From the NCBI GenBank assembly GCA_016868355.1, contig VGHB01000001.1:62001-126000 (forward strand): DNA of 64,000 nt, read 5' to 3'. Below the pieces are notes generated by a model. The model worked only from the letters and a program-made list of their open reading frames with translations, was not told where the DNA came from and did no database searches. A program made the translations under genes and the position numbers. This DNA comes from Betaproteobacteria bacterium. GTDB taxonomy: Bacteria; Pseudomonadota; Gammaproteobacteria; Burkholderiales; Burkholderiaceae_C. Numbering within the stretch: the stretch's first letter is position 1; every line of letters starts with the position of its first letter. Positions 1 to 64,000 of the stretch are shown here, in pieces.

Positions 1-1279
1 GAATACGGAGGCTGAACCGCGATCCGCGCCCAAGCTCACTGCCAATCAGTAGCTCGCCTCCGTGGCGCTGGATAGCGTGTTTGACGATGGCTAGGCCCAA
101 GCCGGTACCACCGGTTTCCCTCGAACGGCTGGGATCGACCCGGTAAAAACGCTGCGTCAAGCGCGGAATATGCTCCCGCGCTATACCGATGCCGCTATCC
201 TGCACCGAAACCAGGGCCTGCCCATCCGGATTGACCGCCGCTTCGATGCGGATATCCCCGCCATCGGGCGTGTAACGCACCGCATTGAGCACCAGGTTGC
301 CAATGGCGCTGTGCAGCTCGCTCTCTTGCCCAGCCAAAACCAAGTGGGTAGAGGGCGGAAACAAGATGCGGTGCCGGCCGGCGGATACGCTGCGTACTTC
401 GGCTTCAATACGAACCAGCAAACCATCGAGCTCAACCCAACGGTCCACCGCTGGCCTGGGGCTGCCCTCAAGTCGGGCCAACACCAAGAGGTCGGACACT
501 AGGCTCTGCATCCGCTGAGATTGCTGGCGCATAAGGCCCAGGATGCGATCGCGCTCAGAGCGGTCGAGGTCCAAAGCCTGCATGGTCTCCACGAATCCCG
601 ACAGGACCGTCAAGGGCGTGCGAATTTCATGTGAGACATGCGAGACAAACTCTCGGCGCATTGCATCGGCCTGTTCACGGGCCGAAACGTCTTGTAGCAA
701 CACAATCAGCCTATCGGCCGCATAACGGCGGATCAAGATGCTCAAGCTGCCGTGATGCCGGGGACTGCCGATGAGCAAGGGCTCTTCATAGTCGCCACCC
801 AAGAGGTGGTCCACGAACAAAGGCTGCCTGACAAGGTTGGTAACCGGCTGCAAGCGGTCGCGCACAGGATCCAGCCCCAGGTGGTCTGCAGCAACGCCGT
901 TGCACCAGACCACATGATGCGCCGAGTCCAGCAACATCACACCATTGGGCGTCGCCTCAAAGGCTTGCAGGAACTGGGCTTGGTCTGCATGCGCAGCGGC
1001 CAACTCCCGCTCGCGCACGCGCAGCGCCTTCTCGGCGTGGTAAGCGATGTCACCCCATCGGCCTGGCAGGGAAGGGGCCGGCGCGTCCGAGTCGCGCTTG
1101 AGCCAGTCAATCAGCCTCAGGCTGCGCCACTCCTCACGCAAGGCCCACAGGGTGGCCATGGTGCTCAAACCCAGAAGTCCGCCCACCGCCGAAACACCCA
1201 GACGCACACCAACCACCTCCCCAGCCACAGAGGCGACCACGAGGATGAGGATGCGCAGGAACAAGCGGCCCCAGTTCAC
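1..1279 (-). CDS. phoR: PhoR-type membrane sensor histidine kinase (3' end outside window)
   Basis: About 426 codons are present and the C-terminus runs off the left edge. Two hydrophobic segments lie in the first 50 residues, followed by a PAS-like region (about 85-195) and a histidine kinase core. The phosphoacceptor His217 sits in [10 protein letters not shown], the D-box DSGIG is near 360 and the G-box GGTGLGLA near 390. This architecture matches PhoR, the phosphate-sensing kinase that phosphorylates PhoB. The GTG start at 1279 overlaps the glmM stop as GTGA, which implies translational coupling. No pst, phoU or phoB gene lies on the visible side, so the phosphate role is inferred from protein architecture; another two-component kinase of this class cannot be excluded. 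Confidence 0.8.
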
Positions 1280-2610
1280 CCCAGACCCACCACATCAGCC
1301 AACTGGCGACAATAACGCTCCACCTGCTGGACATCACGCGCCTCAACCATGACACGCACCACCGGTTCGGTACCGGAAGGGCGAATCAGAACCCGGCCCC
1401 CATCCCCCAGCTCCGCCTGCACCCGACGCACCGCCCGGTCAACGCTCGACGATGATTGCCAGGACGCAGCCTGCTTTAGCCGCACGTTGATCATCATCTG
1501 AGGAAAGAGTTCTGCGCCTTTTAAACAGTCGCTCAGGCTGAGACCTTGCCGCCGAAGGGCTTGCATTACCTGGAGCGCGCTGACCAGCGCATCGCCCGTG
1601 CTGTGGCGGTCCAAGACTAACAAATGCCCAGACCCCTCCCCACCCAGCTGCCAACCACGTTCGAGCAGGGCTTCCAGTACATAGCGATCCCCCACCTTGG
1701 CTCGAACCAGTTCCACCCCTGCTCGGCGCAACGCCAATTCGACTCCCAGGTTGGTCATGAGCGTGCCCACCACACCGGGGACAGCCTGCCCCGAGTGAAC
1801 CCGATCCATGGCCAACAGGTAAAGCAGCTCATCGCCGTTGTACAGCCGGCCCTGCTGATCAACCATCAGCAGCCGATCGGCGTCACCGTCCATGGCCAAG
1901 CCTAACTCTGCGCCATGTTCGGCCACTGCGGCTATCAACGCTTTGGGTGAGGTGGCACCCACACCATCATTGATATTGCGCCCATCAGGCGCGCAGCCGA
2001 TGCGTACCACCTGCGCACCGAGTTCATGGAACACCCTGGGAGCCACCTGATAGGCCGCACCATGTGCAGCATCCACCACCACCTTCAAGCCAGCCAGGCT
2101 CAGGCTATCCGGGACAGTGGCCTTACAAAATTCAATGTATCGACCGGAAGCATCATCCACACGCCGCGCGCGCCCCAGGTCTGCCGAGTCGGCCCAATGA
2201 GGCTGCTCCTCCAGCGCAGCCTCCACTTCCAGCTCCCAGGCATCGGGCAGCTTGGCGCCATCAGCCGAAAAGAACTTAATGCCGTTGTCGCCAAAAGCGT
2301 TGTGCGACGCACTGATGACCACCCCAAGTTGCTGGCGCAAGGCACGGGTGAGGTAGGCCACGCCAGGCGTAGGCAATGGCCCGGTCAACAACACATCCAC
2401 GCCCGCGGAGTTGAAGCCTGCCTCGAGCGCGCTTTCAATCATGTACCCAGAAACACGGGTGTCCTTGCCGATCAGGACGCTGGCCCGCGTCGAATGGCGG
2501 CGTAACACCCGCCCGACCGCATGGCCCAAGCGGAGCATGAAGTCCGGAGTAATGGGGTACTGGCCAACGGCACCACGAATGCCGTCTGTACCGAAATAGC
2601 GTCGGCTCAT
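1276..2610 (-). CDS. glmM: Phosphoglucosamine mutase
   Basis: Converts glucosamine-6-phosphate to glucosamine-1-phosphate for UDP-GlcNAc, peptidoglycan and LPS synthesis in the cytosol. The 444-residue length is typical. The family hallmarks are present: N-terminal FGTDGIRG, the phosphoserine loop [11 protein letters not shown] with catalytic Ser102, the metal-binding DGDADR near 245, and the phosphate-binding RPSGTEP near 415. The active-site loop reads SHNAFGDNG where SHNPYYDNG is commoner, a conservative variation. The ATG start gives the canonical [14 protein letters not shown]-terminus. It lies 48 bp downstream of folP on the same strand, in the usual folP-glmM order, and overlaps the following kinase gene by GTGA. 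Confidence 0.97.
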
Positions 2611-2658
2611 CTTGCTGCGTTCTCCGAAGTCGGTTCTCCAAGGAGTCTGCCGCTATTG

Positions 2659-3546
2659 TCAGTCCTCTTGAGGTGGTTTCCCATCAACGACCGCGCGCCA
2701 TACCCGTAAAGCGTCCACGGTGGCGGCCACATCATGGACGCGTAGCACGGCTGCACCCGCTTGGGCGGCCAACAGTGCCGCAGCCACACTGGCCGCCTGG
2801 CGCTCCTGCGCAGGTCGCCCAGTAATCAGCCCCAATGTGCTTTTGCGCGACCAACCGATCAGAAGCGGAAAGCCCAAGGCCAAAAGCTCCTTCTGGCGCT
2901 TCAGCAACAGCAGGTTTTGCTCAGCAGTCTTAGCGAATCCGATCCCCGGATCAAGCACGATGCGCTGGGCACTCACCCCGGCAAGGCGCACCGCCTGCGC
3001 ACGCTGCCCCAACCAAGCGCGCAGTTCATGAACCACGTCACCTCGGTAGTCGGTGTGCGCTTGCATGGTGCCGGGCTCGGCACGCATGTGCATCAAGCAC
3101 ACACCGGCATACCGATGAGCAGCCAAAAGCGCCAAAGCTCCGGGTGCCTGCAAGGCCTGCACATCGTTGACGATATCGGCGCCCGCTCCCAGGGCTCGGG
3201 CCATCACCTCGGTGCGCCGGGTATCCACCGACACCGGCACCTTCCACCGCACCAGCTCTTGAACCACAGGGCCCACCCGCGCCCACTCCTGCTCGGCAGA
3301 CACCTGCAGTGCGCCGGGTCGGGTGCTCTCCCCGCCCAAGTCCAAGATGTGGGCCCCCTGCTCCAACAAGCGCTGGGCATGGGCCAGAGCAGCCTGGGGT
3401 GCTGCGTGATGCCCGCCATCGGAGAACGAGTCTGGCGTCACGTTCACGATACCCATTACCAAGGGCTCGTCCAAGGCCAGCTTAAATCTCCCAGCTTGCC
3501 AGAAAGAAAACGGGGCCGTAAGGCCCCGCTCTGAAGTTTGCGGCAT
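2659..3546 (-). CDS. folP: Dihydropteroate synthase
   Basis: Condenses 6-hydroxymethyl-dihydropterin diphosphate with p-aminobenzoate to give dihydropteroate in folate synthesis; it is the sulfonamide target. The 295-residue protein contains the pterin-binding signature VMGIVNVTPDSFSDGG near residue 30, GGESTRPGA near 75, VDTRR near 110 and LDPGIGFAK near 205. I start at the ATG at 3546, giving MPQTSERGLTAPF. The frame stays open upstream into the end of ftsH, but that stretch is Arg/Pro-rich and lacks family similarity. The gene begins 13 bp after the ftsH stop, and rlmE-ftsH-folP-glmM is a conserved proteobacterial order. Confidence 0.96.
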   Translation of the reverse strand: MPQTSERGLTAPFSFWQAGRFKLALDEPLVMGIVNVTPDSFSDGGHHAAPQAALAHAQRLLEQGAHILDLGGESTRPGALQVSAEQEWARVGPVVQELVRWKVPVSVDTRRTEVMARALGAGADIVNDVQALQAPGALALLAAHRYAGVCLMHMRAEPGTMQAHTDYRGDVVHELRAWLGQRAQAVRLAGVSAQRIVLDPGIGFAKTAEQNLLLLKRQKELLALGFPLLIGWSRKSTLGLITGRPAQERQAASVAAALLAAQAGAAVLRVHDVAATVDALRVWRAVVDGKPPQED

Positions 3547-3559
3547 CACGCGCTCAAGA

Positions 3560-5464
3560 TCAGGCCGTAGCAGTGGCCTCACCGGGACTGACCGTGGGGG
3601 CGGACGGGGGTTCGCTCCCACGGTTGCTGGGCGTCCAATCCTTGGGTGGCCGAGGGGGCTTGCCCTGCATGATGTCGTCAATCTGCTCGCTGTCGATGGT
3701 CTCCCACTCCAGCAGAGCCTTGGCCATGGCGTGCATCTTGTCTTGGTTGTCCTCGATCAGCTTGCGCGCCCTGGCGTACTGCTCGTCAATGATGCGGCGT
3801 ACCTCGCGGTCCACCTTCTGCATCGTGGCTTCGGACATGTTGGTAGTCTTGGTCACTGATCGCCCCAAGAACACTTCACCCTCGTTTTCGGCGTACACCA
3901 TCGGGCCGAGCTCTTCAGTCATACCATAGCGGGTGACCATGTCGCGTGCAATCTGGGTGGCGCGCTCGAAGTCGTTGCTGGCTCCCGTGGTCATCTGGTG
4001 CATGAATACCTCTTCGGCAATCCGTCCCCCAAACAACACGCTGATGGTACAGAGCATGCGCTCTTTGTCCATGCTGTAGCGGTCGCCCTCTGGCAGCTGC
4101 ATGGTCACGCCCAAGGCGCGGCCACGCGGGATTACGGTGACCTTGTGCACCGGATCGGTCTTGGGCATTAATCGGGCCACCAGCGCATGCCCAGCCTCGT
4201 GGTAGGCCGTGTTGGTGCGCTCTTCCTCGGGCATCACCATGGACTTGCGCTCCGGGCCCATCATGATCTTGTCCTTGGCCTTCTCGAAGTCGCCCATCTC
4301 CACCACGCGGGCACTACGCCGTGCGGCAAACAAAGCTGCTTCATTAACCAAATTGGCTAAATCGGCACCGGAAAAGCCGGGCGTGCCTCGCGCCAAAATG
4401 TCGGCCTTGATGTCCTGGCCCACGGGTACCTTGCGCATGTGCACATTCAGGATTTGCTCACGGCCGCGCACATCGGGCAGCGTCACATACACCTGGCGGT
4501 CGAACCGGCCGGGGCGCAAAAGTGCAGGGTCGAGGATGTCCGGCCGGTTGGTGGCCGCCATCACGATCACACCCAGATTGGTCTCAAAACCGTCCATCTC
4601 CACCAACATCTGGTTGAGGGTCTGCTCGCGCTCGTCGTTGCCGCCGCCCAAGCCAGCGCCCCGGTGGCGTCCCACGGCGTCAATTTCATCGACAAAGATG
4701 ATGCAGGGCGCACTTTTCTTGGCCTGCTCAAACATGTCACGCACGCGCGCAGCGCCCACGCCCACGAACATTTCCACGAAGTCAGAGCCGGAAATGCTGA
4801 AAAAGGGAACCTTGGCCTCGCCGGCAATGGCCTTGGCTAAGAGGGTTTTGCCGGTACCCGGGGGGCCCACGAGCAACACGCCGCGCGGAATACGGCCACC
4901 GAGCTTTTGAAACTTTTGCGGATCCTTAAGGAAATCAACCAGCTCCTTCACCTCTTCCTTGGCCTCATCGCAGCCGGCGACATCGGCGAAGGTGGTGGAG
5001 TTGTTGGCTTCATCGAGCATCCGGGCCTTGGACTTGCCGAAGCTGAATGCTCCGCCTTTGCCGCCGCCCTGCATCTGCCGCATGAAGTACACCCAAACAC
5101 CGATGAGCAGGAGCATCGGGCCCCAAGAGACCAGCAGGCTCATGAGCAAAGAGGGTTCCTCCCGCGGCTTCACATCAAACTTGACGCCGTTGTTGATCAG
5201 GTCTCCGACCAAGCCACGGTCGAGGTAGGTGGCATTGCTGCGGATGCGGCGGTCATCATGCGTGATGGCGATGATCTCGGTGCTGCCATTGCCTTCCTGC
5301 AAGGTCACCTGACGGATGCGCTTGGCGCGCACTTCCTCCAAAAAGTCCGAGTAGGCGATGGCGTTACCGGAGCCCACGCTGCGGTCGAACTGCTTGAAGA
5401 CGGTGAACAGCACCAGGGCGATCACCAGCCACACAGCCACCTTCGAAAACCATTGATTGTTCAC
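3560..5464 (-). CDS. ftsH: ATP-dependent zinc metalloprotease FtsH
   Basis: Membrane-anchored hexameric AAA+ protease that degrades misfolded membrane proteins and short-lived regulators. Two transmembrane helices (about 8-24 and 108-127) flank a periplasmic domain. The AAA domain has Walker A GPPGTGKT (200-207) and Walker [14 protein letters not shown], and the zinc site is HEAGH near 420. The 634-residue length is normal, with a Pro/Ser-rich tail. The start is GTG at 5464, supported by a strong AAGGAG Shine-Dalgarno on the minus strand with near-ideal spacing. A sigma-32-like promoter lies upstream. folP follows after 13 bp. Confidence 0.98.
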
Positions 5465-5509
5465 CTAAGCTCCTTTTGGGGGAAACCGGACGCAATTCGC
5501 CAGTCATCA

Positions 5510-5537
5510 AGATGTGTGCGATTTTAGGAGACTCAAG
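5510..5537 (-). promoter_or_regulatory. Candidate heat-shock (sigma-32-like) promoter of ftsH
   Basis: Reading the minus strand, CTTGAGT (5537-5531) is followed 13 nt later by ACACATCT (5517-5510). This resembles the CTTGAAA / CCCCATNT elements of RpoH promoters with correct spacing. It would give a leader of about 40 nt to the GTG start. ftsH is a sigma-32 target in E. coli. The match is partial in both boxes, so this is a suggestion only. Confidence 0.3.
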
Positions 5538-5579
5538 GCATGTGTACGTTTGGCAACATACCCCAGGCCCAACAGGGTC

Positions 5580-6257
5580 TCAGGCTGCTCCTTTCGGATG
5601 CATACCCACGAGAAAGGTTTCGGCGGAACGGTCCCGCGAGGCCTTGGGCTTCATTTTTTTCACAATACGGAAATTCGCCTTGAAGTGCTCGACCAACTGG
5701 CTGTAGCCGCTGCCATGGAAGGCTTTGCAGACCAGGGCCCCTTGAGGCCGCAGGTGGGCCTGACAAAACTCAATCGCCAATTCGATCAGGTGGGCGATAC
5801 GCGCCGAGTCGGAGGCCTCTATGCCCGACAGGTTGGGGGCCATATCTGAAACCACAAGGTCCACTGGACGGCCAGCCAGGGCGGCCTCAAGTTGGCGCAC
5901 CACCGACGCCTCACGGAAGTCACCCTGGATGAATTGCACGCCCTCGACCGGCTCAAACGGCAGGATGTCCAAAGCAATGATGGTGCCATTGAGCTTACCC
6001 ACGGCCGCACCGCCCGTACCGGCCTCTTTGGGTGCAAAGCAGCGCCGCAGGTACTGGCTCCAAGCGCCGGGGGTGGCTCCCAGGTCCACCACCACCTGGC
6101 CAGGACGCACCAATTGCAGAGCCTCATCGATCTCCTTGAGCTTGTAGGCCGCGCGCGACCGGTAGCCCTCGCGCTGCGCCGTCTTCACGTAAGGGTCGTT
6201 GATGTGGTCGGCTAACCAGGCCTTGTTGAGCTTCTTGCTCTTGGTGTTGATCTTCAT
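5580..6257 (-). CDS. rlmE: 23S rRNA (uridine-2'-O)-methyltransferase RlmE (FtsJ/RrmJ)
   Basis: SAM-dependent 2'-O-methylation of U2552 in the ribosomal A-loop, late in 50S assembly. The 225-residue protein has the FtsJ fold: [12 protein letters not shown] (catalytic Lys), SAM-binding motif [15 protein letters not shown] near 57, [11 protein letters not shown] (catalytic Asp), ALVCKAFHG (Lys) and SAETFLVG (Glu), completing the K-D-K-E tetrad. The first residues [14 protein letters not shown] are basic, as expected for an rRNA binder. It is the first gene of the rlmE-ftsH-folP-glmM run and diverges from yhbY, with start codons only 24 bp apart. Confidence 0.96.
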
Positions 6258-6281
6258 AGGTGCGCCGATAATGGGTGCATC

Positions 6282-6746
6282 ATGTCAGCGATCCAACTCA
6301 CGCCGGCTCAGCGCAAGGAGCACCGTGCCGCTGCGCACCATCTGGACCCGGTAGTCAGGGTCGGCGCCGAAGGCCTTACCGCTGCGGTATGCAAAGAAGT
6401 TGATGCTGCGCTCAAGGCTCATGGACTGATCAAAATAAGGGTGTTCAGCGATGACCGCACCGTGCGTGAATCAGCCTTGGCCGAACTGGCTGAAAGCCTA
6501 AGTGCCGCGCCCATCCAGCACATCGGCAAGTTGCTGGTGCTCTGGCGCCCGCTACCACTCAAGGCTAAGGTCGCCAAGGATGAGCGCAAGGCTGGTCCGC
6601 GGGAGGTCAAAATTCTCAAGTTCAGCAAAAGCGGCAACCATCGCCCACAAGTCAAGAAGGTGCGCGTCATGGGTAATGAACGGGTGACCGCCGGGGGCAT
6701 GGTCAAGCGCGCTAGGCGGCTCAAAACAAGTGCCAAGAAGGCCTGA
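6282..6746 (+). CDS. yhbY: YhbY-family (CRM domain) ribosome-associated RNA-binding protein
   Basis: A small CRS1/YhbY-domain protein that binds pre-50S particles. The CRM domain spans about residues 4-95: [28 protein letters not shown] at the start, then [10 protein letters not shown] and LVLWRP. A basic C-terminal tail (about 100-154, rich in Lys/Arg) extends beyond the compact E. coli protein and is common in betaproteobacterial homologues. It is divergent from rlmE, a conserved neighbour, and convergent with greA, leaving only 6 bp between the two stop codons. Confidence 0.92.
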
Positions 6747-6752
6747 TCAAGC

Positions 6753-7229
6753 TCATCGATAGCGCACCCCAATGACTTCATAGCTGCGCTTGCCGCCGGG
6801 AGCCTGCACCTCGGCCACATCGCCCGCTTCCTTGCCGATCAGGGCCCGAGCAATCGGGGAACTCACCGAAATCAAGCCAAGCTTCAGGTCTGCCTCGTCG
6901 TCGCCGACGATCTGGTAGGTGACCTGGGTACGGCTGTCCTCGTCCTCCAATACAACGGTGGCGCCGAACACAATTCGCCCATCGGCATCCACTGAGCTCG
7001 GGTCGATGATTTGGGCGGCGGCCAATTTGCCCTCAAGCTCCAAGATACGGCCCTCAATGAAGCCCTGCTTATCCTTGGCGGCGTCGTATTCAGCGTTCTC
7101 CGACAAGTCGCCCTGAGCCCGAGCCTCGGCGATGGCTTGGATCACGGCGTGGCGCTCGACGGTCTTCAGGCGGTGCAGCTCTTCCTTGAGCTTTTCCGCA
7201 CCGCGCTTGGTCAGCGGAATCGTCGTCAT
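6753..7229 (-). CDS. greA: Transcription elongation factor GreA
   Basis: Binds the RNA polymerase secondary channel and stimulates cleavage of backtracked transcripts. The protein is exactly 158 residues, the family norm, with an N-terminal coiled coil ([16 protein letters not shown], then [20 protein letters not shown], whose acidic tip residues place Mg2+) and a C-terminal FKBP-like domain ending in [13 protein letters not shown]. The ATG at 7229 is chosen because GGAG lies 6 nt upstream; an in-frame upstream extension would run into a terminator hairpin. greA follows carB on the same strand, but an intrinsic terminator sits between them, ending 17 nt before the start codon. Confidence 0.97.
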
Positions 7230-7244
7230 CGGGGTCTCCGTCAA

Positions 7245-7287
7245 TGAAAACCGCCGCCCGGCTTGCACTTCAAGCTGCAGGCGGCGG
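7245..7287 (-). terminator. Intrinsic terminator between carB and greA (possible greA leader attenuator)
   Basis: On the minus strand CCGCCGC (7287-7281) pairs with GCGGCGG (7257-7251). An inner GCTTG/CAAGC stem closes an AAGTG loop, and TTTT follows at 7250-7247. The greA start codon is only 17 nt past the T-run, leaving no room for a separate promoter after the hairpin. Confidence 0.75.
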
Positions 7288-7300
7288 GTGTGCCTTGAGT

Positions 7301-10300
7301 TTAGTGGAGTTGGCGGTGCAGTTCCTGAACCGACATCACGGTGAGGTCTTCTTCGTGCTTAAGCGCCTCGGTGGCTGCTTCACATCCGGCCATAGTGGTG
7401 TAGTAAGTCACCCTATTGGCCAGCGCCGCTGTTCTGATGTAGCGCGAATCGGCGATCGCCGCGCGCGTTTCGTCAACCGTGGTGAAGACCAACTGAATTT
7501 CGCCAGCTTTGACCATGTCGACAATGTGTGGGCGGCCGTCCTTGACTTTGTTGACCACCATGACGGGGGTACCAGCTGCGCTGATGGCTGCGGCTGTCCC
7601 CTTGGTGGCCACGATCTGAAAGCCCAAGTCGGTCAGCTCGGCTGCGACCTTTGCGGCGCGGTCTTTGTCGTGGTCCTTCACGGTGATGACCACCGTACCT
7701 TTGGTGGGTAAGCGTAAGCCCGCCCCCAACTGGCTCTTGAGCATGGCCTCACCAAAGGTGGAGCCTACCCCCATCACCTCGCCGGTTGAGCGCATCTCAG
7801 GGCCCAAGATGGGGTCTACGCCGGGAAACTTGTTGAAGGGAAAGACCGCTTCCTTAACGGTGAAGTACGGCGGGATCACCTCGTGTGGTGCCGTCCCGCC
7901 CAAGCCCTTTTGCTCTCCAATCTTTTGCCCCGCCATGCAGCGCGCTGCAATCTTGGCCAGGCTTTGCCCGGTGGCCTTGCTGACGTAAGGAACGGTACGC
8001 GAGGCGCGAGGGTTGACCTCCAGCACGTAGACCACCGCTTCCGCACCCTCCCCCTGGATAGCGAACTGGACATTCATGAGGCCCACCACCTTGAGCGCGC
8101 GCGCCATCAAGGCGCTTTGGCGCCGCAGTTCATCCTGCAGCGCGGGGCTAAGCGAGTATGGCGGCAGCGAACAGGCGCTGTCGCCAGAGTGCACTCCGGC
8201 CTGCTCAATGTGCTCCATGATTCCGCCAATCATGACCTCGCTGCCATCGCAAATGCAATCCACGTCAACCTCGATGGCGTCGTCCAGGAACCGGTCGAGC
8301 AACACGGGCGACTTCTCGCTGACCCGCACAGCCTCGCGCATGTAGCGCTGCAGGTCCTTGTCGCCGTGCACGATCTCCATAGCGCGGCCACCCAGCACAT
8401 AGCTTGGGCGCACCACCAGCGGATAGCCGATCTCTTGCGCAAGCTCCAGAGCCGCCTCTTCGGTGCGTGCGGTCCGGTTGGGCGGTTGCTTCAGGCTCAG
8501 CGTCTGCAACAACCGTTGAAAGCGCTCGCGGTCTTCCGCGATATCGATGCTGTCTGGCGAGGTTCCGATGATGGGAACCCCGTTGGCTTCCAGGTCCAGG
8601 GCCAGTTTCAGCGGCGTTTGGCCGCCGTACTGCACAATCACGCCGGCGGGTCTTTCCTTGTCCACGATCTCCAACACGTCTTCCAGCGTGACCGGCTCGA
8701 AATACAGGCGATCGGAAGTGTCGTAGTCGGTGGAGACCGTTTCCGGGTTGCAGTTGACCATGATGGTCTCGTAGCCGTCTTCGCGCATGGCCAAGGCCGC
8801 ATGCACGCAGCAGTAATCGAACTCTATCCCCTGTCCAATCCGGTTGGGCCCTCCGCCCAGGACCATGATCTTCTTACGCGTGGTGGGCTCGGCCTCGCAC
8901 TCCTCGTCGTAGGTTGAGTACATGTAGGCGGTTTGTGTGGCGAACTCAGCCGCGCAGGTGTCTACACGCTTGTAGACCGGCCTCACCTTCAAGGCATGGC
9001 GGGACTTGCGCACTGCATGCTGGTCAGTGCCCAGCAGCCGTGCCAAGCGCTTGTCTGAAAAGCCCTTCTTCTTCAAGTAGCGCAGTTCATCGGCCGACAT
9101 GCTCTGCAGCGAGCGGCCCTTGACATGGGCTTCCGTCTTGATCAGGTCTTCGATTTGCGCTAGGAACCAGGGGTCGATGCGGGTTTCTTCAAAGACCTCA
9201 TCCAGCGTCATACCGATGCGAAAGGCGTCACCAACGAACAAAATCCGCTCAGGGCCGGGCTCACCGATTTCCTCGATGACTTCATCGCGATCCTGGCTGC
9301 GCTCGCTCAAGCCATCGATGCCAGTCTCCAGTCCGCGCAGCGCTTTCTGAAAGCTTTCCTGAAAGGTGCGTCCCATGGCCATCACCTCACCGACCGACTT
9401 CATCTGGGTGGTCAGGTGGGGATCCGCAGCCGGGAACTTCTCAAAGGCAAAGCGCGGAATCTTGGTGACCACATAGTCGATCGATGGCTCAAACGATGCC
9501 GGTGTAGCGCCGCCGGTGATGTCGTTCTTGAGCTCATCAAGCGTGTACCCCACCGCCAACTTGGCTGCGATTTTGGCGATCGGGAAGCCGGTGGCCTTGG
9601 AGGCCAAGGCCGAGGAACGGGACACCCGCGGGTTCATCTCGATCACGATCATCCGCCCGTTGTCCGGGTTGATGGAGAACTGCACATTCGACCCGCCGGT
9701 ATCGACGCCAATCTCCCGAAGGATGGAAACGGAGGCGTTGCGCAGCAGTTGGTACTCCCGGTCGGTAAGCGTCTGCGAGGGCGCCACGGTGATGGAGTCC
9801 CCGGTGTGGATGCCCATGGGGTCCAGGTTCTCAATCGAGCACACGATGATGCAGTTGTCCGCCCTGTCGCGGACCACCTCCATCTCGTACTCCTTCCAGC
9901 CGATCAGGGACTCTTCAATCAGCAGTTCCTTGGTGGGTGAAAGGTCCAAGCCGCGCTTGCAAATATCCTCAAACTCTTCTGGGTTGTATGCGATGCCGCC
10001 ACCGGTTCCTCCCAGGGTGAAGGAGGGGCGAATAACCATCGGAAAGCCATTGCCGCCGATCTCGGCTTGGATTCGCTTCTGAACCGCCCAAGCATCCTCT
10101 AGCGAGTGGGCAATTCCCGACTTGGCCGAATCCAGCCCAATCTTGGTCATGGCGTCTTTGAATTTCAGCCGGTCTTCGGCCTTTTCAATGGCGTGTTCAT
10201 TGGCCCCAATCATCTCTACGCCGTACTTGACCAGCACCCCATGACGCGCCAGGTCAAGCGCGCAATTCAAGGCTGTTTGACCACCCATGGTGGGCAGCAA

Positions 10301-10573
10301 GGCCATCTTCTCGTAGGGGCGCTGTGCGCGCTCCTTGGCGATGATCTTTTCGACCAACGGCCAGGTGATGGGCTCGATGTAGGTGGCATCCGCCATGCCG
10401 GGGTCGGTCATGATGGTGGCAGGGTTGGAGTTCACCAGGATCACCCGGTAGCCCTCATCGCGCAAGGCTTTGCAGGCCTGTGCGCCGGAGTAGTCAAATT
10501 CGCAGGCCTGACCAATGATGATTGGGCCGGCGCCAATGATCAGGACTGATTGAATGTCGCTGCGCTTAGGCAT
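7301..10573 (-). CDS. carB: Carbamoyl-phosphate synthase large subunit
   Basis: Makes carbamoyl phosphate from bicarbonate, ammonia (from CarA) and two ATP for arginine and pyrimidine synthesis. The 1090-residue protein has the duplicated layout: ATP-grasp half 1 ([15 protein letters not shown] near 15, [10 protein letters not shown] near 185), oligomerisation domain (about 420-560), ATP-grasp half 2 ([15 protein letters not shown] near 580, [13 protein letters not shown] near 720) and a C-terminal MGS-like allosteric domain (from about 955). The duplicated nucleotide-binding motifs are intact, so both active sites look functional. It overlaps carA by 8 bp, and a terminator follows before greA. 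Confidence 0.99.
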
Positions 10574-11777
10574 TCTTGTTCTCCTGGTGGGCCGTCATGA
10601 GCGCAATGAATCGGTCAAACAGGTACGCAACATCGTGGGGCCCCGGTGAGGCTTCGGGATGACCTTGGAAGCAAAAGGCCGGGCGGTCGGTGCGCGCTAG
10701 GCCCTGCAGGGTGCCGTCAAACAGGCTGATGTGCGTGGCGCGCAGGTGTGCCGGCAAGGAAGCGGCGTCCACTGCAAAGCCGTGGTTCTGGCTGGTGATG
10801 GACACGCGGCCGCTGTCCAGATCCTTGACCGGGTGGTTGGCCCCATGATGGCCGAACTTCATCTTGAAGGTCTTGGCGCCACTGGCCAGCGCCATGATCT
10901 GGTGCCCCAGGCAGATGCCGAACGTGGGAATGCCGCTGTCCATCAAGACGCGAGCCGCTTCAATGGCATAGACGCAGGGTTCAGGGTCACCAGGGCCATT
11001 GCTTAGAAAGATGCCGTCCGGGGCAAGCGCCAGTGCCTCGGCCGCTGGGGTCTTGGCCGGCAGCACAGTGATGCGTGCGCCGCGCTGCGCCATCATTCGC
11101 AGAATGTTGCGCTTGACACCGAAGTCGTAGGCCGCCACATGGAAACGGAATGAAGCCGGTGCAAGGAAACCCGCTACGGCCGCGCCCGCGGCACCGGCCA
11201 CTGAAGCTGTTTGACCCGTCAGACTCCACTCACCTTGGGCCCAACTGTGGCGCTGTGCGCAGGTGACCACCTGCGCCAAATCCAGCCCCGCCATGGACGG
11301 CGCAGCGCGCGCCCGAGAGAGCGTCGCGCTGATGTCGCCTGGGGTCAAGGCGTGGCCCGTCGCAAACGCCTGGATACAACCGTTTTGCGCCCCGCTGGCT
11401 CGCAGGTGGCGCGTCAAACGCCGGGTGTCGATTCCGGCGATCCCCACCATACGTTCGGCTTGCAGATAGTCACTCAGGCTGGCCGTGTTCCGGAAATTCG
11501 ATACCCGCGGGGGTAGGTCCCTGATGACCAGCCCGGCCGCAAAAACGCGGGCGCTTTCGGCGTCTTGGGGGTTCACACCGGTGTTGCCGATGTGGGGATA
11601 GGTCAAGGTGACGATCTGACGGGCATAGCTGGGGTCGGTCAAAATTTCTTGATAGCCGGTCAGCGAGGTGTTGAACACCACTTCACCGGCGGTGGCCCCA
11701 GTGGCGCCGATCGAGTGGCCGACGAATACCGTGCCATCTGCAAGGGCAAGGATGGCGGGAGGCAGGACAGGCAACAA
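10566..11777 (-). CDS. carA: Carbamoyl-phosphate synthase small (glutaminase) subunit
   Basis: Hydrolyses glutamine and channels ammonia to CarB. The N-terminal CPSase_sm_chain domain spans about 5-150 ([21 protein letters not shown]), and the class I glutamine amidotransferase domain starts near 210. The catalytic triad is visible: Cys289 in FGICLGHQ, and His373 and Glu375 in [11 protein letters not shown]. At 403 residues it is slightly longer than E. coli CarA, because of an Ala/Gly-rich linker around 192-203. The ATG start gives [16 protein letters not shown] 219-bp gap upstream carries a candidate promoter with an inverted repeat. Confidence 0.98.
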
Positions 11778-11915
11778 AGGTCACTCCGTTTGCACGCCCA
11801 CCTGAGCGAAAGGCCTCCGGAAAACGGGCAGATGCCGCCGTCCTTTGGCCTTTTCGTGGGATGGTGGATTAGGGGGTGAAGCCTGGGCGTGCCGGTTGAT
11901 CAGATAAACCTTCTG

Positions 11916-11939
11916 AGTATACGCTAGGGTAACCCCTAG
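11916..11939 (-). promoter_or_regulatory. Candidate carAB promoter with inverted repeat
   Basis: The minus strand contains TATACT (11921-11916), a good -10 hexamer. Immediately upstream is the inverted repeat CTAGGG-N4-CCCTAG (11939-11924). No convincing -35 is seen, and the repeat occupies the would-be spacer. That arrangement suits a regulator-dependent promoter. The leader to carA would be about 130 nt. Confidence 0.35.
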
Positions 11940-11996
11940 AGGACCCGTTTACGGTGTCCCTGATCCGTCGTACGCCTGCAATCGCCTGGCACGACA

Positions 11997-12404
11997 CTAC
12001 AGACCCAACGCAGCGATCCCCGCCTTGGCGATCTGGGCGTCTTCCGAGGACTTCACCCCGCTGACGCCCACCGCCCCTACGCAGTGCCCCTGGGCCACGA
12101 TGGGCACGCCACCCTCGAGCATGGCATCGATCGTGGGCGCACTCAGGAAAGAGGTTCGGCCTTGGTTGATGATCTCTTCGTAGACGCGGCTTTCGCGGCG
12201 GCCTAAGGCTGCCGTGCGGGCCTTGCCCGGTGCAATGTGAGCGGACACGGGGGGTGCGCCATCCAGACGCTGCAACCACATCAGATGACCGCCCTCGTCG
12301 GTGATGGCGATGGTCACAGCCCACTGGTTCTGGCGGGCTTCGGCCTCAGCGGCCTGCGCCACACGGCGCACATCGTCAAGCGTCAGGAAGGGTCTGGTGT
12401 TCAT
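11997..12404 (-). CDS. GlcG/HbpS (DUF336) family protein
   Basis: A 135-residue single-domain protein of the GlcG/HbpS family: LTLDDVRRVAQAAEAEARQNQW at the N-terminus, ITDEGGHLMWLQRLDGAP, GKARTAAL, and the glycine-rich end GGVPIVAQGHCVGAVGVSGVKSSEDAQIAKAGI. Members include haem-binding sensor partners (HbpS) and accessory proteins of glycolate or propanediol loci (GlcG). The molecular role of most members is unknown, and nothing nearby (carA downstream, a Bax-inhibitor-like gene divergent) clarifies it. No signal peptide is seen, so it is predicted cytosolic. The fold assignment is good; a specific function cannot be given. Confidence 0.85.
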   Translation of the reverse strand: MNTRPFLTLDDVRRVAQAAEAEARQNQWAVTIAITDEGGHLMWLQRLDGAPPVSAHIAPGKARTAALGRRESRVYEEIINQGRTSFLSAPTIDAMLEGGVPIVAQGHCVGAVGVSGVKSSEDAQIAKAGIAALGL

Positions 12405-12548
12405 GTTGGGGTGCTCAAGTCAGATAAAACCCCAGTACTTTAGTGGATTCGCTCCACGGCCCGGTTGGAACTAAACTACGGAGTTGATGTCAAACGAGCG
12501 TTTTAGTGCTTTCTGTCAGCTACCTCGTACAACCAAGGAGCATGCAAG

Positions 12549-13244
12549 ATGAATGAAGGAGTTCAGTCCACCTACGGTTTCGACGGCGTGGCGTCTATTC
12601 CCGCGCGGCGGAACCGCGTGCTGCGCAACACCTATGCCCTGCTGGCGCTGTCCATGATTCCCACGGTGCTGGGTGCATGGCTTGGTGTGTCCACCGGCAT
12701 CATGGCCCGCATGGGCACCGGCATGAGCGTGATCATCTTCCTGGCCGGCGCCTTCGGTTTCATGTTCGCCATTGAGAAGTTCAAGAACTCAGTCGCAGGC
12801 GTGGGATTGTTGTTGGGCTTCACCTTCTTCATGGGACTGATGCTGTCGCGCATGGTGGCAGCCATTTTGGGCTTATCAAATGGCGCCACGCTCATCATGT
12901 ACGCCTTCGGTACGACCGCTGCGGTGTTTTTTGCTATGGCCAGCCTGGCGTCCGTCATCAAGCGGGACCTTGGCGGCATGGGTAAGTTTCTGTTCGTTGG
13001 CGCCATCATTCTGCTGGTCGTGGGCCTGATCAATATATTTGTTCAGTCCAGCGTGTTGATGATGACGCTGTCTGTGATGGCCGCAGGCTTGTTTTCAGCC
13101 TACATGCTGTATGACCTCAAAAGGGTGATCGATGGTGGTGAAACCAACTACGTCAGCGCCACCTTGGCCATCTATTTGGACATCTACAACGTGTTTCAAA
13201 GCCTGTTGGCCCTGTTTGGCATCTTCGGTGGCGAACGCGACTAG
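12549..13244 (+). CDS. Bax inhibitor-1/YccA family integral membrane protein
   Basis: A 231-residue protein with about seven hydrophobic helices from residue 28 to the C-terminus. Family features include RNTYALLALSMIPTVLGAW near 25 and the charged C-terminal segment YDLKRVIDGGETNYVSATLAIYLDIYN, whose conserved acidic residues form the proposed pH-sensing pair of BI-1/TMBIM proteins. E. coli YccA interacts with and modulates FtsH, and ftsH lies 7 kb away here. The start is supported by AAGGAG 8 nt upstream. The gene is monocistronic: the GlcG-like gene diverges upstream and a terminator follows. Confidence 0.93.
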   Translation: MNEGVQSTYGFDGVASIPARRNRVLRNTYALLALSMIPTVLGAWLGVSTGIMARMGTGMSVIIFLAGAFGFMFAIEKFKNSVAGVGLLLGFTFFMGLMLSRMVAAILGLSNGATLIMYAFGTTAAVFFAMASLASVIKRDLGGMGKFLFVGAIILLVVGLINIFVQSSVLMMTLSVMAAGLFSAYMLYDLKRVIDGGETNYVSATLAIYLDIYNVFQSLLALFGIFGGERD

Positions 13245-13271
13245 GGTCTTCTTCTCCCCTACAGCCTGTTA

Positions 13272-13299
13272 GAACGCCCGCCTTGCGGGCGTTCTTCAT
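13272..13299 (+). terminator. Intrinsic terminator after the Bax-inhibitor-like gene
   Basis: GAACGCCCGC (13272-13281) and GCGGGCGTTC (13285-13294) form a perfect 10-bp stem around a CTT loop, followed by TTCATT. It lies between convergent genes and abuts the rlmD stop codon. The opposite strand lacks a T-run, so it should act mainly on the plus strand. Confidence 0.8.
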
Positions 13300-14708
13300 T
13301 CGCGCTCAAAAACGGCCATGCTCTCCACATGGGCCGTGTGGGGGAACATATTGACCACACCGGCCATGGTGCATCGGTAGCCGGCCTGGTGCACCAGCAA
13401 ACCTGCATCCCGCGCCAAGGTGGCAGGGTTGCAACTCAGGTAAACGATGCGCTGGGGAGGTTCCCAGCCAGGGCTTGCCGCAGCCACTGCATCAGCCAGG
13501 GCTTTGCACAAGGCCAGCGCACCTTCCCGGGGTGGGTCAAGCAGCCACTTCTGCGCCATCCCGTCAGCTATGAGGCGCTGCACGTCCATTTCAAACAGAT
13601 TGCGTTCGGCAAATGCAACCTGATTGCTACAACCGTTAAGCACGGCGTTGTCCCGAGCGCGCTCCACCAATGAAGCGCTGCCCTCGACACCCAGCACCTG
13701 CGCTGCCAAGCGGGCCAAGGCCAATGTGAAGTTCCCCAACCCACAGAACCAGTCGATGACCCGTTCGTTTGATTGAGGCTGTAGAAGGCGCACTGCACGG
13801 CCAACCATGACGCCGTTGATGCCTGCATTCACTTGGGTGAAGTCGGTGGGCTTGAAGGGCAATACCACACCAAACTCTGGCAGCCGGTACAACAAATCCA
13901 AACCTGCCATTCCTCGACCGTCCAATCGGTGCACCGTATCCGGCCCCCCGGGCTGCAACCACCACTGCAGCCCTAGGCCCTGATGTTCAGCTGCAAAAGT
14001 CCGTAGGGCTTGCGCATCGGCTTCAGGCAAGGGCTGCAGATGACGCAGAACCAGCGCTGTACTTGGGCCGTAGCTGCCGTCGGGCAGCTGCCGCTCGCCC
14101 ACAGCCAGCTCGATCTGCGGCAGCCGGTCACGCGTATGCAAAGACCCAATCAAATCACGCAACGGCAGCAGCAGCTTGCTGACACCTACTGGCAAAATGG
14201 CGCAGCGGGTCATGTCAGCCACGTAACGTGATTGGCGCTCATGGAAACCGACCAAGACCACACCCCTGGCAGCCACGTGACGGACTGAAAGACGCGCGCG
14301 GTGACGGTACGCCCAGGCGGGCCCTTCGATGGGCCGCAAGATTTGCTCAGCCTTGACCTTGGCCAAGTGGGCGAGGTTGTCTTCCAGGACACGCTGTTTG
14401 ACCGCCACCTGGGCGCTGGGCTCCAAGTGTTGAACCTTGCAGCCTCCGCATGCCCCGCGGTGCAAACCGAAGTGTGGGCAAGCGGGCTTCACACGAAGCG
14501 GGCTAGAAGCGGCGAGTTGGCACAACGCACCCTGCTCCCAAGCACTCTTGCGGCGCTGGATCAGGGCGCGAACGGTCTCACCGGCCAACGCGCCTTCGAT
14601 AAAGACCACCTTACCCTGCGCATCATGAGCCACCCCTTGGCCTTGCAAGTCCAGGGACTCAACCTGCAGCCAATCGGTGGTGATGGGCGGCGCAGCCGAG
14701 CGCCTCAT
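13296..14708 (-). CDS. rlmD: 23S rRNA (uracil-1939-C5)-methyltransferase RlmD
   Basis: SAM- and [4Fe-4S]-dependent methyltransferase of the RumA/TrmA family. The 470-residue protein has an N-terminal TRAM domain (about 12-65) and cluster ligands Cys77, Cys87 and Cys90 in [14 protein letters not shown] plus Cys169 in DMTRCAIL. The SAM motif [16 protein letters not shown] is near 315 and the catalytic [11 protein letters not shown] near 425. It overlaps nlpD by ATGA and is the last gene of surE-pcm-nlpD-rlmD. In many relatives rpoS lies between nlpD and rlmD; here it does not. Confidence 0.96.
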
Positions 14709-15634
14709 CGGGCTGGCAAGTAGCGGGCCGGATCCACCGGCTTGCCATCACGGCGGATCTCAAAATGCAATTGAACCCGCTCGGCATCGGTGCTGCCCAT
14801 CTCGGCGAGCTTTTGACCACGCTTGACCACTTGATCTTCCTTGACCAGCAGGGTTTGGTTGTGAGCGTAAGCGCTCAAAAAGGTGCTGTTGTGCTTGAGG
14901 ATCACCAGGTTGCCATAACCGCGCAGGGCCGAGCCCGCATAGACAACCCGTCCATCGGCCGCAGCCAGCACCGCGTCTCCCGGCTTGCCCCCAATGTCCA
15001 CTCCCTTGTTACGCTGCTCATCGAACCCCTGAAGCACCGGCCCAGAGGCCGGCCACGCCCACGCCAGATCTCCTGGCACTGCCTCGTTCTCACCACGCGC
15101 GGCATCTGCTGCAGACGCTGAAGCCGTTGCGGTGGGCCGTGGAGGTGTGGGCCCCGGTGATGCCGGGGCTGCCGCAGGGGTCACGCGCTCGGGTGAACGC
15201 TCGGTGCCACGGTCACCCGGCCGTGTAACCGGCCGAGCCACCACCGCTTCGGGTCGGACCCGCAGCACCTGTCCCACTTCGATCAGGTTGGGTTTGTCGA
15301 TTTGGTTCCAACGCGCGATGTCGCGCCAGTTTTGACCGTGGTCAAGCCCGATTCGAACAAGCGTGTCGCCGGGCCTGACCGTGTAGTAACCGGGCTTGCC
15401 CGCCATGGATGCGTTGTCCGCAGTGGGCCCCACCGGACTGGTGGTGGCCCCAACCGGCTCTGCCGGTGCGGGCCGTGTTGCAGGACTGGGCTCTGAGGCC
15501 GTCGCACGTCCCACCGGTCGGTCTTCCACCACCACAGTGCGCTTGGCAGGACCGCTGCACGCCACCAGGCCCACGATCGCTGCCAAGGCTACCAGGGCCC
15601 ATCCATGCCGACAACTCAGAGGCTTTGAACTCAT
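14705..15634 (-). CDS. nlpD: NlpD-like LysM/M23 lipoprotein (amidase activator)
   Basis: An envelope lipoprotein of 309 residues. It has a signal peptide with lipobox LVAC (lipidated Cys26), a Pro/Ala-rich linker, a LysM peptidoglycan-binding domain (about 83-128, [14 protein letters not shown] to VGQVLRV), a second low-complexity linker, then an M23 domain (about 195-305). The zinc ligands are degenerate: the His of HxxxD is Asn in RNKGVDIGG, and the first His of HxH is Gln in VQLHFEI. E. coli NlpD has the same kind of loss and activates AmiC rather than cutting wall itself, so an activator role is likely. ATGA overlaps occur at both ends. Confidence 0.92.
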
Positions 15635-16452
15635 TGCGCACCGGATTTTAGGGGTACGAAGTGCACCGGTTCGTGCAGCGATCGGGTGTAGCCACCCTCG
15701 TGGCGGTCCACAACCAGCAGCAGTTGCCCACCATGAGCTTGCGAATGCACCGGCGCCACCAGGCGCCCTCCAAGGGCCAACTGATCAAGCCAGGCGGGGG
15801 GCAGGTCGTCCGCACCGGCGGCGGAGACCATGCTGTCGTAGGGCGCAGAAGGTGCATGCCCCAAACGCCCGTCCGCCCAAACGAGCATCAGGCGCTGCGC
15901 GCGCCACGCATCCAAACGCTGGCGCGCCTGTTCATGCAACGGTGCCAGGCGCTCAATCGAAACCACTTGACGAGCCAACAGGCACAGAATCGCAGCCTGA
16001 TAGCCACAGCCCGTCCCCACTTCCAGGGCTTTACCCAAATGCCCGAGTTCGCGCGCCCGAGCGCCCTCGTGCAACAGACTCAGCATGCGCGCCACCACAG
16101 AAGGCTTGGAAATGGTCTGTCCCAGCCCGATGGGCAAGCTGGTGTCCTCGTAAGCCTGTGCCGCCAGCGCCGAATCGACAAACTGATGGCGCGGAACCTG
16201 CGCCATGGCCTGCAGCACCGGCTCACAGCGCACACCTCCTTGCTGGAGGCGTTGAACCATGCGGCGGCGAACCGCCTCGGAATCCAAGCCGACACCCGAG
16301 GGTGCGACCGATCGCGCGGCATCCTGGGCAGCCTGTTGAACTGGGAGCTGGGGACGAAGCACCCGGCTGCGCTTGGCCTGCGGCAAGACTGAGGACGACA
16401 CTGATGCTGGAAAGCGTACTCGCCTGGAGGGCGGCTGTCCCGATCCGCTCAT
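15631..16452 (-). CDS. pcm: Protein-L-isoaspartate O-methyltransferase
   Basis: SAM-dependent repair enzyme that methylates isoaspartyl residues in aged proteins. The PCMT core begins near residue 65: [45 protein letters not shown], then the SAM motif [15 protein letters not shown] and [15 protein letters not shown]. The ATG at 16452 is preferred because it makes an ATGA overlap with surE, matching the other junctions of this operon; a GTG at 16491 would extend the protein 13 residues into surE. The first ~60 residues (Ser/Arg/Pro-rich) exceed the E. coli enzyme and have no recognised domain. Confidence 0.94.
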
Positions 16453-17210
16453 TGAGGCAGTGGCGCCAGGGCCCCCAGAATGCTGGGCCACTCGCCCAGT
16501 TGACTGTGGTCGGTGAGGTCAACCTGCAAGGGGGTGATCGACACCGCGCCCTCGGCCGTCGCGTGGAAGTCGGTGCCGGGGCCTGCCTCCCGGGCATCAC
16601 CGGCTGGACCGATCCAGTAGATGGGCTCGCCTCGGGGACTGGTCTGTCGGATCACCGGCTCACTGGCGTGGCGACGGCCAAGACGGGTCATGCGCCAGGG
16701 TCGTTGTGCTGCGTCGGCCCGGTTGGGAATGTTCACATTGAGCAAAAACGGCCGTTCCAGCATGCGCTGCTCGATCACTCGTTGCACCACGGCGCGGGCC
16801 ACAACGGCAGCAGCCGTCAATTCGCCCCAACCTTTGTCGACCTGCGAGAACGCGATAGCGGGCACGCCAAACAAAAATCCCTCCATAGCCGCTGCTACCG
16901 TACCCGAATACAGGGTGTCATCACCCATGTTAGCGCCTTGATTGATGCCCGAGACGACCAGGTCGGGACGCGGCAGCAAGCCTGTCAAAGCCACGTGCAC
17001 GCAGTCTGAAGGGGTGCCGTTGACATAGCGAAAGCCGTTGGCTGCGGTGTAGACCGACAAAGGACGGTTGAGCGTCAGCGCGTTGGATGTGCCACTGGCG
17101 TTTTGCTCCGGTGCAATGATGTCCAGGGCTCCCAGGCCTTGCATGGCCTGCGCGAGTGCTTCCAATCCGGGAGCCAAATAGCCATCGTCATTTGCGATGA
17201 GAATACGCAT
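16449..17210 (-). CDS. surE: 5'/3'-nucleotidase SurE
   Basis: Metal-dependent phosphatase acting on nucleoside monophosphates and short polyphosphates. The 253-residue protein opens with [19 protein letters not shown], which contains the metal-binding Asp8-Asp9; further ligands lie in ASGTSNALT and [13 protein letters not shown]. The ATG at 17210 gives the canonical N-terminus; an upstream in-frame extension is rejected as non-homologous. It is the first gene of surE-pcm-nlpD-rlmD and diverges from the quinone oxidoreductase-like gene, with 68 bp between starts. Confidence 0.97.
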
Positions 17211-17278
17211 GCGCCCATTGTAGGCAGCAGTCCTTTCAAACGCGTGTGAGGGCTGCTTGGAATCAGCGAGCGAGGTAG

Positions 17279-18268
17279 ATGATGCACGGATGGCTTTGCC
17301 ACAACCCCACAGGAGCCGACCAACTGCACTGGCAAGCCCTGGACCTGGGGGAGCCGGGGCCAGGACAGGTGCTCGTGGCCGTGCGCGCAGCAAGCCTGAA
17401 CTTTCCAGACCTGCTAACGGTTGAAAACAAGTACCAGATCAAGCCCACCCTGCCCTTCGTGCCAGGCGCGGAGTACGCTGGCGTGGTGCAGGCCGTCGGG
17501 CCAAACGTGGGCCACCTGCAGCCCGGCCAACATGTGGCGGTCATCGGAGCCTGCGGTGGGTTCGCCACCCACGCCATGGCCCTGGCACAGCATTGTCTGC
17601 CTCTTCCGGCATCGCTACCCTTTGAACATGCGGCAGCCTTTGCCTTCACCTATGGCACCACCCATCACGCCCTGATCGACCGCGGCGCGCTTAGGGCTGG
17701 CGAGACCGTCTTGGTCCTGGGTGCGGCCGGCGGAGTGGGCACCTCGGCCATACAGGTGGCCAAGGCTGCTGGTGCGAAGGTGATCGCAGGCGTGTCCAGT
17801 GATGAGAAGGCTGCGTTCTGCAAGTCCCTGGGTGCCGATGAAACTCTCAACTACAGCGTTGAGGATGTGCGCGAGCGATTGAAAGGCCTGACCCTGGGTC
17901 GAGGGCCTGATGTGGTCTACGACCCGGTGGGCGGTCCGCTGGCTGAACCTGTGTTTCGATCCATTGCGTGGCGCGGGCGTTACCTGGTGATTGGGTTTGC
18001 CGGCGGTACCATCCCAACTTTGGCCTGGAACCTGGCCTTGCTCAAAGGCGCATCGGTGGTCGGCGTCTTTTGGGGCGACTTTGTCCGCCGAGAGCCAAAG
18101 GCCTTCGAACAGGCCCTGGGCCAACTGGTGAGCTGGTACCAGGAAGGGCTGATCAAGCCGGCCATTGACCGGATCCTGCCGATGAGCGAACTGCCTCAAG
18201 CCTATGCCCTTATGGCCAGCCGCGCCGTCAAGGGGAAACTGGTCATGAGCCACGCCGCAAAAGCGTGA
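17279..18268 (+). CDS. MDR-family NADPH:quinone oxidoreductase-like enzyme
   Basis: A 329-residue medium-chain dehydrogenase/reductase without structural zinc. The GroES-like N-terminal domain (about 25-130) contains ASLNFPDLL and [12 protein letters not shown]. The Rossmann domain has [26 protein letters not shown] near 143, the NADPH-type GxxGxxG loop, and [13 protein letters not shown] near 222. Relatives reduce quinones or the double bond of enones, and the exact substrate cannot be read from sequence. The RND adaptor start codon at 18304 follows closely, so the enzyme probably heads an operon with the pump. Confidence 0.88.
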
Positions 18269-18303
18269 GCCACAAGCACGCTCCTTCTCGGTCGCACCCG
18301 CCT

Positions 18304-19587
18304 ATGAAACACTCTTTTTCACGCTGGGGCCTGGCCTGCGCTGTGCTGATGGGCTCGCAGGTCTTGTTGACAGCCTGCGGCGGCAAGCCGGATGCTGCTG
18401 CCACCGCAGCCAGCGCACCCGCCTTGGCAGCCAACCCTGCCCCCGCGGGCGTTTCGGGCCCAAGCGCGGCCAGCAGCGCTGCGCCTGCTCGGGCACCTGC
18501 GGGCGGGGGAGCGCCGGTATCGGTCACCCTGGTAAGGGCGGAACAACGCAGCCTGGCCGTGGCCCTGGACCTCACCGGCACGGTAACGGCACGCCGCACA
18601 GTGGACGTGCGCGCCCAGGTAAGCGCAGCGATTCGCGACGTGCTGGTCCGCGAAGGAGACACCGTTCGACAAGGCCAGGTGCTGTTCATACTGGACGATC
18701 GCAACGAGCGTGCGCAACTGGAGCGCGCCCAAGCGCAAATCAGCAAGGACGAGGCCGCCCTGGCTGACGCTCGGCGTCAACTCAAGCGCAGCGAAGACCT
18801 CTTGGCGCAGAATTTCATCTCACAAGGCGCGGTCGACGTGCAACGCACCGCGGTACAAACCCAGGAAGCTGCTGTGGCGGCTTCGCGCGCCGCCGTTCAC
18901 GCCGCACAGGTGGCCTTGTCCTACATGACGGTGTCGGCACCGCAGGAAGGGCGCTTGGGGGCCATCACGATGCACCCAGGCGCATACGTCAGCCCGGGTG
19001 GCGCAGCCCTGGTCACCATCAGCCAGTTGCATCCAGTGCTGGTGTCGTTTTCCTTACCCCAGCGCCACCTGGTCGACGCATTGGCTGCTCTTAAGACGCG
19101 TGCTACCGTCATCGAGGTCCGCGCCGCCGAGGCTTGGTCAGGTCATGCACGGGCAGCCACCGCCAGCGCCCCGCTGGTGTTTGTGGACAACATGGTTGAC
19201 ACGGCATCTGGAACGGTTCGGGCGCGTGCTGAGGTCGACAATCGAGATGGGCGCTGGTGGCCCGGCGCCTATGTCAAGGTACGCATGAATCTGAACGCGG
19301 TCGAAGGTGGTGCGGTGGTACCGGTGGCGGCCGTGGTGCAAGGTGTTCGAGGCCGCAGCGTGTTCGTCGTGGACGATGAAGGCGTTGCACAGTCCAAGCC
19401 AGTGGAACTGTTGGCCATGTCCGATGGCCTGGCCTCGCTCAAAGGCATTGCTGCGGGAGACCGGGTGGTGCTGGAAGGTCGACAGAACGTACGCAACGGC
19501 ATCAAGGTCATTGAACGTGGTCGCCGCGACGGGGGTAATTCCAACGCCGGGACTGCCCCGGGCACCGCGACTCCAGGCGTGAACTAG
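18304..19587 (+). CDS. RND efflux periplasmic adaptor lipoprotein (MexA/AcrA family)
   Basis: Membrane-fusion protein linking an inner-membrane RND pump to an outer-membrane channel. The ATG at 18304 starts a lipoprotein signal, MKHSFSRWGL then a hydrophobic stretch ending in lipobox LTAC (Cys25). An upstream GTG at 18265 overlaps the previous stop but would bury the signal, so it is less likely. An Ala/Pro linker is followed by the barrel-sandwich half-motif VDVRAQVSAAIRDVLVREGDTVRQGQVLF, a helical hairpin (about 130-190), the second lipoyl half (VSAPQEGRLGAI), and beta-barrel and MPR domains. The 427-residue length is slightly above AcrA. Confidence 0.93.
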   Translation: MKHSFSRWGLACAVLMGSQVLLTACGGKPDAAATAASAPALAANPAPAGVSGPSAASSAAPARAPAGGGAPVSVTLVRAEQRSLAVALDLTGTVTARRTVDVRAQVSAAIRDVLVREGDTVRQGQVLFILDDRNERAQLERAQAQISKDEAALADARRQLKRSEDLLAQNFISQGAVDVQRTAVQTQEAAVAASRAAVHAAQVALSYMTVSAPQEGRLGAITMHPGAYVSPGGAALVTISQLHPVLVSFSLPQRHLVDALAALKTRATVIEVRAAEAWSGHARAATASAPLVFVDNMVDTASGTVRARAEVDNRDGRWWPGAYVKVRMNLNAVEGGAVVPVAAVVQGVRGRSVFVVDDEGVAQSKPVELLAMSDGLASLKGIAAGDRVVLEGRQNVRNGIKVIERGRRDGGNSNAGTAPGTATPGVN

Positions 19588-19601
19588 GAAGCAGCCGCTC
19601 G

Positions 19602-22600
19602 ATGAACTTGTCGGAAGGCTTCATTCGCCGCCCCGTCATGACGGTGCTTTTGAACCTGGCTATCGTGGTCGCCGGGGCACTGAGCCTGAACTTCATCCCA
19701 GTTGCCGCCCTGCCCAGCTACAACACGCCGGTCATCAACGTTTGGGCCAATCTGCCCGGCGCCAGCTCTGAAGACATGGCCATCGCCGTGGCCTTACCCT
19801 TGGAGCAACAGTTTCAGACGATCCCCTTTGTCTCGCAGATCAGCTCCACCAGCACCCTGGGTCAAACCAACGTCACTATAGAGTTCGAAAGCAATCGCAA
19901 CATTGACGCTGCTGCGGTCGATGTGCAGGCTGCTTTGCTCAGAGCGCAGCGAGCCCTGCCACTGGAGATGACGGCTCCGCCCAACTATCGAAAGGTGAAC
20001 CCGGCGGACTCGCCCGTTCTGTTCGTCACCTTGAATTCACCTTCCTTAGACACACGAGACTTGCAGGCTTATGCCGATCAAGTGATCGTCCCCAATCTCT
20101 CCACCCTGGCGGGAGTGGCACAAATCAGCGTATTCGGTGCCAAGCGCTATGCGGTGCGGATACGCTTGTTGCCCGAGGCCCTTCAGGGACGCAACCTGAC
20201 CGTCGATGATGTTCGCGTGGCCCTGATCGCTGCCAATGCAAACACGCCACTGGGCACCCTGGACGGACCACGGCAGATCCTGACGGTTCAGGCCAATCGC
20301 CAGTTGCGCAGCGCGGCCGAGTTTGGTGACCTGATCATCAGCAGCCGCGGTGGTGTACCCGTGCGGCTGCGCGACATCGCCCGCGTAGAGGACAGCTATG
20401 AATCGGTCAAAAGCTTCGCCAGTTTCAACGGCGAGCCATCGATATCCTTGGCCGTATTCCGCCTGCCAGATGCCAACACGGTTCAGGTGGTGGATGCTGC
20501 CAAAACTGCGCTGAATGATTTGAAGTCGCAGCTGCCAGCCTCGATCGCTATGCGCATCACCAACGACCGCTCGGTGTCGGTTCGTGAGGCCCTGCACGAT
20601 GTCACGCTGACCCTGATCGGCACCATCATTTTGGTGGTGTTGGTGATCTTCCTATTCCTGCGCCGGTTTGTGGCCACGGCCATTCCCAGTCTGTCGCTGC
20701 CGGTGTCGCTCATGGGCGCTTTGGCCATGCTGTGGGGCCTGAACTACTCGCTGGATAATATATCGCTCCTCGGTCTTACCCTAGCGGTGGGCCTTGTGGT
20801 GGACGACGCGATCGTGGTCTTAGAGAACATCGTGCGCCATGTGGAGAATGGTGTACCCCCCTTCCAGGCAGCCTTGAGGGGCGCGCGCGAGGTGGGCTTC
20901 ACCGTCATCTCCATTTCGACTTCCCTGGTGGCTGTCTTTATCCCAGTCTTCTTCATGCCTGGGGTCATCGGCCTTCTGTTGCATGAGTTCGCGGTGGTGG
21001 TCGGGCTGGCTATCCTCGCCTCAGCTTTTGTCTCCTTGTCGCTGGTTCCTATGCTGGCTGCGCGCTTTCTCACGGACGAGGCCCACAAGAGACCTCCCGG
21101 AGCCATGGTCCGATCCTTCGAGCACGGTTTCAATGCGGTCTTGGGCGCCTACACCCGCAGCCTAGATCTGGCCTTGCGCTGGCGCAAGATGGTCTTGGCT
21201 GTGGCCCTGGGCACATTTGCAGCTACTGCTTGGACCTTTTATGTCATACCCAAGGGATTCTTCCCTGAAGAAGACATCGGGCAGGTTCAGGTCACCACAG
21301 AAGCGGCTGAAGATGTCTCCATTGAAGCAATGCTGGCCCTGCAGCAGCAGGTGATTGATGTGTTTCTCGCACACCCCGCCGTAGCCACGGTCAACAGCGT
21401 TGTGGGCGGGAATGCAACGCCTAACAACGCCCGGTTGTTCATCAATCTCAAGCCTCGTGGCGAGCGCGAGGCGATGAAGGCGGTGATTGAGGATCTGCGC
21501 AAGCGCACCCGTGCGATTCCCGGGATCTCGGTGTTCATGCGTCCGGTGCAGAACCTCAACGTGGGCAGCCGCCCAAGCAAGGCGCGCTACCAATTCATAC
21601 TGCAAAGCGTAGAGCCCTCCGAGTTGGATCTGTGGGCCAACCGGCTGCAGGAAAGGCTACGGGGCGACCCGTTGTTTCGCGACGTCACGACCGATTCGCA
21701 GCTGCGCGGCCTGCAAGCCACGCTCAATATCGACCGCGAGCAGGCTAATGCGATGGGGGTGCAGATGGAGGCGATTCGATCGGCCATCTACACCGCATTG
21801 GGCGAACGGCAGGTGTCCACCATCTTCACGCCGGTGGACACCTACCGCGTGATCATGGAGTTTGCGCCCGAAGCCAAGATTGACGAGCGAGCCTTTGCAG
21901 GCATCTCGGTTCGCGCTTCCAGCGGGGCCTTGGTACCCCTGAACGCGCTGGCTACCGTGCGCCGCACGGTTGGCCCCACCGCGGTGAACCACGTAGGGCA
22001 ACTGCAGGCGGTCACCTTGTCCTTCAACCTAGCACCCGGTACAGCCTTGGGGGACGCGACAAACCAGATTGACAAGATTCGAGGCGAGATTCGTCTGCCA
22101 GCGTCCATCGTCACCAAGTACGGCGGCGATGCGGCGATATTCAAGAGCTCGCAGCAGGGACAAGCCGTGCTCATCGTTGCCGCGCTGTTGGTGATCTACC
22201 TGTTGCTAGGCGTGCTTTACGAGAGCTTCATACACCCGATCACCATCTTGGCGGGACTGCCCTCTGCCGCCGCTGGGGCTCTGTTGACGCTGATGGCCTT
22301 TGGAATGGAGCTCACGCTGATTGCCACCATCGGCATCATCTTGCTGATCGGTATCGTCAAGAAAAACGCCATCATGATGATCGACTTCGCCCTGGATGCT
22401 CAACGCACCCACGGCATGAACCCCGAGATAGCTATTCGAAAGGCCTGCATTCTGCGCTTTCGACCGATTATGATGACTACGATGGCCGCCCTGGTGGGGG
22501 CCGTGCCGATTGCCGTGGGCATCGGCGCTGGAGCCGAGGTTCGACAGCCCCTGGGCTTGGCCGTGGTCGGGGGCTTAATCGTCTCCCAAGCTATCACCTT

Positions 22601-22685
22601 GTACATCACGCCAGTGATCTACCTCGCACTGGACCGTTACAGCGGCGCTGGACCGATTGCCGGTGACCGCTTGGAGCCCACATGA
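19602..22685 (+). CDS. RND-family proton/drug antiporter (AcrB/MdtB-C type)
   Basis: An inner-membrane trimeric efflux pump of 1027 residues, the family norm, with 12 transmembrane helices and two large periplasmic loops. The N-terminal FIRRPVMTVLLNLAIVV is the hallmark of the hydrophobe/amphiphile branch. The proton-relay aspartates lie in GLVVDDAIVVLENI (TM4, near 405), and GIVKKNAIMMIDFAL is in the second half. It starts 14 bp after the adaptor and overlaps the next gene by ATGA. No outer-membrane factor (TolC/OprM type) is encoded nearby, so a distant channel must serve the complex. Substrates cannot be deduced. Confidence 0.96.
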   Translation: MNLSEGFIRRPVMTVLLNLAIVVAGALSLNFIPVAALPSYNTPVINVWANLPGASSEDMAIAVALPLEQQFQTIPFVSQISSTSTLGQTNVTIEFESNRNIDAAAVDVQAALLRAQRALPLEMTAPPNYRKVNPADSPVLFVTLNSPSLDTRDLQAYADQVIVPNLSTLAGVAQISVFGAKRYAVRIRLLPEALQGRNLTVDDVRVALIAANANTPLGTLDGPRQILTVQANRQLRSAAEFGDLIISSRGGVPVRLRDIARVEDSYESVKSFASFNGEPSISLAVFRLPDANTVQVVDAAKTALNDLKSQLPASIAMRITNDRSVSVREALHDVTLTLIGTIILVVLVIFLFLRRFVATAIPSLSLPVSLMGALAMLWGLNYSLDNISLLGLTLAVGLVVDDAIVVLENIVRHVENGVPPFQAALRGAREVGFTVISISTSLVAVFIPVFFMPGVIGLLLHEFAVVVGLAILASAFVSLSLVPMLAARFLTDEAHKRPPGAMVRSFEHGFNAVLGAYTRSLDLALRWRKMVLAVALGTFAATAWTFYVIPKGFFPEEDIGQVQVTTEAAEDVSIEAMLALQQQVIDVFLAHPAVATVNSVVGGNATPNNARLFINLKPRGEREAMKAVIEDLRKRTRAIPGISVFMRPVQNLNVGSRPSKARYQFILQSVEPSELDLWANRLQERLRGDPLFRDVTTDSQLRGLQATLNIDREQANAMGVQMEAIRSAIYTALGERQVSTIFTPVDTYRVIMEFAPEAKIDERAFAGISVRASSGALVPLNALATVRRTVGPTAVNHVGQLQAVTLSFNLAPGTALGDATNQIDKIRGEIRLPASIVTKYGGDAAIFKSSQQGQAVLIVAALLVIYLLLGVLYESFIHPITILAGLPSAAAGALLTLMAFGMELTLIATIGIILLIGIVKKNAIMMIDFALDAQRTHGMNPEIAIRKACILRFRPIMMTTMAALVGAVPIAVGIGAGAEVRQPLGLAVVGGLIVSQAITLYITPVIYLALDRYSGAGPIAGDRLEPT

Positions 22686-23332
22686 GCATCCACTTTTACG
22701 AACCTCGCAACGGTCATGGTCTGAAACACGATCCATTCAACTCAATCGTGGGTCCGCGCAGCATTGGGTGGATTTCCACCCGAAGCACAACAGGCGTCCT
22801 CAACCTGGCGCCATACAGCTTCTTCAACGGCTTTAACTATGTGCCGCCCATCGTGGGCTTTTCCAGCATCGGTGCCAAAGACAGCCTGCGCAATATTGAA
22901 GCCACCGGGGAATTCGCCTGGAGTCTGGTCAGCCGTGAACTGGCCTCGGCAATGAACGAGACCTGCATCGATGCGCCGCCCGATATTGATGAATTTGAGT
23001 TGGCCGGGCTCACGCCTGCGGCTTCATGCGTGATTACCGCGCCGCGTGTGGCGCAAAGCCCCGTGTCCTTCGAGTGCAGGCTCACCCAAATCCACCGACT
23101 GCAACGAGCAGACGGCACGCCAGTTGACACCTGGATGGTATTTGGGGAGGTGGTGGGCGTGCACATTGACCAAGCCCTGATCGTCAACGGCGTGTACCGC
23201 ACCACCCTGGGACGTCCCGTGTTGCGCGGTGGCGGCGCGGGTGACTACTTCACCCTGCGCGAAGAGGACCGATTCGAAATGCGCCGGCCGCAGTGGGCTC
23301 AGCGTGCTGCCGCGGGCAAGCCTTGCGCCTAA
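22682..23332 (+). CDS. Flavin reductase-like (DIM6/NTAB) FMN-binding protein
   Basis: A 216-residue split-barrel protein of the flavoredoxin/DIM6-NTAB family. Family motifs are the early RSIGWISTRSTTGVLNLAPYSFFN (reduced here to the pattern S-T-x5-N-L-A-P-Y-S), PPIVGFSS and KDSLRNIEATGEF. Relatives bind FMN and either reduce flavin for a partner oxygenase or act directly as FMN oxidoreductases. The ATGA overlap with the RND pump gene implies co-translation, which is an unusual partner for an efflux pump. The following WYL regulator is convergent, so this is the last gene of the operon. Confidence 0.88.
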   Translation: MSIHFYEPRNGHGLKHDPFNSIVGPRSIGWISTRSTTGVLNLAPYSFFNGFNYVPPIVGFSSIGAKDSLRNIEATGEFAWSLVSRELASAMNETCIDAPPDIDEFELAGLTPAASCVITAPRVAQSPVSFECRLTQIHRLQRADGTPVDTWMVFGEVVGVHIDQALIVNGVYRTTLGRPVLRGGGAGDYFTLREEDRFEMRRPQWAQRAAAGKPCA

Positions 23333-23366
23333 TCCAGAGCAAGCCCCTTGATAACAAGGCCAACCG

Positions 23367-24347
23367 TCAACGGTACAGGCCCGAGGCTGCGTACAGGGTT
23401 TCGCGTATCCGTTTGACCAGGGCTGGCGGCGCCAGCACCGTGGCTTCTGCGCCGTGTCTCAGAACGTCCATGACCACCTCGGTTTCCTGCACGTACGGCA
23501 GCCTCAGCTCATAACGCCCGTCGTCACGCCACCGGCCTTGCTGCTGAGGGTGCCACTGCTCGCGCGAAATCCACTGTGCTGCCTGCGGCTCGAACACCAA
23601 CACCGCCCACTGGGGCTTGGCACCGGCATAGATGCCGTAGCCCGCATCCATTTCCGCCTGCACCACCTTGAGCGAAACATCCTTGGCCTTGTCCTGGGTG
23701 AGCCGAGCCTCTTCAATGGAATCCAACGCGAAACGCCTCAGGCCATGGACCCTGTGGCACCAGGCGTCCAGGTACCAGGTGGCGCGGTAGTGCACAAGAC
23801 GCTGAGGTGACACCGCGCGAGCCCCAGACTCACCTCGGCTGCGGGTGTGATAGACCATGTCGATACGGCGGCGCTTGATCAAAGCCTCGGTCACGCGCTC
23901 GAACCACTGGCTGGACACGGGACGCTTGGCCGGCGTGAGGATCTTGACCCGCTTGATGACATCGGCTGCGGTGAGGCCCTCGGTGCCCAAGAGTCCATGG
24001 ATGCGCTCTAGCAAGGGTTGAAGATGCCGGCTGAGCACCCCGTCGGAGTCAATCTCGGACAGAAGCTGGTGGGCTGTGAGCAGCGCATACAGTTCGCGCT
24101 CGTTGAACCACAGGCCAGGCAGCTCGTGCTTATCGCCACGCCCATCCTGCCCCTCCTTACGCAGGGTATAGCCCCCTAAAAAGCGGTCGAATTCGATGGG
24201 CGCGCCCATGCGGTCGCGCAAATACGCCAGATCGCGCTTGAGCGTAGCCCGTGAAACCTCGAGCGCTTGAATCATGTCCTCAAAGCTCACATGCCCGCGC
24301 GACTTTATGAGGCTTTCAATTCGGTAAAGACGGTCGGTATTGCCCAT
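23367..24347 (-). CDS. WYL-domain transcriptional regulator
   Basis: A 326-residue regulator with an N-terminal DeoR-like winged HTH (about 1-65: DRLYRIESLIKSRGHVSFEDMI, then EVSRATLKRDLAYLRDR) and a WYL sensor domain centred near 185, with the diagnostic WYL in ATWYLDAWCHR. WYL proteins are ligand- or nucleic-acid-responsive regulators often linked to stress, defence or DNA-damage responses. No defence genes are present here, and the target is unknown. The gene converges on the RND/flavin reductase operon and diverges from the small protein at 24491, leaving 143 bp that could hold both promoters. Confidence 0.92.
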   Translation of the reverse strand: MGNTDRLYRIESLIKSRGHVSFEDMIQALEVSRATLKRDLAYLRDRMGAPIEFDRFLGGYTLRKEGQDGRGDKHELPGLWFNERELYALLTAHQLLSEIDSDGVLSRHLQPLLERIHGLLGTEGLTAADVIKRVKILTPAKRPVSSQWFERVTEALIKRRRIDMVYHTRSRGESGARAVSPQRLVHYRATWYLDAWCHRVHGLRRFALDSIEEARLTQDKAKDVSLKVVQAEMDAGYGIYAGAKPQWAVLVFEPQAAQWISREQWHPQQQGRWRDDGRYELRLPYVQETEVVMDVLRHGAEATVLAPPALVKRIRETLYAASGLYR

Positions 24348-24490
24348 GATGCCCCCGTGTGCGGCCGCAGGGTCAGCCCGTGCCCCGTTCTGGCCCAGCG
24401 TCTGAAAACTGTAGCACTGAAGACCCGAGGTGGCTCACTCCGTGAGCCTGCAATGGCAGAGCATGGGGACTTAATTGGTTCAGGAGTCTG

Positions 24491-24982
24491 ATGATGAATC
24501 CCTGTCTCGACCTGTTTCCCTCCCCTGCAGAACGCTTGCCATCCGCGCCTTCGATAAGAAACCGTGTCACATCAGGGGCTAGCCGGGCCTCCGCTAGGCC
24601 CGCTTCGAAAGGCAGGAGCGCCGCGGTCCACCAGCCCCAAGCCGCCGCGGACCTGCAGGCGGTGCTCGGTGACATCTTTCTTCACGAAGAGCCCGCCAAG
24701 AGGCTGCTGGCGGTTGCACCGCTGGTATCGCCGGCTCATCAGGGTGCATGGCATATTCTGACGCACACCCTTTTGGCCCGAAGGCTTGAGCTGGGATCAC
24801 CCTCACACCTGCAGCACGCTGCTGGCGCGCACACCCTTGCCTGGGCATGGGCACGGCAGTGGGAACAGCCTCAGGTACTGAAGCGTTGGCAACGGCTGCT
24901 GGACACCATGACGGCACGGCAGTGCTACCAGTTGGCCGCCCGTGCTTCGCAGCACCTGCGGCGTTCAGCTGAGGCGTACTGA
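24491..24982 (+). CDS. Uncharacterised 163-residue protein
   Basis: I do not recognise this protein. It begins with a polar Pro/Ser/Arg-rich stretch (about 1-50), followed by a segment that looks helical (55-160) with several Leu/Ala/Trp/His-rich helices, such as LAVAPLVSPAHQGAWHILTH and TLAWAWARQWEQPQVLKRW. No signal peptide or membrane segment is clear. A CAGGAG Shine-Dalgarno 4 nt before the ATG supports real translation. It is divergent from the WYL regulator and convergent with the glycine-zipper gene, 7 bp apart at the stops. It could be a lineage-specific cytosolic protein; a spurious frame in high-GC DNA is less likely but possible. Confidence 0.55.
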   Translation: MMNPCLDLFPSPAERLPSAPSIRNRVTSGASRASARPASKGRSAAVHQPQAAADLQAVLGDIFLHEEPAKRLLAVAPLVSPAHQGAWHILTHTLLARRLELGSPSHLQHAAGAHTLAWAWARQWEQPQVLKRWQRLLDTMTARQCYQLAARASQHLRRSAEAY

Positions 24983-24989
24983 GGCCGTG

Positions 24990-25841
24990 CTACCAGCGCC
25001 GGTAGCCGTACCACCCTCGGTAGGGCCGCCCCCAAGTGGACCCCACTCCGATCACCACCGGCGCGCGCCAGTAAGGGTAGTAGTAGCCGTGTGTGGCGTA
25101 GGTCGGGCTCGGCGGCACAGCCATCACCACCGTGTGCGACACCACGGCGGGTGCGACTGGCGGCGCTGAACTGGCCACGGCGCCCGGCGAAACATCGGTG
25201 GGCACCGTGGTCACCTGGGTCAGTTGAAGCGAGACGCTAGCCCCAGGGTGGTAGGGCAAGATGGTGCTGTAGTGTTGGCCGGCCCACTCATAGACAACCT
25301 GAAACGACAGAGCTGGTCCTGGACCGCTGTGGGTGACACAAGGGCGTACCGTCTGGGTACGGCCACCGTGTTCGGCCCTGTCGCCCACGAGCGCCCCGCC
25401 CACCAGACCGGCAGCAGCGGCCAGGGATTGGCCGGAACCACCACCCACTTGGCTGCCCACAGCCGCCCCAACGATCGCACCGACCATCGCGCCAGCGCCG
25501 GTGGTGGGCGCAGGCACCTCGGCCGGTTCCGCACACACCAGCCGGGTCGCGGGCGCCATCTGTGCCACGCTGGTCACCGACAGCACGCGAGCGGATACCA
25601 AGGTCGGAACGGGCAGCGGCGCCGGCGGCACCACCGGCGTGGCTGCAGGTGATGGAGCAGCCACGCCAACCATCGGCGCTTGCAAGGCCACTTGCCCATC
25701 AGCAGCCACAGGCGGGCCATCATGGCCTGAAGCCCCCTGCGCGTAAGCCGACCCAGCAAGCAAAGCAGCCAAGGCAGCTGCGGTCGTATGCCAATGGTCT
25801 GGAGCAGCTCGAGAAGGCACGGGGCGTGGAGCAGGTTTCAT
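24990..25841 (-). CDS. Exported glycine-zipper (2TM/SlyB-like) protein
   Basis: A 283-residue envelope protein. The ATG at 25841 starts an N-terminal signal with hydrophobic core LAALLAGSAYAQG and likely cleavage after AYA. A Pro/Val/Ala-rich region follows, then a cysteine pair and the glycine zipper around residues 145-185 (GAMVGAIVGAAVGSQVGG, then LVGGALVGDR), the hallmark of the Rick_17kDa/2TM glycine-zipper group of outer-membrane-associated proteins. The C-terminus is rich in Tyr/Trp/Gly/Arg. Homologues are poorly characterised; some affect envelope integrity. An earlier in-frame start would put a charged segment ahead of the signal and is rejected. Confidence 0.82.
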   Translation of the reverse strand: MKPAPRPVPSRAAPDHWHTTAAALAALLAGSAYAQGASGHDGPPVAADGQVALQAPMVGVAAPSPAATPVVPPAPLPVPTLVSARVLSVTSVAQMAPATRLVCAEPAEVPAPTTGAGAMVGAIVGAAVGSQVGGGSGQSLAAAAGLVGGALVGDRAEHGGRTQTVRPCVTHSGPGPALSFQVVYEWAGQHYSTILPYHPGASVSLQLTQVTTVPTDVSPGAVASSAPPVAPAVVSHTVVMAVPPSPTYATHGYYYPYWRAPVVIGVGSTWGRPYRGWYGYRRW

Positions 25842-25940
25842 GGGGTTTGTCCTGTGAAGGAACGCGCTTGCTTTACAACCTGAGCGCCCATGCATGGATG
25901 CCGAGGTCGCCTGATGCTGAAGTCTACGCCCAACGGCCTA

Positions 25941-26708
25941 TCAGGCGGCTTGTGACCCACGATGTGCCCACCCCGTGGTCCTCTTTTCCACCAGCGAAAA
26001 GAGCTCATACATGGCCATGGCCATGGCGCCGATGACCACCAGGCCGGCAAAGGCCAGGGGCAGTCGCTGTTGCGATCCAGCGGTCTGCATGAGGTAGCCG
26101 ATCCCGGAGTCTCCAGCGGTCATTTCGGCCAACACCGTTCCCACAAACGCCAAGGTAATAGCCACCTTCAGCGAGCCGTAAAAGTAGGGCATCGAGCGCG
26201 GCAGGCCCACTTTGACCAGGACGTCCCAGCGCTTGGCGCCCAGCACCCGCAGCACATCTTCGAGTTCAGGCTCGAGAGTGGCCAGACCGGTGGCGATGTT
26301 GACCGTGATGGGGAAGAAGGAAATGAGGAAGGCGGTGAGGACGCCTGGTCCCAAACCGATCCCAAACCACACCACCAGTATGGGAACAATGGCAGCCTTG
26401 GGCACCGCGTTGAAGGCCACCATCAATGGGTATAGCGCGGTGTAAGCTAAACGCGAAGACCCGATCAAAAAACCCAGCAAAACCCCTACGACAATCGACA
26501 AGCCAAAACCCAGCATGGTGACCCAGAAAGTCTTCCATCCGGCTTCCAATAGGGGACCCTTAAATTGAATGAACTCACCGGCGATCTGCCACGGCCCCGG
26601 AAAGATGTAATCAGGAATCGACAGCGCACTGACAAAGGCTTGCCACACCAGCAGGATGGCGGCCAACACAATCAAGGGCGACCAACGTTCGAGTGTCTTG
26701 TGTTTCAC
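25941..26708 (-). CDS. ABC transporter permease (SsuC/TauC type)
   Basis: Inner-membrane permease of an NMT1/SsuA-type importer, 255 residues from a GTG at 26708. This start lies 7 bp after the ATPase stop and mirrors the 7-bp-plus-GTG junction upstream; a start further up would lie inside the ATPase gene. About six hydrophobic helices are seen, with the EAA-like loop GLATLEPELEDVLRVLGAKRWDVLVKVGLPRS near 145-175 (core EDVLRVLGA...GLP) that contacts the ATPase. It is the last gene of the SBP-ATPase-permease operon. Confidence 0.93.
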   Translation of the reverse strand: MKHKTLERWSPLIVLAAILLVWQAFVSALSIPDYIFPGPWQIAGEFIQFKGPLLEAGWKTFWVTMLGFGLSIVVGVLLGFLIGSSRLAYTALYPLMVAFNAVPKAAIVPILVVWFGIGLGPGVLTAFLISFFPITVNIATGLATLEPELEDVLRVLGAKRWDVLVKVGLPRSMPYFYGSLKVAITLAFVGTVLAEMTAGDSGIGYLMQTAGSQQRLPLAFAGLVVIGAMAMAMYELFSLVEKRTTGWAHRGSQAA

Positions 26709-26715
26709 GGTGTTC

Positions 26716-27549
26716 TCACTGTGGCAGACCGCTGCCCTGCCCGACCGGCTGGCGAATGGCGCCGATATGCCCACGCAATTCGTGCACGATGTCAGTGAAC
26801 GCAGGGGTGTAAGTCACCTCTAGGTCGCGTGGGCGCGGCAAGTCGATGTGTCTGCGAACTACGAAGCGGCCCGGGCTGCGGCTCATCACGTACACGGTAT
26901 CGGCTAAAAAAACGCTTTCCCTCAGATCATGGGTAACCAAGATGACATTGAACTTCTGCGCCGCATGCAGATCTCGCAATGCGCACCATAACTCCTCACG
27001 GGTGAAAGCATCCAATGCACCAAAAGGCTCGTCCAGCAGCAGCATCTGGGGTTCGTGAACCAGCGCGCGACAGATGCTGGCACGCTGCTGCATACCGCCG
27101 GACAACTGCCATGGAAACTTATCCTCATAGCCGCCTAAGCCCACGCTCTTGAGCAGCGTACGGGCCTTTTCTGCAAACTCCCGGCGCCGGGTCTTGAACT
27201 GCGAGCGATAGGGCTCCACGATTTCCAGCGGCAACAACACGTTGTCGATCGTTGTGCGCCACGGCAGAAGACTGGGTGCCTGAAAGGCCATGCCACTGAT
27301 CTTCAGGGGCCCGGTCACCAGCTGTCCGGCAATGCGGATCTGCCCGCGGCTGGGCATCTTCAAGCCAGTGGTGAGTTTCATGAAGGTCGACTTGCCGCAC
27401 CCTGACGGTCCGACGATGGCAATGAAGTCGCCCTGCTGCACCTGAAGCGAAATGTCCTCTACCGCGAACTGTTCCTGGGCCAACAACTCTTCGTTGTAGG
27501 CCAGCCAGACATTCTGAAAATCAACGAAGGATGACGAGGCGGAGGACAC
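26716..27549 (-). CDS. ABC transporter ATP-binding protein (SsuB/TauB type)
   Basis: Nucleotide-binding subunit of the importer, 277 residues from a GTG at 27549. Motifs: Walker A GPSGCGKST near 60, Q-loop MAFQAPSLLPW, signature LSGGMQQR, Walker B MLLLDEPFGALD and switch VTHDLRES. These are typical of the nitrate/sulfonate/taurine/thiamine-precursor importer family. The GTG start follows the SBP stop by 7 bp; extending upstream would overlap the SBP gene with a non-homologous Ser/Cys/Arg-rich segment. Confidence 0.94.
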   Translation of the reverse strand: MSSASSSFVDFQNVWLAYNEELLAQEQFAVEDISLQVQQGDFIAIVGPSGCGKSTFMKLTTGLKMPSRGQIRIAGQLVTGPLKISGMAFQAPSLLPWRTTIDNVLLPLEIVEPYRSQFKTRRREFAEKARTLLKSVGLGGYEDKFPWQLSGGMQQRASICRALVHEPQMLLLDEPFGALDAFTREELWCALRDLHAAQKFNVILVTHDLRESVFLADTVYVMSRSPGRFVVRRHIDLPRPRDLEVTYTPAFTDIVHELRGHIGAIRQPVGQGSGLPQ

Positions 27550-27556
27550 GGTCTGT

Positions 27557-28624
27557 TTACTTCTTGGCTGGAGGCAGGACGTTGAGCTCAGCCTTGGAGG
27601 GCAGGAAGACATCGGTCCAAATGGAATCGGGATTGATGCGGGTCTTGGTAGCGTAAGCGTCAGACACCTGTGAAGCCATCAGTGCCAGGCGTCCCGGCAC
27701 TACCGCGCCAAAGCCCTCAGCACGGGCGTCCGGGCTGGCCACCACAGCGTCGATGGCCATACGCAGGCGGCGCTTCTCCAAGTCCACATTGATGATGCCG
27801 TCACGCGCTTTAACGAAGTCGATAGCGGCATCCGGGTTGGCCATCACGTCCTTGGCACCCTTGGTGAAGGCAGACAGAAATGCCTTCACCGCCGCCGGGT
27901 TATCTTTGATCATCTTGGGACTGGCGATGATCGCGTTTCCGTAGAGCTTCACCCCGTTATCGGCATAGGACATCACCACGATATCGCTGCTGTTCACACC
28001 GCGAGCTTCGAGGTTGAGCAAGGAGGTGAAGGAAAAGCCGGTGATAGCGTCCACCTCACCACGGGCCAGCATAGTCTCGCGCAGAGGCGGGTCCATGCTC
28101 ACCCAGGTCACATTGCCCAGACTGTTCGCCTTGGTGAAGATGGGGAAAGCCTTGCGGCCGGCATCAAACACCGGAGCACCTAGCTTCTTGCCGGTCAGGT
28201 CCGAGGGCTTGGCAATGCCGGTCTTTTTCAGGGTCAACACAGCTGCGGGTGTGTTGTTGTAAACCATCATCACGGCGACCGGCTTGTTAGGTGCGTCGGG
28301 GTTGTTTGCATGGAACTCCATAAGGGCTGCCAAGTCTGCAAAACCCATGTCGTAGGCACCGGAGGCCACACGCTGCACAGTACCCCCTGAGCCGTTGCCC
28401 GCATCGATCGTCACGTCAAGGCCCGCAGACTTATAGTGCCCTTTGGCCGAGGCGCCGAGAAACAAGGCCGCCGGGCCTTCAAAGCGCCAATCCAGCTGAA
28501 ACTTGATGGGAGTTTGGGCTTGCGCAGCCTGTGGGCTGATGCCGGCCGCCACAGCTGCCAGGGCCAGGACGGTGGAAGACAGAGTGCCCAGCAGGCGTCG
28601 GCGTGCAATGTGTACTGAGGTCAT
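27557..28624 (-). CDS. NMT1/THI5-like ABC substrate-binding protein
   Basis: Periplasmic binding protein of 355 residues. The ATG at 28624 is chosen for its GGAG Shine-Dalgarno six nt upstream and because it begins an Arg-rich (ARRRLLGT) signal with a hydrophobic core and AQA cleavage site. The mature protein starts QTPIKFQLDWRFEGP and contains GHYKSAGLDVTI and GSGGTVQRVASGAYDMGFAD, characteristic of NMT1-like proteins. The family carries thiamine-pyrimidine precursors, nucleobases, sulfonates and others; linkage to purine genes suggests a purine or related heterocycle, which is inference. It is the first gene of its three-gene operon. Confidence 0.92.
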   Translation of the reverse strand: MTSVHIARRRLLGTLSSTVLALAAVAAGISPQAAQAQTPIKFQLDWRFEGPAALFLGASAKGHYKSAGLDVTIDAGNGSGGTVQRVASGAYDMGFADLAALMEFHANNPDAPNKPVAVMMVYNNTPAAVLTLKKTGIAKPSDLTGKKLGAPVFDAGRKAFPIFTKANSLGNVTWVSMDPPLRETMLARGEVDAITGFSFTSLLNLEARGVNSSDIVVMSYADNGVKLYGNAIIASPKMIKDNPAAVKAFLSAFTKGAKDVMANPDAAIDFVKARDGIINVDLEKRRLRMAIDAVVASPDARAEGFGAVVPGRLALMASQVSDAYATKTRINPDSIWTDVFLPSKAELNVLPPAKK

Positions 28625-28754
28625 GAAAAGCTCCATTGAGGGTGGGGGGGGTACAGCTGAGGTCAAAGTGATCGGCAAGCAAAAGCCATGCGCGCCGGGT
28701 GGCACTACTTCGGTGCACAGGGGCGGTAAAGGGCGATATCAACAGGGTGGCGCA

Positions 28755-29453
28755 TCAAACATGCTCCTTTAGTGCATCGGCCAGGTCCGGCGCCCTCGGG
28801 TCGAGCCGTAGATTGCGCTCCACCTGCCCAATGTGGGACTCAGCCAAGCGCACCGCCACATCGGTCTGCCGCTGATCCAGCGCGTCCACGATAGCCTCGT
28901 GTTCGGCCGATGACTCGGCAGCCGACTGTGAGGACTGGTACATCAGCGAGATCAGGCGTGAGCGCGACAGCAGATCCGACTGCAGCTCTTCAAGCACCCG
29001 GTTACCGGTCATTCGGGCCAACAGGCTGTGAAAGTGTGCCAACAGGCGTGTGCGCTCAGCCACGTGATTCAGTGCAATGGCCTCACGTTCGGCCTTGAGG
29101 TGCGCACGCAATTCTGCGATCTGAGACCTGGAAATACGCTCAGCTAACAAACGCATCATGGCGCCCTCCAACATCTGCCGAAGTTCAAAGACCTGATGGG
29201 CCTCTTCAACGCTCGGCGTAGCCACGAATGCCCCACGCGCAGGCTCCAGGGTAACCAAGCGGTCTCGGCTGAGTTGATTGAGGGCCTGACGCACCACCGT
29301 GCGCGAGACCGCAAAGATGTCGGCCAAGCGCTGCTCGGCAAGCTTGGTGCCTGGCATCAGTCGCCCTTCCACGACAGCCGCCGTGATGGAGTCAACGATG
29401 CGATGGGTGGTGGTCGTGGCGGCGCCGCGTGGCATGGATACGGATTGATCCAT
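28755..29453 (-). CDS. GntR-family (FadR/FCD subfamily) transcriptional regulator
   Basis: A 232-residue repressor-like protein. Winged HTH about 15-80 (GTKLAEQRLADIFAVSRTVVRQALNQLSRDRLV) and an all-helical FCD ligand-binding domain about 90-215, with metal/ligand residues in the FHSLLARMTGNRVL and SAEHEAIVDALDQR segments. The family usually senses small carboxylates or intermediates and autoregulates. Its promoter carries a perfect CTGTATACAG palindrome. Its position between the NMT1 transporter operon and adenine deaminase makes it the candidate local regulator of the purine cluster. Confidence 0.93.
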   Translation of the reverse strand: MDQSVSMPRGAATTTTHRIVDSITAAVVEGRLMPGTKLAEQRLADIFAVSRTVVRQALNQLSRDRLVTLEPARGAFVATPSVEEAHQVFELRQMLEGAMMRLLAERISRSQIAELRAHLKAEREAIALNHVAERTRLLAHFHSLLARMTGNRVLEELQSDLLSRSRLISLMYQSSQSAAESSAEHEAIVDALDQRQTDVAVRLAESHIGQVERNLRLDPRAPDLADALKEHV

Positions 29454-29467
29454 AAGTGTGTTCTAAA

Positions 29468-29498
29468 CTGTATACAGATGCGAATACCCGCAGGTCTA
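29468..29498 (-). promoter_or_regulatory. gntR promoter with overlapping CTGTATACAG operator
   Basis: A perfect 10-bp palindrome CTGTATACAG (29468-29477) lies 14 bp upstream of the gntR ATG. It contains a -10-like TATACA (29474-29469 on the minus strand), with TAGACC 18 nt upstream (29498-29493) as a weak -35. TGTATACA-type palindromes are common FCD-GntR operators, so autorepression by occlusion is likely. Confidence 0.55.
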
Positions 29499-29544
29499 GG
29501 GTATCCCCTTGCACCAAACGCGCCAACCGGTGGCCCGGCGCTGG

Positions 29545-30621
29545 CTAGCCCCGCGCGCCAGCAGCAAAGTGCTCATCCAAGCGCTGCGCCCATTGCAGCT
29601 TGAGCGCCGGCGGTGCAAAGCTGGCCATCAAGCTGTTTCGCAGAAGTTGCCACATGTGCTGTGCACTCAGACTGGGGTGAGCCGCCAACAAAGCGGTGTA
29701 GTTCTCGTTTAGATAGCCACCAAAGTAAGCCGGGTCGTCGCTGTTGACGGTCACCACCAGCCCAGCGCGTAACAGCCCGGGCAGGTTATGGGCAGCTAGG
29801 CTCGGGAACACACACAGTTTGATGTTAGACAGCGGACACACCGTCAGCGGTATTCCCTCGCGAACCAAGCGCTGCACAAGATCAGGGTCCTCGGTACAGC
29901 GCACGCCATGGTCAATGCGCTGCGCTTTCAAAAGGTCCAGTGCAGCGGTGATGTAGGCTGCGGGGCCCTCTTCGCCTGCATGGGCTACCCGGTGCAGACC
30001 CAACTCGCCGGCACGCGCAAAGACCCTCGCAAATTTCTCGGGTGGGTGCCCAACTTCGGAGGAGTCCAGCCCAACACCTATAAAGTGATCGCGATAGGGC
30101 ATCGCCTCTTCCAAGGTTTGCAACGCAGCCTCTTCAGTGAGGTGGCGCAGAAAACACAGGATCAGCTCGGCACGCAAGCCCCATACCTGCTGTGCTTGGT
30201 CACAGGCACGCTTGAGGCCTTGGATCACCACGCCCATCGGCACGCCGCGCTGCGTATGGGTTTGTGGGTCAAAGAACAGCTCTGCACACACCACGCCTTC
30301 AGCAGCGGCCCGTTTTAGGTAGGCCCAAGCCATATCGTGGAAGTCCTGCTCGGTCAACAACACACTGGCTCCGGCGTAATACACATCCAAAAAACTTTGA
30401 AGGTCCTTGAAGGCATAGGCTGAGCGCAGTGCCTGCACACTAGGGTATGCGAGGGTGACCCCATTTCGAGCAGCCAAGTCAAAGATCAACTCAGGCTCCA
30501 ACGAGCCTTCAATGTGGATGTGCAGTTCGGCCTTGGGTGCCGTACGCACAAGAGCCACCAGCTCATCGGATTCGATGCGGCCGAAGTCGATCGGGCGGCT
30601 GGGGGTGTCAAAGGTGCTCAT
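29545..30621 (-). CDS. Adenine deaminase (adenosine deaminase-like fold)
   Basis: Deaminates adenine to hypoxanthine. The 358-residue TIM-barrel metalloenzyme has zinc ligands His34 and His36 (AELHIHIEGS), HAGEEGP near 210, and the late Asp pair NSDDPAYFGGY. The combination GVGLDSSEVGHPP, HAGEEGP and RIDHGVRCTEDPDLV matches the adenine-deaminase (ADE) branch rather than true adenosine deaminases, which carry different residues in these loops. The ATG at 30621 is used; an upstream in-frame TTG would add three residues. Adenosine deamination remains a possible alternative or side activity. It lies between the Rieske gene and gntR on the same strand. Confidence 0.87.
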   Translation of the reverse strand: MSTFDTPSRPIDFGRIESDELVALVRTAPKAELHIHIEGSLEPELIFDLAARNGVTLAYPSVQALRSAYAFKDLQSFLDVYYAGASVLLTEQDFHDMAWAYLKRAAAEGVVCAELFFDPQTHTQRGVPMGVVIQGLKRACDQAQQVWGLRAELILCFLRHLTEEAALQTLEEAMPYRDHFIGVGLDSSEVGHPPEKFARVFARAGELGLHRVAHAGEEGPAAYITAALDLLKAQRIDHGVRCTEDPDLVQRLVREGIPLTVCPLSNIKLCVFPSLAAHNLPGLLRAGLVVTVNSDDPAYFGGYLNENYTALLAAHPSLSAQHMWQLLRNSLMASFAPPALKLQWAQRLDEHFAAGARG

Positions 30622-30693
30622 GGCATTCAATCAAGTGCTCAGTGAAAAAATAAAGGGGCGATACCAACTGGGCTGCTTGACACCCACGGCCGC

Positions 30694-31659
30694 TCAGCAC
30701 ACACCAGCCCCAATGCCGCAAGCCTTGAGGTAGCGCCGATAGGCCGCGCTCAGTCGATCGGCAGCGGACATGGCCTCGCTACCGGAAAGCGGTAAGGCCT
30801 TGGGCTCTTGTGACTCGAGGATGGGCTGGTCCTGCGCAAAGATGGCGAGTTGGAAGTCGCGCAAAGCGTCGTCGGGGGTGTGTTCATCGGTCGTGTACTG
30901 GGCAAACCACAGCCGGCAGCTTCCATCGGTCTGAGGACAGGCCCAAATGACGTAGCTGTCTTGTGCCATGCTGGCCTGTTCGCCACGCTTGGTCAGCAGC
31001 GCTGCATATGGGCTGAGCACTTCATAGCGGTATTCCACCCACGCCCCATCCTGCGCGCTGGCTGAAGCGCGGGGCTGCCAGGCTCGGTAGCACTCGATGA
31101 CGGGGCGGCCACCATCGGTATGGCTGACTTCATAGCTGGGCACCTCCGGGTGGGCGGCATCGCCAAGCCACCCCTCATGCACATAGGCGAAGTGGGCGGT
31201 GTCCAGAAAGTTCTCCACGGCACGCGGGGCGCTTGTGGCCACGTCAAACGGCCCGTAGATGAGGCGCCGATCGGGCAAGCCCTTCAGGAGGGGCACCGGG
31301 TGCTGAGGCACCGCCAGGGCGGCCCAAACCAGTCCATGGGCCAGTTGCAGGCGATGGGCACATGCACGGCTTGAGTCTGGCGGTGTGAAACCGGGCTGCG
31401 CGGGGATGGCCACGCACTGGCCGTCTGCGCCGAAACGCCAGCCATGATAAGGACACTGCACAGATTGGCCCTGCACGCGCCCCATCGACAACCGTGCCCC
31501 GCGGTGGGGGCAGCGGTCGGTCAAAAGGGACAAATCACCACCAGCGGTTTTCCACAACACCAGACGTTCGCCCAGCAACTGCAGCGCCTGGGGGTCTGGC
31601 CCAACGTCCTCGACCCGGGCCACAGGCCACCACCAAGAGTGCTCAATCAACACAGACAC
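30694..31659 (-). CDS. Rieske-type non-haem iron oxygenase
   Basis: A 321-residue Rieske oxygenase alpha subunit. The [2Fe-2S] ligands are Cys50/His52 and Cys69/His72 (CPHRG...CPYHGW). The mononuclear iron site is NFLDTAHFAYVH, with Asn150, Asp153, His156 and His161. It resembles VanA-like demethylases and the HpxD group. In Klebsiella, HpxDE oxidises hypoxanthine, and Ndm enzymes N-demethylate methylxanthines, so a purine or methylpurine substrate is plausible from the neighbourhood but unproven. No reductase partner is nearby. The start is a GTG at 31659; another GTG at 31653 sits better behind AAGG. An intrinsic terminator ends 14 nt upstream. Confidence 0.88.
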   Translation of the reverse strand: MSVLIEHSWWWPVARVEDVGPDPQALQLLGERLVLWKTAGGDLSLLTDRCPHRGARLSMGRVQGQSVQCPYHGWRFGADGQCVAIPAQPGFTPPDSSRACAHRLQLAHGLVWAALAVPQHPVPLLKGLPDRRLIYGPFDVATSAPRAVENFLDTAHFAYVHEGWLGDAAHPEVPSYEVSHTDGGRPVIECYRAWQPRASASAQDGAWVEYRYEVLSPYAALLTKRGEQASMAQDSYVIWACPQTDGSCRLWFAQYTTDEHTPDDALRDFQLAIFAQDQPILESQEPKALPLSGSEAMSAADRLSAAYRRYLKACGIGAGVC

Positions 31660-31672
31660 CTTGCCAAAAGGT

Positions 31673-31711
31673 GAAAAAAAACGCCGCTCAGCATACGATG
31701 CATGGCGGCGT
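31673..31711 (-). terminator. Intrinsic terminator between the BMP lipoprotein gene and the Rieske gene
   Basis: Minus strand: ACGCCGC (31711-31705) pairs with GCGGCGT (31687-31681), with an inner GCAT/ATGC pairing, followed by eight consecutive T (31681-31674). It should end the nucleoside-importer transcript. The Rieske start codon is only 14 nt beyond, so Rieske expression would need readthrough or a promoter within the hairpin. Confidence 0.85.
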
Positions 31712-31762
31712 CATCTGGGGGCACACAGGGCCGACAGGCAGCCACTGTGCAAGCTTATGACA

Positions 31763-32902
31763 TCACTTGCCTGACGGCACCTTGCCCTCAACGCCCTTCA
31801 CATAGAAGTCGATCTTGTCGCGCCAGGCTTGATCGGCTTTTTGGTCCTTGGCCAGGCGTTCCTTGCCGGCGTTGTCGACGATGGGTCCTGTGAAGACTTC
31901 AAAGGATCCGTCCTTCATGCCTGCCTTGATTTCACCAACCTTTTTCTTGGCAGCCTCGGGGACTACGTCGTTGATCTTGATCAGGTCATTGAGGCCTTCC
32001 TTGACGCCCCAGACGGTGCGATCAGTCTTCCAGGTGCCGCCCTTAAGGTCCTCCATCGCCTTGATGTAGTACGGGCCCCAGTCCACGATGGCCGAGGCCA
32101 GGTGGGCCTTGGGCCCGAAGGCGCTCATGTCACTGTCCCAGCCAAAGGCGTACTTGCCGTTCTTTTCAGCCGTTTGGAGCACGGCTGTGGAATCAGTGTT
32201 TTGTAGCAGGACATCTGCCCCCTGGTTGATCAAACTCTGGGCAGCTTCGCTTTCTTTCGGTGGATCAAACCAGGTGTTCACCCATACCACCTTGGTCTTG
32301 ATCTTGGGGTTCACGCTCTGAGCGCCCAATGTAAAGGCGTTGATGTTGCGCAGGACTTCAGGGATAGGAAAGGAGCCCACAAAACCCAAGGTGTTGGACT
32401 TCGACATGGCCGCGGCAATCACGCCGGCCATATAGGTATCTTGGTAGAAGCTGGCATCGTAGATGCGCATGTTGGGCGCATCCTTGTAGCCGGTGGCGTG
32501 CTCGAACTTCACGTCCGGAAACTCACCGGCCACCTTAAGCATGGCGTCCATGTAGCCGAAGCTGGTGGCGAAAATGATCTTGTTACCCTGCTGCGCCAGG
32601 TCGCGAATCACGCGCTCCGCGTCGGCGCCCTCCGGCACCTTTTCGACGAACGTAGTCTTGACCGCGTCGCCGAACTTGGCCTCGACTGCCTTGCGGCCCA
32701 GATCGTGCGCAAAGGACCAGCCAGCGTCACCCACCGGGCCCACATAAATCCATGCGGCTTTGATTGGCTCGGGTTTGGCCGCAGCCGGTGCAGCAGCGGG
32801 CTTGGCCTCTTCCTTCTTGCCGCATCCGCTCAGAGCCAGGGTGGCCGATACCAGCGATAGTGCAGCTACTTGTATCAAGGTGCGCTTGGAACGCAGCGTC
32901 AT
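31763..32902 (-). CDS. BMP/PnrA-family nucleoside-binding lipoprotein
   Basis: Substrate-binding lipoprotein of a nucleoside ABC importer, 379 residues. The ATG at 32902 follows GGAG by six nt and begins a signal ending in lipobox LSGC (Cys27), then an Ala/Pro/Lys linker. The BMP domain follows: AAWIYVGPVGDAGWSFAHDLGR, FATSFGYMDAMLKVA, GFVGSFPIPEVLRNINAF and WDSDMSAFGPKAHLAS. Family members (PnrA/TmpC, BmpA) bind purine nucleosides. An upstream open extension of 131 residues is rejected. The gene is last in the ATPase-permease-permease-SBP set and is followed by a strong terminator. Confidence 0.94.
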   Translation of the reverse strand: MTLRSKRTLIQVAALSLVSATLALSGCGKKEEAKPAAAPAAAKPEPIKAAWIYVGPVGDAGWSFAHDLGRKAVEAKFGDAVKTTFVEKVPEGADAERVIRDLAQQGNKIIFATSFGYMDAMLKVAGEFPDVKFEHATGYKDAPNMRIYDASFYQDTYMAGVIAAAMSKSNTLGFVGSFPIPEVLRNINAFTLGAQSVNPKIKTKVVWVNTWFDPPKESEAAQSLINQGADVLLQNTDSTAVLQTAEKNGKYAFGWDSDMSAFGPKAHLASAIVDWGPYYIKAMEDLKGGTWKTDRTVWGVKEGLNDLIKINDVVPEAAKKKVGEIKAGMKDGSFEVFTGPIVDNAGKERLAKDQKADQAWRDKIDFYVKGVEGKVPSGK

Positions 32903-32964
32903 AAACGTCTCCGATGACAGGGTGGAACAGGAATGAACACAAACCTTGATTATGGAACCAAAAT

Positions 32965-33885
32965 TTATTGTCCAGGGTGAAAGGCGCGCCCCAAGGAAGC
33001 CGGCATGTTCACTCTCAGCCAATTGGCGTTGCGGGAAATCAACACCAGCACCAAGATGGTGCTTAGGTAGGGCAGCATGGCCAACAGTTGACTGGCGATT
33101 TGCACCCCCTGGCCCTGCAAGTGAAACTGCAGCATCGTGACGCCACCGAACAAATAGGCGCCAAACAACACGCGCACGGGACGCCAGGTGGCAAAAGTGG
33201 TCAAGGCCAATGCAATCCAACCGCGGCCAGCCACCAGACCCTCGACCCACATGGGCGCGTAGACCACCGACAGAAAAGCCCCTGCCAGCCCACACAAAGC
33301 GCCACCAGCCACCACCGCAGCGAGCCGAATCAGGCGTACGCGATAGCCCAAGGCGTGAGCCGATTCGGGTGACTCGCCAATCGAGCGCAACACAAGTCCC
33401 GAACGGGTCCGGTAGAGAAACCAGACGATGGCTGCTGTCATGGCCAGGGCCACATACGCCATCGGATGCTGCTGAAACAGCATCGGCCCGACAAACGGAA
33501 GCTCGCCGAGCACAGGTACCTCGTGCAGGGATCGGTCGGCCAGCTTTTTGCCCACCAGACCCACGCCCACAAACGCCGAAAACCCGGCGCCGAACAGCGA
33601 CAGGGCCAGACCGGTGGCGTATTGGTTCGTGTTGAGCCAGATGACCATGGCACCGAAGACCGCTGCCGCCGCTGCCCCGGCTGCAGCGCCGGCCGCGAAG
33701 GCAGCCACATCGCTGCCTGTGTGGAAAGCTACTGCGAAACCAGTGACCGCTGCCATCAGCATCAGCCCTTCAGCCCCGAGGTTAAGCACGCCCGCACGCT
33801 CATTGAGCAGCAGGCCCAGACCAGCCAGGGCCACCGGTGTACCCGAGGCGATGGCCGCAGCCAGCAACAGGGCCCATTCGTTCAT
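32965..33885 (-). CDS. Nucleoside ABC transporter permease 2 (YufQ/NupQ-like)
   Basis: A 306-residue inner-membrane permease of the BPD_transp_2 family, with about 8-9 hydrophobic helices. The N-terminal LLLNERAGVLNLGAEGLMLMAA is the signature seen in BMP-linked permeases and branched-chain-type importers. The ATG at 33885 overlaps the preceding permease stop as ATGA, so the longer open frame is not used. It pairs with permease 1 to form the translocation path for nucleosides bound by the BMP lipoprotein. Confidence 0.94.
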   Translation of the reverse strand: MNEWALLLAAAIASGTPVALAGLGLLLNERAGVLNLGAEGLMLMAAVTGFAVAFHTGSDVAAFAAGAAAGAAAAAVFGAMVIWLNTNQYATGLALSLFGAGFSAFVGVGLVGKKLADRSLHEVPVLGELPFVGPMLFQQHPMAYVALAMTAAIVWFLYRTRSGLVLRSIGESPESAHALGYRVRLIRLAAVVAGGALCGLAGAFLSVVYAPMWVEGLVAGRGWIALALTTFATWRPVRVLFGAYLFGGVTMLQFHLQGQGVQIASQLLAMLPYLSTILVLVLISRNANWLRVNMPASLGRAFHPGQ

Positions 33886-35045
33886 GACGGACTCTCGGCG
33901 GCTGTGGCGACCTGGGAAGACGACGGGCTGCGAGGCTTCCATCGAACGCGGTGCGTCACCAGGGTATCGCAGGCCAGCAGCAGGAACAGCAAGAGTCCTT
34001 GAAAGACGCCCGTCAGCGCGTTGGGCAGACCCATGCGCGATTGCGCCAACTCACCACCGATGAGCACCATTGACAGCAGCAGGCCGCCCACCAAAATGCC
34101 CGCCGGGTGCAGGCGCCCGACAAACGCCACAATGATGGCGGTGAAACCATAACCAGTGGACACATGGGGCGTCAATCGTTGTAGGGGGCCAGCCGCCTCC
34201 ATTGCACCGGCCAGCCCAGCCATCGCACCGGAAATCAACAGTGCGGCCCACAAGGCACGACGTTCCGAAAATCCGGCAAAACGCGCTGCCGCGGGTGCAA
34301 GGCCGCCCACTTGCAGCTGAAACCCCTGCCACGACCGAAACAGGAAGATCGCAAAACCGACCACCGCCAAGAGCGCCAACACGGAGCCTGCGTGCAAGCG
34401 GGTACCTCCCAACAGCGAGGGCAGCAGCATCGTGCCATCAAAGCTGGGGGTTTGCGGAAAGTTGAAGCCCTGGGGGTCCTTCCAGGGCCCGAAAACCAAG
34501 TAGTTCAGCAGCTGTTGCGCCACATAAACAAGCATCAGGCTGACCAGAATTTCGTTGGCGTTGTACCGATCCTTCAGCCAGGCGGTCAGCCCCGCCCAAG
34601 CCATGCCACCCAGCACCCCAGCTAGGAGCACCACGGGCGCGTAAAGACCACGGATGGCCGCCTCGGCTCCCGGGCCAGTGCCTGCGCTGCCCCCTGTTAC
34701 ACCGGGCAGTCCCAAGCCAGCCAACCAAAGTGCAGCGCCACTGGCACAGATGGCACCCAACAGGAATTGGCCTTCGGCCCCGATGTTCCACACATTGCTG
34801 CGGTAGCACACGGCCAGGCCCAATGCGCACAAAACCAGCGGAGTAGCCTTGAGCAGCACCTCACCGATCAAGCGCAAATTGGCCAAAGGCTCCACAAAAA
34901 ACATGGACAGGCCCCTCATCGGGTCTTTGCCCAACAAGGCGAACAACGTCCCGGCCAACACCGTGGTCAGAAACAGTGCCATAAAGGGCGAAGCCCAGGT
35001 CATCACTACCGAAGGCTGAGAGCGTCGCTCAAGGTGCAGGCTCAT
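33882..35045 (-). CDS. Nucleoside ABC transporter permease 1 (YufP/NupP-like)
   Basis: A 387-residue permease with about ten hydrophobic helices, including the conserved CYRSNVWNIGAEGQFLLGAI motif near residue 90 that marks this subfamily. The ATG at 35045 (MSLHLERRSQ) overlaps the ATPase stop as ATGA. Its downstream end overlaps permease 2 in the same way, so ATPase and both permeases appear translationally coupled. Confidence 0.94.
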   Translation of the reverse strand: MSLHLERRSQPSVVMTWASPFMALFLTTVLAGTLFALLGKDPMRGLSMFFVEPLANLRLIGEVLLKATPLVLCALGLAVCYRSNVWNIGAEGQFLLGAICASGAALWLAGLGLPGVTGGSAGTGPGAEAAIRGLYAPVVLLAGVLGGMAWAGLTAWLKDRYNANEILVSLMLVYVAQQLLNYLVFGPWKDPQGFNFPQTPSFDGTMLLPSLLGGTRLHAGSVLALLAVVGFAIFLFRSWQGFQLQVGGLAPAAARFAGFSERRALWAALLISGAMAGLAGAMEAAGPLQRLTPHVSTGYGFTAIIVAFVGRLHPAGILVGGLLLSMVLIGGELAQSRMGLPNALTGVFQGLLLFLLLACDTLVTHRVRWKPRSPSSSQVATAAESPS

Positions 35046-36568
35046 GCGCGCTCCCAAAGGCCTGACATCCACTGCCCGATTCGCTCGGTCGTGGCCTGCG
35101 CCCTGGGCATCGGGGGCGACAGTTGGCCTTTGCTCATCACAACAAGGCGATCGGCCAGCTCAAGTAACTCATCGAGTTCTTCGGAAATCACCAACACTGC
35201 GGTTCCAGCATCGCGAAGCGCCAACAAAGCTGCACGGATCTGCACTGTGGCGCCCACATCCACACCCCACGTGGGCTGGGCCACGATCAAGACATCGGGC
35301 CGCGCATCGATTTCCCGCCCAACGATGAACTTCTGAAGGTTGCCACCCGACAGCGACTGGGCCAGCGAATCGGGACCTCCGGTGCGCACGTCGTAGCGAT
35401 CAATCAAACTGGCCGCAAGCGCCTTCATACGGCCTCTGTTGATCCACCACCCCCGCTCCACGGGCTCGGACCGGGTCAGCAAGGTGTTCTGCGCCAAGCT
35501 CATGCTGGGTACAGCACCCCGCCCCAAGCGCTCTTCAGGAATGAAGTGCAGACCTAGACGCCGACGCTGTGCCGCAGAAAAACGGCTGATGTCGGTGCGG
35601 TGCAGTTCAATCGTCCCTGGCTGAGCCCGACGGTCTTCACCGGACAGGCAGGCCAGCAGCTCACGCTGGCCGTTGCCAGAGACCCCAGCCACGCCCAGAA
35701 TCTCGCCAGCGTGCACCTGCAGTTTGATCCCCTGAAGATCAGTGCCGAATGGGTCGTCGCGCGGCACGCTCAAACCCCGTACCGTCAGCGCGGGTGCTCC
35801 GGCCGCCTGGGTGCGGTGCTGCAGCTGCAACGGATCGCTGCCGATCATCAGGCGCGACAGTGACGCCTCGCTTTCAAGACGCGGGTCGCACCTACCGGTC
35901 ACACGACCACCGCGTAAAACAGTGCAGGCGGTGCACAGGGCCCGAATCTCATGCAACTTATGGCTGATGTAGACAATGCTGCAACCCTGTGCGGCCAAGC
36001 GCCTTAGCACGTCGAACAGGCGCTCCACTGCAGAAGGCGTAAGCACCGAAGTGGGTTCATCCAAGATAAGCAGTTGGGGCTCTCCTAGGAGGGCCCGGAT
36101 AATTTCGACCCGCTGACGCTCACCCACACTCAAGGTATGCACCGGCCGTTGAGGTTCGACCTCTAGACCATAGGCTGCCGCCTTTTCGGCGATGCGTTGC
36201 GCCACATCGCCCAAGCTGACTTCAGAGCCCAGCCCTAAGCACACGTTCTCCGCCACGCTCAGGGTGTCAAACAGGCTGAAGTGCTGGAACACCATGCTGA
36301 TGCCCAAGGCTCGGGCCTGTTGCGGGCCTCGAATGTCCACCGCTTGGCCATTGAACTGCACCTGGCCCGCATCAGGGAGCACAGCACCATAGATGATCTT
36401 CATCAAAGTGCTCTTCCCGGCGCCATTTTCGCCCAACAGGGCGTGGATTTCGCCAGCCTGCACCGTCAGATCGATGCGATCGTTGGCCACTACAGATGGG
36501 TAACGCTTGGTGATACCGCGCAAACACAAGCGCGGCACAGCGGACAGCATGGGGTGCGCGGTAGCCAT
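35042..36568 (-). CDS. Nucleoside ABC transporter ATP-binding protein (double NBD, YufO/NupO-like)
   Basis: A 508-residue protein with two fused ABC domains, as in sugar and nucleoside importers. Domain 1 (about 12-240) has Walker A GENGAGKST, signature LSVGERQRVEI and Walker B LLILDEPTSVLTP. Domain 2 (about 260-500) has a degenerate Walker A GVSGNGQREL, signature LSGGNLQKFIVGRE and a Walker B-like VLIVAQPTWGVDVGA. The degenerate second site is typical of this family. It starts 16 bp after guanine deaminase, so the deaminase and importer may share a transcript. Confidence 0.95.
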   Translation of the reverse strand: MATAHPMLSAVPRLCLRGITKRYPSVVANDRIDLTVQAGEIHALLGENGAGKSTLMKIIYGAVLPDAGQVQFNGQAVDIRGPQQARALGISMVFQHFSLFDTLSVAENVCLGLGSEVSLGDVAQRIAEKAAAYGLEVEPQRPVHTLSVGERQRVEIIRALLGEPQLLILDEPTSVLTPSAVERLFDVLRRLAAQGCSIVYISHKLHEIRALCTACTVLRGGRVTGRCDPRLESEASLSRLMIGSDPLQLQHRTQAAGAPALTVRGLSVPRDDPFGTDLQGIKLQVHAGEILGVAGVSGNGQRELLACLSGEDRRAQPGTIELHRTDISRFSAAQRRRLGLHFIPEERLGRGAVPSMSLAQNTLLTRSEPVERGWWINRGRMKALAASLIDRYDVRTGGPDSLAQSLSGGNLQKFIVGREIDARPDVLIVAQPTWGVDVGATVQIRAALLALRDAGTAVLVISEELDELLELADRLVVMSKGQLSPPMPRAQATTERIGQWMSGLWERA

Positions 36569-36584
36569 GTCAAGCTATGGTAGT

Positions 36585-37880
36585 TCAGGCGATGTCAGGC
36601 GCCACGCGCCCGGCCACCACCACCGACCGCAGCAGACGCTCATCGCCCAGCATCAACCATGCAAATACCCGCTCATGCAGGCTGCGTGTCAGCGCCAGGC
36701 GATGCTCGAGGGCTGGGTCCTGCGCCCAATCCCATACGGTGATGTCGGCCGTGCACCCCGCTTCCAGGCGACCGACTTCTTGGTCCAGGCACAGGGCTTG
36801 GGCAGCCCCCAGGGTCACCGAGTGCAGCGCCGACCATGCGGTCAGCCGCTGGCCCAACAGCGCTTGCACTTGGTAGGCCGCTGCCAGATTGCGCAACAGG
36901 TTCAGGCTGGTACCACCGCCCACGTCGCTGGCCGTGCACACCCGCACACCCGCCTCGCGCGCTTGGCGCCAATTGAACAAGCCACTGCCCAGGAACAAAT
37001 TGGATGAGGGGCTGTGTGCGAGGGTGGCCCCTGCAGCCTGCAGGCGCGATCGGTCCTCGTCATCCAACCAGATTCCGTGGGCCAGTACCGTCCGTCGATT
37101 CAACAAGCCACGGCTGGAGTAGACGCCGAGGTAACTGCGCGACTCTGGGAAGAGCTCACGCACCCATTGCACCTCAGCCTGGTTCTCGGCTACGTGGCTT
37201 TGAAGATACAGGCTGGGGTCGTCGCGCAGCAGCTCTGCAGCCATGGCCAGCTGTTCTTCGGTGGAAGTGGGCGCAAAGCGTGGCGTTACCGCGTAGGCCA
37301 ATCGCCCGCAGCCGTGCCAGCGCCGAATAAGCCGACGGCAGGCTTGCTCCGCACCTGACACATCGTCCTGCAGCTGCGGCGGCACATGTCGGTTCATCAG
37401 CACCTTGCCGGTTATCAAGCGCATCCCCTGTGCATGCGCGGCTGCAAATAACGCGTCAGTTGCTGCTTCGTGCACGGTTGAAAAAGCCAGTGCCGCCGTG
37501 GTGCCGTGGCGCAACAAGGCCCTGATGAATCGCTGTGCTCCGTCGTGCGCGATGCGCTCGTTATCAAAGCGGGCTTCCGCAGGGTAGGTATACTCGTGCA
37601 ACCAAGTCATCAACTCGGCGCCGTAACTGGCCAACACATCGAGTTGTGGAGCATGTACATGGGTGTCAATCAAGCCAGGCATCACCAACCGGTCGCCGTG
37701 GTCTATTCGACGCCAGTCAGGGCCAGGCGGTTCGGCCTGCACTGCTTCGATACGATGCCCCCGAACCAACAACCAGTGGTCGGGTCGCCAGCGGACCTGG
37801 GGCGACTGCACCTGAGCCCAGGCGGGCTCACCGGTGAAGTCAAGAAGATTGCCACGTAGGGCCCAGTTTTCGTTTGCCAT
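36585..37880 (-). CDS. guaD: Guanine deaminase
   Basis: Hydrolyses guanine to xanthine and ammonia. The 431-residue amidohydrolase has zinc ligands in DTHVHAPQLDVL near 80, SHVAENQAEV near 240 and LAHGIWLDD near 280, and the late DVGGGTSLN. The motifs YTYPAEARFDN and GTTAALAFSTVH are characteristic of bacterial guanine deaminases. I start at ATG 37880 (MANENWALRGNLLDF); an upstream in-frame extension would cross the divergent xdhA promoter. It is divergent from xdhA with 66 bp between starts. Confidence 0.95.
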   Translation of the reverse strand: MANENWALRGNLLDFTGEPAWAQVQSPQVRWRPDHWLLVRGHRIEAVQAEPPGPDWRRIDHGDRLVMPGLIDTHVHAPQLDVLASYGAELMTWLHEYTYPAEARFDNERIAHDGAQRFIRALLRHGTTAALAFSTVHEAATDALFAAAHAQGMRLITGKVLMNRHVPPQLQDDVSGAEQACRRLIRRWHGCGRLAYAVTPRFAPTSTEEQLAMAAELLRDDPSLYLQSHVAENQAEVQWVRELFPESRSYLGVYSSRGLLNRRTVLAHGIWLDDEDRSRLQAAGATLAHSPSSNLFLGSGLFNWRQAREAGVRVCTASDVGGGTSLNLLRNLAAAYQVQALLGQRLTAWSALHSVTLGAAQALCLDQEVGRLEAGCTADITVWDWAQDPALEHRLALTRSLHERVFAWLMLGDERLLRSVVVAGRVAPDIA

Positions 37881-37946
37881 AGTGGAGCGCGACTCGAGTA
37901 CGAGGATAGCGCACACCATCGGGACTGAATGCATTACCGTATACCC

Positions 37947-39494
37947 ATGAACGTTGAAGCCCGACCGATACGATTTCTGCACCGCAACCGCGTGGTGCAC
38001 GCCGCCGACCTGCCCCCCACCACAACTGTGCTGACTTGGCTGCGCGAGCAGGCCGCCTGCACCGGCACCAAGGAGGGTTGCAACGAGGGTGACTGTGGCA
38101 CCTGTATGGTTGGTGTGGCCGAACTGCTGGCTGACGGCCAGTTGGAGTTGCGCAACCTAAACGCGTGCATGCTGTACCTGCCCGCGCTGGACGGTAAAGC
38201 CTTGTTCACGGTGGAAGACTTAGCCCCTGCTCCAAACTCTACCCTGCACCCCGTGCAGCAGGCTTTGGTGGACCATCACGGCAGCCAATGTGGCTTTTGT
38301 ACGCCGGGCTTCGTGATGACGATGTGGGCGCAGTGGGAACAGGCGCAGCACAACAATCGAACACTGAGCCGTCAAGAATGGGCCGACGCATTGGCGGGCA
38401 ACCTGTGTCGTTGCACGGGGTACCGCCCCATCTTGGACGCTGCCCAGGCCTGTGTAGACCAGCCGGCACCCAAGGGTCCGCTGGACCGAGCCGCCTTGGG
38501 CGACGCTTTGAGAGCCCTGCGCTGCTCGACGTCGCTTGATTACTGTGCACACGACCCAGCCTTTGGTGCGCCACGCCGCTTCACGGCCCCCCAAAGCAGC
38601 GATGACCTGGCCGCCGTGCTGCAGGCCTACCCGCAAGCTTGCATCTTGGGGGGGGCAACGGACGTGGCCCTTTGGACCAACAAGGCCCATCGTGATGTAG
38701 AGCATTTGGTCTACACCGGAGCGGTCGCCGAACTGCAGCGTGCCTACGACGATGAAGGCTGGGTCCGAATCGGAGGGGCCACCAGCCTCGAGTCGGCCTG
38801 GGCCCACCTAGCCGGTCACTGGCCGGCACTCGGTGACCTGTGGCGGCGGTTTGCCTCCCCTCCCGTGCGACACGCAGGAACCTTGGCAGGCAACGTGGCC
38901 AACGGTTCGCCCATCGGCGACGGTGCACCCGTGCTAATGGCGCTCAACGCACGATTGGTCCTTCGCCGTGGGCCGCTGCGGCGCACCGTGCCCCTTGAGA
39001 ATTTCTATCTCGGCTATCAGCGTAAAGACCTACAAGCTGGCGAATTTATCGAGTGGATTGAGGTGCCTGTGCCAACACCTGATCAACACTTTCATGCTTG
39101 GAAGGTGTCCAAGCGATATGACAGCGACATATCGGCTGTGTGCGGCGCATTCGCCCTGCACTTTGCTAGCCCCGCCACGCAGTCTGCGGTTTCCACCGAG
39201 CCCGGGCGGGTGAACGCTGAGGGGACACGGGTTTTAAAGGGCGTGACCTTCGCTTTTGGTGGATTGGCCGCCACCGTGCAGCGTGCTCGCGGCGCGGAGC
39301 AAGCCCTGTTGCAGCAAGGCTGGGACCGCACTGGGCTGCAGGCGGCTCAAGCGGCATTGGCACAAGACTTTCAACCCTTGAACGACTTGCGCGCCAGCGC
39401 AGACTACCGGTTGCAAGTTGCTCGGGCTTTGCTGGAGCGGCTGTGGCATTCACTTGAGTCGCCAACGGCCTTGCAATTGGAGGTCTGGCGATGA
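37947..39494 (+). CDS. xdhA: Xanthine dehydrogenase small subunit (2[2Fe-2S] and FAD)
   Basis: Electron-transfer subunit of the molybdenum hydroxylase that converts hypoxanthine to xanthine to urate. The plant-type ferredoxin domain has Cys45, Cys50, Cys53 and Cys74 (EGCNEGDCGTC, NAC). The second cluster domain has Cys115/Cys118 (CGFC) and Cys153/Cys155 (CRC). The FAD domain from about 195 includes ILGGATDVALW and HAGTLAGNVANGSPIGD, then a CO-dehydrogenase flavoprotein C-terminal domain. It is 515 residues from ATG 37947; an ATG at 37929 would add six. A GTATAC core sits 3 bp before the start. It overlaps xdhB by ATGA. Confidence 0.96.
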   Translation: MNVEARPIRFLHRNRVVHAADLPPTTTVLTWLREQAACTGTKEGCNEGDCGTCMVGVAELLADGQLELRNLNACMLYLPALDGKALFTVEDLAPAPNSTLHPVQQALVDHHGSQCGFCTPGFVMTMWAQWEQAQHNNRTLSRQEWADALAGNLCRCTGYRPILDAAQACVDQPAPKGPLDRAALGDALRALRCSTSLDYCAHDPAFGAPRRFTAPQSSDDLAAVLQAYPQACILGGATDVALWTNKAHRDVEHLVYTGAVAELQRAYDDEGWVRIGGATSLESAWAHLAGHWPALGDLWRRFASPPVRHAGTLAGNVANGSPIGDGAPVLMALNARLVLRRGPLRRTVPLENFYLGYQRKDLQAGEFIEWIEVPVPTPDQHFHAWKVSKRYDSDISAVCGAFALHFASPATQSAVSTEPGRVNAEGTRVLKGVTFAFGGLAATVQRARGAEQALLQQGWDRTGLQAAQAALAQDFQPLNDLRASADYRLQVARALLERLWHSLESPTALQLEVWR

Positions 39495-41854
39495 GGGCCT
39501 TTCCTTCGGTTCCCGGCCAGGGGGTGGTTTCCCCCGTGGGTTTGCCCCTGCCGCATGAGTCGGCGCACCTTCACGTTACTGGGCAAGCCACGTATGTTGA
39601 TGACCTGGCCGAAGTCAGCGGGACCCTACATGTGGCGCTGGGCTGGTCACCCGTGGCCCATGGGCGGCTGCTGGGCATCGACCGCGATCGGCTGATGGCC
39701 CAGGCAGGCGTGGTGGCGGTGATGACGGCTGCAGACATCCCCGGCGCAAACCAATGCGGTCCGATTGTCCCGGACGATCCGATCTTGGCCGCTGGTACGG
39801 TGCAGTACCTTGGTCAACCAGTGTTTGCGGTGGTGGCCACCGACCGCCGCCTAGCCCTGCGCGCAGCGGCCATAGCTGCGGATGTGATTCGTGTTGAGCC
39901 CCTGCCAGCGGTCTTGACCGCACGACAGGCTTATGAGCTCGGTGAGGCAGTGGTACCCCCCATGTTGCTGCGCCGCGGGGACGCAGCTGCCGCCATCGCC
40001 GCGGCGCCCCATCGTCTTTCGGGCACCCAAATCATTGGGGGGCAAGAACAGTTCTACCTGGAGGGCCAAATCAGCTACGCGCTGCCCCAGGAAGACCGCG
40101 GCCTGAAGGTGCACTGCTCCACACAGCACCCCAGCGAAATGCAGCATCTGGTGGCGCACGCCTTGGGCCTGGGCTCAAACCAGGTTCAGGTTGAGTGCCG
40201 GCGGATGGGCGGTGGTTTTGGAGGCAAAGAATCACAGTCGGCCTTGTTCGCTTGTGTGGCTGCACTGGCGGCGCAGCGGCTGGGCAAGCCGGTCAAACTG
40301 AGGGTGGACCGGGACGACGATTTCATGATCACCGGACGCCGTCACCCCTTCGAGGTCGACTGGGAGGTTGGCTTCGACGATCAAGGGCAACTGCTGGGTG
40401 CCAGGGCACTGTTCATCTCAAATGCGGGGTGCTCAGCTGACCTGTCGGCGCCAGTGATGACGCGGGCTCTATGCCACTTCGACAATGCTTACTATCTGCC
40501 CGAAGTCGATCTGCAGGGCTTTTGTGCACGCACCAACACCCAAAGCAACACCGCCTTTCGCGGCTTTGGCGGTCCGCAGGGTGCGCTGGTGATGGAAGCC
40601 ATCCTGGACGACGTGGCACGCCACCTAGGACTTGATCCACTGCGGGTTCGGCGTGCCAACCTCTACAGCCGCACACCCCAGGACGGGCGCAACACCACAC
40701 CCTATGGTCAGGTGGTGGAGGACAACATCCTGCCTGACTTGATCGACGAGCTGGTGCGCAGCAGTGGCTATGAACAGCGACGATCTGACATCGCCACCTT
40801 CAATCGCGCCAGCCCCGTGGTCAAGCGCGGCTTGGCACTCACGCCAGTCAAGTTCGGTATTTCCTTTAATCTAGCCCACCTGAACCAAGCCGGTGCCCTG
40901 GTGCACATATACACCGACGGCACAGTCCTGGTGAACCACGGCGGCACCGAAATGGGCCAGGGGCTAAACACCAAGGTCGCTCAGGTGGTGGCGCAGGAAC
41001 TCGGCGTGGCTCTGCACCGCGTGCGGGTGACGGCGACCGACACCCATAAAGTCGCCAACACCTCCGCCACTGCCGCTTCAACTGGCAGCGACCTTAACGG
41101 CAAAGCGGCCCAGGACGCGGCCAGAACCTTGGCCCAGCGCTTGGTGCAGCATTGGGCCCAACGCGAAGGTGTGGATCCGCAACGGGTACGGCTGACCGAC
41201 GATGGGCTGTTGATTGCCCACAAACGCCTGTCCTTCGAAGAGGCGGTGGCCGGAGCCTATGTGGGCCGCGTGCAGCTGTGGAGCGACGGCTTTTACGCCA
41301 CGCCGGGCCTGCACTGGGATCGCAACACCATGACCGGCAAACCGTTTTACTACTTCGCCTACGGCGCAGCCGTCAGTGAGGTGTTGCTCGACACCCTGAC
41401 GGGGGAGTCACGCGTGGTGGGTACCGACATCCTGCACGATGTCGGCGCCTCGCTGAACCCCGCGCTGGATATTGGGCAAATCGAAGGCGGTTTCATCCAG
41501 GGCATGGGTTGGATGACGATGGAAGAGCTGTGGTGGCATCCGCAGAGCGGACGGTTGATGACTCATGCCCCCAGCACCTATAAGATTCCCTGTGCCAACG
41601 ACATCCCACCCCGCTGGCGTGTGGAACTCTTTGGCCGACCCAATGGGGCGGATTCGATTCACCGCAGTAAAGCGGTTGGCGAGCCCCCCCTACTGCTGTC
41701 ATTTTCGGTTTTGATGGCCCTGCGAGATGCCGTGTCAGCGTGTGCACCCGATACTCGACCGGCCACGCAGATCAGGCTTGCAGTGCCCGCCACACCCGAG
41801 AGTGTCCTGCACGCGCTGCAGGACGTACGCACGGCGCACACGCCGAAGCCGTGA
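39491..41854 (+). CDS. xdhB: Xanthine dehydrogenase large (molybdopterin) subunit
   Basis: Catalytic subunit of 787 residues, within the bacterial XdhB range. N-terminal hammerhead domain (about 20-130, HVTGQATYVDDLAE) and molybdenum-cofactor domains with GGGFGGKESQ near 238, NTAFRGFGGPQG near 355 and GTEMGQGLNTK near 480. The catalytic glutamate is Glu731 in VGEPPLLLSF. The active-site Arg of the AFRGFG loop is present, supporting purine specificity over aldehyde oxidation. ATGA and GTGA overlaps at its two ends show tight xdhABC coupling. Confidence 0.97.
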   Translation: MRAFPSVPGQGVVSPVGLPLPHESAHLHVTGQATYVDDLAEVSGTLHVALGWSPVAHGRLLGIDRDRLMAQAGVVAVMTAADIPGANQCGPIVPDDPILAAGTVQYLGQPVFAVVATDRRLALRAAAIAADVIRVEPLPAVLTARQAYELGEAVVPPMLLRRGDAAAAIAAAPHRLSGTQIIGGQEQFYLEGQISYALPQEDRGLKVHCSTQHPSEMQHLVAHALGLGSNQVQVECRRMGGGFGGKESQSALFACVAALAAQRLGKPVKLRVDRDDDFMITGRRHPFEVDWEVGFDDQGQLLGARALFISNAGCSADLSAPVMTRALCHFDNAYYLPEVDLQGFCARTNTQSNTAFRGFGGPQGALVMEAILDDVARHLGLDPLRVRRANLYSRTPQDGRNTTPYGQVVEDNILPDLIDELVRSSGYEQRRSDIATFNRASPVVKRGLALTPVKFGISFNLAHLNQAGALVHIYTDGTVLVNHGGTEMGQGLNTKVAQVVAQELGVALHRVRVTATDTHKVANTSATAASTGSDLNGKAAQDAARTLAQRLVQHWAQREGVDPQRVRLTDDGLLIAHKRLSFEEAVAGAYVGRVQLWSDGFYATPGLHWDRNTMTGKPFYYFAYGAAVSEVLLDTLTGESRVVGTDILHDVGASLNPALDIGQIEGGFIQGMGWMTMEELWWHPQSGRLMTHAPSTYKIPCANDIPPRWRVELFGRPNGADSIHRSKAVGEPPLLLSFSVLMALRDAVSACAPDTRPATQIRLAVPATPESVLHALQDVRTAHTPKP

Positions 41855-42699
41855 ATACGGCCGAACTCAAGCAAGAGGCCTCGCGATGGCTTGAGCGGGG
41901 CCACCGGGCGGTGCTGGTACAACTGCGCGCGGTCAAAGGGTCTACACCGCGCGCTGCGGGCACCCGTATGGTGGTGGGCTGCGACAGCGTCTTAGGAACG
42001 ATTGGGGGCGGCCACCTTGAATGGAAGGCCCAAGCAACCGCCCAACGATTGCTGGACGGCAGTATCGATTGGCCTGCGCCTGAGCGGATAGCCTTGGGCC
42101 CTACTCTTGGCCAGTGTTGTGGAGGATCGGTGGAGTTGGTCTTCGAAGCCTTGTGCGAAGCCAGCATCGCAGCCTGGAAACTGCCGCCCATGCGGTTTCA
42201 TCTGTGCCTGTATGGAGCAGGGCATGTGGGCCAAGCCCTGGTTCGGTTGCTGCACGACCTGGATGTCTCGATAGACTGGCTGGACAGCCGAGAAGGCGCA
42301 TTTCTTGGCCTACACAGTCGCCCCAGGCTTGGCCTGCGAACCTGGGTCAGCGACGACCTGGCTGCCGATGCGGTTCGCTCACCGCCGGGCGCCCACCACC
42401 TGGTGATGACCCACCATCATGGCTTGGACTTTGAAGTCGTCCTGAAGTTGCTTAGCCGTCACGACACGGGTTTGGTGGGCCTCATAGGGTCGAAGACCAA
42501 ACGAGCGCAGTTTGAGCACCGTCTGATCGAGCGTGGAATCGAGGCTACCCGCGTTGCTGACTTGGTATGCCCCATCGGCGCCCCCGGCATAGAAGGAAAG
42601 GAGCCTGCTGTGGTGGCCGTTGCCGTGGCGGCTCAACTGTTGAGCCTGCCCGCAACCCAGCAAAGCCAAGGGTGTCGACTTGGAAGCCCCCGGTCCTAA
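41851..42699 (+). CDS. xdhC: XdhC molybdenum-cofactor sulfuration/insertion factor
   Basis: Chaperone that binds and protects the sulfurated molybdenum cofactor and delivers it to XdhB. The 282-residue protein has the XdhC/CoxI N-terminal domain (VKGSTPRAAGTRMVV, LGTIGGGHLEWKA, LGPTLGQCCGGSVEL, with the Cys pair thought to matter for cofactor handling) and a C-terminal Rossmann domain (LYGAGHVGQALVRLL, TGLVGLIGSKTKRAQF). The GTG start at 41851 overlaps the xdhB stop as GTGA; a longer frame inside xdhB is rejected. A GC-rich hairpin follows 9 bp after the stop. Confidence 0.95.
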   Translation: MNTAELKQEASRWLERGHRAVLVQLRAVKGSTPRAAGTRMVVGCDSVLGTIGGGHLEWKAQATAQRLLDGSIDWPAPERIALGPTLGQCCGGSVELVFEALCEASIAAWKLPPMRFHLCLYGAGHVGQALVRLLHDLDVSIDWLDSREGAFLGLHSRPRLGLRTWVSDDLAADAVRSPPGAHHLVMTHHHGLDFEVVLKLLSRHDTGLVGLIGSKTKRAQFEHRLIERGIEATRVADLVCPIGAPGIEGKEPAVVAVAVAAQLLSLPATQQSQGCRLGSPRS

Positions 42700-42708
42700 C
42701 AGTGTGCC

Positions 42709-42733
42709 GCCGCGCACCGCAGCGGTGCGCGGC
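42709..42733 (+). terminator. GC-rich hairpin after xdhC
   Basis: GCCGCGCACC (42709-42718) and GGTGCGCGGC (42724-42733) form a perfect 10-bp stem with a 5-nt loop, 9 bp after the xdhC stop. The downstream CACTTTCC is a poor T-run, so termination may be partial. Confidence 0.45.
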
Positions 42734-42903
42734 CACTTTCCAGAGGGCCCCCAGTTGGTGCAGTCTGCAGGGCTTGTCGCACGTGCACAACAAATCGCAA
42801 GCCCGGTACCCTTTCGCCCCGACTTCGTCCCGCATCTCAGGAGGCTTTCATTAAACTCATGAGGTTCACACCAACCGAATCCTTCGCAAGGACCTTACAC
42901 AAA

Positions 42904-43893
42904 ATGAAGCAAACACTTGTGGCTGCCGTGGTGGCCGCCCTGGCCAGTTCGGGCGTACAAGCTCAGAGCGTATCCCTGTATGGAGTGCTCGACATGTCGA
43001 TCGTCAGTGCCAAGGCCCCTGGCGCCGCCGCCTCGGTAACACAGGTCCAAAGCGGCAACATGACCACCAGCTTCTACGGCTTTAAGAGCACCGAGAGCCT
43101 TGGCGGTGGACTTAAGGCAGAAGCCGTGGCCGAGGGCTTCCTGCGCGGCACCAACGGCGCTGCTGGCCGATTCGATGGGGACCCCCTGTTTTCACGCAGC
43201 GCCAATGTCGGCCTGTCGGGCGGCTTCGGCAGCATCACGGTTGGCCGAATAACCAACCCTTTGTTCGTGAACAACCTCATCTTTAACGCACTGGGTGATT
43301 CCTTCGGTTTTTCGCCAGCCATCAGGTTGCTGCACCTCAGCGCTGGCCAAGCAAGTGGCGACACAGGTTGGAATGAAGCGGTGCGGGTGACTTTGCCTCG
43401 AATCGGCGGCGCCAGCGTCAGCGTGTTCCACGCCGTCAAAGGCAGCCGCCCAGGAGCCAACACCAACGTTTCGACTCTGTACTTTGCAGGCCCCTTGAGC
43501 CTAGGTGCTGCTTGGCAAGAGGTTCGTCGCCGTGACGGCGCCCCTGGCTCTGTAGGCGCCAGCGACTCTGACGCCTGGCAAATCGGTGCTGCATACGACC
43601 TCAAGACAGTCAAGCTGTTTGCGCAGGTGGGTAAGGTCGACAACATCACCTTCAAGACCAGCTACGACCACATGGGCCTGGGCGCTGCTGTACCCATGGG
43701 CCCCAACGGCAAGATCCTGGCCCAACACAGTGCCATGGAACCGAGCAATGCCAAGGCCAGCAAGACCACCTCGGTAGCCTATGATCATTTCCTGAGCAAG
43801 CGCACCGACCTATACGCGGTGTTGATGAACGAACAAGTCCCGGGCCGCTCAACCGGCACTAGCTACGGCGTGGGCGTTCGTCACCGCTTTTGA
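42904..43893 (+). CDS. Betaproteobacterial general porin (Gram_porin_4 type)
   Basis: Outer-membrane trimeric beta-barrel for passive diffusion. The ATG at 42904 begins a clean signal peptide (MKQTLVAAVVAALASSGVQA, cleavage before QSVSLYG). The mature protein starts with the typical SVSLYGVLDMSI strand, has the loop motif SRSANVGLSGGFGSITVGRI and ends in an aromatic Phe (GVGVRHRF), the Bam-recognition terminus. The 329-residue length is normal. It lies on the same strand as xdhABC, 204 bp downstream; a purine-uptake role is possible but not indicated by sequence. A strong terminator follows. Confidence 0.94.
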   Translation: MKQTLVAAVVAALASSGVQAQSVSLYGVLDMSIVSAKAPGAAASVTQVQSGNMTTSFYGFKSTESLGGGLKAEAVAEGFLRGTNGAAGRFDGDPLFSRSANVGLSGGFGSITVGRITNPLFVNNLIFNALGDSFGFSPAIRLLHLSAGQASGDTGWNEAVRVTLPRIGGASVSVFHAVKGSRPGANTNVSTLYFAGPLSLGAAWQEVRRRDGAPGSVGASDSDAWQIGAAYDLKTVKLFAQVGKVDNITFKTSYDHMGLGAAVPMGPNGKILAQHSAMEPSNAKASKTTSVAYDHFLSKRTDLYAVLMNEQVPGRSTGTSYGVGVRHRF

Positions 43894-43916
43894 GTTCCTG
43901 CGGGCCTTGGAAATCA

Positions 43917-43945
43917 AAACGCCCCGCACGAGCGGGGCGTTTTTC
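43917..43945 (+). terminator. Bidirectional intrinsic terminator (porin / tRNA-Val)
   Basis: AAACGCCCCGC (43917-43927) and GCGGGGCGTTT (43932-43942) form an 11-bp stem around an ACGA loop, with TTTTTC downstream. On the minus strand the run TTTTGATT follows, so it can also end the relA/tRNA transcript. Confidence 0.92.
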
Positions 43946-43981
43946 TTGGTGGGCACGGCATAGGAATAAGCGCCTGATAGC

Positions 43982-44058
43982 TGGTAGGCGCAATTGGATT
44001 CGAACCAACGACCCCCACCATGTCAAGGTGGTGCTCTAACCAACTGAGCTATGCGCCT
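43982..44058 (-). tRNA. tRNA-Val (anticodon GAC)
   Basis: The minus strand folds as a full cloverleaf: acceptor AGGCGCA/TGCGCCT, D-arm AGCTCAGTTGGTTAGAGC, anticodon stem CCACC/GGTGG with loop TTGACAT (anticodon GAC, reading GUC and GUU), a T-arm with GGTTCGAATCC, discriminator A and an encoded CCA (43984-43982). The mature 5' end is at 44058, 19 nt after the relA stop. Confidence 0.97.
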
Positions 44059-44069
44059 GACGCGTCTAA

Positions 44070-44075
44070 AGTATA
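44070..44075 (-). promoter_or_regulatory. Candidate -10 element for tRNA-Val
   Basis: TATACT on the minus strand lies just after the relA stop and 11 nt before the mature tRNA 5' end. No good -35 is seen at the expected distance inside relA. The tRNA may therefore also be transcribed by readthrough from relA. Confidence 0.4.
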
Positions 44076-44077
44076 GC

Positions 44078-46315
44078 TCATCGACGCCGCGCGGCCCTGA
44101 CGCCTAGGACCTGCAGCAAGCCTTGAAGCACCGACGGCAGGCGTTGAGTGGAGCCCATCTCCACGGTAAAGGTCATGTGGGCGCTGGCGCCAAAGCTGTC
44201 GCGTACCGACTGCGTCTTCACACCAGTCACATTGATTTTCTCACGCGCGAAAACTTCGCTGATGTCCCGAAGCAAGCCTGATCGGTCCGATGCCTCGACC
44301 TGCACATCCAGGGGATAGACGCTTGCCTCTTTGGGCGCGCCCCACTCCACCGCGATTCGTCGCTCGGCTTGCTTTGCCATGAGATTGGCCAAGCTGCTGC
44401 AGTCGCGCCGGTGAATGGCCACACCACGCCCGCGGGTGACGAACCCTGCAATGGCATCCGGTGGTACCGGTCTGCAGCATCGGGCCAGATGGGTCAGCAG
44501 TGAGTCCACTCCCACGACCAAAACTCCGGATCCCGAGCCCTCGGCCTTGGATCGTTTGACAACAAGCCTCTCATCGTCGGGCTTTGCCTGAACAGCTGGG
44601 CGCAGCAACTGCTCGATATTGCGCAGGGAGTACTCGTCCTTACCCACCACCTCGAAGAGCTCATTGCCCGCCTTGAAGCCGAGTTGAGCCGCCAGCTCGT
44701 CGAGTTTGAGGGCCGTGCGGCCTTCGCGCTGCAAGAGCCGCTCGACCGCTTCGCGCCCCCGTGCAACCGTCTGTGCCTGCTTCAGGGCATTGAACCAGGC
44801 GCGTACCTTTGCACGAGAGCGCGGACTAGCCAGGTATCGAAAGTCGGGGTTAAGCCAATCCAGCGAGGGCCCTCCGTCCTTGGCGCTGACCACTTCCACC
44901 GTTTGGCCGGTCTGCAACGGCGTGTTTAGCGGCACCATTGACCCATCAACACGCGCGCCACGGCATCGATGGCCCAGGTTGGTATGCAGGGCATAGGCAA
45001 AGTCGACAGCAGTACCCCCAGCCGGGAGATCCACGATAGCCGCCTGCGGCGTAAACACATAAATCCGGTCTTCAAAGCCCGGCGCAGACTGGTCCACCGC
45101 TTCACGTTCCCAGGCCAGGAGCTGCTGGAGAACGGCCTTACGGGCCTGCGCAACCCGGTCCTCAAAGACGCCCGCGGCGGTCACGCCAGCGTAGCCCTGG
45201 CGCCCCGCCTCCTTGTAGGCCCAGTGGGCCGCAACCCCGAACTCGGCATGCTCGTGCATAGCTCGGGTACGGATTTGGACTTCCACAGCTCGCATCGACT
45301 CATCGAGCACCACAGTGTGCAGACTCTGATAGCCATTGGGCTTGGGCTTGACGATGTAATCGTCAAACTCGCCATCGACGGGCATGAAGCGCTCATGCAC
45401 CCGTGCCAGCACCGCATAGCACTGCGGAATATCCTGCACGATCACCCGCATGGCCCGCACATCTGTGACCTGGCTGAAATCCAGCTGCTTGCCTCGCATC
45501 TTGCGCCAGATGCTGTAGAGATGTTTGGGTCGCCCCTGGACCTCCGCGCTAAGCACAAGGTCCGCCAGTTGATCCCGCAAGCGCTGGGCTAAGGCCTGCA
45601 CGCCAGCCTCGCGCTCCACGCGCTTTTCGTCCAGCAGGTGGGCTATGGTGTGGTAGTCGTGCGGGTGCAGAAACCGAAACGAATAGTCCTCCAGTTCCCA
45701 CTTGATCTGCCAAATCCCCAGGCGATTGGCTAAGGGCGCAAACACCTCCAGAGACTCGCGCGCAAGGGCCTGCGGACAGGCGCGCTTGGCACCCGCGTGC
45801 CAACGCAGCGTCTGCAAGCGCGAAGCCAAGCGCAACAGCACCACGCGCAAGTCCCGCGAGAAGGCCAGCAGCATCTTGCGCACGCGCTCGGTCTGTTGAG
45901 CGCGGTCGTCCGCACCCACCTGCGCTGTGCGCGCCGCGCGTTGAATCTGCACCAACTTGCGTGTGTGTGACACCATGGCGCCATAGCTGGCACCAAAAGC
46001 CCGCGCTATTACTTCATCGGGCTTTTGAATGAAATCCGCCGCATAGACCAGGAAGGCGGCCGCCTGTAGGCTTTGGGCGGCACCCAGCCCCGTCAAGATG
46101 GCGGCAACACCCTTCGAGTGGCCCCACGCGTCTTCTCCGGTGTCCAGAAGCCGGCCCTCCAACAGGGGCTGGGCGAACAAGCGAGCGCGTTGCACGTCGG
46201 TCAGCGCTGTCTGACTCAGGGGATCGGCCAGCGCCTCCGCCTGCTGTTGCAGGTCGGCCAGCGCCATGATGGGCAGTTCCAGTGTCCGCGACGAATCGTC
46301 TGGTGAGGCTTGCAT
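44078..46315 (-). CDS. relA: RelA-type (p)ppGpp synthetase I
   Basis: Ribosome-associated synthetase of the stringent response alarmone. The 745-residue protein has an N-terminal HD-like region (about 35-190) that lacks the catalytic HDxxED (YAADFIQKPDE at the expected site), so hydrolase activity is probably absent, as in RelA. The synthetase domain (about 245-360) contains RGKQLDFSQVTDVRAMRVI and FDDYIVKPKPNGYQSLHTVV. A TGS domain (about 412-475, IYVFTPQAAIVDLPAGGTAVDFAYALH) and a C-terminal ACT domain (about 665-740) follow. ATG 46315 or GTG 46318 are both possible. It abuts the hydrolase gene upstream. Confidence 0.95.
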   Translation of the reverse strand: MQASPDDSSRTLELPIMALADLQQQAEALADPLSQTALTDVQRARLFAQPLLEGRLLDTGEDAWGHSKGVAAILTGLGAAQSLQAAAFLVYAADFIQKPDEVIARAFGASYGAMVSHTRKLVQIQRAARTAQVGADDRAQQTERVRKMLLAFSRDLRVVLLRLASRLQTLRWHAGAKRACPQALARESLEVFAPLANRLGIWQIKWELEDYSFRFLHPHDYHTIAHLLDEKRVEREAGVQALAQRLRDQLADLVLSAEVQGRPKHLYSIWRKMRGKQLDFSQVTDVRAMRVIVQDIPQCYAVLARVHERFMPVDGEFDDYIVKPKPNGYQSLHTVVLDESMRAVEVQIRTRAMHEHAEFGVAAHWAYKEAGRQGYAGVTAAGVFEDRVAQARKAVLQQLLAWEREAVDQSAPGFEDRIYVFTPQAAIVDLPAGGTAVDFAYALHTNLGHRCRGARVDGSMVPLNTPLQTGQTVEVVSAKDGGPSLDWLNPDFRYLASPRSRAKVRAWFNALKQAQTVARGREAVERLLQREGRTALKLDELAAQLGFKAGNELFEVVGKDEYSLRNIEQLLRPAVQAKPDDERLVVKRSKAEGSGSGVLVVGVDSLLTHLARCCRPVPPDAIAGFVTRGRGVAIHRRDCSSLANLMAKQAERRIAVEWGAPKEASVYPLDVQVEASDRSGLLRDISEVFAREKINVTGVKTQSVRDSFGASAHMTFTVEMGSTQRLPSVLQGLLQVLGVRAARRR

Positions 46316-46319
46316 CACA

Positions 46320-47186
46320 TCAGGCCAGCAGAAATTCGCTCACCACTTGAACCTGGCCAGGCACCACCAGCGTGGGCGCGTGTCCAACGCCCTCAAATAC
46401 CTCGATCCTAGCCTTGGGGCCGCGGCAAGCCATTTCATGAGCAGTGTCTGGGGTCACAAGGTCGCTCTGGCCCCCGCGCAGTAAAAGGGTGGGCGCCGTG
46501 ATTCGATCCCAGGCTTGCCACAACTGAGCCTGCCCTGTATCGACGGCATCAAGATTCAGCCGCTTGAAGGGCTCAGCAATACCAGGGTCGTAGCGAAGCA
46601 CCCAGCGATGGTCCGAATCCTGGCGCAGCTGCGGACGCGTCAGGGCATGCCACTGCTCCGTGGTGTGCGGTCCGAAGCCGGGTGTCAAGACTCGCAAGGC
46701 CTCGGCGGCTTCTTCAAAGGTATTCCATTGCCCAGGTTGGCTGACGTAATGGCCAATGCGCACCAGCGAAGCCAATTCCATGCGCGGGCCTACGTCGTTG
46801 AGCACCAGGCGCCGAATTGGGTTGTTCGGCAGGGAAGCCAAGCCCATGCCAATCAGGCCGCCCATGGAGGTCCCCAGCCAGTCCAGGGTCTGTGCGTTCA
46901 ACCGTGCCAAGAGGGTGAGCATGTCCGCGATATAGGTGGGCACCGCGTACCCGTTGGGGTCGGGCAGCCAATCCGATTCGCCACGGCCCACCACGTCTGG
47001 GCACACGACCCTGTAGTGCCCACACAGGGCCTGGGCCAAAACGTCAAAGTCCCGGCCCTGTCGCGTGAGGCCGTGCACACACACCAGCACCTGCGGATTC
47101 AGCGGATCACCCCACTCCCAATACGCCATGCGGTGCAATCCGTGGGAGTTGAGGCACTGCACATGATGAAGGCGTGGGTGATCCAT
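46320..47186 (-). CDS. Alpha/beta hydrolase
   Basis: A 288-residue alpha/beta-hydrolase-fold enzyme. The oxyanion region is VHGLTRQGRDFD near 40, the nucleophile Ser lies in GTSMGGLIGMG near 107, the acid Asp is probably in LRGGQSDLVTP near 235, and the His in GVGHAPTLVVP near 268. The substrate is unknown. It starts 92 bp from the divergent 3-hydroxybutyrate dehydrogenase gene, so an ester or 3-hydroxybutyrate-oligomer substrate is conceivable but not shown. It appears to be co-transcribed with relA. Confidence 0.85.
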   Translation of the reverse strand: MDHPRLHHVQCLNSHGLHRMAYWEWGDPLNPQVLVCVHGLTRQGRDFDVLAQALCGHYRVVCPDVVGRGESDWLPDPNGYAVPTYIADMLTLLARLNAQTLDWLGTSMGGLIGMGLASLPNNPIRRLVLNDVGPRMELASLVRIGHYVSQPGQWNTFEEAAEALRVLTPGFGPHTTEQWHALTRPQLRQDSDHRWVLRYDPGIAEPFKRLNLDAVDTGQAQLWQAWDRITAPTLLLRGGQSDLVTPDTAHEMACRGPKARIEVFEGVGHAPTLVVPGQVQVVSEFLLA

Positions 47187-47278
47187 ATCCGGTCTCTGGT
47201 CGGCAAGCTCAAAGCTGAGCGTTCGATAATCTCGCAGATGCTAACAAGGCCGGTTACGCGCCTAAAGGACATTTCCAT

Positions 47279-48061
47279 ATGTCGATCCAAGGAAAAGTAG
47301 CTCTGGTGACCGGATCCACCAGCGGGATTGGCTTGGGCATCGCACAGAGCCTGGCTCGCCGAGGAGCACACATGATGCTCAACGGCTTTGGTAATCCCCA
47401 GGCCGCGCTGGCTGCGGTGCAGGCCGTGGCTGCAGTCGGGGTGCAGGTGCGGCACCACGGCGCAGACATGAGCCAGCCCGATCAGATTGGGGATTTACTG
47501 GCTAGCACCGAGGGTGCGCTTGGACCGGTGGACATCCTGGTCAACAACGCTGGGATTCAGCACGTAGCGCCCATCGAAGACTTCCCAGTGGACCGCTGGG
47601 AGGCGGTAATCGCCATCAACCTCAGCTCGGCATTCCACACCACACGGTGGGTGCTCCCGGGCATGAGGCGCCGTAATTGGGGCCGCATCATCAACATCGC
47701 CTCGGCGCATGGCCTCGTGGCTTCGGCTAACAAGTCGGCCTACGTGGCAGCCAAACATGGGCTGGTCGGCATGACCAAGTCGGTCGCGCTAGAGACCGCC
47801 ACCACCGGCATCACCGTCAATGCCATTTGTCCAGGATGGGTGCTGACGCCCTTGGTCCAAAAGCAGGTCGACGCTCGTGCCGCCGCCGAGCGCATCAGCC
47901 AGGATGATGCAAAGAAGGCCTTGTTGGCGGAGAAACAGCCCTCCTTGCAATTCACCACCCCCGAGCAGTTGGGTGAACTCGCTGTATTCCTGTGTTCTGA
48001 AGCCGCCTGTAACCTGCGTGGCGCTGCCATCAACGTGGACGGGGGCTGGGTAGCGCAGTAA
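47279..48061 (+). CDS. bdhA: 3-hydroxybutyrate dehydrogenase (SDR family)
   Basis: Cytosolic NAD-dependent oxidation of (R)-3-hydroxybutyrate to acetoacetate, a step in polyhydroxybutyrate turnover. The 260-residue short-chain dehydrogenase has the cofactor loop TGSTSGIGLGIA near 12, NNAGIQHV near 90, the catalytic Ser in NIASAHG and YxxxK in SAYVAAK near 155. The specificity segments GWVLTPLVQKQVDARA and CNLRGAAINVDGGW match known 3-HBDHs rather than 3-oxoacyl-ACP reductases. A start codon with AAAGGA 9 nt upstream fits. The 275 bp after the stop contain no recognisable gene. Confidence 0.93.
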   Translation: MSIQGKVALVTGSTSGIGLGIAQSLARRGAHMMLNGFGNPQAALAAVQAVAAVGVQVRHHGADMSQPDQIGDLLASTEGALGPVDILVNNAGIQHVAPIEDFPVDRWEAVIAINLSSAFHTTRWVLPGMRRRNWGRIINIASAHGLVASANKSAYVAAKHGLVGMTKSVALETATTGITVNAICPGWVLTPLVQKQVDARAAAERISQDDAKKALLAEKQPSLQFTTPEQLGELAVFLCSEAACNLRGAAINVDGGWVAQ

Positions 48062-48336
48062 CCCACAGGGGAGCCTCGGCAGGTCCTCGCGCGAGCGGTC
48101 GCGGCTGCACCTTGACCCCGCACAGCTCTTTCAGAGCAGGCTGGTAGCAGACTGTTGCCTCAGGAGGCCGCGCCTGATGGCCTTTGCCCCGGATTTTTAC
48201 AAGAGACATGGCAAAAAAAGCCATAGGCATACGACCGCAGCCTACATATGCAGGTGTGGCAGCTGCGCCGGGCATTTGGGGGACGATCCCTCACATCCAC
48301 ACTCCATCCAGGCCGTTTGGGAAGTGGGCTAGAGTT

Positions 48337-48843
48337 TTACCCCTGATGGACAGCCGGTGCCTGAACCAACAGGCATACCGCCCGGGCCTCGATAGCACGA
48401 CCCTCACCGACCGGACCCATGCGCTCGGCCGTCTTGGCCTTGACATTGACGGCATGGACATCCACCCCCAGGCACAGGGCCAGGCTTTCGCGCATCTTGG
48501 GAATATGGCTTGCCAAATGAGGCGTTTGAGCCACCACGGTGCAGTCCACGTTGCTCACCCGCCAGCCGCGGGTTTGCACTTCCGTGCAGGCCTGTTGCAG
48601 CAAGCGCCTGGAGTCAGCACCCGCGTAAACAGGATCGGTGTCCGGGAAATGGACACCGATGTCACCCAAGCCAGCCGCACCTAACAGCGCATCGGTCACA
48701 GCATGCAGCAAAGCATCAGCATCGGAGTGGCCAAGCAAGCCCGCTGTGTGGGGAATATTCACGCCGGCCAGAATCAGCGGGCGCCCCGGTACCAGGGCGT
48801 GGATGTCCCAGCCTTCACCGATGCGCATGGTTGGGATGGTCAT
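48337..48843 (-). CDS. ispF: 2-C-methyl-D-erythritol 2,4-cyclodiphosphate synthase
   Basis: Zinc enzyme of the MEP isoprenoid pathway that cyclises CDP-ME 2-phosphate to MEcPP with release of CMP. The 168-residue protein starts MRIGEGWDIHAL after a short leader, with zinc ligands Asp13 and His15, followed by GLLGHSDADALLHAVTDALLGAAGLGDIGVHFPD (core HSDAD) and KAKTAERMGPVGEG near 135. It lies 19 bp downstream of ispD on the same strand, the usual ispDF pair. The C-terminal LVQAPAVHQG tail is slightly longer than in E. coli. Confidence 0.97.
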   Translation of the reverse strand: MTIPTMRIGEGWDIHALVPGRPLILAGVNIPHTAGLLGHSDADALLHAVTDALLGAAGLGDIGVHFPDTDPVYAGADSRRLLQQACTEVQTRGWRVSNVDCTVVAQTPHLASHIPKMRESLALCLGVDVHAVNVKAKTAERMGPVGEGRAIEARAVCLLVQAPAVHQG

Positions 48844-48862
48844 GCCCTGTAGCCCCTTTTCT

Positions 48863-49630
48863 TCATGAATCCGACATACCAGCCCGCGCGCGCTGCCGAA
48901 GCACCTGCCCTGCTCGCTCGAAGTCTTCAGGATAGGTCAGCTTGAAATTATCCGCCGGCCCTGGCACCAAGCGAGGCAGCGCGCCTACCCATTCAAGCGC
49001 GCTGGCTTCATCGGTGACCGGTGCGCCCGCAGCAGTGGCCCGCTCCAATGCTTGCCTCAAAGGGCCCAGCCGAAACATCTGCGGGGTTTGGGCAGCCCAT
49101 AAGTTCTCCCGCGGCACCGTGACGTGCACGCGCTCCTGGGCATCGCTGCGCTTCAGGGTATCGGCAACCGGATGAGCGAGCAGACCTCCTACGGGGTCTG
49201 TTTCGCAAGCATCGATGAGAGCCCGTAAATCAGCTGGCTGAACCAGGCAACGAGCCGCGTCGTGCACCAGGACCCAGTCGTCTTCGCCAAGACCTTGGGC
49301 CGTCAACCCCTGAAGCCCGGCCAACACGCTGGCAGCCCGGGTTGCGCCGCCCAACGGCAGCACCTGCACGCGCGCCCGAACCGACGCCGGAACCGCTTCT
49401 TCAAACTCCGTGTCACCGGCTGACAGCACCACCGCAAGCCCGTCGAGTTCGCCGAGGTCCAGCAATTGCGCGAAGGGCAGCAAAGCCCAATGCACCACGC
49501 TGCGCGCGCCCAGCGCTACATACTGCTTGGGTCGATCGGCACCGGAACGGGCACCCCGACCCGCACAGGGTAAAAGCGCCACCCGCAGGGGACGTTGACG
49601 ATTGGATCGCAGGGCTGTCCAGTCATTCAT
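48863..49630 (-). CDS. ispD: 2-C-methyl-D-erythritol 4-phosphate cytidylyltransferase
   Basis: Transfers CMP to MEP, the third step of the MEP pathway. The 255-residue protein contains the nucleotide-binding LLPCAGRGARSGADRPKQYVAL near 18-40, where family members usually read PAAGxGxRxG, so Ala-Ala is Cys-Ala here. DWVLVHDAARCLV is near 120, and VTDEASALEW and VPGPADNFKLTYPEDF lie near the C-terminus. The ATG at 49630 is chosen; a 153-residue upstream extension would run antisense through mfd. The start is only 28 bp from the mfd start on the other strand, across a perfect palindrome. Confidence 0.95.
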   Translation of the reverse strand: MNDWTALRSNRQRPLRVALLPCAGRGARSGADRPKQYVALGARSVVHWALLPFAQLLDLGELDGLAVVLSAGDTEFEEAVPASVRARVQVLPLGGATRAASVLAGLQGLTAQGLGEDDWVLVHDAARCLVQPADLRALIDACETDPVGGLLAHPVADTLKRSDAQERVHVTVPRENLWAAQTPQMFRLGPLRQALERATAAGAPVTDEASALEWVGALPRLVPGPADNFKLTYPEDFERAGQVLRQRARAGMSDS

Positions 49631-49635
49631 GCCGT

Positions 49636-49649
49636 GGATTCTAGAATCC
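49636..49649. promoter_or_regulatory. Perfect palindrome with mirror-image -10 hexamers between ispD and mfd
   Basis: GGATTCTAGAATCC is a perfect 14-bp palindrome and contains TAGAAT (5 of 6 to TATAAT) on both strands (49642-49647 plus; 49643-49638 minus). Predicted starts would be about 5 nt upstream of the mfd ATG and at or next to the ispD ATG. No good -35 hexamers are seen. Confidence 0.4.
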
Positions 49650-49658
49650 GGTCCCACC

Positions 49659-52600
49659 ATGCCCCTGAATGTTCCTGCGCTGGCCGTTGGCAAGCGCTTC
49701 ACCCTGCCCCGACCGCAGGGCTCGGCCGACGCCATGCTGCTGGCCCGCCACGCGCAAGCCTGCCGGCTGCGGGGCCAAGTCTTGGTGGTGTTCACCGCAG
49801 AGCCCTCTGACGCACCCCGATTACAGGAGGAAATTGGCCTGTTCGCGCCGCATCTGCAGACGGCCCTGTTTCCCGATTGGGAGACCCTGCCGTATGACGG
49901 CTTCAGCCCGCACGAAGACCTGATTTCCGAGCGCCTGGCCACGCTGTGGCGGCTGCACTCCATACGCGATATCAACGTGCTGCTGCTGCCGGCCATCACG
50001 GCTTTGGGCCGATTGGCGCCGGCTTCGTTCCTGGCAAGCACCACCTTTGAGTTTCGCCAGAAGCAGCCCCTGGACGAGGTTGCGCTCAAGGCCCAACTGA
50101 CGCTGGGCGGCTACCAGCATGTGAGCCAGGTCGTTTCGCCCGGCGAGTACGCAGTACGCGGTGGCCTCATCGACCTCTTCCCCATGGGGTCTGCTGTGCC
50201 CTACCGGGTGGATCTCTTCGACAACGAGGTCGACTCCATTCGTACCTTTGACCCCGATTCCCAGCGCAGCCTTTATCCGGTGCCAGAGGTGCGGCTGCTG
50301 CCCGGCCGGGAATTTCCAATGGACGACGCTGCACGGACGGCCTTTCGCGCCCGCTGGCGCGAGCGAATTGAGGGTGACCCCACCAAGGCGCGTGTCTACA
50401 AAGACGTTGGCCAAGGCATTGCCACGGCCGGCATTGAGTACTACCTGCCCCTGTTTTTCGACACCACGGCAACCATCTTCGACTACATGGGTGAGGCCAG
50501 CCAGGTGGTCCTGCATGGTGCGGTGGACGAGGCCTTGGAGCGCTTTTGGCACGATACGCGGGAACGGCATCGATTCCTCCAGCATGATGCCGAGCGGCCG
50601 ATTCTCCCGCCGGAGGCCTTGTTCCAAAGGGCTGATGAGTTCTATGCCCGCACCCAGGCCCATGCCTGCCTGGCCCTTCGCGGCCAGGACCCGCTCGACT
50701 GGGTTCAAAAGCTGCCCGATGTAGCCATCGACCGGGGTGCCACCGAGCCGCTGGCGGCGCTGGAACGCCATCTGAAACAAGAGCGCAGCCGAGTTCTGAT
50801 CATCGCCGAGAGTGAGGGGCGACGTGAAAGCCTTCTCGACCTGTTGCGCGAACACGGCCTGGCTGTACCAGCCTTTGGCAGCTTGGCCGAGTTCGAGTCG
50901 AGCGAAGAAGCCGCTGGCATTACAGCTGCTTCTTTGGCCGAGGGGTTTCGATGGTGCCGCGAAGACGGACTCTTGCCGCTGGACTTCATCACTGAAAGCG
51001 AACTGTTCTCGACCTCGCCCACCGCGCGACGCCGAAAGAAGCAGGAACAGGTCAGCAATATTGAGGCCCTGATCAAGGACTTGTCAGAACTGAAGGTGGG
51101 TGATCCGGTGGTGCATGCCAACCACGGCATTGGCCGCTACAAGGGCCTGGTCAACATCGACCTGTCAGGCGGTGCAGACGGTGGCGCTTCAGAGTTCTTG
51201 CACCTGGAATACGCTGAACAGGCCACGCTTTATGTACCGGTCTCGCAGCTGCAGTTGATCAGCCGCTACACCGGCGTGAGCGCCGAGGAAGCCCCGCTGC
51301 ACCGGCTGGGTTCGGGCCAGTGGGAAAAGGCCAAGCGCAAGGCGGCAGAGCAGGTCCGTGACACGGCGGCCGAGCTGTTGAACCTGTACGCTCGACGTGC
51401 AGCCCGCCAAGGCCACTGCTTTCGGTTTTCAGCTACCGACTATGAAGCCTTTGCCACGAGCTTCGGCTTTGAGGAAACGGCCGACCAACGCGCAGCCATC
51501 CATGCCGTAATTCAAGATATGGTGAGTCCCCGGCCGATGGATCGTTTGATTTGCGGAGATGTGGGGTTTGGTAAGACCGAGGTTGCGCTGCGTGCAGCCT
51601 TTGTAGCCGTTACCGCAGGTAAACAGGTGGCGCTGCTGGCACCCACCACCTTGTTGGCTGAACAGCACTTTCAGATTATCAGCGACCGTTTCTCAAAGTG
51701 GCCGGTGAAGATCGCAGAAATGAGCCGCTTTCGAACCAGCAAGGAAATCAAGGCAGCTGCGGCGGGCCTTGCCGATGGGACGGTCGATATCGTGGTGGGC
51801 ACCCACAAGCTTTTAAGCTCAGAGGTGCAGTTCAAACGCCTGGGACTTTTGATCATTGATGAGGAACACCGTTTTGGTGTGCGACACAAAGAGGCGATGA
51901 AGGCGCTGCGCTCTGAGGTGGATGTGCTGACCCTCACGGCCACGCCCATTCCCCGAACATTGGGAATGGCACTCGAGGGCCTGCGCGACCTTAGCGTGAT
52001 TGCCACTGCACCGCAGCGACGTCTGGCTATCAAGACCTTCGTTCGCGCCGAAGGTAGCAGTACCATTCGAGAGGCGGTGCTGCGAGAGCTCAAACGGGGT
52101 GGTCAGGTCTACTTCCTGCATAACGAGGTTGAGACGATTGAGAACCGCCGCAGCAAACTCGCCGAGCTACTGCCCGAAGCGCGGATTGCCGTGGCCCACG
52201 GCCAGATGCCCGAGCGCGAGCTTGAGCGTGTCATGCGCGACTTTGTCGCGCAACGTCACAACCTGCTGCTGTGCTCAACCATCATCGAGACCGGGATTGA
52301 CGTTCCCACGGCCAACACCATCGTGATCAGCCGCGCTGACAAGTTTGGCTTGGCGCAATTACACCAACTCCGCGGACGCGTGGGCCGCAGCCATCACCAG
52401 GCCTATGCCTACCTGCTGGTGCCGGATGTAGAAGGCCTGACAAAGCAAGCGGCCCAACGCCTGCAGGCCATCCAGGATATGGAGGAGCTGGGCAGCGGCT
52501 TCTACCTGGCCATGCACGACCTGGAGATCCGCGGCGCAGGTGAGGTGCTGGGCGAGAACCAGAGCGGCAACATGATGGAGGTGGGTTTCCAGCTTTACAA

Positions 52601-53159
52601 CGAGATGCTGGCCGAGGCCGTCCGTTCCTTGAAAGCCGGCCGTGAGCCTGACCTGCTCAATCCCCTGGGCGGAATCTGGGGTGGTGGAACTGATGTCAAC
52701 CTGCACGCACCGGCCCTGCTGCCAGACGCCTACTGCGGGGATGTGCACGCCCGGCTGAGCCTATACAAGCGACTGGCCACAGCGCGCGACGCTGCGCAAC
52801 TGGACGCCCTACTAGAAGAAGTCACCGACCGCTTCGGCAAGCTCCCGGTACAGGGGCAGACGCTCTTTGACACGCACCGCCTTCGGGTGATGGCACAGAC
52901 CTGGGGTGTGATCAAGATCGATGCCAGCCCACGCCTGGTTCACATCACCTTCAGGCCCAACCCCCCGGTGGATGCCCTGCGCATCATCGAAGTGGTGCAA
53001 CGCCACCGCGACATCAAGTTGGCGGGCAACGACAAGCTGCGAATTGAGCGTTCAACCCAAAGTGCAGCCGAGCGCGCGCAAGTGGTGCGTGACACCCTGC
53101 GGGCCCTGGGTGCACCCAAAGCCGACTCTGCCCCAAAGACCCAAAACTCATTCGAATAA
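49659..53159 (+). CDS. mfd: Transcription-repair coupling factor Mfd
   Basis: SF2 translocase that removes stalled RNA polymerase and recruits UvrA. 1166 residues. N-terminal UvrB-homology region (about 15-340: FPDWETLPYDGFSPHEDLISERL, GEYAVRGGLIDLFP), a CarD-like RNA-polymerase-interaction domain near 480-575 (LKVGDPVVHANHGIGRYKGL), then the RecG-like motor: Walker A GDVGFGKTEVALRAA near 640, DEEHRFGVRHKE near 745, and the TRG region GRVGRSHHQAYAYLLVP near 925. A C-terminal TRCF domain follows. ATG 49659 is chosen over an upstream ATG at 49629, which lacks homology. serB follows after 5 bp. Confidence 0.97.
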   Translation: MPLNVPALAVGKRFTLPRPQGSADAMLLARHAQACRLRGQVLVVFTAEPSDAPRLQEEIGLFAPHLQTALFPDWETLPYDGFSPHEDLISERLATLWRLHSIRDINVLLLPAITALGRLAPASFLASTTFEFRQKQPLDEVALKAQLTLGGYQHVSQVVSPGEYAVRGGLIDLFPMGSAVPYRVDLFDNEVDSIRTFDPDSQRSLYPVPEVRLLPGREFPMDDAARTAFRARWRERIEGDPTKARVYKDVGQGIATAGIEYYLPLFFDTTATIFDYMGEASQVVLHGAVDEALERFWHDTRERHRFLQHDAERPILPPEALFQRADEFYARTQAHACLALRGQDPLDWVQKLPDVAIDRGATEPLAALERHLKQERSRVLIIAESEGRRESLLDLLREHGLAVPAFGSLAEFESSEEAAGITAASLAEGFRWCREDGLLPLDFITESELFSTSPTARRRKKQEQVSNIEALIKDLSELKVGDPVVHANHGIGRYKGLVNIDLSGGADGGASEFLHLEYAEQATLYVPVSQLQLISRYTGVSAEEAPLHRLGSGQWEKAKRKAAEQVRDTAAELLNLYARRAARQGHCFRFSATDYEAFATSFGFEETADQRAAIHAVIQDMVSPRPMDRLICGDVGFGKTEVALRAAFVAVTAGKQVALLAPTTLLAEQHFQIISDRFSKWPVKIAEMSRFRTSKEIKAAAAGLADGTVDIVVGTHKLLSSEVQFKRLGLLIIDEEHRFGVRHKEAMKALRSEVDVLTLTATPIPRTLGMALEGLRDLSVIATAPQRRLAIKTFVRAEGSSTIREAVLRELKRGGQVYFLHNEVETIENRRSKLAELLPEARIAVAHGQMPERELERVMRDFVAQRHNLLLCSTIIETGIDVPTANTIVISRADKFGLAQLHQLRGRVGRSHHQAYAYLLVPDVEGLTKQAAQRLQAIQDMEELGSGFYLAMHDLEIRGAGEVLGENQSGNMMEVGFQLYNEMLAEAVRSLKAGREPDLLNPLGGIWGGGTDVNLHAPALLPDAYCGDVHARLSLYKRLATARDAAQLDALLEEVTDRFGKLPVQGQTLFDTHRLRVMAQTWGVIKIDASPRLVHITFRPNPPVDALRIIEVVQRHRDIKLAGNDKLRIERSTQSAAERAQVVRDTLRALGAPKADSAPKTQNSFE

Positions 53160-53164
53160 CGAGC

Positions 53165-53884
53165 ATGGTCCACGAACGCCTGACCTATCGCCCCGGTCTC
53201 ACCATTCGAGAGCTGACACCGCCCCTGAACTTGGACCACTTCCGGCTGATCGCCTTCGACATGGATTCCACCCTAATCAACATCGAGTGTGTGGACGAGA
53301 TCGCCGATGCCGCCGGCCGCAAGGCAGAGGTGGCAGCCATCACCGAGGCCGCCATGAGCGGCGAGATCGCCGACTACAAGGACAGCCTGCGCCGTAGGGT
53401 GGCCCTGCTGCGCGGGGTACCAGTGGCGGCGATGCAGGAGGTCCTGGAACATCGACTGCAACTCAACCCAGGTGCACAGCGTCTGGTGCAAACCTGCAAA
53501 GACCGGGGCCTGCGCACCCTGCTCGTCAGCGGAGGCTTCACCTACTTCACCGATGCCGTATGTGAGCGTTTGGGTATCGACGACTCCCGCAGCAATGTCT
53601 TGGAAGTAGTCCAAGGATGTCTCACCGGGCGAATGGTGGACCAGCACTGGGGCGATATCTGCGACGGGCAAGAGAAACGGCGAATGCTGTTGCAGAGCTG
53701 TCGACGCCTGGGAATACAGCTGCATCAGACTATTGCTTTTGGAGACGGGGCGAACGATCTTCCCATGATGGGGGTGGCCGGGCTTTCGGTGACGTACCAC
53801 GCCAAACCCAAGGTGCGCGAACAGGCGCACGTGGCCATCGAAACAGGGGGGCTGGACCGGCTGCTGGAGTTGTTTGAGCCTTGA
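53165..53884 (+). CDS. serB: Phosphoserine phosphatase
   Basis: HAD-superfamily enzyme for the last step of serine synthesis, dephosphorylating L-phosphoserine. The 239-residue protein has the nucleophile motif FDMDSTLINIECVDEIA with Asp32 and Asp34, motif II LLVSGGFTYFTD near 120, a conserved Lys in GQEKRRML and motif IV GDGANDLPMM near 195. It lacks the N-terminal ACT domain of longer SerB forms, as is usual in Burkholderiales. It follows mfd by 5 bp and converges on hrpA, with only 4 bp between the stop codons. Confidence 0.96.
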   Translation: MVHERLTYRPGLTIRELTPPLNLDHFRLIAFDMDSTLINIECVDEIADAAGRKAEVAAITEAAMSGEIADYKDSLRRRVALLRGVPVAAMQEVLEHRLQLNPGAQRLVQTCKDRGLRTLLVSGGFTYFTDAVCERLGIDDSRSNVLEVVQGCLTGRMVDQHWGDICDGQEKRRMLLQSCRRLGIQLHQTIAFGDGANDLPMMGVAGLSVTYHAKPKVREQAHVAIETGGLDRLLELFEP

Positions 53885-53888
53885 GGGC

Positions 53889-56800
53889 TCATGCCTTCAG
53901 CAGCGCCCACACCTTTTCCAGGCGCTTGGTGCTCACCGGCTGCGGTGTGCGCAATTCCTGAGCAAAAAGGCTGACCCGCAGCTCTTCCAGCAGCCACCGA
54001 AACGCTTCCAAGCGCTCATCCCGGCGACCCCGAAGCTCCACCAAACGGCGCAGCCAGCGCTGTTCCAAAGGCTTGAGCTCAGCCTGGCGTTGCAGATCGC
54101 GGGTAGGGTCGATGCGCTGTTTTTCCACCCGAAGCACGATGGCCTGGAGATAGCGCGGCAAGTGCTGCAACTGTAACCACGGCGTCTCGGACAGAAAGCG
54201 CTTGCCCAGCAGCCGCTGCATCTGGGCCTGGATGTCCTCATGTGCTTCTTTGGGTAACCGGGCATCGCGCACCTTGCGCAGGGCCGCCGTGTGCTCGGCT
54301 AAAACCTGGCCCGCCAAGCGCGCTACTTCCTGGGTCACCAGGTTCAGGCGAGGCCTGCCCTGCTCCACCAGCTTTACAAATGACGGTGCATTGGTGGGCA
54401 GGGCATCGACTAAAAAAGCCCGGTCCAGCGCCACCTGGATAATCTGCTCTCGCAGCTCCTGCTCGGTGCCCAACGGCATATAGGCCACCGCCATGCGCTG
54501 CAAGTCCGGAATATTCTTTTCGAGAAACTTCAACGGCTCCCGAAGCTGCAGGGCCAGCAAGCGACGCAGCCCCTGCCGGTGCAGCGGCTGTGCCTGATCA
54601 GGTTCATCAAACACCTCAATGCGCACCCCACTGCCCTGGTCCACGAGCGCGGGAAAGCCCACCAGCACCTGGCCCTTGCGTCGAATCTCCATCAGCTCGG
54701 GCAGTTCGGCAAAGTCCCAAGAGGTGTAAAGGGGGTCCTCAGCGGCCGGCCCGGAAACAGGGCCCCGGGACTCTGTCTCGGGTGCAGACGCGGCCTGCTG
54801 CGCGGGCCGTGTGGCACCACTGGGCTTAGACCCCGCATCGGCTTGCCCCCCGGCGACGGTAGCCTTGCTGCGCCCTTTGTCCGAGGCCACGCCCGAGGGG
54901 GGCTGTTCGCGACGCTGCAACGCCGCCAGTGCTTGAAAGGCACCCCTGGCCTGCGTGCCCCACTCGGCCTTCAGTGAGGGTGCATGGCGCCCCATACCCA
55001 GCTGGCGCCCATGCTCATCGACCACCCGCAGGTTCATCAATAGATGGGGCGGCAACTGCTCCAACTTGAAGTCCTCCTTTTGCACCGGCAGTTGGGTGCG
55101 TTCGCGCACCGCCTTGAGCAGGGTATCCATCAAGGAGCCATCAGCAAAGGCTGTCAACTCACAGAACTCCGCGGCGAATTCAGGTAGGGGTACCAAGCGA
55201 GAACGCGGCTTCTGGTGCAGAGTTTTGCACAGCACCTGCACCTTGTCCTTGAGCATGCCGGGCACCAGCCACTCGCACCGTGCCTCCTGCACCTGGTTGA
55301 GGGCATACAGGGGCACGGTGACCGTGACGCCGTCGCACGCATCACCCGGTTCGTGCAAGTAGCTGGCGGTGCAGTCCACACCACCGAGCCGCACCACCTT
55401 GGGAAAGGCCTGCGTGGTGATACCAGCGGCTTCGTGCCGCATCAACTCCTCGGGCCTGAGCTTGAGTACATCCGCTTGTTGGCCGCGCGCCAAGCGGTAC
55501 CAATGCTCCAGGCTGGCCGTGCTGCAGACCTCGGCACCCAAATGCTTGCTGTAATAGGCTTCAATCAGTGCTTCATCCACCAGCAGGTCTTGCCTTCGAG
55601 ACTTGTGCTCTAGGGCTTCAACCGACCGAATGGCCCTGCGGTTGTGCGGCAAGAAGGCGAAGCGCTGATCCCAATCGGGGGGCACATCTCCTTGCACCAA
55701 TGCTTCACGGATGAAGACTTCGCGCGCCACTGCGGGGTCCACGTTGGAAAAACTCACCCGGCGGTTGGCATACACCAGCAGGCCGTAAATCATTCCCCGC
55801 TCCAGCGCGACCACTTCGCCGGCCTTGCGTTCCCAATGAGGCTCCCGCAGTTGCTTCTTGATCAGGTGTGCGCCCACCTCGGTTATCCATGCGGGCTCGA
55901 TTGCGGCGATGCCGCGCCCAAACAATCGGGTGGTCTCCACCAGTTCGGCCACCATGATCCAGCGCCCGGGCTTTCTGCTGAGGTGGACGCCCGGATGGCG
56001 CCAGAACTTGATACCACGCGCACCCTGGTAATGCTCGTCATCATCAGATTTAAGGCCGACGTTGCCCAGTAGGCCGGTCAACAGGGACCGGTGTAACTCC
56101 TCGTAGCCAGCTGCTGAAGAGTTCAGGCGCCAACCATGCTCAGCCACCACCGTATGCAACTGGGCATGTATATCGCGCCACTCGCGCACCCGACGAGGGT
56201 TGATGAACTGCTCACGCAGCCGAGCCTCCTGCTGACGATTTGACAGCTTGTGCGTAGCCTGTACGGCGCCATGGCCACGCCCGTCTTCGATCCACTGCCA
56301 TAAGCGCAGTGTGCCCATGAACTCCGAGCGTTCGTCGTCGAAAGGTTTGTGCTGGGCATCAGCAGCCGCTTGCGATTCCAGCGGACGGTCACGCACATCC
56401 TGGCAGCTCATGGCGCTAGCAATCACCAACATCTCGGTGAGGCAACCCCGCTCGCGCGCGGCCAGGATCATTCGGCCGATCTTGGGGTCTAAGGGCAAGC
56501 GTGCCAGTTCAAGTCCCAGCCTGGTCAGGGCCATTTGCTCGTCGACTGCATCCAACTCTGCCAGAAGTGCATAGCCGTCGGCGATGGCCTTGCGTGGCGG
56601 CGCCTGCAGAAAGGGGAAGTCCTCCACCTCGCCCAGACCAAGGCTCTTCATCCGCAAAATGACACTGGCCAGAGAGCTGCGCAATATCTCTGGGTCGGTG
56701 AAGGCCGGCCGAGATGCAAAGCCGGCCTCGTCGTACAGCCGAATGCAAACGCCCGCGGCGATACGGCCGCAGCGCCCAGCCCGTTGGTTGGCTGCAGCTT

Positions 56801-57839
56801 GGCTGATGGGCTCCACCTGCAGCTGTTCCACTTTATGGCGGTAGCTGTAGCGCTTCACCCGGGCAGTGCCGGCGTCCACCACAAAGCGGATGCCCGGTAC
56901 GGTCAATGAAGTTTCCGCTACGTTGGTGGACAGCACAATGCGCCGCCCATTGCTGGGCGAAAACACCCGGTCCTGCTCGGCCTGGCCCAGGCGGGCAAAC
57001 AAGGGCAGTATGTCGGCACTTCGCAGCACTGGGTGCGGCGCGAAGTGCTTGCGCAAGTGGTCCGCAGCCTCCCGGATCTCTCGCTCGCCGGGCAAAAACA
57101 CCAAGATATCGCCGCCCTGTGCTCCGCCACGCCACAGCTCGTCCACCGCATCTGCGATGGCGTCCTGCAAGTCGCAGTCTTTGGACTCTTCAAACGGTCT
57201 CCAGCGAAGTTCCACCGGATAGGTGCGTCCACTGACCGTTAACACCGGCGCTGGTCCACCAGCACTGGCAAAGTGCTGCGAAAAACGCTCAGCATCAATA
57301 GTGGCTGAAGTGACGATCAGCTTCAGATCAGGTCGCTGCGGCAAGATCTGCCGCAGATGGCCCAGGAGGAAGTCAATGTTAAGGCTGCGCTCGTGCGCCT
57401 CGTCAACGATGATCGTGTCGTAAGCGCGCAGCAGCGGGTCGCCTTGCGCTTCAGCCAGCAAAATTCCATCGGTCATTAGCTTGACGCGCGCACCCGGTTG
57501 CAGCCGGTCCTGGAACCGCACCTTGTAGCCCACGACGGCGCCCAGCGGGGTCTGCAGCTCCTCGGCAATGCGTTTGGCCACGCTGGAGGCCGCGATGCGC
57601 CGGGGCTGGGTATGCCCGATCAGCCTGGGCCGCTCGCCGGGAGTGCGCGGCGCAGCGCGGCCCAGAGCCAGCGCCATTTTGGGCAGCTGAGTGGTCTTGC
57701 CCGATCCGGTCTCGCCGGACACGATCAGCACCTGGTGGGCTTGCAAGGCCTTCATGATTTCCTGGCGCCGCTGGCTGACCGGCAGGGCCTCAGGAAACTC
57801 AAGGTGCAGCGCAGTGGCGCTTTGGGCTTCGGTACTCAT
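53889..57839 (-). CDS. hrpA: ATP-dependent RNA helicase HrpA (DEAH box)
   Basis: A large DEAH/RHA helicase of 1316 residues, similar in length to E. coli HrpA, which rescues stalled or collided ribosomes. Motif I is GETGSGKTTQLP near 44, motif II VDEAHERSLNIDFL near 150, motif III SATIDAERFSQHF near 180 and motif VI QRAGRCGR near 350. HA2, OB-fold and DUF3418 regions follow. An Ala/Pro/Gly-rich insert (about 990-1040) is low-complexity. The start is ATG 57839 (MSTEAQSATALH); an upstream 16-residue extension lacks support. It is divergent from argA. Confidence 0.96.
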   Translation of the reverse strand: MSTEAQSATALHLEFPEALPVSQRRQEIMKALQAHQVLIVSGETGSGKTTQLPKMALALGRAAPRTPGERPRLIGHTQPRRIAASSVAKRIAEELQTPLGAVVGYKVRFQDRLQPGARVKLMTDGILLAEAQGDPLLRAYDTIIVDEAHERSLNIDFLLGHLRQILPQRPDLKLIVTSATIDAERFSQHFASAGGPAPVLTVSGRTYPVELRWRPFEESKDCDLQDAIADAVDELWRGGAQGGDILVFLPGEREIREAADHLRKHFAPHPVLRSADILPLFARLGQAEQDRVFSPSNGRRIVLSTNVAETSLTVPGIRFVVDAGTARVKRYSYRHKVEQLQVEPISQAAANQRAGRCGRIAAGVCIRLYDEAGFASRPAFTDPEILRSSLASVILRMKSLGLGEVEDFPFLQAPPRKAIADGYALLAELDAVDEQMALTRLGLELARLPLDPKIGRMILAARERGCLTEMLVIASAMSCQDVRDRPLESQAAADAQHKPFDDERSEFMGTLRLWQWIEDGRGHGAVQATHKLSNRQQEARLREQFINPRRVREWRDIHAQLHTVVAEHGWRLNSSAAGYEELHRSLLTGLLGNVGLKSDDDEHYQGARGIKFWRHPGVHLSRKPGRWIMVAELVETTRLFGRGIAAIEPAWITEVGAHLIKKQLREPHWERKAGEVVALERGMIYGLLVYANRRVSFSNVDPAVAREVFIREALVQGDVPPDWDQRFAFLPHNRRAIRSVEALEHKSRRQDLLVDEALIEAYYSKHLGAEVCSTASLEHWYRLARGQQADVLKLRPEELMRHEAAGITTQAFPKVVRLGGVDCTASYLHEPGDACDGVTVTVPLYALNQVQEARCEWLVPGMLKDKVQVLCKTLHQKPRSRLVPLPEFAAEFCELTAFADGSLMDTLLKAVRERTQLPVQKEDFKLEQLPPHLLMNLRVVDEHGRQLGMGRHAPSLKAEWGTQARGAFQALAALQRREQPPSGVASDKGRSKATVAGGQADAGSKPSGATRPAQQAASAPETESRGPVSGPAAEDPLYTSWDFAELPELMEIRRKGQVLVGFPALVDQGSGVRIEVFDEPDQAQPLHRQGLRRLLALQLREPLKFLEKNIPDLQRMAVAYMPLGTEQELREQIIQVALDRAFLVDALPTNAPSFVKLVEQGRPRLNLVTQEVARLAGQVLAEHTAALRKVRDARLPKEAHEDIQAQMQRLLGKRFLSETPWLQLQHLPRYLQAIVLRVEKQRIDPTRDLQRQAELKPLEQRWLRRLVELRGRRDERLEAFRWLLEELRVSLFAQELRTPQPVSTKRLEKVWALLKA

Positions 57840-57898
57840 GGATAGGCGCGTGATTATCCGGCTTGCTGCGGCACAATCCCGCTGCAATCCACACGCTC

Positions 57899-59242
57899 AT
57901 GAACCTCGTCTTCCCTCACACCTTTGTCCCCTGGTTTCGCTCGGTGGCGCCCTATATTCACGCCTACCGCGGGGAAACCTTTGTGGTGGCCGTGGTCGGC
58001 GAAATGATCGCCGCTGGCAAGCTCAACCTTTTTGTGCAGGATTTGGCTATCTTGCACGCCATGGGCATCAAGATTGTTCTGGTGCACGGCTTTAGGCCGC
58101 AGGTCAGCGAACAATTGCGCGCAAAGGGTCACCCCGAGCGCTTCAGCCAGGGACTGCGGGTCACCGACGCCACAGCGCTGGACGCTGCGCAGGAAGCCGC
58201 CGGGCAACTGCGCTTTGAAATTGAAGCGGCATTTTCTCAGGGGCTGCCCAACACGCCGATGGCCAACGCCACGGTTCGCGTGATTTCTGGTAACTTCCTC
58301 ACGGCACAGCCTGTGGGCGTGGTCGAAGGGGTCGATTTCATGCACAGCGGGGTGGTGCGCAAGGTCGATGCGCCGGCCATTCGGCGCGCCATCGACACCG
58401 GTACTATCGTGCTGCTTTCGCCCTTCGGCTTCTCACCCACAGGCGAAGCGTTCAATCTGGCGATGGAAGACGTAGCCACGGCCACCGCTATTGCGCTGCA
58501 GGCCGACAAACTTATTTTCATCACCGAAGTACCCGGGATCCGTGAGGTATTCGACGATGCGGAAAGCCCCATAGACACCGAACTGACACTGGCCGACGCG
58601 AAAAGGATATTGGGCAGACTGCCCCCCCCTACCCACCCTACAGACACTGCCTTTTATTTGCAGCACTGTGTCAAGGCCTGCGAGGCCGGCGTGGAACGGT
58701 CTCATATCTTGCCGTATTCCGTAGATGGCGCCTTGTTGATGGAGGTGTATACCCACGATGGAATTGGCACCATGGTGGTTGATGAGAAGCTTGAAAGCCT
58801 GCGCGAGGCGCTTGCTGACGACGTCGGCGGGATCTTGAAACTGATCGAACCCTTCGAGCAGGACGGCACCCTCGTGCGGCGGGAACGCCATGAAATCGAG
58901 CGTGACCTTGCCAACTACACCGTTATTGAGCATGACGGTGTGATATTCGGTTGCGCCGCGCTATATCCCTATACCGAGGCCCACACGGCCGAAATGGCGG
59001 CATTGACAGTCAGCCCAGAGGTGCAAGGCCAAGGTGATGGCGACCGTCTGCTCAAGCGCATTGAGCAGCGGGCCCGCGCCATGGGTCTGACCAGCCTGTT
59101 TGTTTTGACCACGCGCACCATGCATTGGTTCATCAAACGCGGGTTTCAGCAGGTAGACCCCGAGTGGCTGCCCGAGGGCCGCAAGCGCAAATACAACTGG
59201 GACCGCCGCTCGGTGGTGCTGGTTAAGAAACTCAGTTCCTGA
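57899..59242 (+). CDS. argA: Amino-acid N-acetyltransferase (N-acetylglutamate synthase)
   Basis: First step of arginine synthesis. The 447-residue protein has a kinase-like AAK domain (about 20-285: [23 protein letters not shown]-equivalent [17 protein letters not shown]) that binds arginine as feedback inhibitor, and a C-terminal GNAT domain (about 300-447: [22 protein letters not shown], with acetyl-CoA loop QGQGDG, where many homologues read RGxGxG/A). The ATG at 57899 gives the family N-terminus [20 protein letters not shown]. It is divergent from hrpA (59 bp) and upstream of yggX by 17 bp. Confidence 0.96.
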
Positions 59243-59259
59243 CCTTTTTAGGAGTAGCC

Positions 59260-59532
59260 ATGCCCCGCATGATCCATTGCAGTCACCTCAAAAAAGAGGC
59301 CGAAGGCCTTGATTTCGCTCCCTACCCGGGTGAATTGGGCAAGCGTATATACGAAAACATCAGCAAGGAGGCCTTCGAGCAGTGGAAGCGCCACCAGACA
59401 ATGCTGGTCAACGAAAACCGCCTCAATCTTGCAGACCTGCGTGCCAGGCAATACCTTGCTCGTCAAATGGAACAGTATTTCTTCGGTAATGGCGGGGACC
59501 AACCCGCCGGCTACGTTCCACCCGCCGCTTAA
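59260..59532 (+). CDS. yggX: Iron-trafficking/oxidative damage protection protein YggX
   Basis: A 90-residue protein of the YggX family, which protects iron-sulfur proteins from oxidative damage. Conserved features: [15 protein letters not shown] with the key Cys7, [37 protein letters not shown] (core [12 protein letters not shown] and W-x2-HQTMLVNE) and the [12 protein letters not shown] end. The C-terminal [13 protein letters not shown] tail is typical. It lies 17 bp after argA, probably in the same transcript, with AGGAG-type spacing (TTTAGGAGTAGCC) before the ATG. Confidence 0.97.
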
Positions 59533-59571
59533 TGCCCTGAGCCAAGGTATCTGAGGAAATACACGCAGGAA

Positions 59572-59609
59572 GATCGCCCAATAACCCCACACGGGGTAAT
59601 TGAGCGATC
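59572..59609. repeat. 17-bp imperfect inverted repeat upstream of the H-NS-family gene
   Basis: Left arm 59572-59588 (GATCGCCCAATAACCCC) and right arm 59593-59609 match 15 of 17 as inverted repeats around an ACAC loop. No T-run follows, so it does not look like an intrinsic terminator. It is followed by an AT-rich stretch (59615-59636) and lies 57 bp before the TTG start, a position suited to an operator or leader structure. Confidence 0.6.
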
Positions 59610-59666
59610 GCGAGTTGGTATATGGGTTATATTAAGAATCAGCGTGTAACTCTTTAGGAGAATTTT

Positions 59667-59978
59667 TTGAGCACATTACAGGATCTGTTGGCACAAAAGG
59701 CCGATCTTGAGCGCAAGATACGGGAGACTCAGCGCAATGAACGTCAAACGGCCATCGACAAGGTTCGGGCTCTGATGGCCGAATTCGGCTTGTCCGTTGA
59801 AGACCTGGGTGGTAAGGCCTCTGGCGCAGGTCGCAAGAAGGCTGCAGACGGTACCCGCAAGGCTGCGGTGAAGTACCGCGACGCGGCCGGCAACACCTGG
59901 TCTGGCCGAGGCCTGCAGCCCCGCTGGCTCAAGGAGGCCCTGGCCAAGGGCAAGACACTGTCAAACTTCGCCGTTTAA
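59667..59978 (+). CDS. H-NS family nucleoid-associated protein
   Basis: A 103-residue xenogeneic-silencer-like protein. The N-terminal helix (about 3-45, LQDLLAQKADLERKIRETQRNERQTAIDKVRALMAEFG in sense) forms the oligomerising coiled coil. A basic Gly/Ala/Lys linker follows. The C-terminal DNA-binding module (about 66-92) has YRDAAGNTWSGRGLQPRWL, with the family's TWSGRGLxPxWL core. The start is TTG at 59667, decided by an AGGAG Shine-Dalgarno six nt upstream (59656-59660). Burkholderiales carry several such paralogues. A terminator follows. Confidence 0.95.
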   Translation: MSTLQDLLAQKADLERKIRETQRNERQTAIDKVRALMAEFGLSVEDLGGKASGAGRKKAADGTRKAAVKYRDAAGNTWSGRGLQPRWLKEALAKGKTLSNFAV

Positions 59979-60035
59979 GGCAATTGCGCCGGTCGGCGGC
60001 GTCCGCCCGGTCACCGGCAGAGTTTGCTACCCACC

Positions 60036-60062
60036 AACGGCTCCTTCGGGAGCCGTTTTCCT
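60036..60062 (+). terminator. Intrinsic terminator after the H-NS-family gene
   Basis: AACGGCTCC (60036-60044) and GGAGCCGTT (60049-60057) form a 9-bp stem closed by a stable TTCG tetraloop, followed by TTCCTTTT. Confidence 0.92.
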
Positions 60063-60114
60063 TTTGCGTTTGCCCTCCCATGAACATACGCCGCGTCCCG
60101 CTAGACTGCACGCC

Positions 60115-62106
60115 ATGATTCCAAGTGGTTTCATACAAGACCTGATGACCCGCGTGGACGTGGTTGAGGTGGTTGGGCGCCACGTGGAATTGAAGAAGGC
60201 GGGCATCAACCACAAGGGACTGTGTCCCTTTCATGGCGAGAAGACCCCAAGCTTCATCGTCAGCCCCACGCGCCAAACCTATCACTGCTTTGGCTGTGGG
60301 GTGCATGGGGACGCCCTGAGCTTTCTAACGGAGTTCGTCGGCCTGGGCTTCGTAGAGGCGGTACAGGAACTGGCCCAACAGGTGGGCATGACGGTACCCG
60401 ATGATGAACGCTCAGTCGAGGAACAGAAAGCCCATGCGGTGCGGCGCAAAGAGGCCATCGCGCTGACCGACCTGATGAGTCAGGCCGCATCCCATTACCG
60501 CCAGCAACTGAAGCAAAGCCCGGAAGCGGTGTCCTACCTCAAGCGGCGCGGCCTGACCGGCGAGGTGGCCAAGCAATTCGGTATCGGCTACAGCGCCGAC
60601 CGTTGGCAAGGCTTGGCCAGTGCCTTTGCCGCCTATGACAACCCCAAGTTGGAAGAAGCTGGGCTGGTGATCGTTAACGACAGCGGAACCCCGAAGGAAA
60701 GGCGCTATGACCGGTTTCGCCACCGAATTATGTTTCCGATCCGTTCGGTGCAAGGCGAGGTGATCGGCTTCGGCGGCCGGGTGTTAGATGCCGGGGAACC
60801 AAAATACCTGAATTCACCTGAGACCCCGGTCTTCAGCAAGGGCCGAGAGCTCTACGGCTTGTACGAAGCACGTACAGCCATTCGTAAAGCGGGCTACGCC
60901 TTGGTGGTGGAGGGCTATATGGACGTGGTAGCCCTTGCGCAGTGGGGCATGGGCCATGCCGTGGCCACCTTGGGGACGGCCTGCACCGAAGACCATGTAC
61001 GACGCCTCCTGCGTTTTACCGACAGCATCGTGTTCAGCTTCGACGGGGATGCAGCCGGCCGCAAGGCCGCCGCCCGCGCATTGGAGGCATGCCTGCCACA
61101 CGCTGGCGACACCCGAAGCATTCGCTTCTTGTTCCTACCAGCAGAGCATGACCCCGACAGCTTCATTCGTGAGCACGGTGCGCCCGCCTTTGAACAAGCC
61201 GTGGCACAGGCCGTTCCGCTGTCCCGACAGATGCTGACCATGGCGGGGCAGGGCTGTGAGATGGACACGCCGGAGGGTCGGGCTCGGTTTGTCCACCAGG
61301 CGCATCCGCTTTGGAGCGCACTGCCTGGCGGTGCCCTGCAACGCCAAATGCTGCAGGCCTTCGCACGAGCGGCCTCATTGCCCGTCCAGGAACTGTCAAC
61401 GTTGTGGAGCGCTTTGGCGCTTGCCCATGGTGCTGGAAATGCCCCATATTCAAGCGCCTTGAGATCTGAGGGTTACGCAGCTTTCGGCCCCGCGCCCTCC
61501 GCTTACGGCAGGATATCCACAACCGGTGTAGCTTCAAGCTTGGCATCGTCGCCGCCGGGTGCCAGCAGCAGTGGCCGCCAAAGGCGGCCCTCGTGGGCTG
61601 AGCGCCAGGCCATGGCCGACCCCATGCGCCGTGGCGCTGCGCCCCCTGCTCTGCGCCGTGCCCCCCGAAGCCCCGCCGATTGGGTGACCCGCCTCTTGGT
61701 TTTGCAATCGGACTGGTGGGGCCGCCTCAGCGCAGAGGACTTGGATATGCTCAACCGTCTTTCCGCCCCCCACGCGCTCTTGCTGGCATGGTTGGAACGC
61801 GACCTCGAAGAACATGGCCCGCGGCCATGGGCCGCCCTGCAGTTGGCGCTGCAAGACTCGCCCGAGTTGAGCCGAGCCTGGCAGCAGCTGCAGCACCCTC
61901 CAAGCGATGAACCCGACCTAACATGGGACAGCCTGCGCCGCGCCTTGGACCAACTGCACCTGGATCGCTTGCAGCATCAGCAGACCGAGTTGGCCGCACG
62001 AGCCTCGCATGACCCACTCGCGCTGGCGGACTACCAGCAGGTGTTCGAGCGCTGGAAGGCCCTCAAAGCTTCATTGGCAGCCTCGGCTTCCGACAGCGAA
62101 GCCTGA
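60115..62106 (+). CDS. dnaG: DNA primase
   Basis: Synthesises RNA primers at the replication fork with DnaB. 663 residues. The N-terminal CHC2 zinc ribbon has Cys37, His40, Cys58 and Cys61 (CPFH...CFGC). The RNA polymerase domain (about 110-430) includes the basic RFRHRIMFPI and the TOPRIM motifs VVEGYMDVVAL (catalytic Glu) and FSFDGDAAGRKAA (metal DxD). A disordered Ser/Ala/Arg/Pro-rich linker (about 445-540) precedes the C-terminal DnaB-interaction domain. ATG 60115 (MIPSGFIQDLMTRVDVVEVV) is the family start. The rpsU-yqeY pair often seen upstream in relatives is absent. rpoD follows. Confidence 0.97.
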   Translation: MIPSGFIQDLMTRVDVVEVVGRHVELKKAGINHKGLCPFHGEKTPSFIVSPTRQTYHCFGCGVHGDALSFLTEFVGLGFVEAVQELAQQVGMTVPDDERSVEEQKAHAVRRKEAIALTDLMSQAASHYRQQLKQSPEAVSYLKRRGLTGEVAKQFGIGYSADRWQGLASAFAAYDNPKLEEAGLVIVNDSGTPKERRYDRFRHRIMFPIRSVQGEVIGFGGRVLDAGEPKYLNSPETPVFSKGRELYGLYEARTAIRKAGYALVVEGYMDVVALAQWGMGHAVATLGTACTEDHVRRLLRFTDSIVFSFDGDAAGRKAAARALEACLPHAGDTRSIRFLFLPAEHDPDSFIREHGAPAFEQAVAQAVPLSRQMLTMAGQGCEMDTPEGRARFVHQAHPLWSALPGGALQRQMLQAFARAASLPVQELSTLWSALALAHGAGNAPYSSALRSEGYAAFGPAPSAYGRISTTGVASSLASSPPGASSSGRQRRPSWAERQAMADPMRRGAAPPALRRAPRSPADWVTRLLVLQSDWWGRLSAEDLDMLNRLSAPHALLLAWLERDLEEHGPRPWAALQLALQDSPELSRAWQQLQHPPSDEPDLTWDSLRRALDQLHLDRLQHQQTELAARASHDPLALADYQQVFERWKALKASLAASASDSEA

Positions 62107-62116
62107 ACCGATCGGG

Positions 62117-62122
62117 TATAAT
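62117..62122 (+). promoter_or_regulatory. Candidate -10 element of an rpoD promoter
   Basis: A perfect TATAAT preceded by GGG lies 11 bp after the dnaG stop. No recognisable -35 is at 16-18 bp. The predicted leader to the rpoD ATG at 62258 is about 130 nt. rpoD may also be read through from dnaG. Confidence 0.5.
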
Positions 62123-62257
62123 CCAACCAAGCGCAATGAGCTGCGGCCAGCCGCGCCGCTCGACCCCAGCCTCGGCACCTCGCGCTTGAACATTTACAAG
62201 CAACTCGAGGCCTCCGCTCATGGTGGCCCGCACCCCGCATTTTCGTCCTCAAGACCC

Positions 62258-64000
62258 ATGACCGCCAAAAAAGCTGCCTCATCCGCGCCCAAAGCCGCAA
62301 GCAAGCCCCCCGCAAAGTCGATGAGCGCGGCTAACAAGTCTGCCGCCAAATCCGAGCGCAAGGGTAACCTTAAGGCTGTCAAAGTCACAACCAAACCCGC
62401 TGCCAAGCCTTCTATCAAGCCGTCTGCCAAGCCATCTGCCAAGCCATCTGCCAAGCCATCTGCCAAGCCGTCTGCCAAAGCCGCTGTGAAGGCCGGCCAA
62501 TCGGCCAGGGGTTCAGAGGGCAGTACCAAGGCTGCTGCGCTAGCTCAGAAGACCGAGCCCAAGCCCGGCGCCAAAGCGCCGGCTACTGCAGTCAAGCGCC
62601 CAGCGGTCAAGACCAGCCCGACCAAGGCCGCATCGCCGTCGAAAGCAGCGCCCCAAAAGGCAGCAAGCCCGGCCGCCGTGCCCAAGCCCGCCGCCAATAA
62701 GGCCCCCGACAAGCCCGCTGCCAAGGGCACTGCAACCAAGCTACCGGTCAAGGCCAAGGCCGAGGCTGCAGTGGTCGTAGAAGACTTTTCTGATGTCGAG
62801 GCTGAGCACGAGGGCGAGCCCGACCCGGAAACCGCTGCGGCTGACGCTGACGCCGAGGAGCGCGCCAAGGCCAAACCCCTGCGGATGAAGGTCAGCCGCG
62901 CCAAAGAGCGCGCGCTGATGCGCGAGTTTGGTCTGGATGAAACCGCCCTGACCGAGGAGGAGGTCAACAAACGCCGGCTTGAGCTCAAGGCTCTTATCAA
63001 GATGGGCAAGAAAGACGGCTACCTCACCCATCAGCAAATCAGCGACCACCTGCCCGAGAAGCTGGTGGAAAACGAAATCCTTGAGGCGATCGTGTCTATG
63101 CTCAATGACATGGGCATCGCGGTCTATGAGCAGGCCCCCGATGCAGCCTTGGTGCTGATCGAAGGTGGCAACGCTGCAACTGCCACCGAGGAAGAGGCCG
63201 AAGAAGCCGCCGAGGCCGCGCTGTCCACCGTCGACTCAGAATTCGGCCGCACCACCGATCCGGTGCGCATGTACATGCGCGAAATGGGTACCGTCGAGTT
63301 GCTTACCCGTGAAGGTGAAATTGAAATCGCCAAGCGCATCGAAGGCGGCTTGCAAGCGATGATGGTGGCCATCTCTGCATCGCCTACCACGATTGCCGAA
63401 ATCCTGGCCATGGCCGACAAGATCGCGGCCGGCGAAGTCCAGATCTCCGAAGTGGTTGATGGCTTCGTGGCTGCAGACGAAGCCGACGACTATGTGGCCG
63501 AGGAAGACTTCGACGAATTCGACGAAGAGGACGACGATGATGGCGCTGGCGGCTCCAAAGCCCTGACCAAGAAGCTTGAAGAACTCAAGAACGCAGCCCT
63601 TGTGAAGTTCGCCGTGTTGCGGGTGCAGTTTGACAAGATGCGCAAAGCCTACGAAAAGGAAGGCTACAAGTCGCCGGCCTACAACAAGTCCCAAGGCGGT
63701 GTGAGCGAAGTGATCATGAGTATCCGCTTCACCGTCAAGACCATTGAGCGTCTGTGCAACATCCTGCGCCAGCAGGTCGACGACGTACGCCGCTACGAGC
63801 GTGAACTACGCAAGATCGCGGTGGAAAAGTGCGGCATGCCGCAGGACCACTTCATCAAGACCTTTCCAGCCAACATCCTCAACTTGAAGTGGGCAGAGAA
63901 AGAGGCCTCTTCGGGTAAGCCCTACTCGGCTGTGCTCAGCCGCAATCTGCCGGCTATACAAGAGTTGCAGCAAAAGCTGATCGATTTGCAGTCACGGGCT
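62258..64000 (+). CDS. rpoD: Primary sigma factor RpoD (sigma-70; 3' end outside window)
   Basis: The housekeeping sigma factor; 581 codons are present and the frame is open at the right edge. A Lys/Ala/Pro/Ser-rich extension (about 1-190), common in Burkholderiales RpoD, precedes region 1.1 (about 205-285: RAKERALMREFGLDE, LKALIKMGKKDGYLTHQQISDHLPEKL). Region 1.2 starts near 328 (TDPVRMYMREMGTVELLTREGEIEIAKRIE). The non-conserved region has an acidic run around 407-430, and the window ends before region 2 is complete. The extension carries K-P-S-A repeats. The ATG at 62258 overlaps the stop of a 13-codon upstream reading frame as ATGA. Confidence 0.96.
   Translation, partial: MTAKKAASSAPKAASKPPAKSMSAANKSAAKSERKGNLKAVKVTTKPAAKPSIKPSAKPSAKPSAKPSAKPSAKAAVKAGQSARGSEGSTKAAALAQKTEPKPGAKAPATAVKRPAVKTSPTKAASPSKAAPQKAASPAAVPKPAANKAPDKPAAKGTATKLPVKAKAEAAVVVEDFSDVEAEHEGEPDPETAAADADAEERAKAKPLRMKVSRAKERALMREFGLDETALTEEEVNKRRLELKALIKMGKKDGYLTHQQISDHLPEKLVENEILEAIVSMLNDMGIAVYEQAPDAALVLIEGGNAATATEEEAEEAAEAALSTVDSEFGRTTDPVRMYMREMGTVELLTREGEIEIAKRIEGGLQAMMVAISASPTTIAEILAMADKIAAGEVQISEVVDGFVAADEADDYVAEEDFDEFDEEDDDDGAGGSKALTKKLEELKNAALVKFAVLRVQFDKMRKAYEKEGYKSPAYNKSQGGVSEVIMSIRFTVKTIERLCNILRQQVDDVRRYERELRKIAVEKCGMPQDHFIKTFPANILNLKWAEKEASSGKPYSAVLSRNLPAIQELQQKLIDLQSRA
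62407..62478 (+). repeat. 12-bp coding tandem repeat in rpoD
   Basis: Six head-to-tail copies of a 12-bp unit, four to five nearly identical (GCCATCTGCCAA / GCCGTCTGCCAA), encode Lys-Pro-Ser-Ala repeats in the disordered N-terminal extension of RpoD. The unit length keeps the frame, so copy-number changes would alter only linker length. Confidence 0.9.

Follow-up and report, generated by a model that had tools for sequence, protein, structure and literature searches.

Within the window, by which we mean the whole 64-kb stretch of DNA analysed here, a series of purine-related genes on the minus strand runs in the order guanine deaminase, double ATPase, two permeases, BMP lipoprotein, Rieske oxygenase, deaminase, GntR regulator and NMT1-type transporter, with the XdhABC genes placed divergently to this operon on the plus strand (Table 1). 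A longer version of the BMP open reading frame (31763-33295) runs into the permease gene. The deaminase gene is the next one downstream of the Rieske gene, and its start is probably the ATG at 30621, with a gap of 72 nt and no overlap between the two genes. The window's own genome also encodes the urate oxidase PuuD (C4:7762-8670, 2.7e-126). A purine link of NMT1-like genes is described in an excerpt of PMC7373994.

Table 1. Genes and other features of the purine locus in the window
Feature	Coordinates	Strand	Basis
NMT1-type ABC transporter (binding protein, ATPase, permease)	25941-28705	-	
GntR/FCD regulator	28755-29453	-	
Deaminase (adenosine deaminase by NCBIfam, Pa0148 type closest)	29545-30630	-	NF006850, 532.8 bits against a cut-off of 419
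Rieske oxygenase alpha subunit	30694-31659	-	Pfam, ligand residues, fold
Terminator-like hairpin (31681-31711) followed by a T run, between the BMP and Rieske genes	31674-31711	-	
BMP-family substrate-binding lipoprotein, 379 aa from the Met at 32902	31763-32902	-	
ABC permease (BPD_transp_2)	32965-33942	-	
ABC permease (BPD_transp_2)	33882-35072	-	
Double ABC ATPase of BMP-type transporter	35042-36568	-	
Guanine deaminase	36585-38000	-	NF006679, 511.4 bits against 351; TIGR02967, 453.2 against 375.4
Xanthine dehydrogenase small subunit XdhA	37929-39494	+	
Xanthine dehydrogenase molybdopterin subunit XdhB	39491-41854	+	
XdhC accessory protein	41740-42699	+	

The open reading frame that the initial annotation had assigned to a Rieske oxygenase is real: it is complete on the minus strand and encodes a single chain of 321 residues, and the plus strand over the same interval is broken by internal stops. 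The true start of the gene is probably the TTG at 31650 (residue L4), three codons downstream, since many relatives begin with MIE at this point and an AAGGTG is present 6 nt upstream of it. Pfam profiles recovered a Rieske domain (2.1e-22) followed by a VanA_C catalytic domain (4.7e-20; 73 bits against a cut-off of 23.5), both of which pass the cut-off, and an AlphaFold2 model of the protein has a pLDDT of 94.3 and a pTM of 0.92. In Rieske oxygenases the iron of each subunit is linked to the cluster of its neighbor through the aspartate of the ENFxD motif, and a carboxylate towards the C-terminus supplies the third iron ligand. An alignment of 30 sequences, namely that of the window and 29 relatives, showed that the CxH...CxxH cluster ligands C50, H52, C69 and H72 are invariant (30/30), as are D153, H156, H161 and D277, the last of these in a QDQP motif (30/30). 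We take D153 to be the bridging aspartate rather than an iron ligand, with D205 of naphthalene dioxygenase as its presumed counterpart. Because a C-terminal carboxylate is expected in this family, and the invariant D277 fits this position, D277 is the expected third iron ligand alongside H156 and H161. Thus, all seven residues in the ligand list of the initial annotation occur at the numbers given there, but D153 was wrongly counted among the iron ligands and D277 was missed. The accompanying view of the enzyme as active is supported by the invariant cluster and iron-site residues, and the product is confirmed as an intact and, as judged from these residues, active-looking Rieske oxygenase.

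Of 150 genomes from the same family, 47, its own included, contain strong relatives of the Rieske gene, defined by at least 44% identity (the matches in G110 and G061 are partial, and G052, at 36%, was scored as negative). Apart from the window itself these relatives are 44-70% identical to it, and below this range long alignments drop to at most 36%. In 22 of 30 short loci of about 4 kb, own included, the BMP and deaminase genes both adjoin the Rieske gene. From a collection of named genomes we analysed the best 80 of 578 confirmed matches, which come from Rubrivivax, Tepidimonas, Comamonas, Delftia, Acidovorax, Variovorax, Hydrogenophaga, Rhodoferax, Duganella and other genera; the gene is carried, for example, by Acidovorax sp. 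GW101-3H11 (L108), for which we found no fitness-data paper in the open-licence literature. The 80 loci were divided into a core of 64 and a remainder of 16 after the tree described below and the gene contexts had been seen, with L103-L105 lying outside the tree. Where the core loci leave room for the neighboring gene, the BMP gene is directly upstream of the Rieske gene in 49/58, the deaminase gene directly downstream in 52/63, and both conditions hold in 42/57; the 36 long core loci additionally encode XdhA (24), guanine deaminase (26) and the ATPase (34). Core locus L063 shows no purine genes near the Rieske gene and a potassium transporter upstream of it, and L056 and L079 have only a BMP or amidohydrolase gene, 2-3 kb away. 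Among the non-core loci, L110, L114, L115, L117, L120 and L121 contain Rieske relatives without purine genes nearby. At L114 (567-8589), from a MAG filed as gammaproteobacterial, there are at least three such Rieske genes, with a TonB receptor and an MFS transporter nearby. In annotated plasmid records the distant relatives are mostly named "aromatic ring-hydroxylating dioxygenase subunit alpha".

The Rieske gene is also closely coupled to the deaminase gene in the core loci: the two genes overlap in 29/53, by 1 nt in 22 and by 4 nt in 7 of them, and the distance from the Rieske stop to the deaminase ATG is between -16 and +22 nt in 45/53, the ATG nearest the stop having been taken as the deaminase start, which biases these counts towards overlap. 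Hence the purine-island context proposed in the initial annotation is borne out, and is further backed by the conserved operon place in relatives, whereas the label "orphan" is overturned by this same conserved place and by the overlap with the deaminase gene in relatives. The terminator-like hairpin provides a complementary view of the operon. We surveyed 54 BMP-Rieske junctions in all, window included. At lengths of 25-400 nt, which omits 11/54 of them, a hairpin is present in 36/43, with 0.5 expected from shuffles in which two-letter blocks are moved, a control that is not truly dinucleotide-preserving. Rieske-deaminase junctions within the same length limits (35/54 omitted) show it in 0/19, and in genomes lacking the Rieske gene it is found in 14/17 of the BMP-deaminase junctions of suitable length (2/19 omitted). 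This contrast between junctions suggests that the hairpin ends the transporter part and that the Rieske gene belongs with the enzyme part; the segment 31674-31711 would then be a putative terminator-like element closing the former. In 19 of 30 deaminase loci from these Rieske-negative genomes, the deaminase gene immediately follows the BMP gene. As the BMP-deaminase arrangement thus exists without the Rieske gene, the neighborhood alone cannot identify the product base.

Among solved chains the deaminase best matches 3ou8, 3pan, 3pao and 3pbm (3.6e-117) and 3rys (1.3e-107), with the next match far behind (2.1e-32). The PDB and NCBIfam titles of its relatives read "adenosine deaminase"; we take the first four chains (Pa0148) and 3rys to be adenine deaminases, and presume that cog1816 is the family of the window's deaminase. 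The PA0148 product is called an adenine deaminase in the excerpted text of PMC6629668, and an excerpt of PMC13296781 places in cog1816 a cytokinin deaminase for which adenine is not a substrate. Since cog1816 includes an enzyme that refuses adenine, adenine need not be the substrate of the deaminase. A further setting of interest is L116 (1216-8514), where the gene immediately after that of a relative 39% identical to the Rieske protein encodes a xanthine phosphoribosyltransferase (224 bits against a cut-off of 138), with genes for an 8-oxoguanine deaminase, an NMT1 transporter and the allantoinase PuuE also nearby. To judge from its gene content, this locus is another free-base setting for a Rieske relative.

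We placed the Rieske protein in a maximum-likelihood tree of 36 rows, comprising the window, 24 loci from the named set of 80, 8 sequences from a plasmid collection, NdmA and two paralogs from the window's own genome; the two paralogs, which have long branches, served as the outgroup, and VanA, SxtT, GxtA and NdmC are not among the rows. The tree contains a core clade (n=12; 100/99), an HpxD-like clade (n=4; 100/99), made up of one annotated HpxD from Pantoea and three rows grouping with it, and an NdmA/B-like clade (n=3; 100/100), and the HpxD and Ndm rows are closer to each other than to the core clade (97/93). A single clade of core and HpxD-like rows was rejected (p-AU 0.0019), one of core and NdmA/B-like rows was weakly rejected (p-AU 0.0346), and one of the core and 13 kin rows was not rejected (p-AU 0.344). 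These sequence comparisons suggest that the Rieske protein belongs to a subfamily apart from HpxD and, weakly, from Ndm. The phylogenetic comparison that the initial annotation had suggested thus disfavors an HpxD identity and, less strongly, an Ndm identity. Clustering with enzymes for non-purine aromatics, which it had regarded as contrary evidence, was not seen among the sequences and structures compared, the nearest solved structures being SxtT and GxtA, followed by NdmA and NdmB.

A comparison of motifs and residues showed that: 1) the motif before the bridging aspartate is ENF in the Rieske group and in Ndm, versus EGF in the four HpxD rows. 2) Q195, Y210, K224, W251 and Q276 are present in all 25 core-plus-kin rows and missing from the four HpxD and three Ndm rows, with some of these residues also found in the Mycetohabitans and Nostoc rows. 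3) An asparagine at position 270 occurs in the four HpxD rows, NdmA and 5/13 kin rows, and the window has Q270. 4) In the NdmA QL mutant structures 6icp and 6icq, a comparison of chains indicates that N282 and F286 (our numbering) are replaced by Q and L as in NdmB; the window counterparts of these positions are Q270, as in NdmB, and F274, as in NdmA. With HpxD the Rieske protein shares a one-chain architecture of Rieske and catalytic domains, a purine role (putative in its own case) and 35% identity to the Pantoea protein (112/321 positions, 153 bits), but the latter has an adjacent PDR/VanB reductase gene, which the window's Rieske gene lacks. With NdmA and NdmB it shares full-length homology and a fold that is similar over nearly the whole chain (Z 31.9 for NdmA with caffeine and 30.5 for NdmB against the model), and an NdmB-like protein is 30% identical to it (138 bits); these likenesses contrast with the separate clade (p 0.035) and the absence of the five residues from the Ndm rows. 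The dicamba O-demethylase DdmC has the same overall fold (Z 29.5), but its sequence match is far weaker (1.1e-28, versus 3.2e-74 for SxtT), and the purine operon setting of the Rieske gene is a further difference.

Several plasmids carry other Rieske clusters. On the Klebsiella pneumoniae plasmid NZ_CP031818.1, typed as conjugative, the gene for an NdmB-like protein (1.4e-186 to 6icl) belongs to a caffeine-demethylase-like cluster (L126:7950-13479), together with genes for an oxygenase-like protein of 281 residues, a Rieske protein of 585 residues and a GST, and then for a 2-oxoglutarate oxygenase; the trio of oxygenase-like protein, Rieske protein and GST resembles ndmCDE in order and size. 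A comparable trio of a 301-residue oxygenase, a 588-residue Rieske protein and a GST is found beside a BMP-type transporter on the Sinorhizobium meliloti plasmid pB (L127:5383-11133), and on account of size and order we take it to be NdmC-NdmD-NdmE-like and a candidate rhizobial N7-methylpurine demethylase. A plasmid of Komagataeibacter nataicola from kombucha tea (L130:5953-12504) encodes an oxygenase 55% identical to NdmA and grouping with it, along with further Rieske genes, GSTs and a PDR/VanB reductase. In an Agrobacterium tumefaciens plasmid (L122:9977-11466) the Rieske and catalytic domains are on two separate adjacent genes, flanked by two sets of BMP-type transporter genes with amidohydrolases, and such split-gene pairs are named in most of 40 listed Rhizobium-type records.

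The question of electron supply was addressed at the level of the window, the genome and the relatives. No reductase of the VanB, HpxE or NdmD type is found in the 64-kb window, and a search of the window's own genome with HpxE (PDR/VanB family) as the query returned nothing at 1e-25, the best match, and the only PF00175 protein recovered, being a PaaE-like protein (31%, 3.7e-11). The four PF00175 proteins of this genome are PaaE-like (453 bits against a cut-off of 420.8), BoxA-like (748 against 459.2), BenC-like (198.5 bits, below the cut-off of 430) and Fpr-like (a protein of 284 residues named from two Pfam domains), and 0/4 contain a Rieske domain as in NdmD. HpxE is adjacent to the Rieske gene in 0/36 long core loci, and a weak NdmD-type match lies near it in one of these 36. 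A VanB/HpxE-type match at 1e-25 was recovered in 28/47 Rieske-positive genomes and in none of the remaining 19, own included; hence the Rieske gene has no dedicated reductase of that type as a constant partner. The absence of such a reductase from the window, noted in the initial annotation, is accordingly confirmed, and its suggestion that electrons come from elsewhere gains support, as no dedicated reductase gene was found in the rest of the genome either.

The presence of the Rieske gene was further compared with that of other purine-degrading enzymes across the 150 genomes. PuuD is present in 47/47 genomes with the Rieske gene versus 77/103 without it (Fisher 3e-5), and XDH, at a threshold of E 1e-150 that broken copies in fragmentary genomes may escape, in 45/47 versus 79/103 (Fisher 0.0044); these tests treat genomes as independent, ignoring shared ancestry, and six negative genomes in the counts were assigned by their absence from the positive rows. 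The two Rieske-positive genomes without an XDH match are 74% and 80% complete. Since PuuD and XDH accompany the Rieske gene so regularly, urate, xanthine and hypoxanthine require no additional enzyme, and this suggests that the Rieske gene supplements the purine pathway and replaces no step. A role as a molybdenum-free replacement of XDH is likewise made unlikely by the 45/47 genomes with XDH; an HpxD query at 1e-70 matched 0/369 genomes of the class, which leaves no HpxD-bearing set for comparison of XDH. The congeneric genome G037 (90% complete, 270 contigs) has about 290 bp between its porin and deaminase genes (L133). The XDH, guanine deaminase, BMP transporter and Rieske genes that stand between these two in the window are absent from this spot, and the deaminase, regulator and NMT1 genes are retained. 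Searches of G037 beyond this locus covered XDH (none at 1e-150), the Rieske gene (none at 1e-20) and PuuD (a partial match with a stop). Loss in G037 and gain in the line of the window are both possible, and either way the Rieske gene is one that travels with the catabolic block.

With hypoxanthine, xanthine and urate covered by other enzymes, the purines that these enzymes cannot take remain for the Rieske enzyme. Of the substrates put forward in the initial annotation, urate and hypoxanthine or xanthine thereby become less likely, and a methylpurine is the one we favor. We tentatively propose, with confidence that stops short of expecting it, that the Rieske enzyme is an N-dealkylase of methylated or otherwise modified purine bases, auxiliary to purine catabolism. 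Its purine role is supported by context. We infer N-dealkylation in preference to ring hydroxylation because N-alkylated bases from RNA turnover would be the most natural substrates, the N-demethylation of purines by Rieske enzymes such as NdmA and NdmB is known chemistry, and L116 offers a free-base setting; the identity to HpxD is no lower than that to the NdmB-like protein, so the sequence by itself does not favor either chemistry. In the proposed reaction, O2 and two electrons would be used, the latter reaching the active site via the [2Fe-2S] cluster across the subunit boundary of a predicted trimer, by a predicted path through Asp153 to the iron held by His156, His161 and Asp277. Hydroxylation would take place at an N-alkyl carbon of the modified purine and yield an aldehyde and the free base, which, as adenine, guanine, hypoxanthine or xanthine, could pass to the adenine-deaminase-type enzyme, guanine deaminase and xanthine dehydrogenase, with urate then going to PuuD. 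The electron donor would be a shared one rather than a dedicated HpxE or NdmD. A more specific version, which we consider unlikely as it stands, holds that these proteins are a third purine Rieske family, one that dealkylates the modified bases, N-alkylated adenines among them, which RNA and tRNA turnover sets free, the substrates perhaps including N-methyladenines and isopentenyladenine (a cytokinin), with the free base handed to the deaminase of the adjoining gene.

The principal alternative is an HpxD-like ring hydroxylase acting as a Mo-independent back-up for hypoxanthine and/or xanthine (or on C2/C8 of adenine) when XDH is without its cofactor. The full-length resemblance to the Pantoea protein, annotated as "molybdenum cofactor-independent xanthine hydroxylase HpxD", and the tie to an adenine-deaminase-type gene, for which hypoxanthine would be the next step, fit such a role; it is nevertheless somewhat less likely than N-dealkylation in view of the rejected common clade, the ENF in place of EGF, the absence of HpxE from the long core loci and of any VanB/HpxE-type match from 19 genomes, and the presence of XDH in nearly all Rieske-positive genomes. 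The literature also offers a point in its favor. Rieske-type dioxygenase genes located behind proteobacterial xanthine riboswitches are likened to hpxD/hpxE, and expected to have purine substrates, in an excerpt of PMC7373994, so that, as a concept, purine Rieske enzymes in proteobacteria are already in print. The dioxygenases described in that excerpt resemble ours in their proteobacterial purine context, NMT1-type transporter and prediction as purine oxygenases, but differ in the riboswitch: at the gathering score of Rfam 15, the only score used and with the xanthine family presumed to be part of that release, no xanthine riboswitch is found in the window or in any of the 32 loci scanned (15 core and 17 other). 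This too speaks against the HpxD-like role. On the Rieske subfamily itself we found no paper in the open-licence literature.

Alternatively, the Rieske enzyme might oxidize a purine-like or guanidinium heterocycle, or another small nitrogen compound carried by the same transporter, in the manner of SxtT and GxtA, rather than a nucleobase. SxtT is its best solved match by both profile (3.2e-74) and fold (Z 36.6 over 314 residues, rmsd 1.9), and GxtA is nearly equal (3.6e-74; Z 36.0 over 310 residues, rmsd 1.8); we take the substrates of these two, like those of NdmA and NdmB, to be N-rich heterocycles. However, SxtT and GxtA are cyanobacterial biosynthetic enzymes with only 29-31% identity (SxtT 29%) to a protein from a betaproteobacterial purine operon, HpxD too has SxtT as its best match, so that the resemblance does not discriminate, and both operon and co-occurrence point to nucleobases; we consider this reading improbable. 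An ordinary oxygenase of non-purine aromatics that sits in the purine operon by chance is very improbable: the VanA_C domain and the few relatives outside purine loci would allow for it, but the conservation of place and order across many genera and the frequent overlap with the deaminase gene argue against it. That the Rieske enzyme is a urate oxidase or another post-XDH enzyme, as its location with XDH might suggest, can practically be dismissed given PuuD in its own genome and in all 47 Rieske-positive genomes, and the filling of a gap left by a missing urate oxidase is ruled out by the PuuD of its own genome.

The recycling of methylated purine bases in bacteria is not well settled, and this conserved oxygenase, encoded together with purine transport, deaminase and XDH genes, is a concrete candidate for a part in it. 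For E. coli, an excerpt of a 2026 study (PMC13296781) describes the demethylation of modified bases as not established and N6,N6-dimethylated purines as supporting no growth. An assignment of function would also sharpen annotation, as generic ring-hydroxylating names are usual for the distant relatives. If the modified-adenine version of the N-dealkylase reading were true, the operon would represent a bacterial recycling route for modified nucleobases. More generally, the conserved oxygenase may allow these Burkholderiales to use modified purines.
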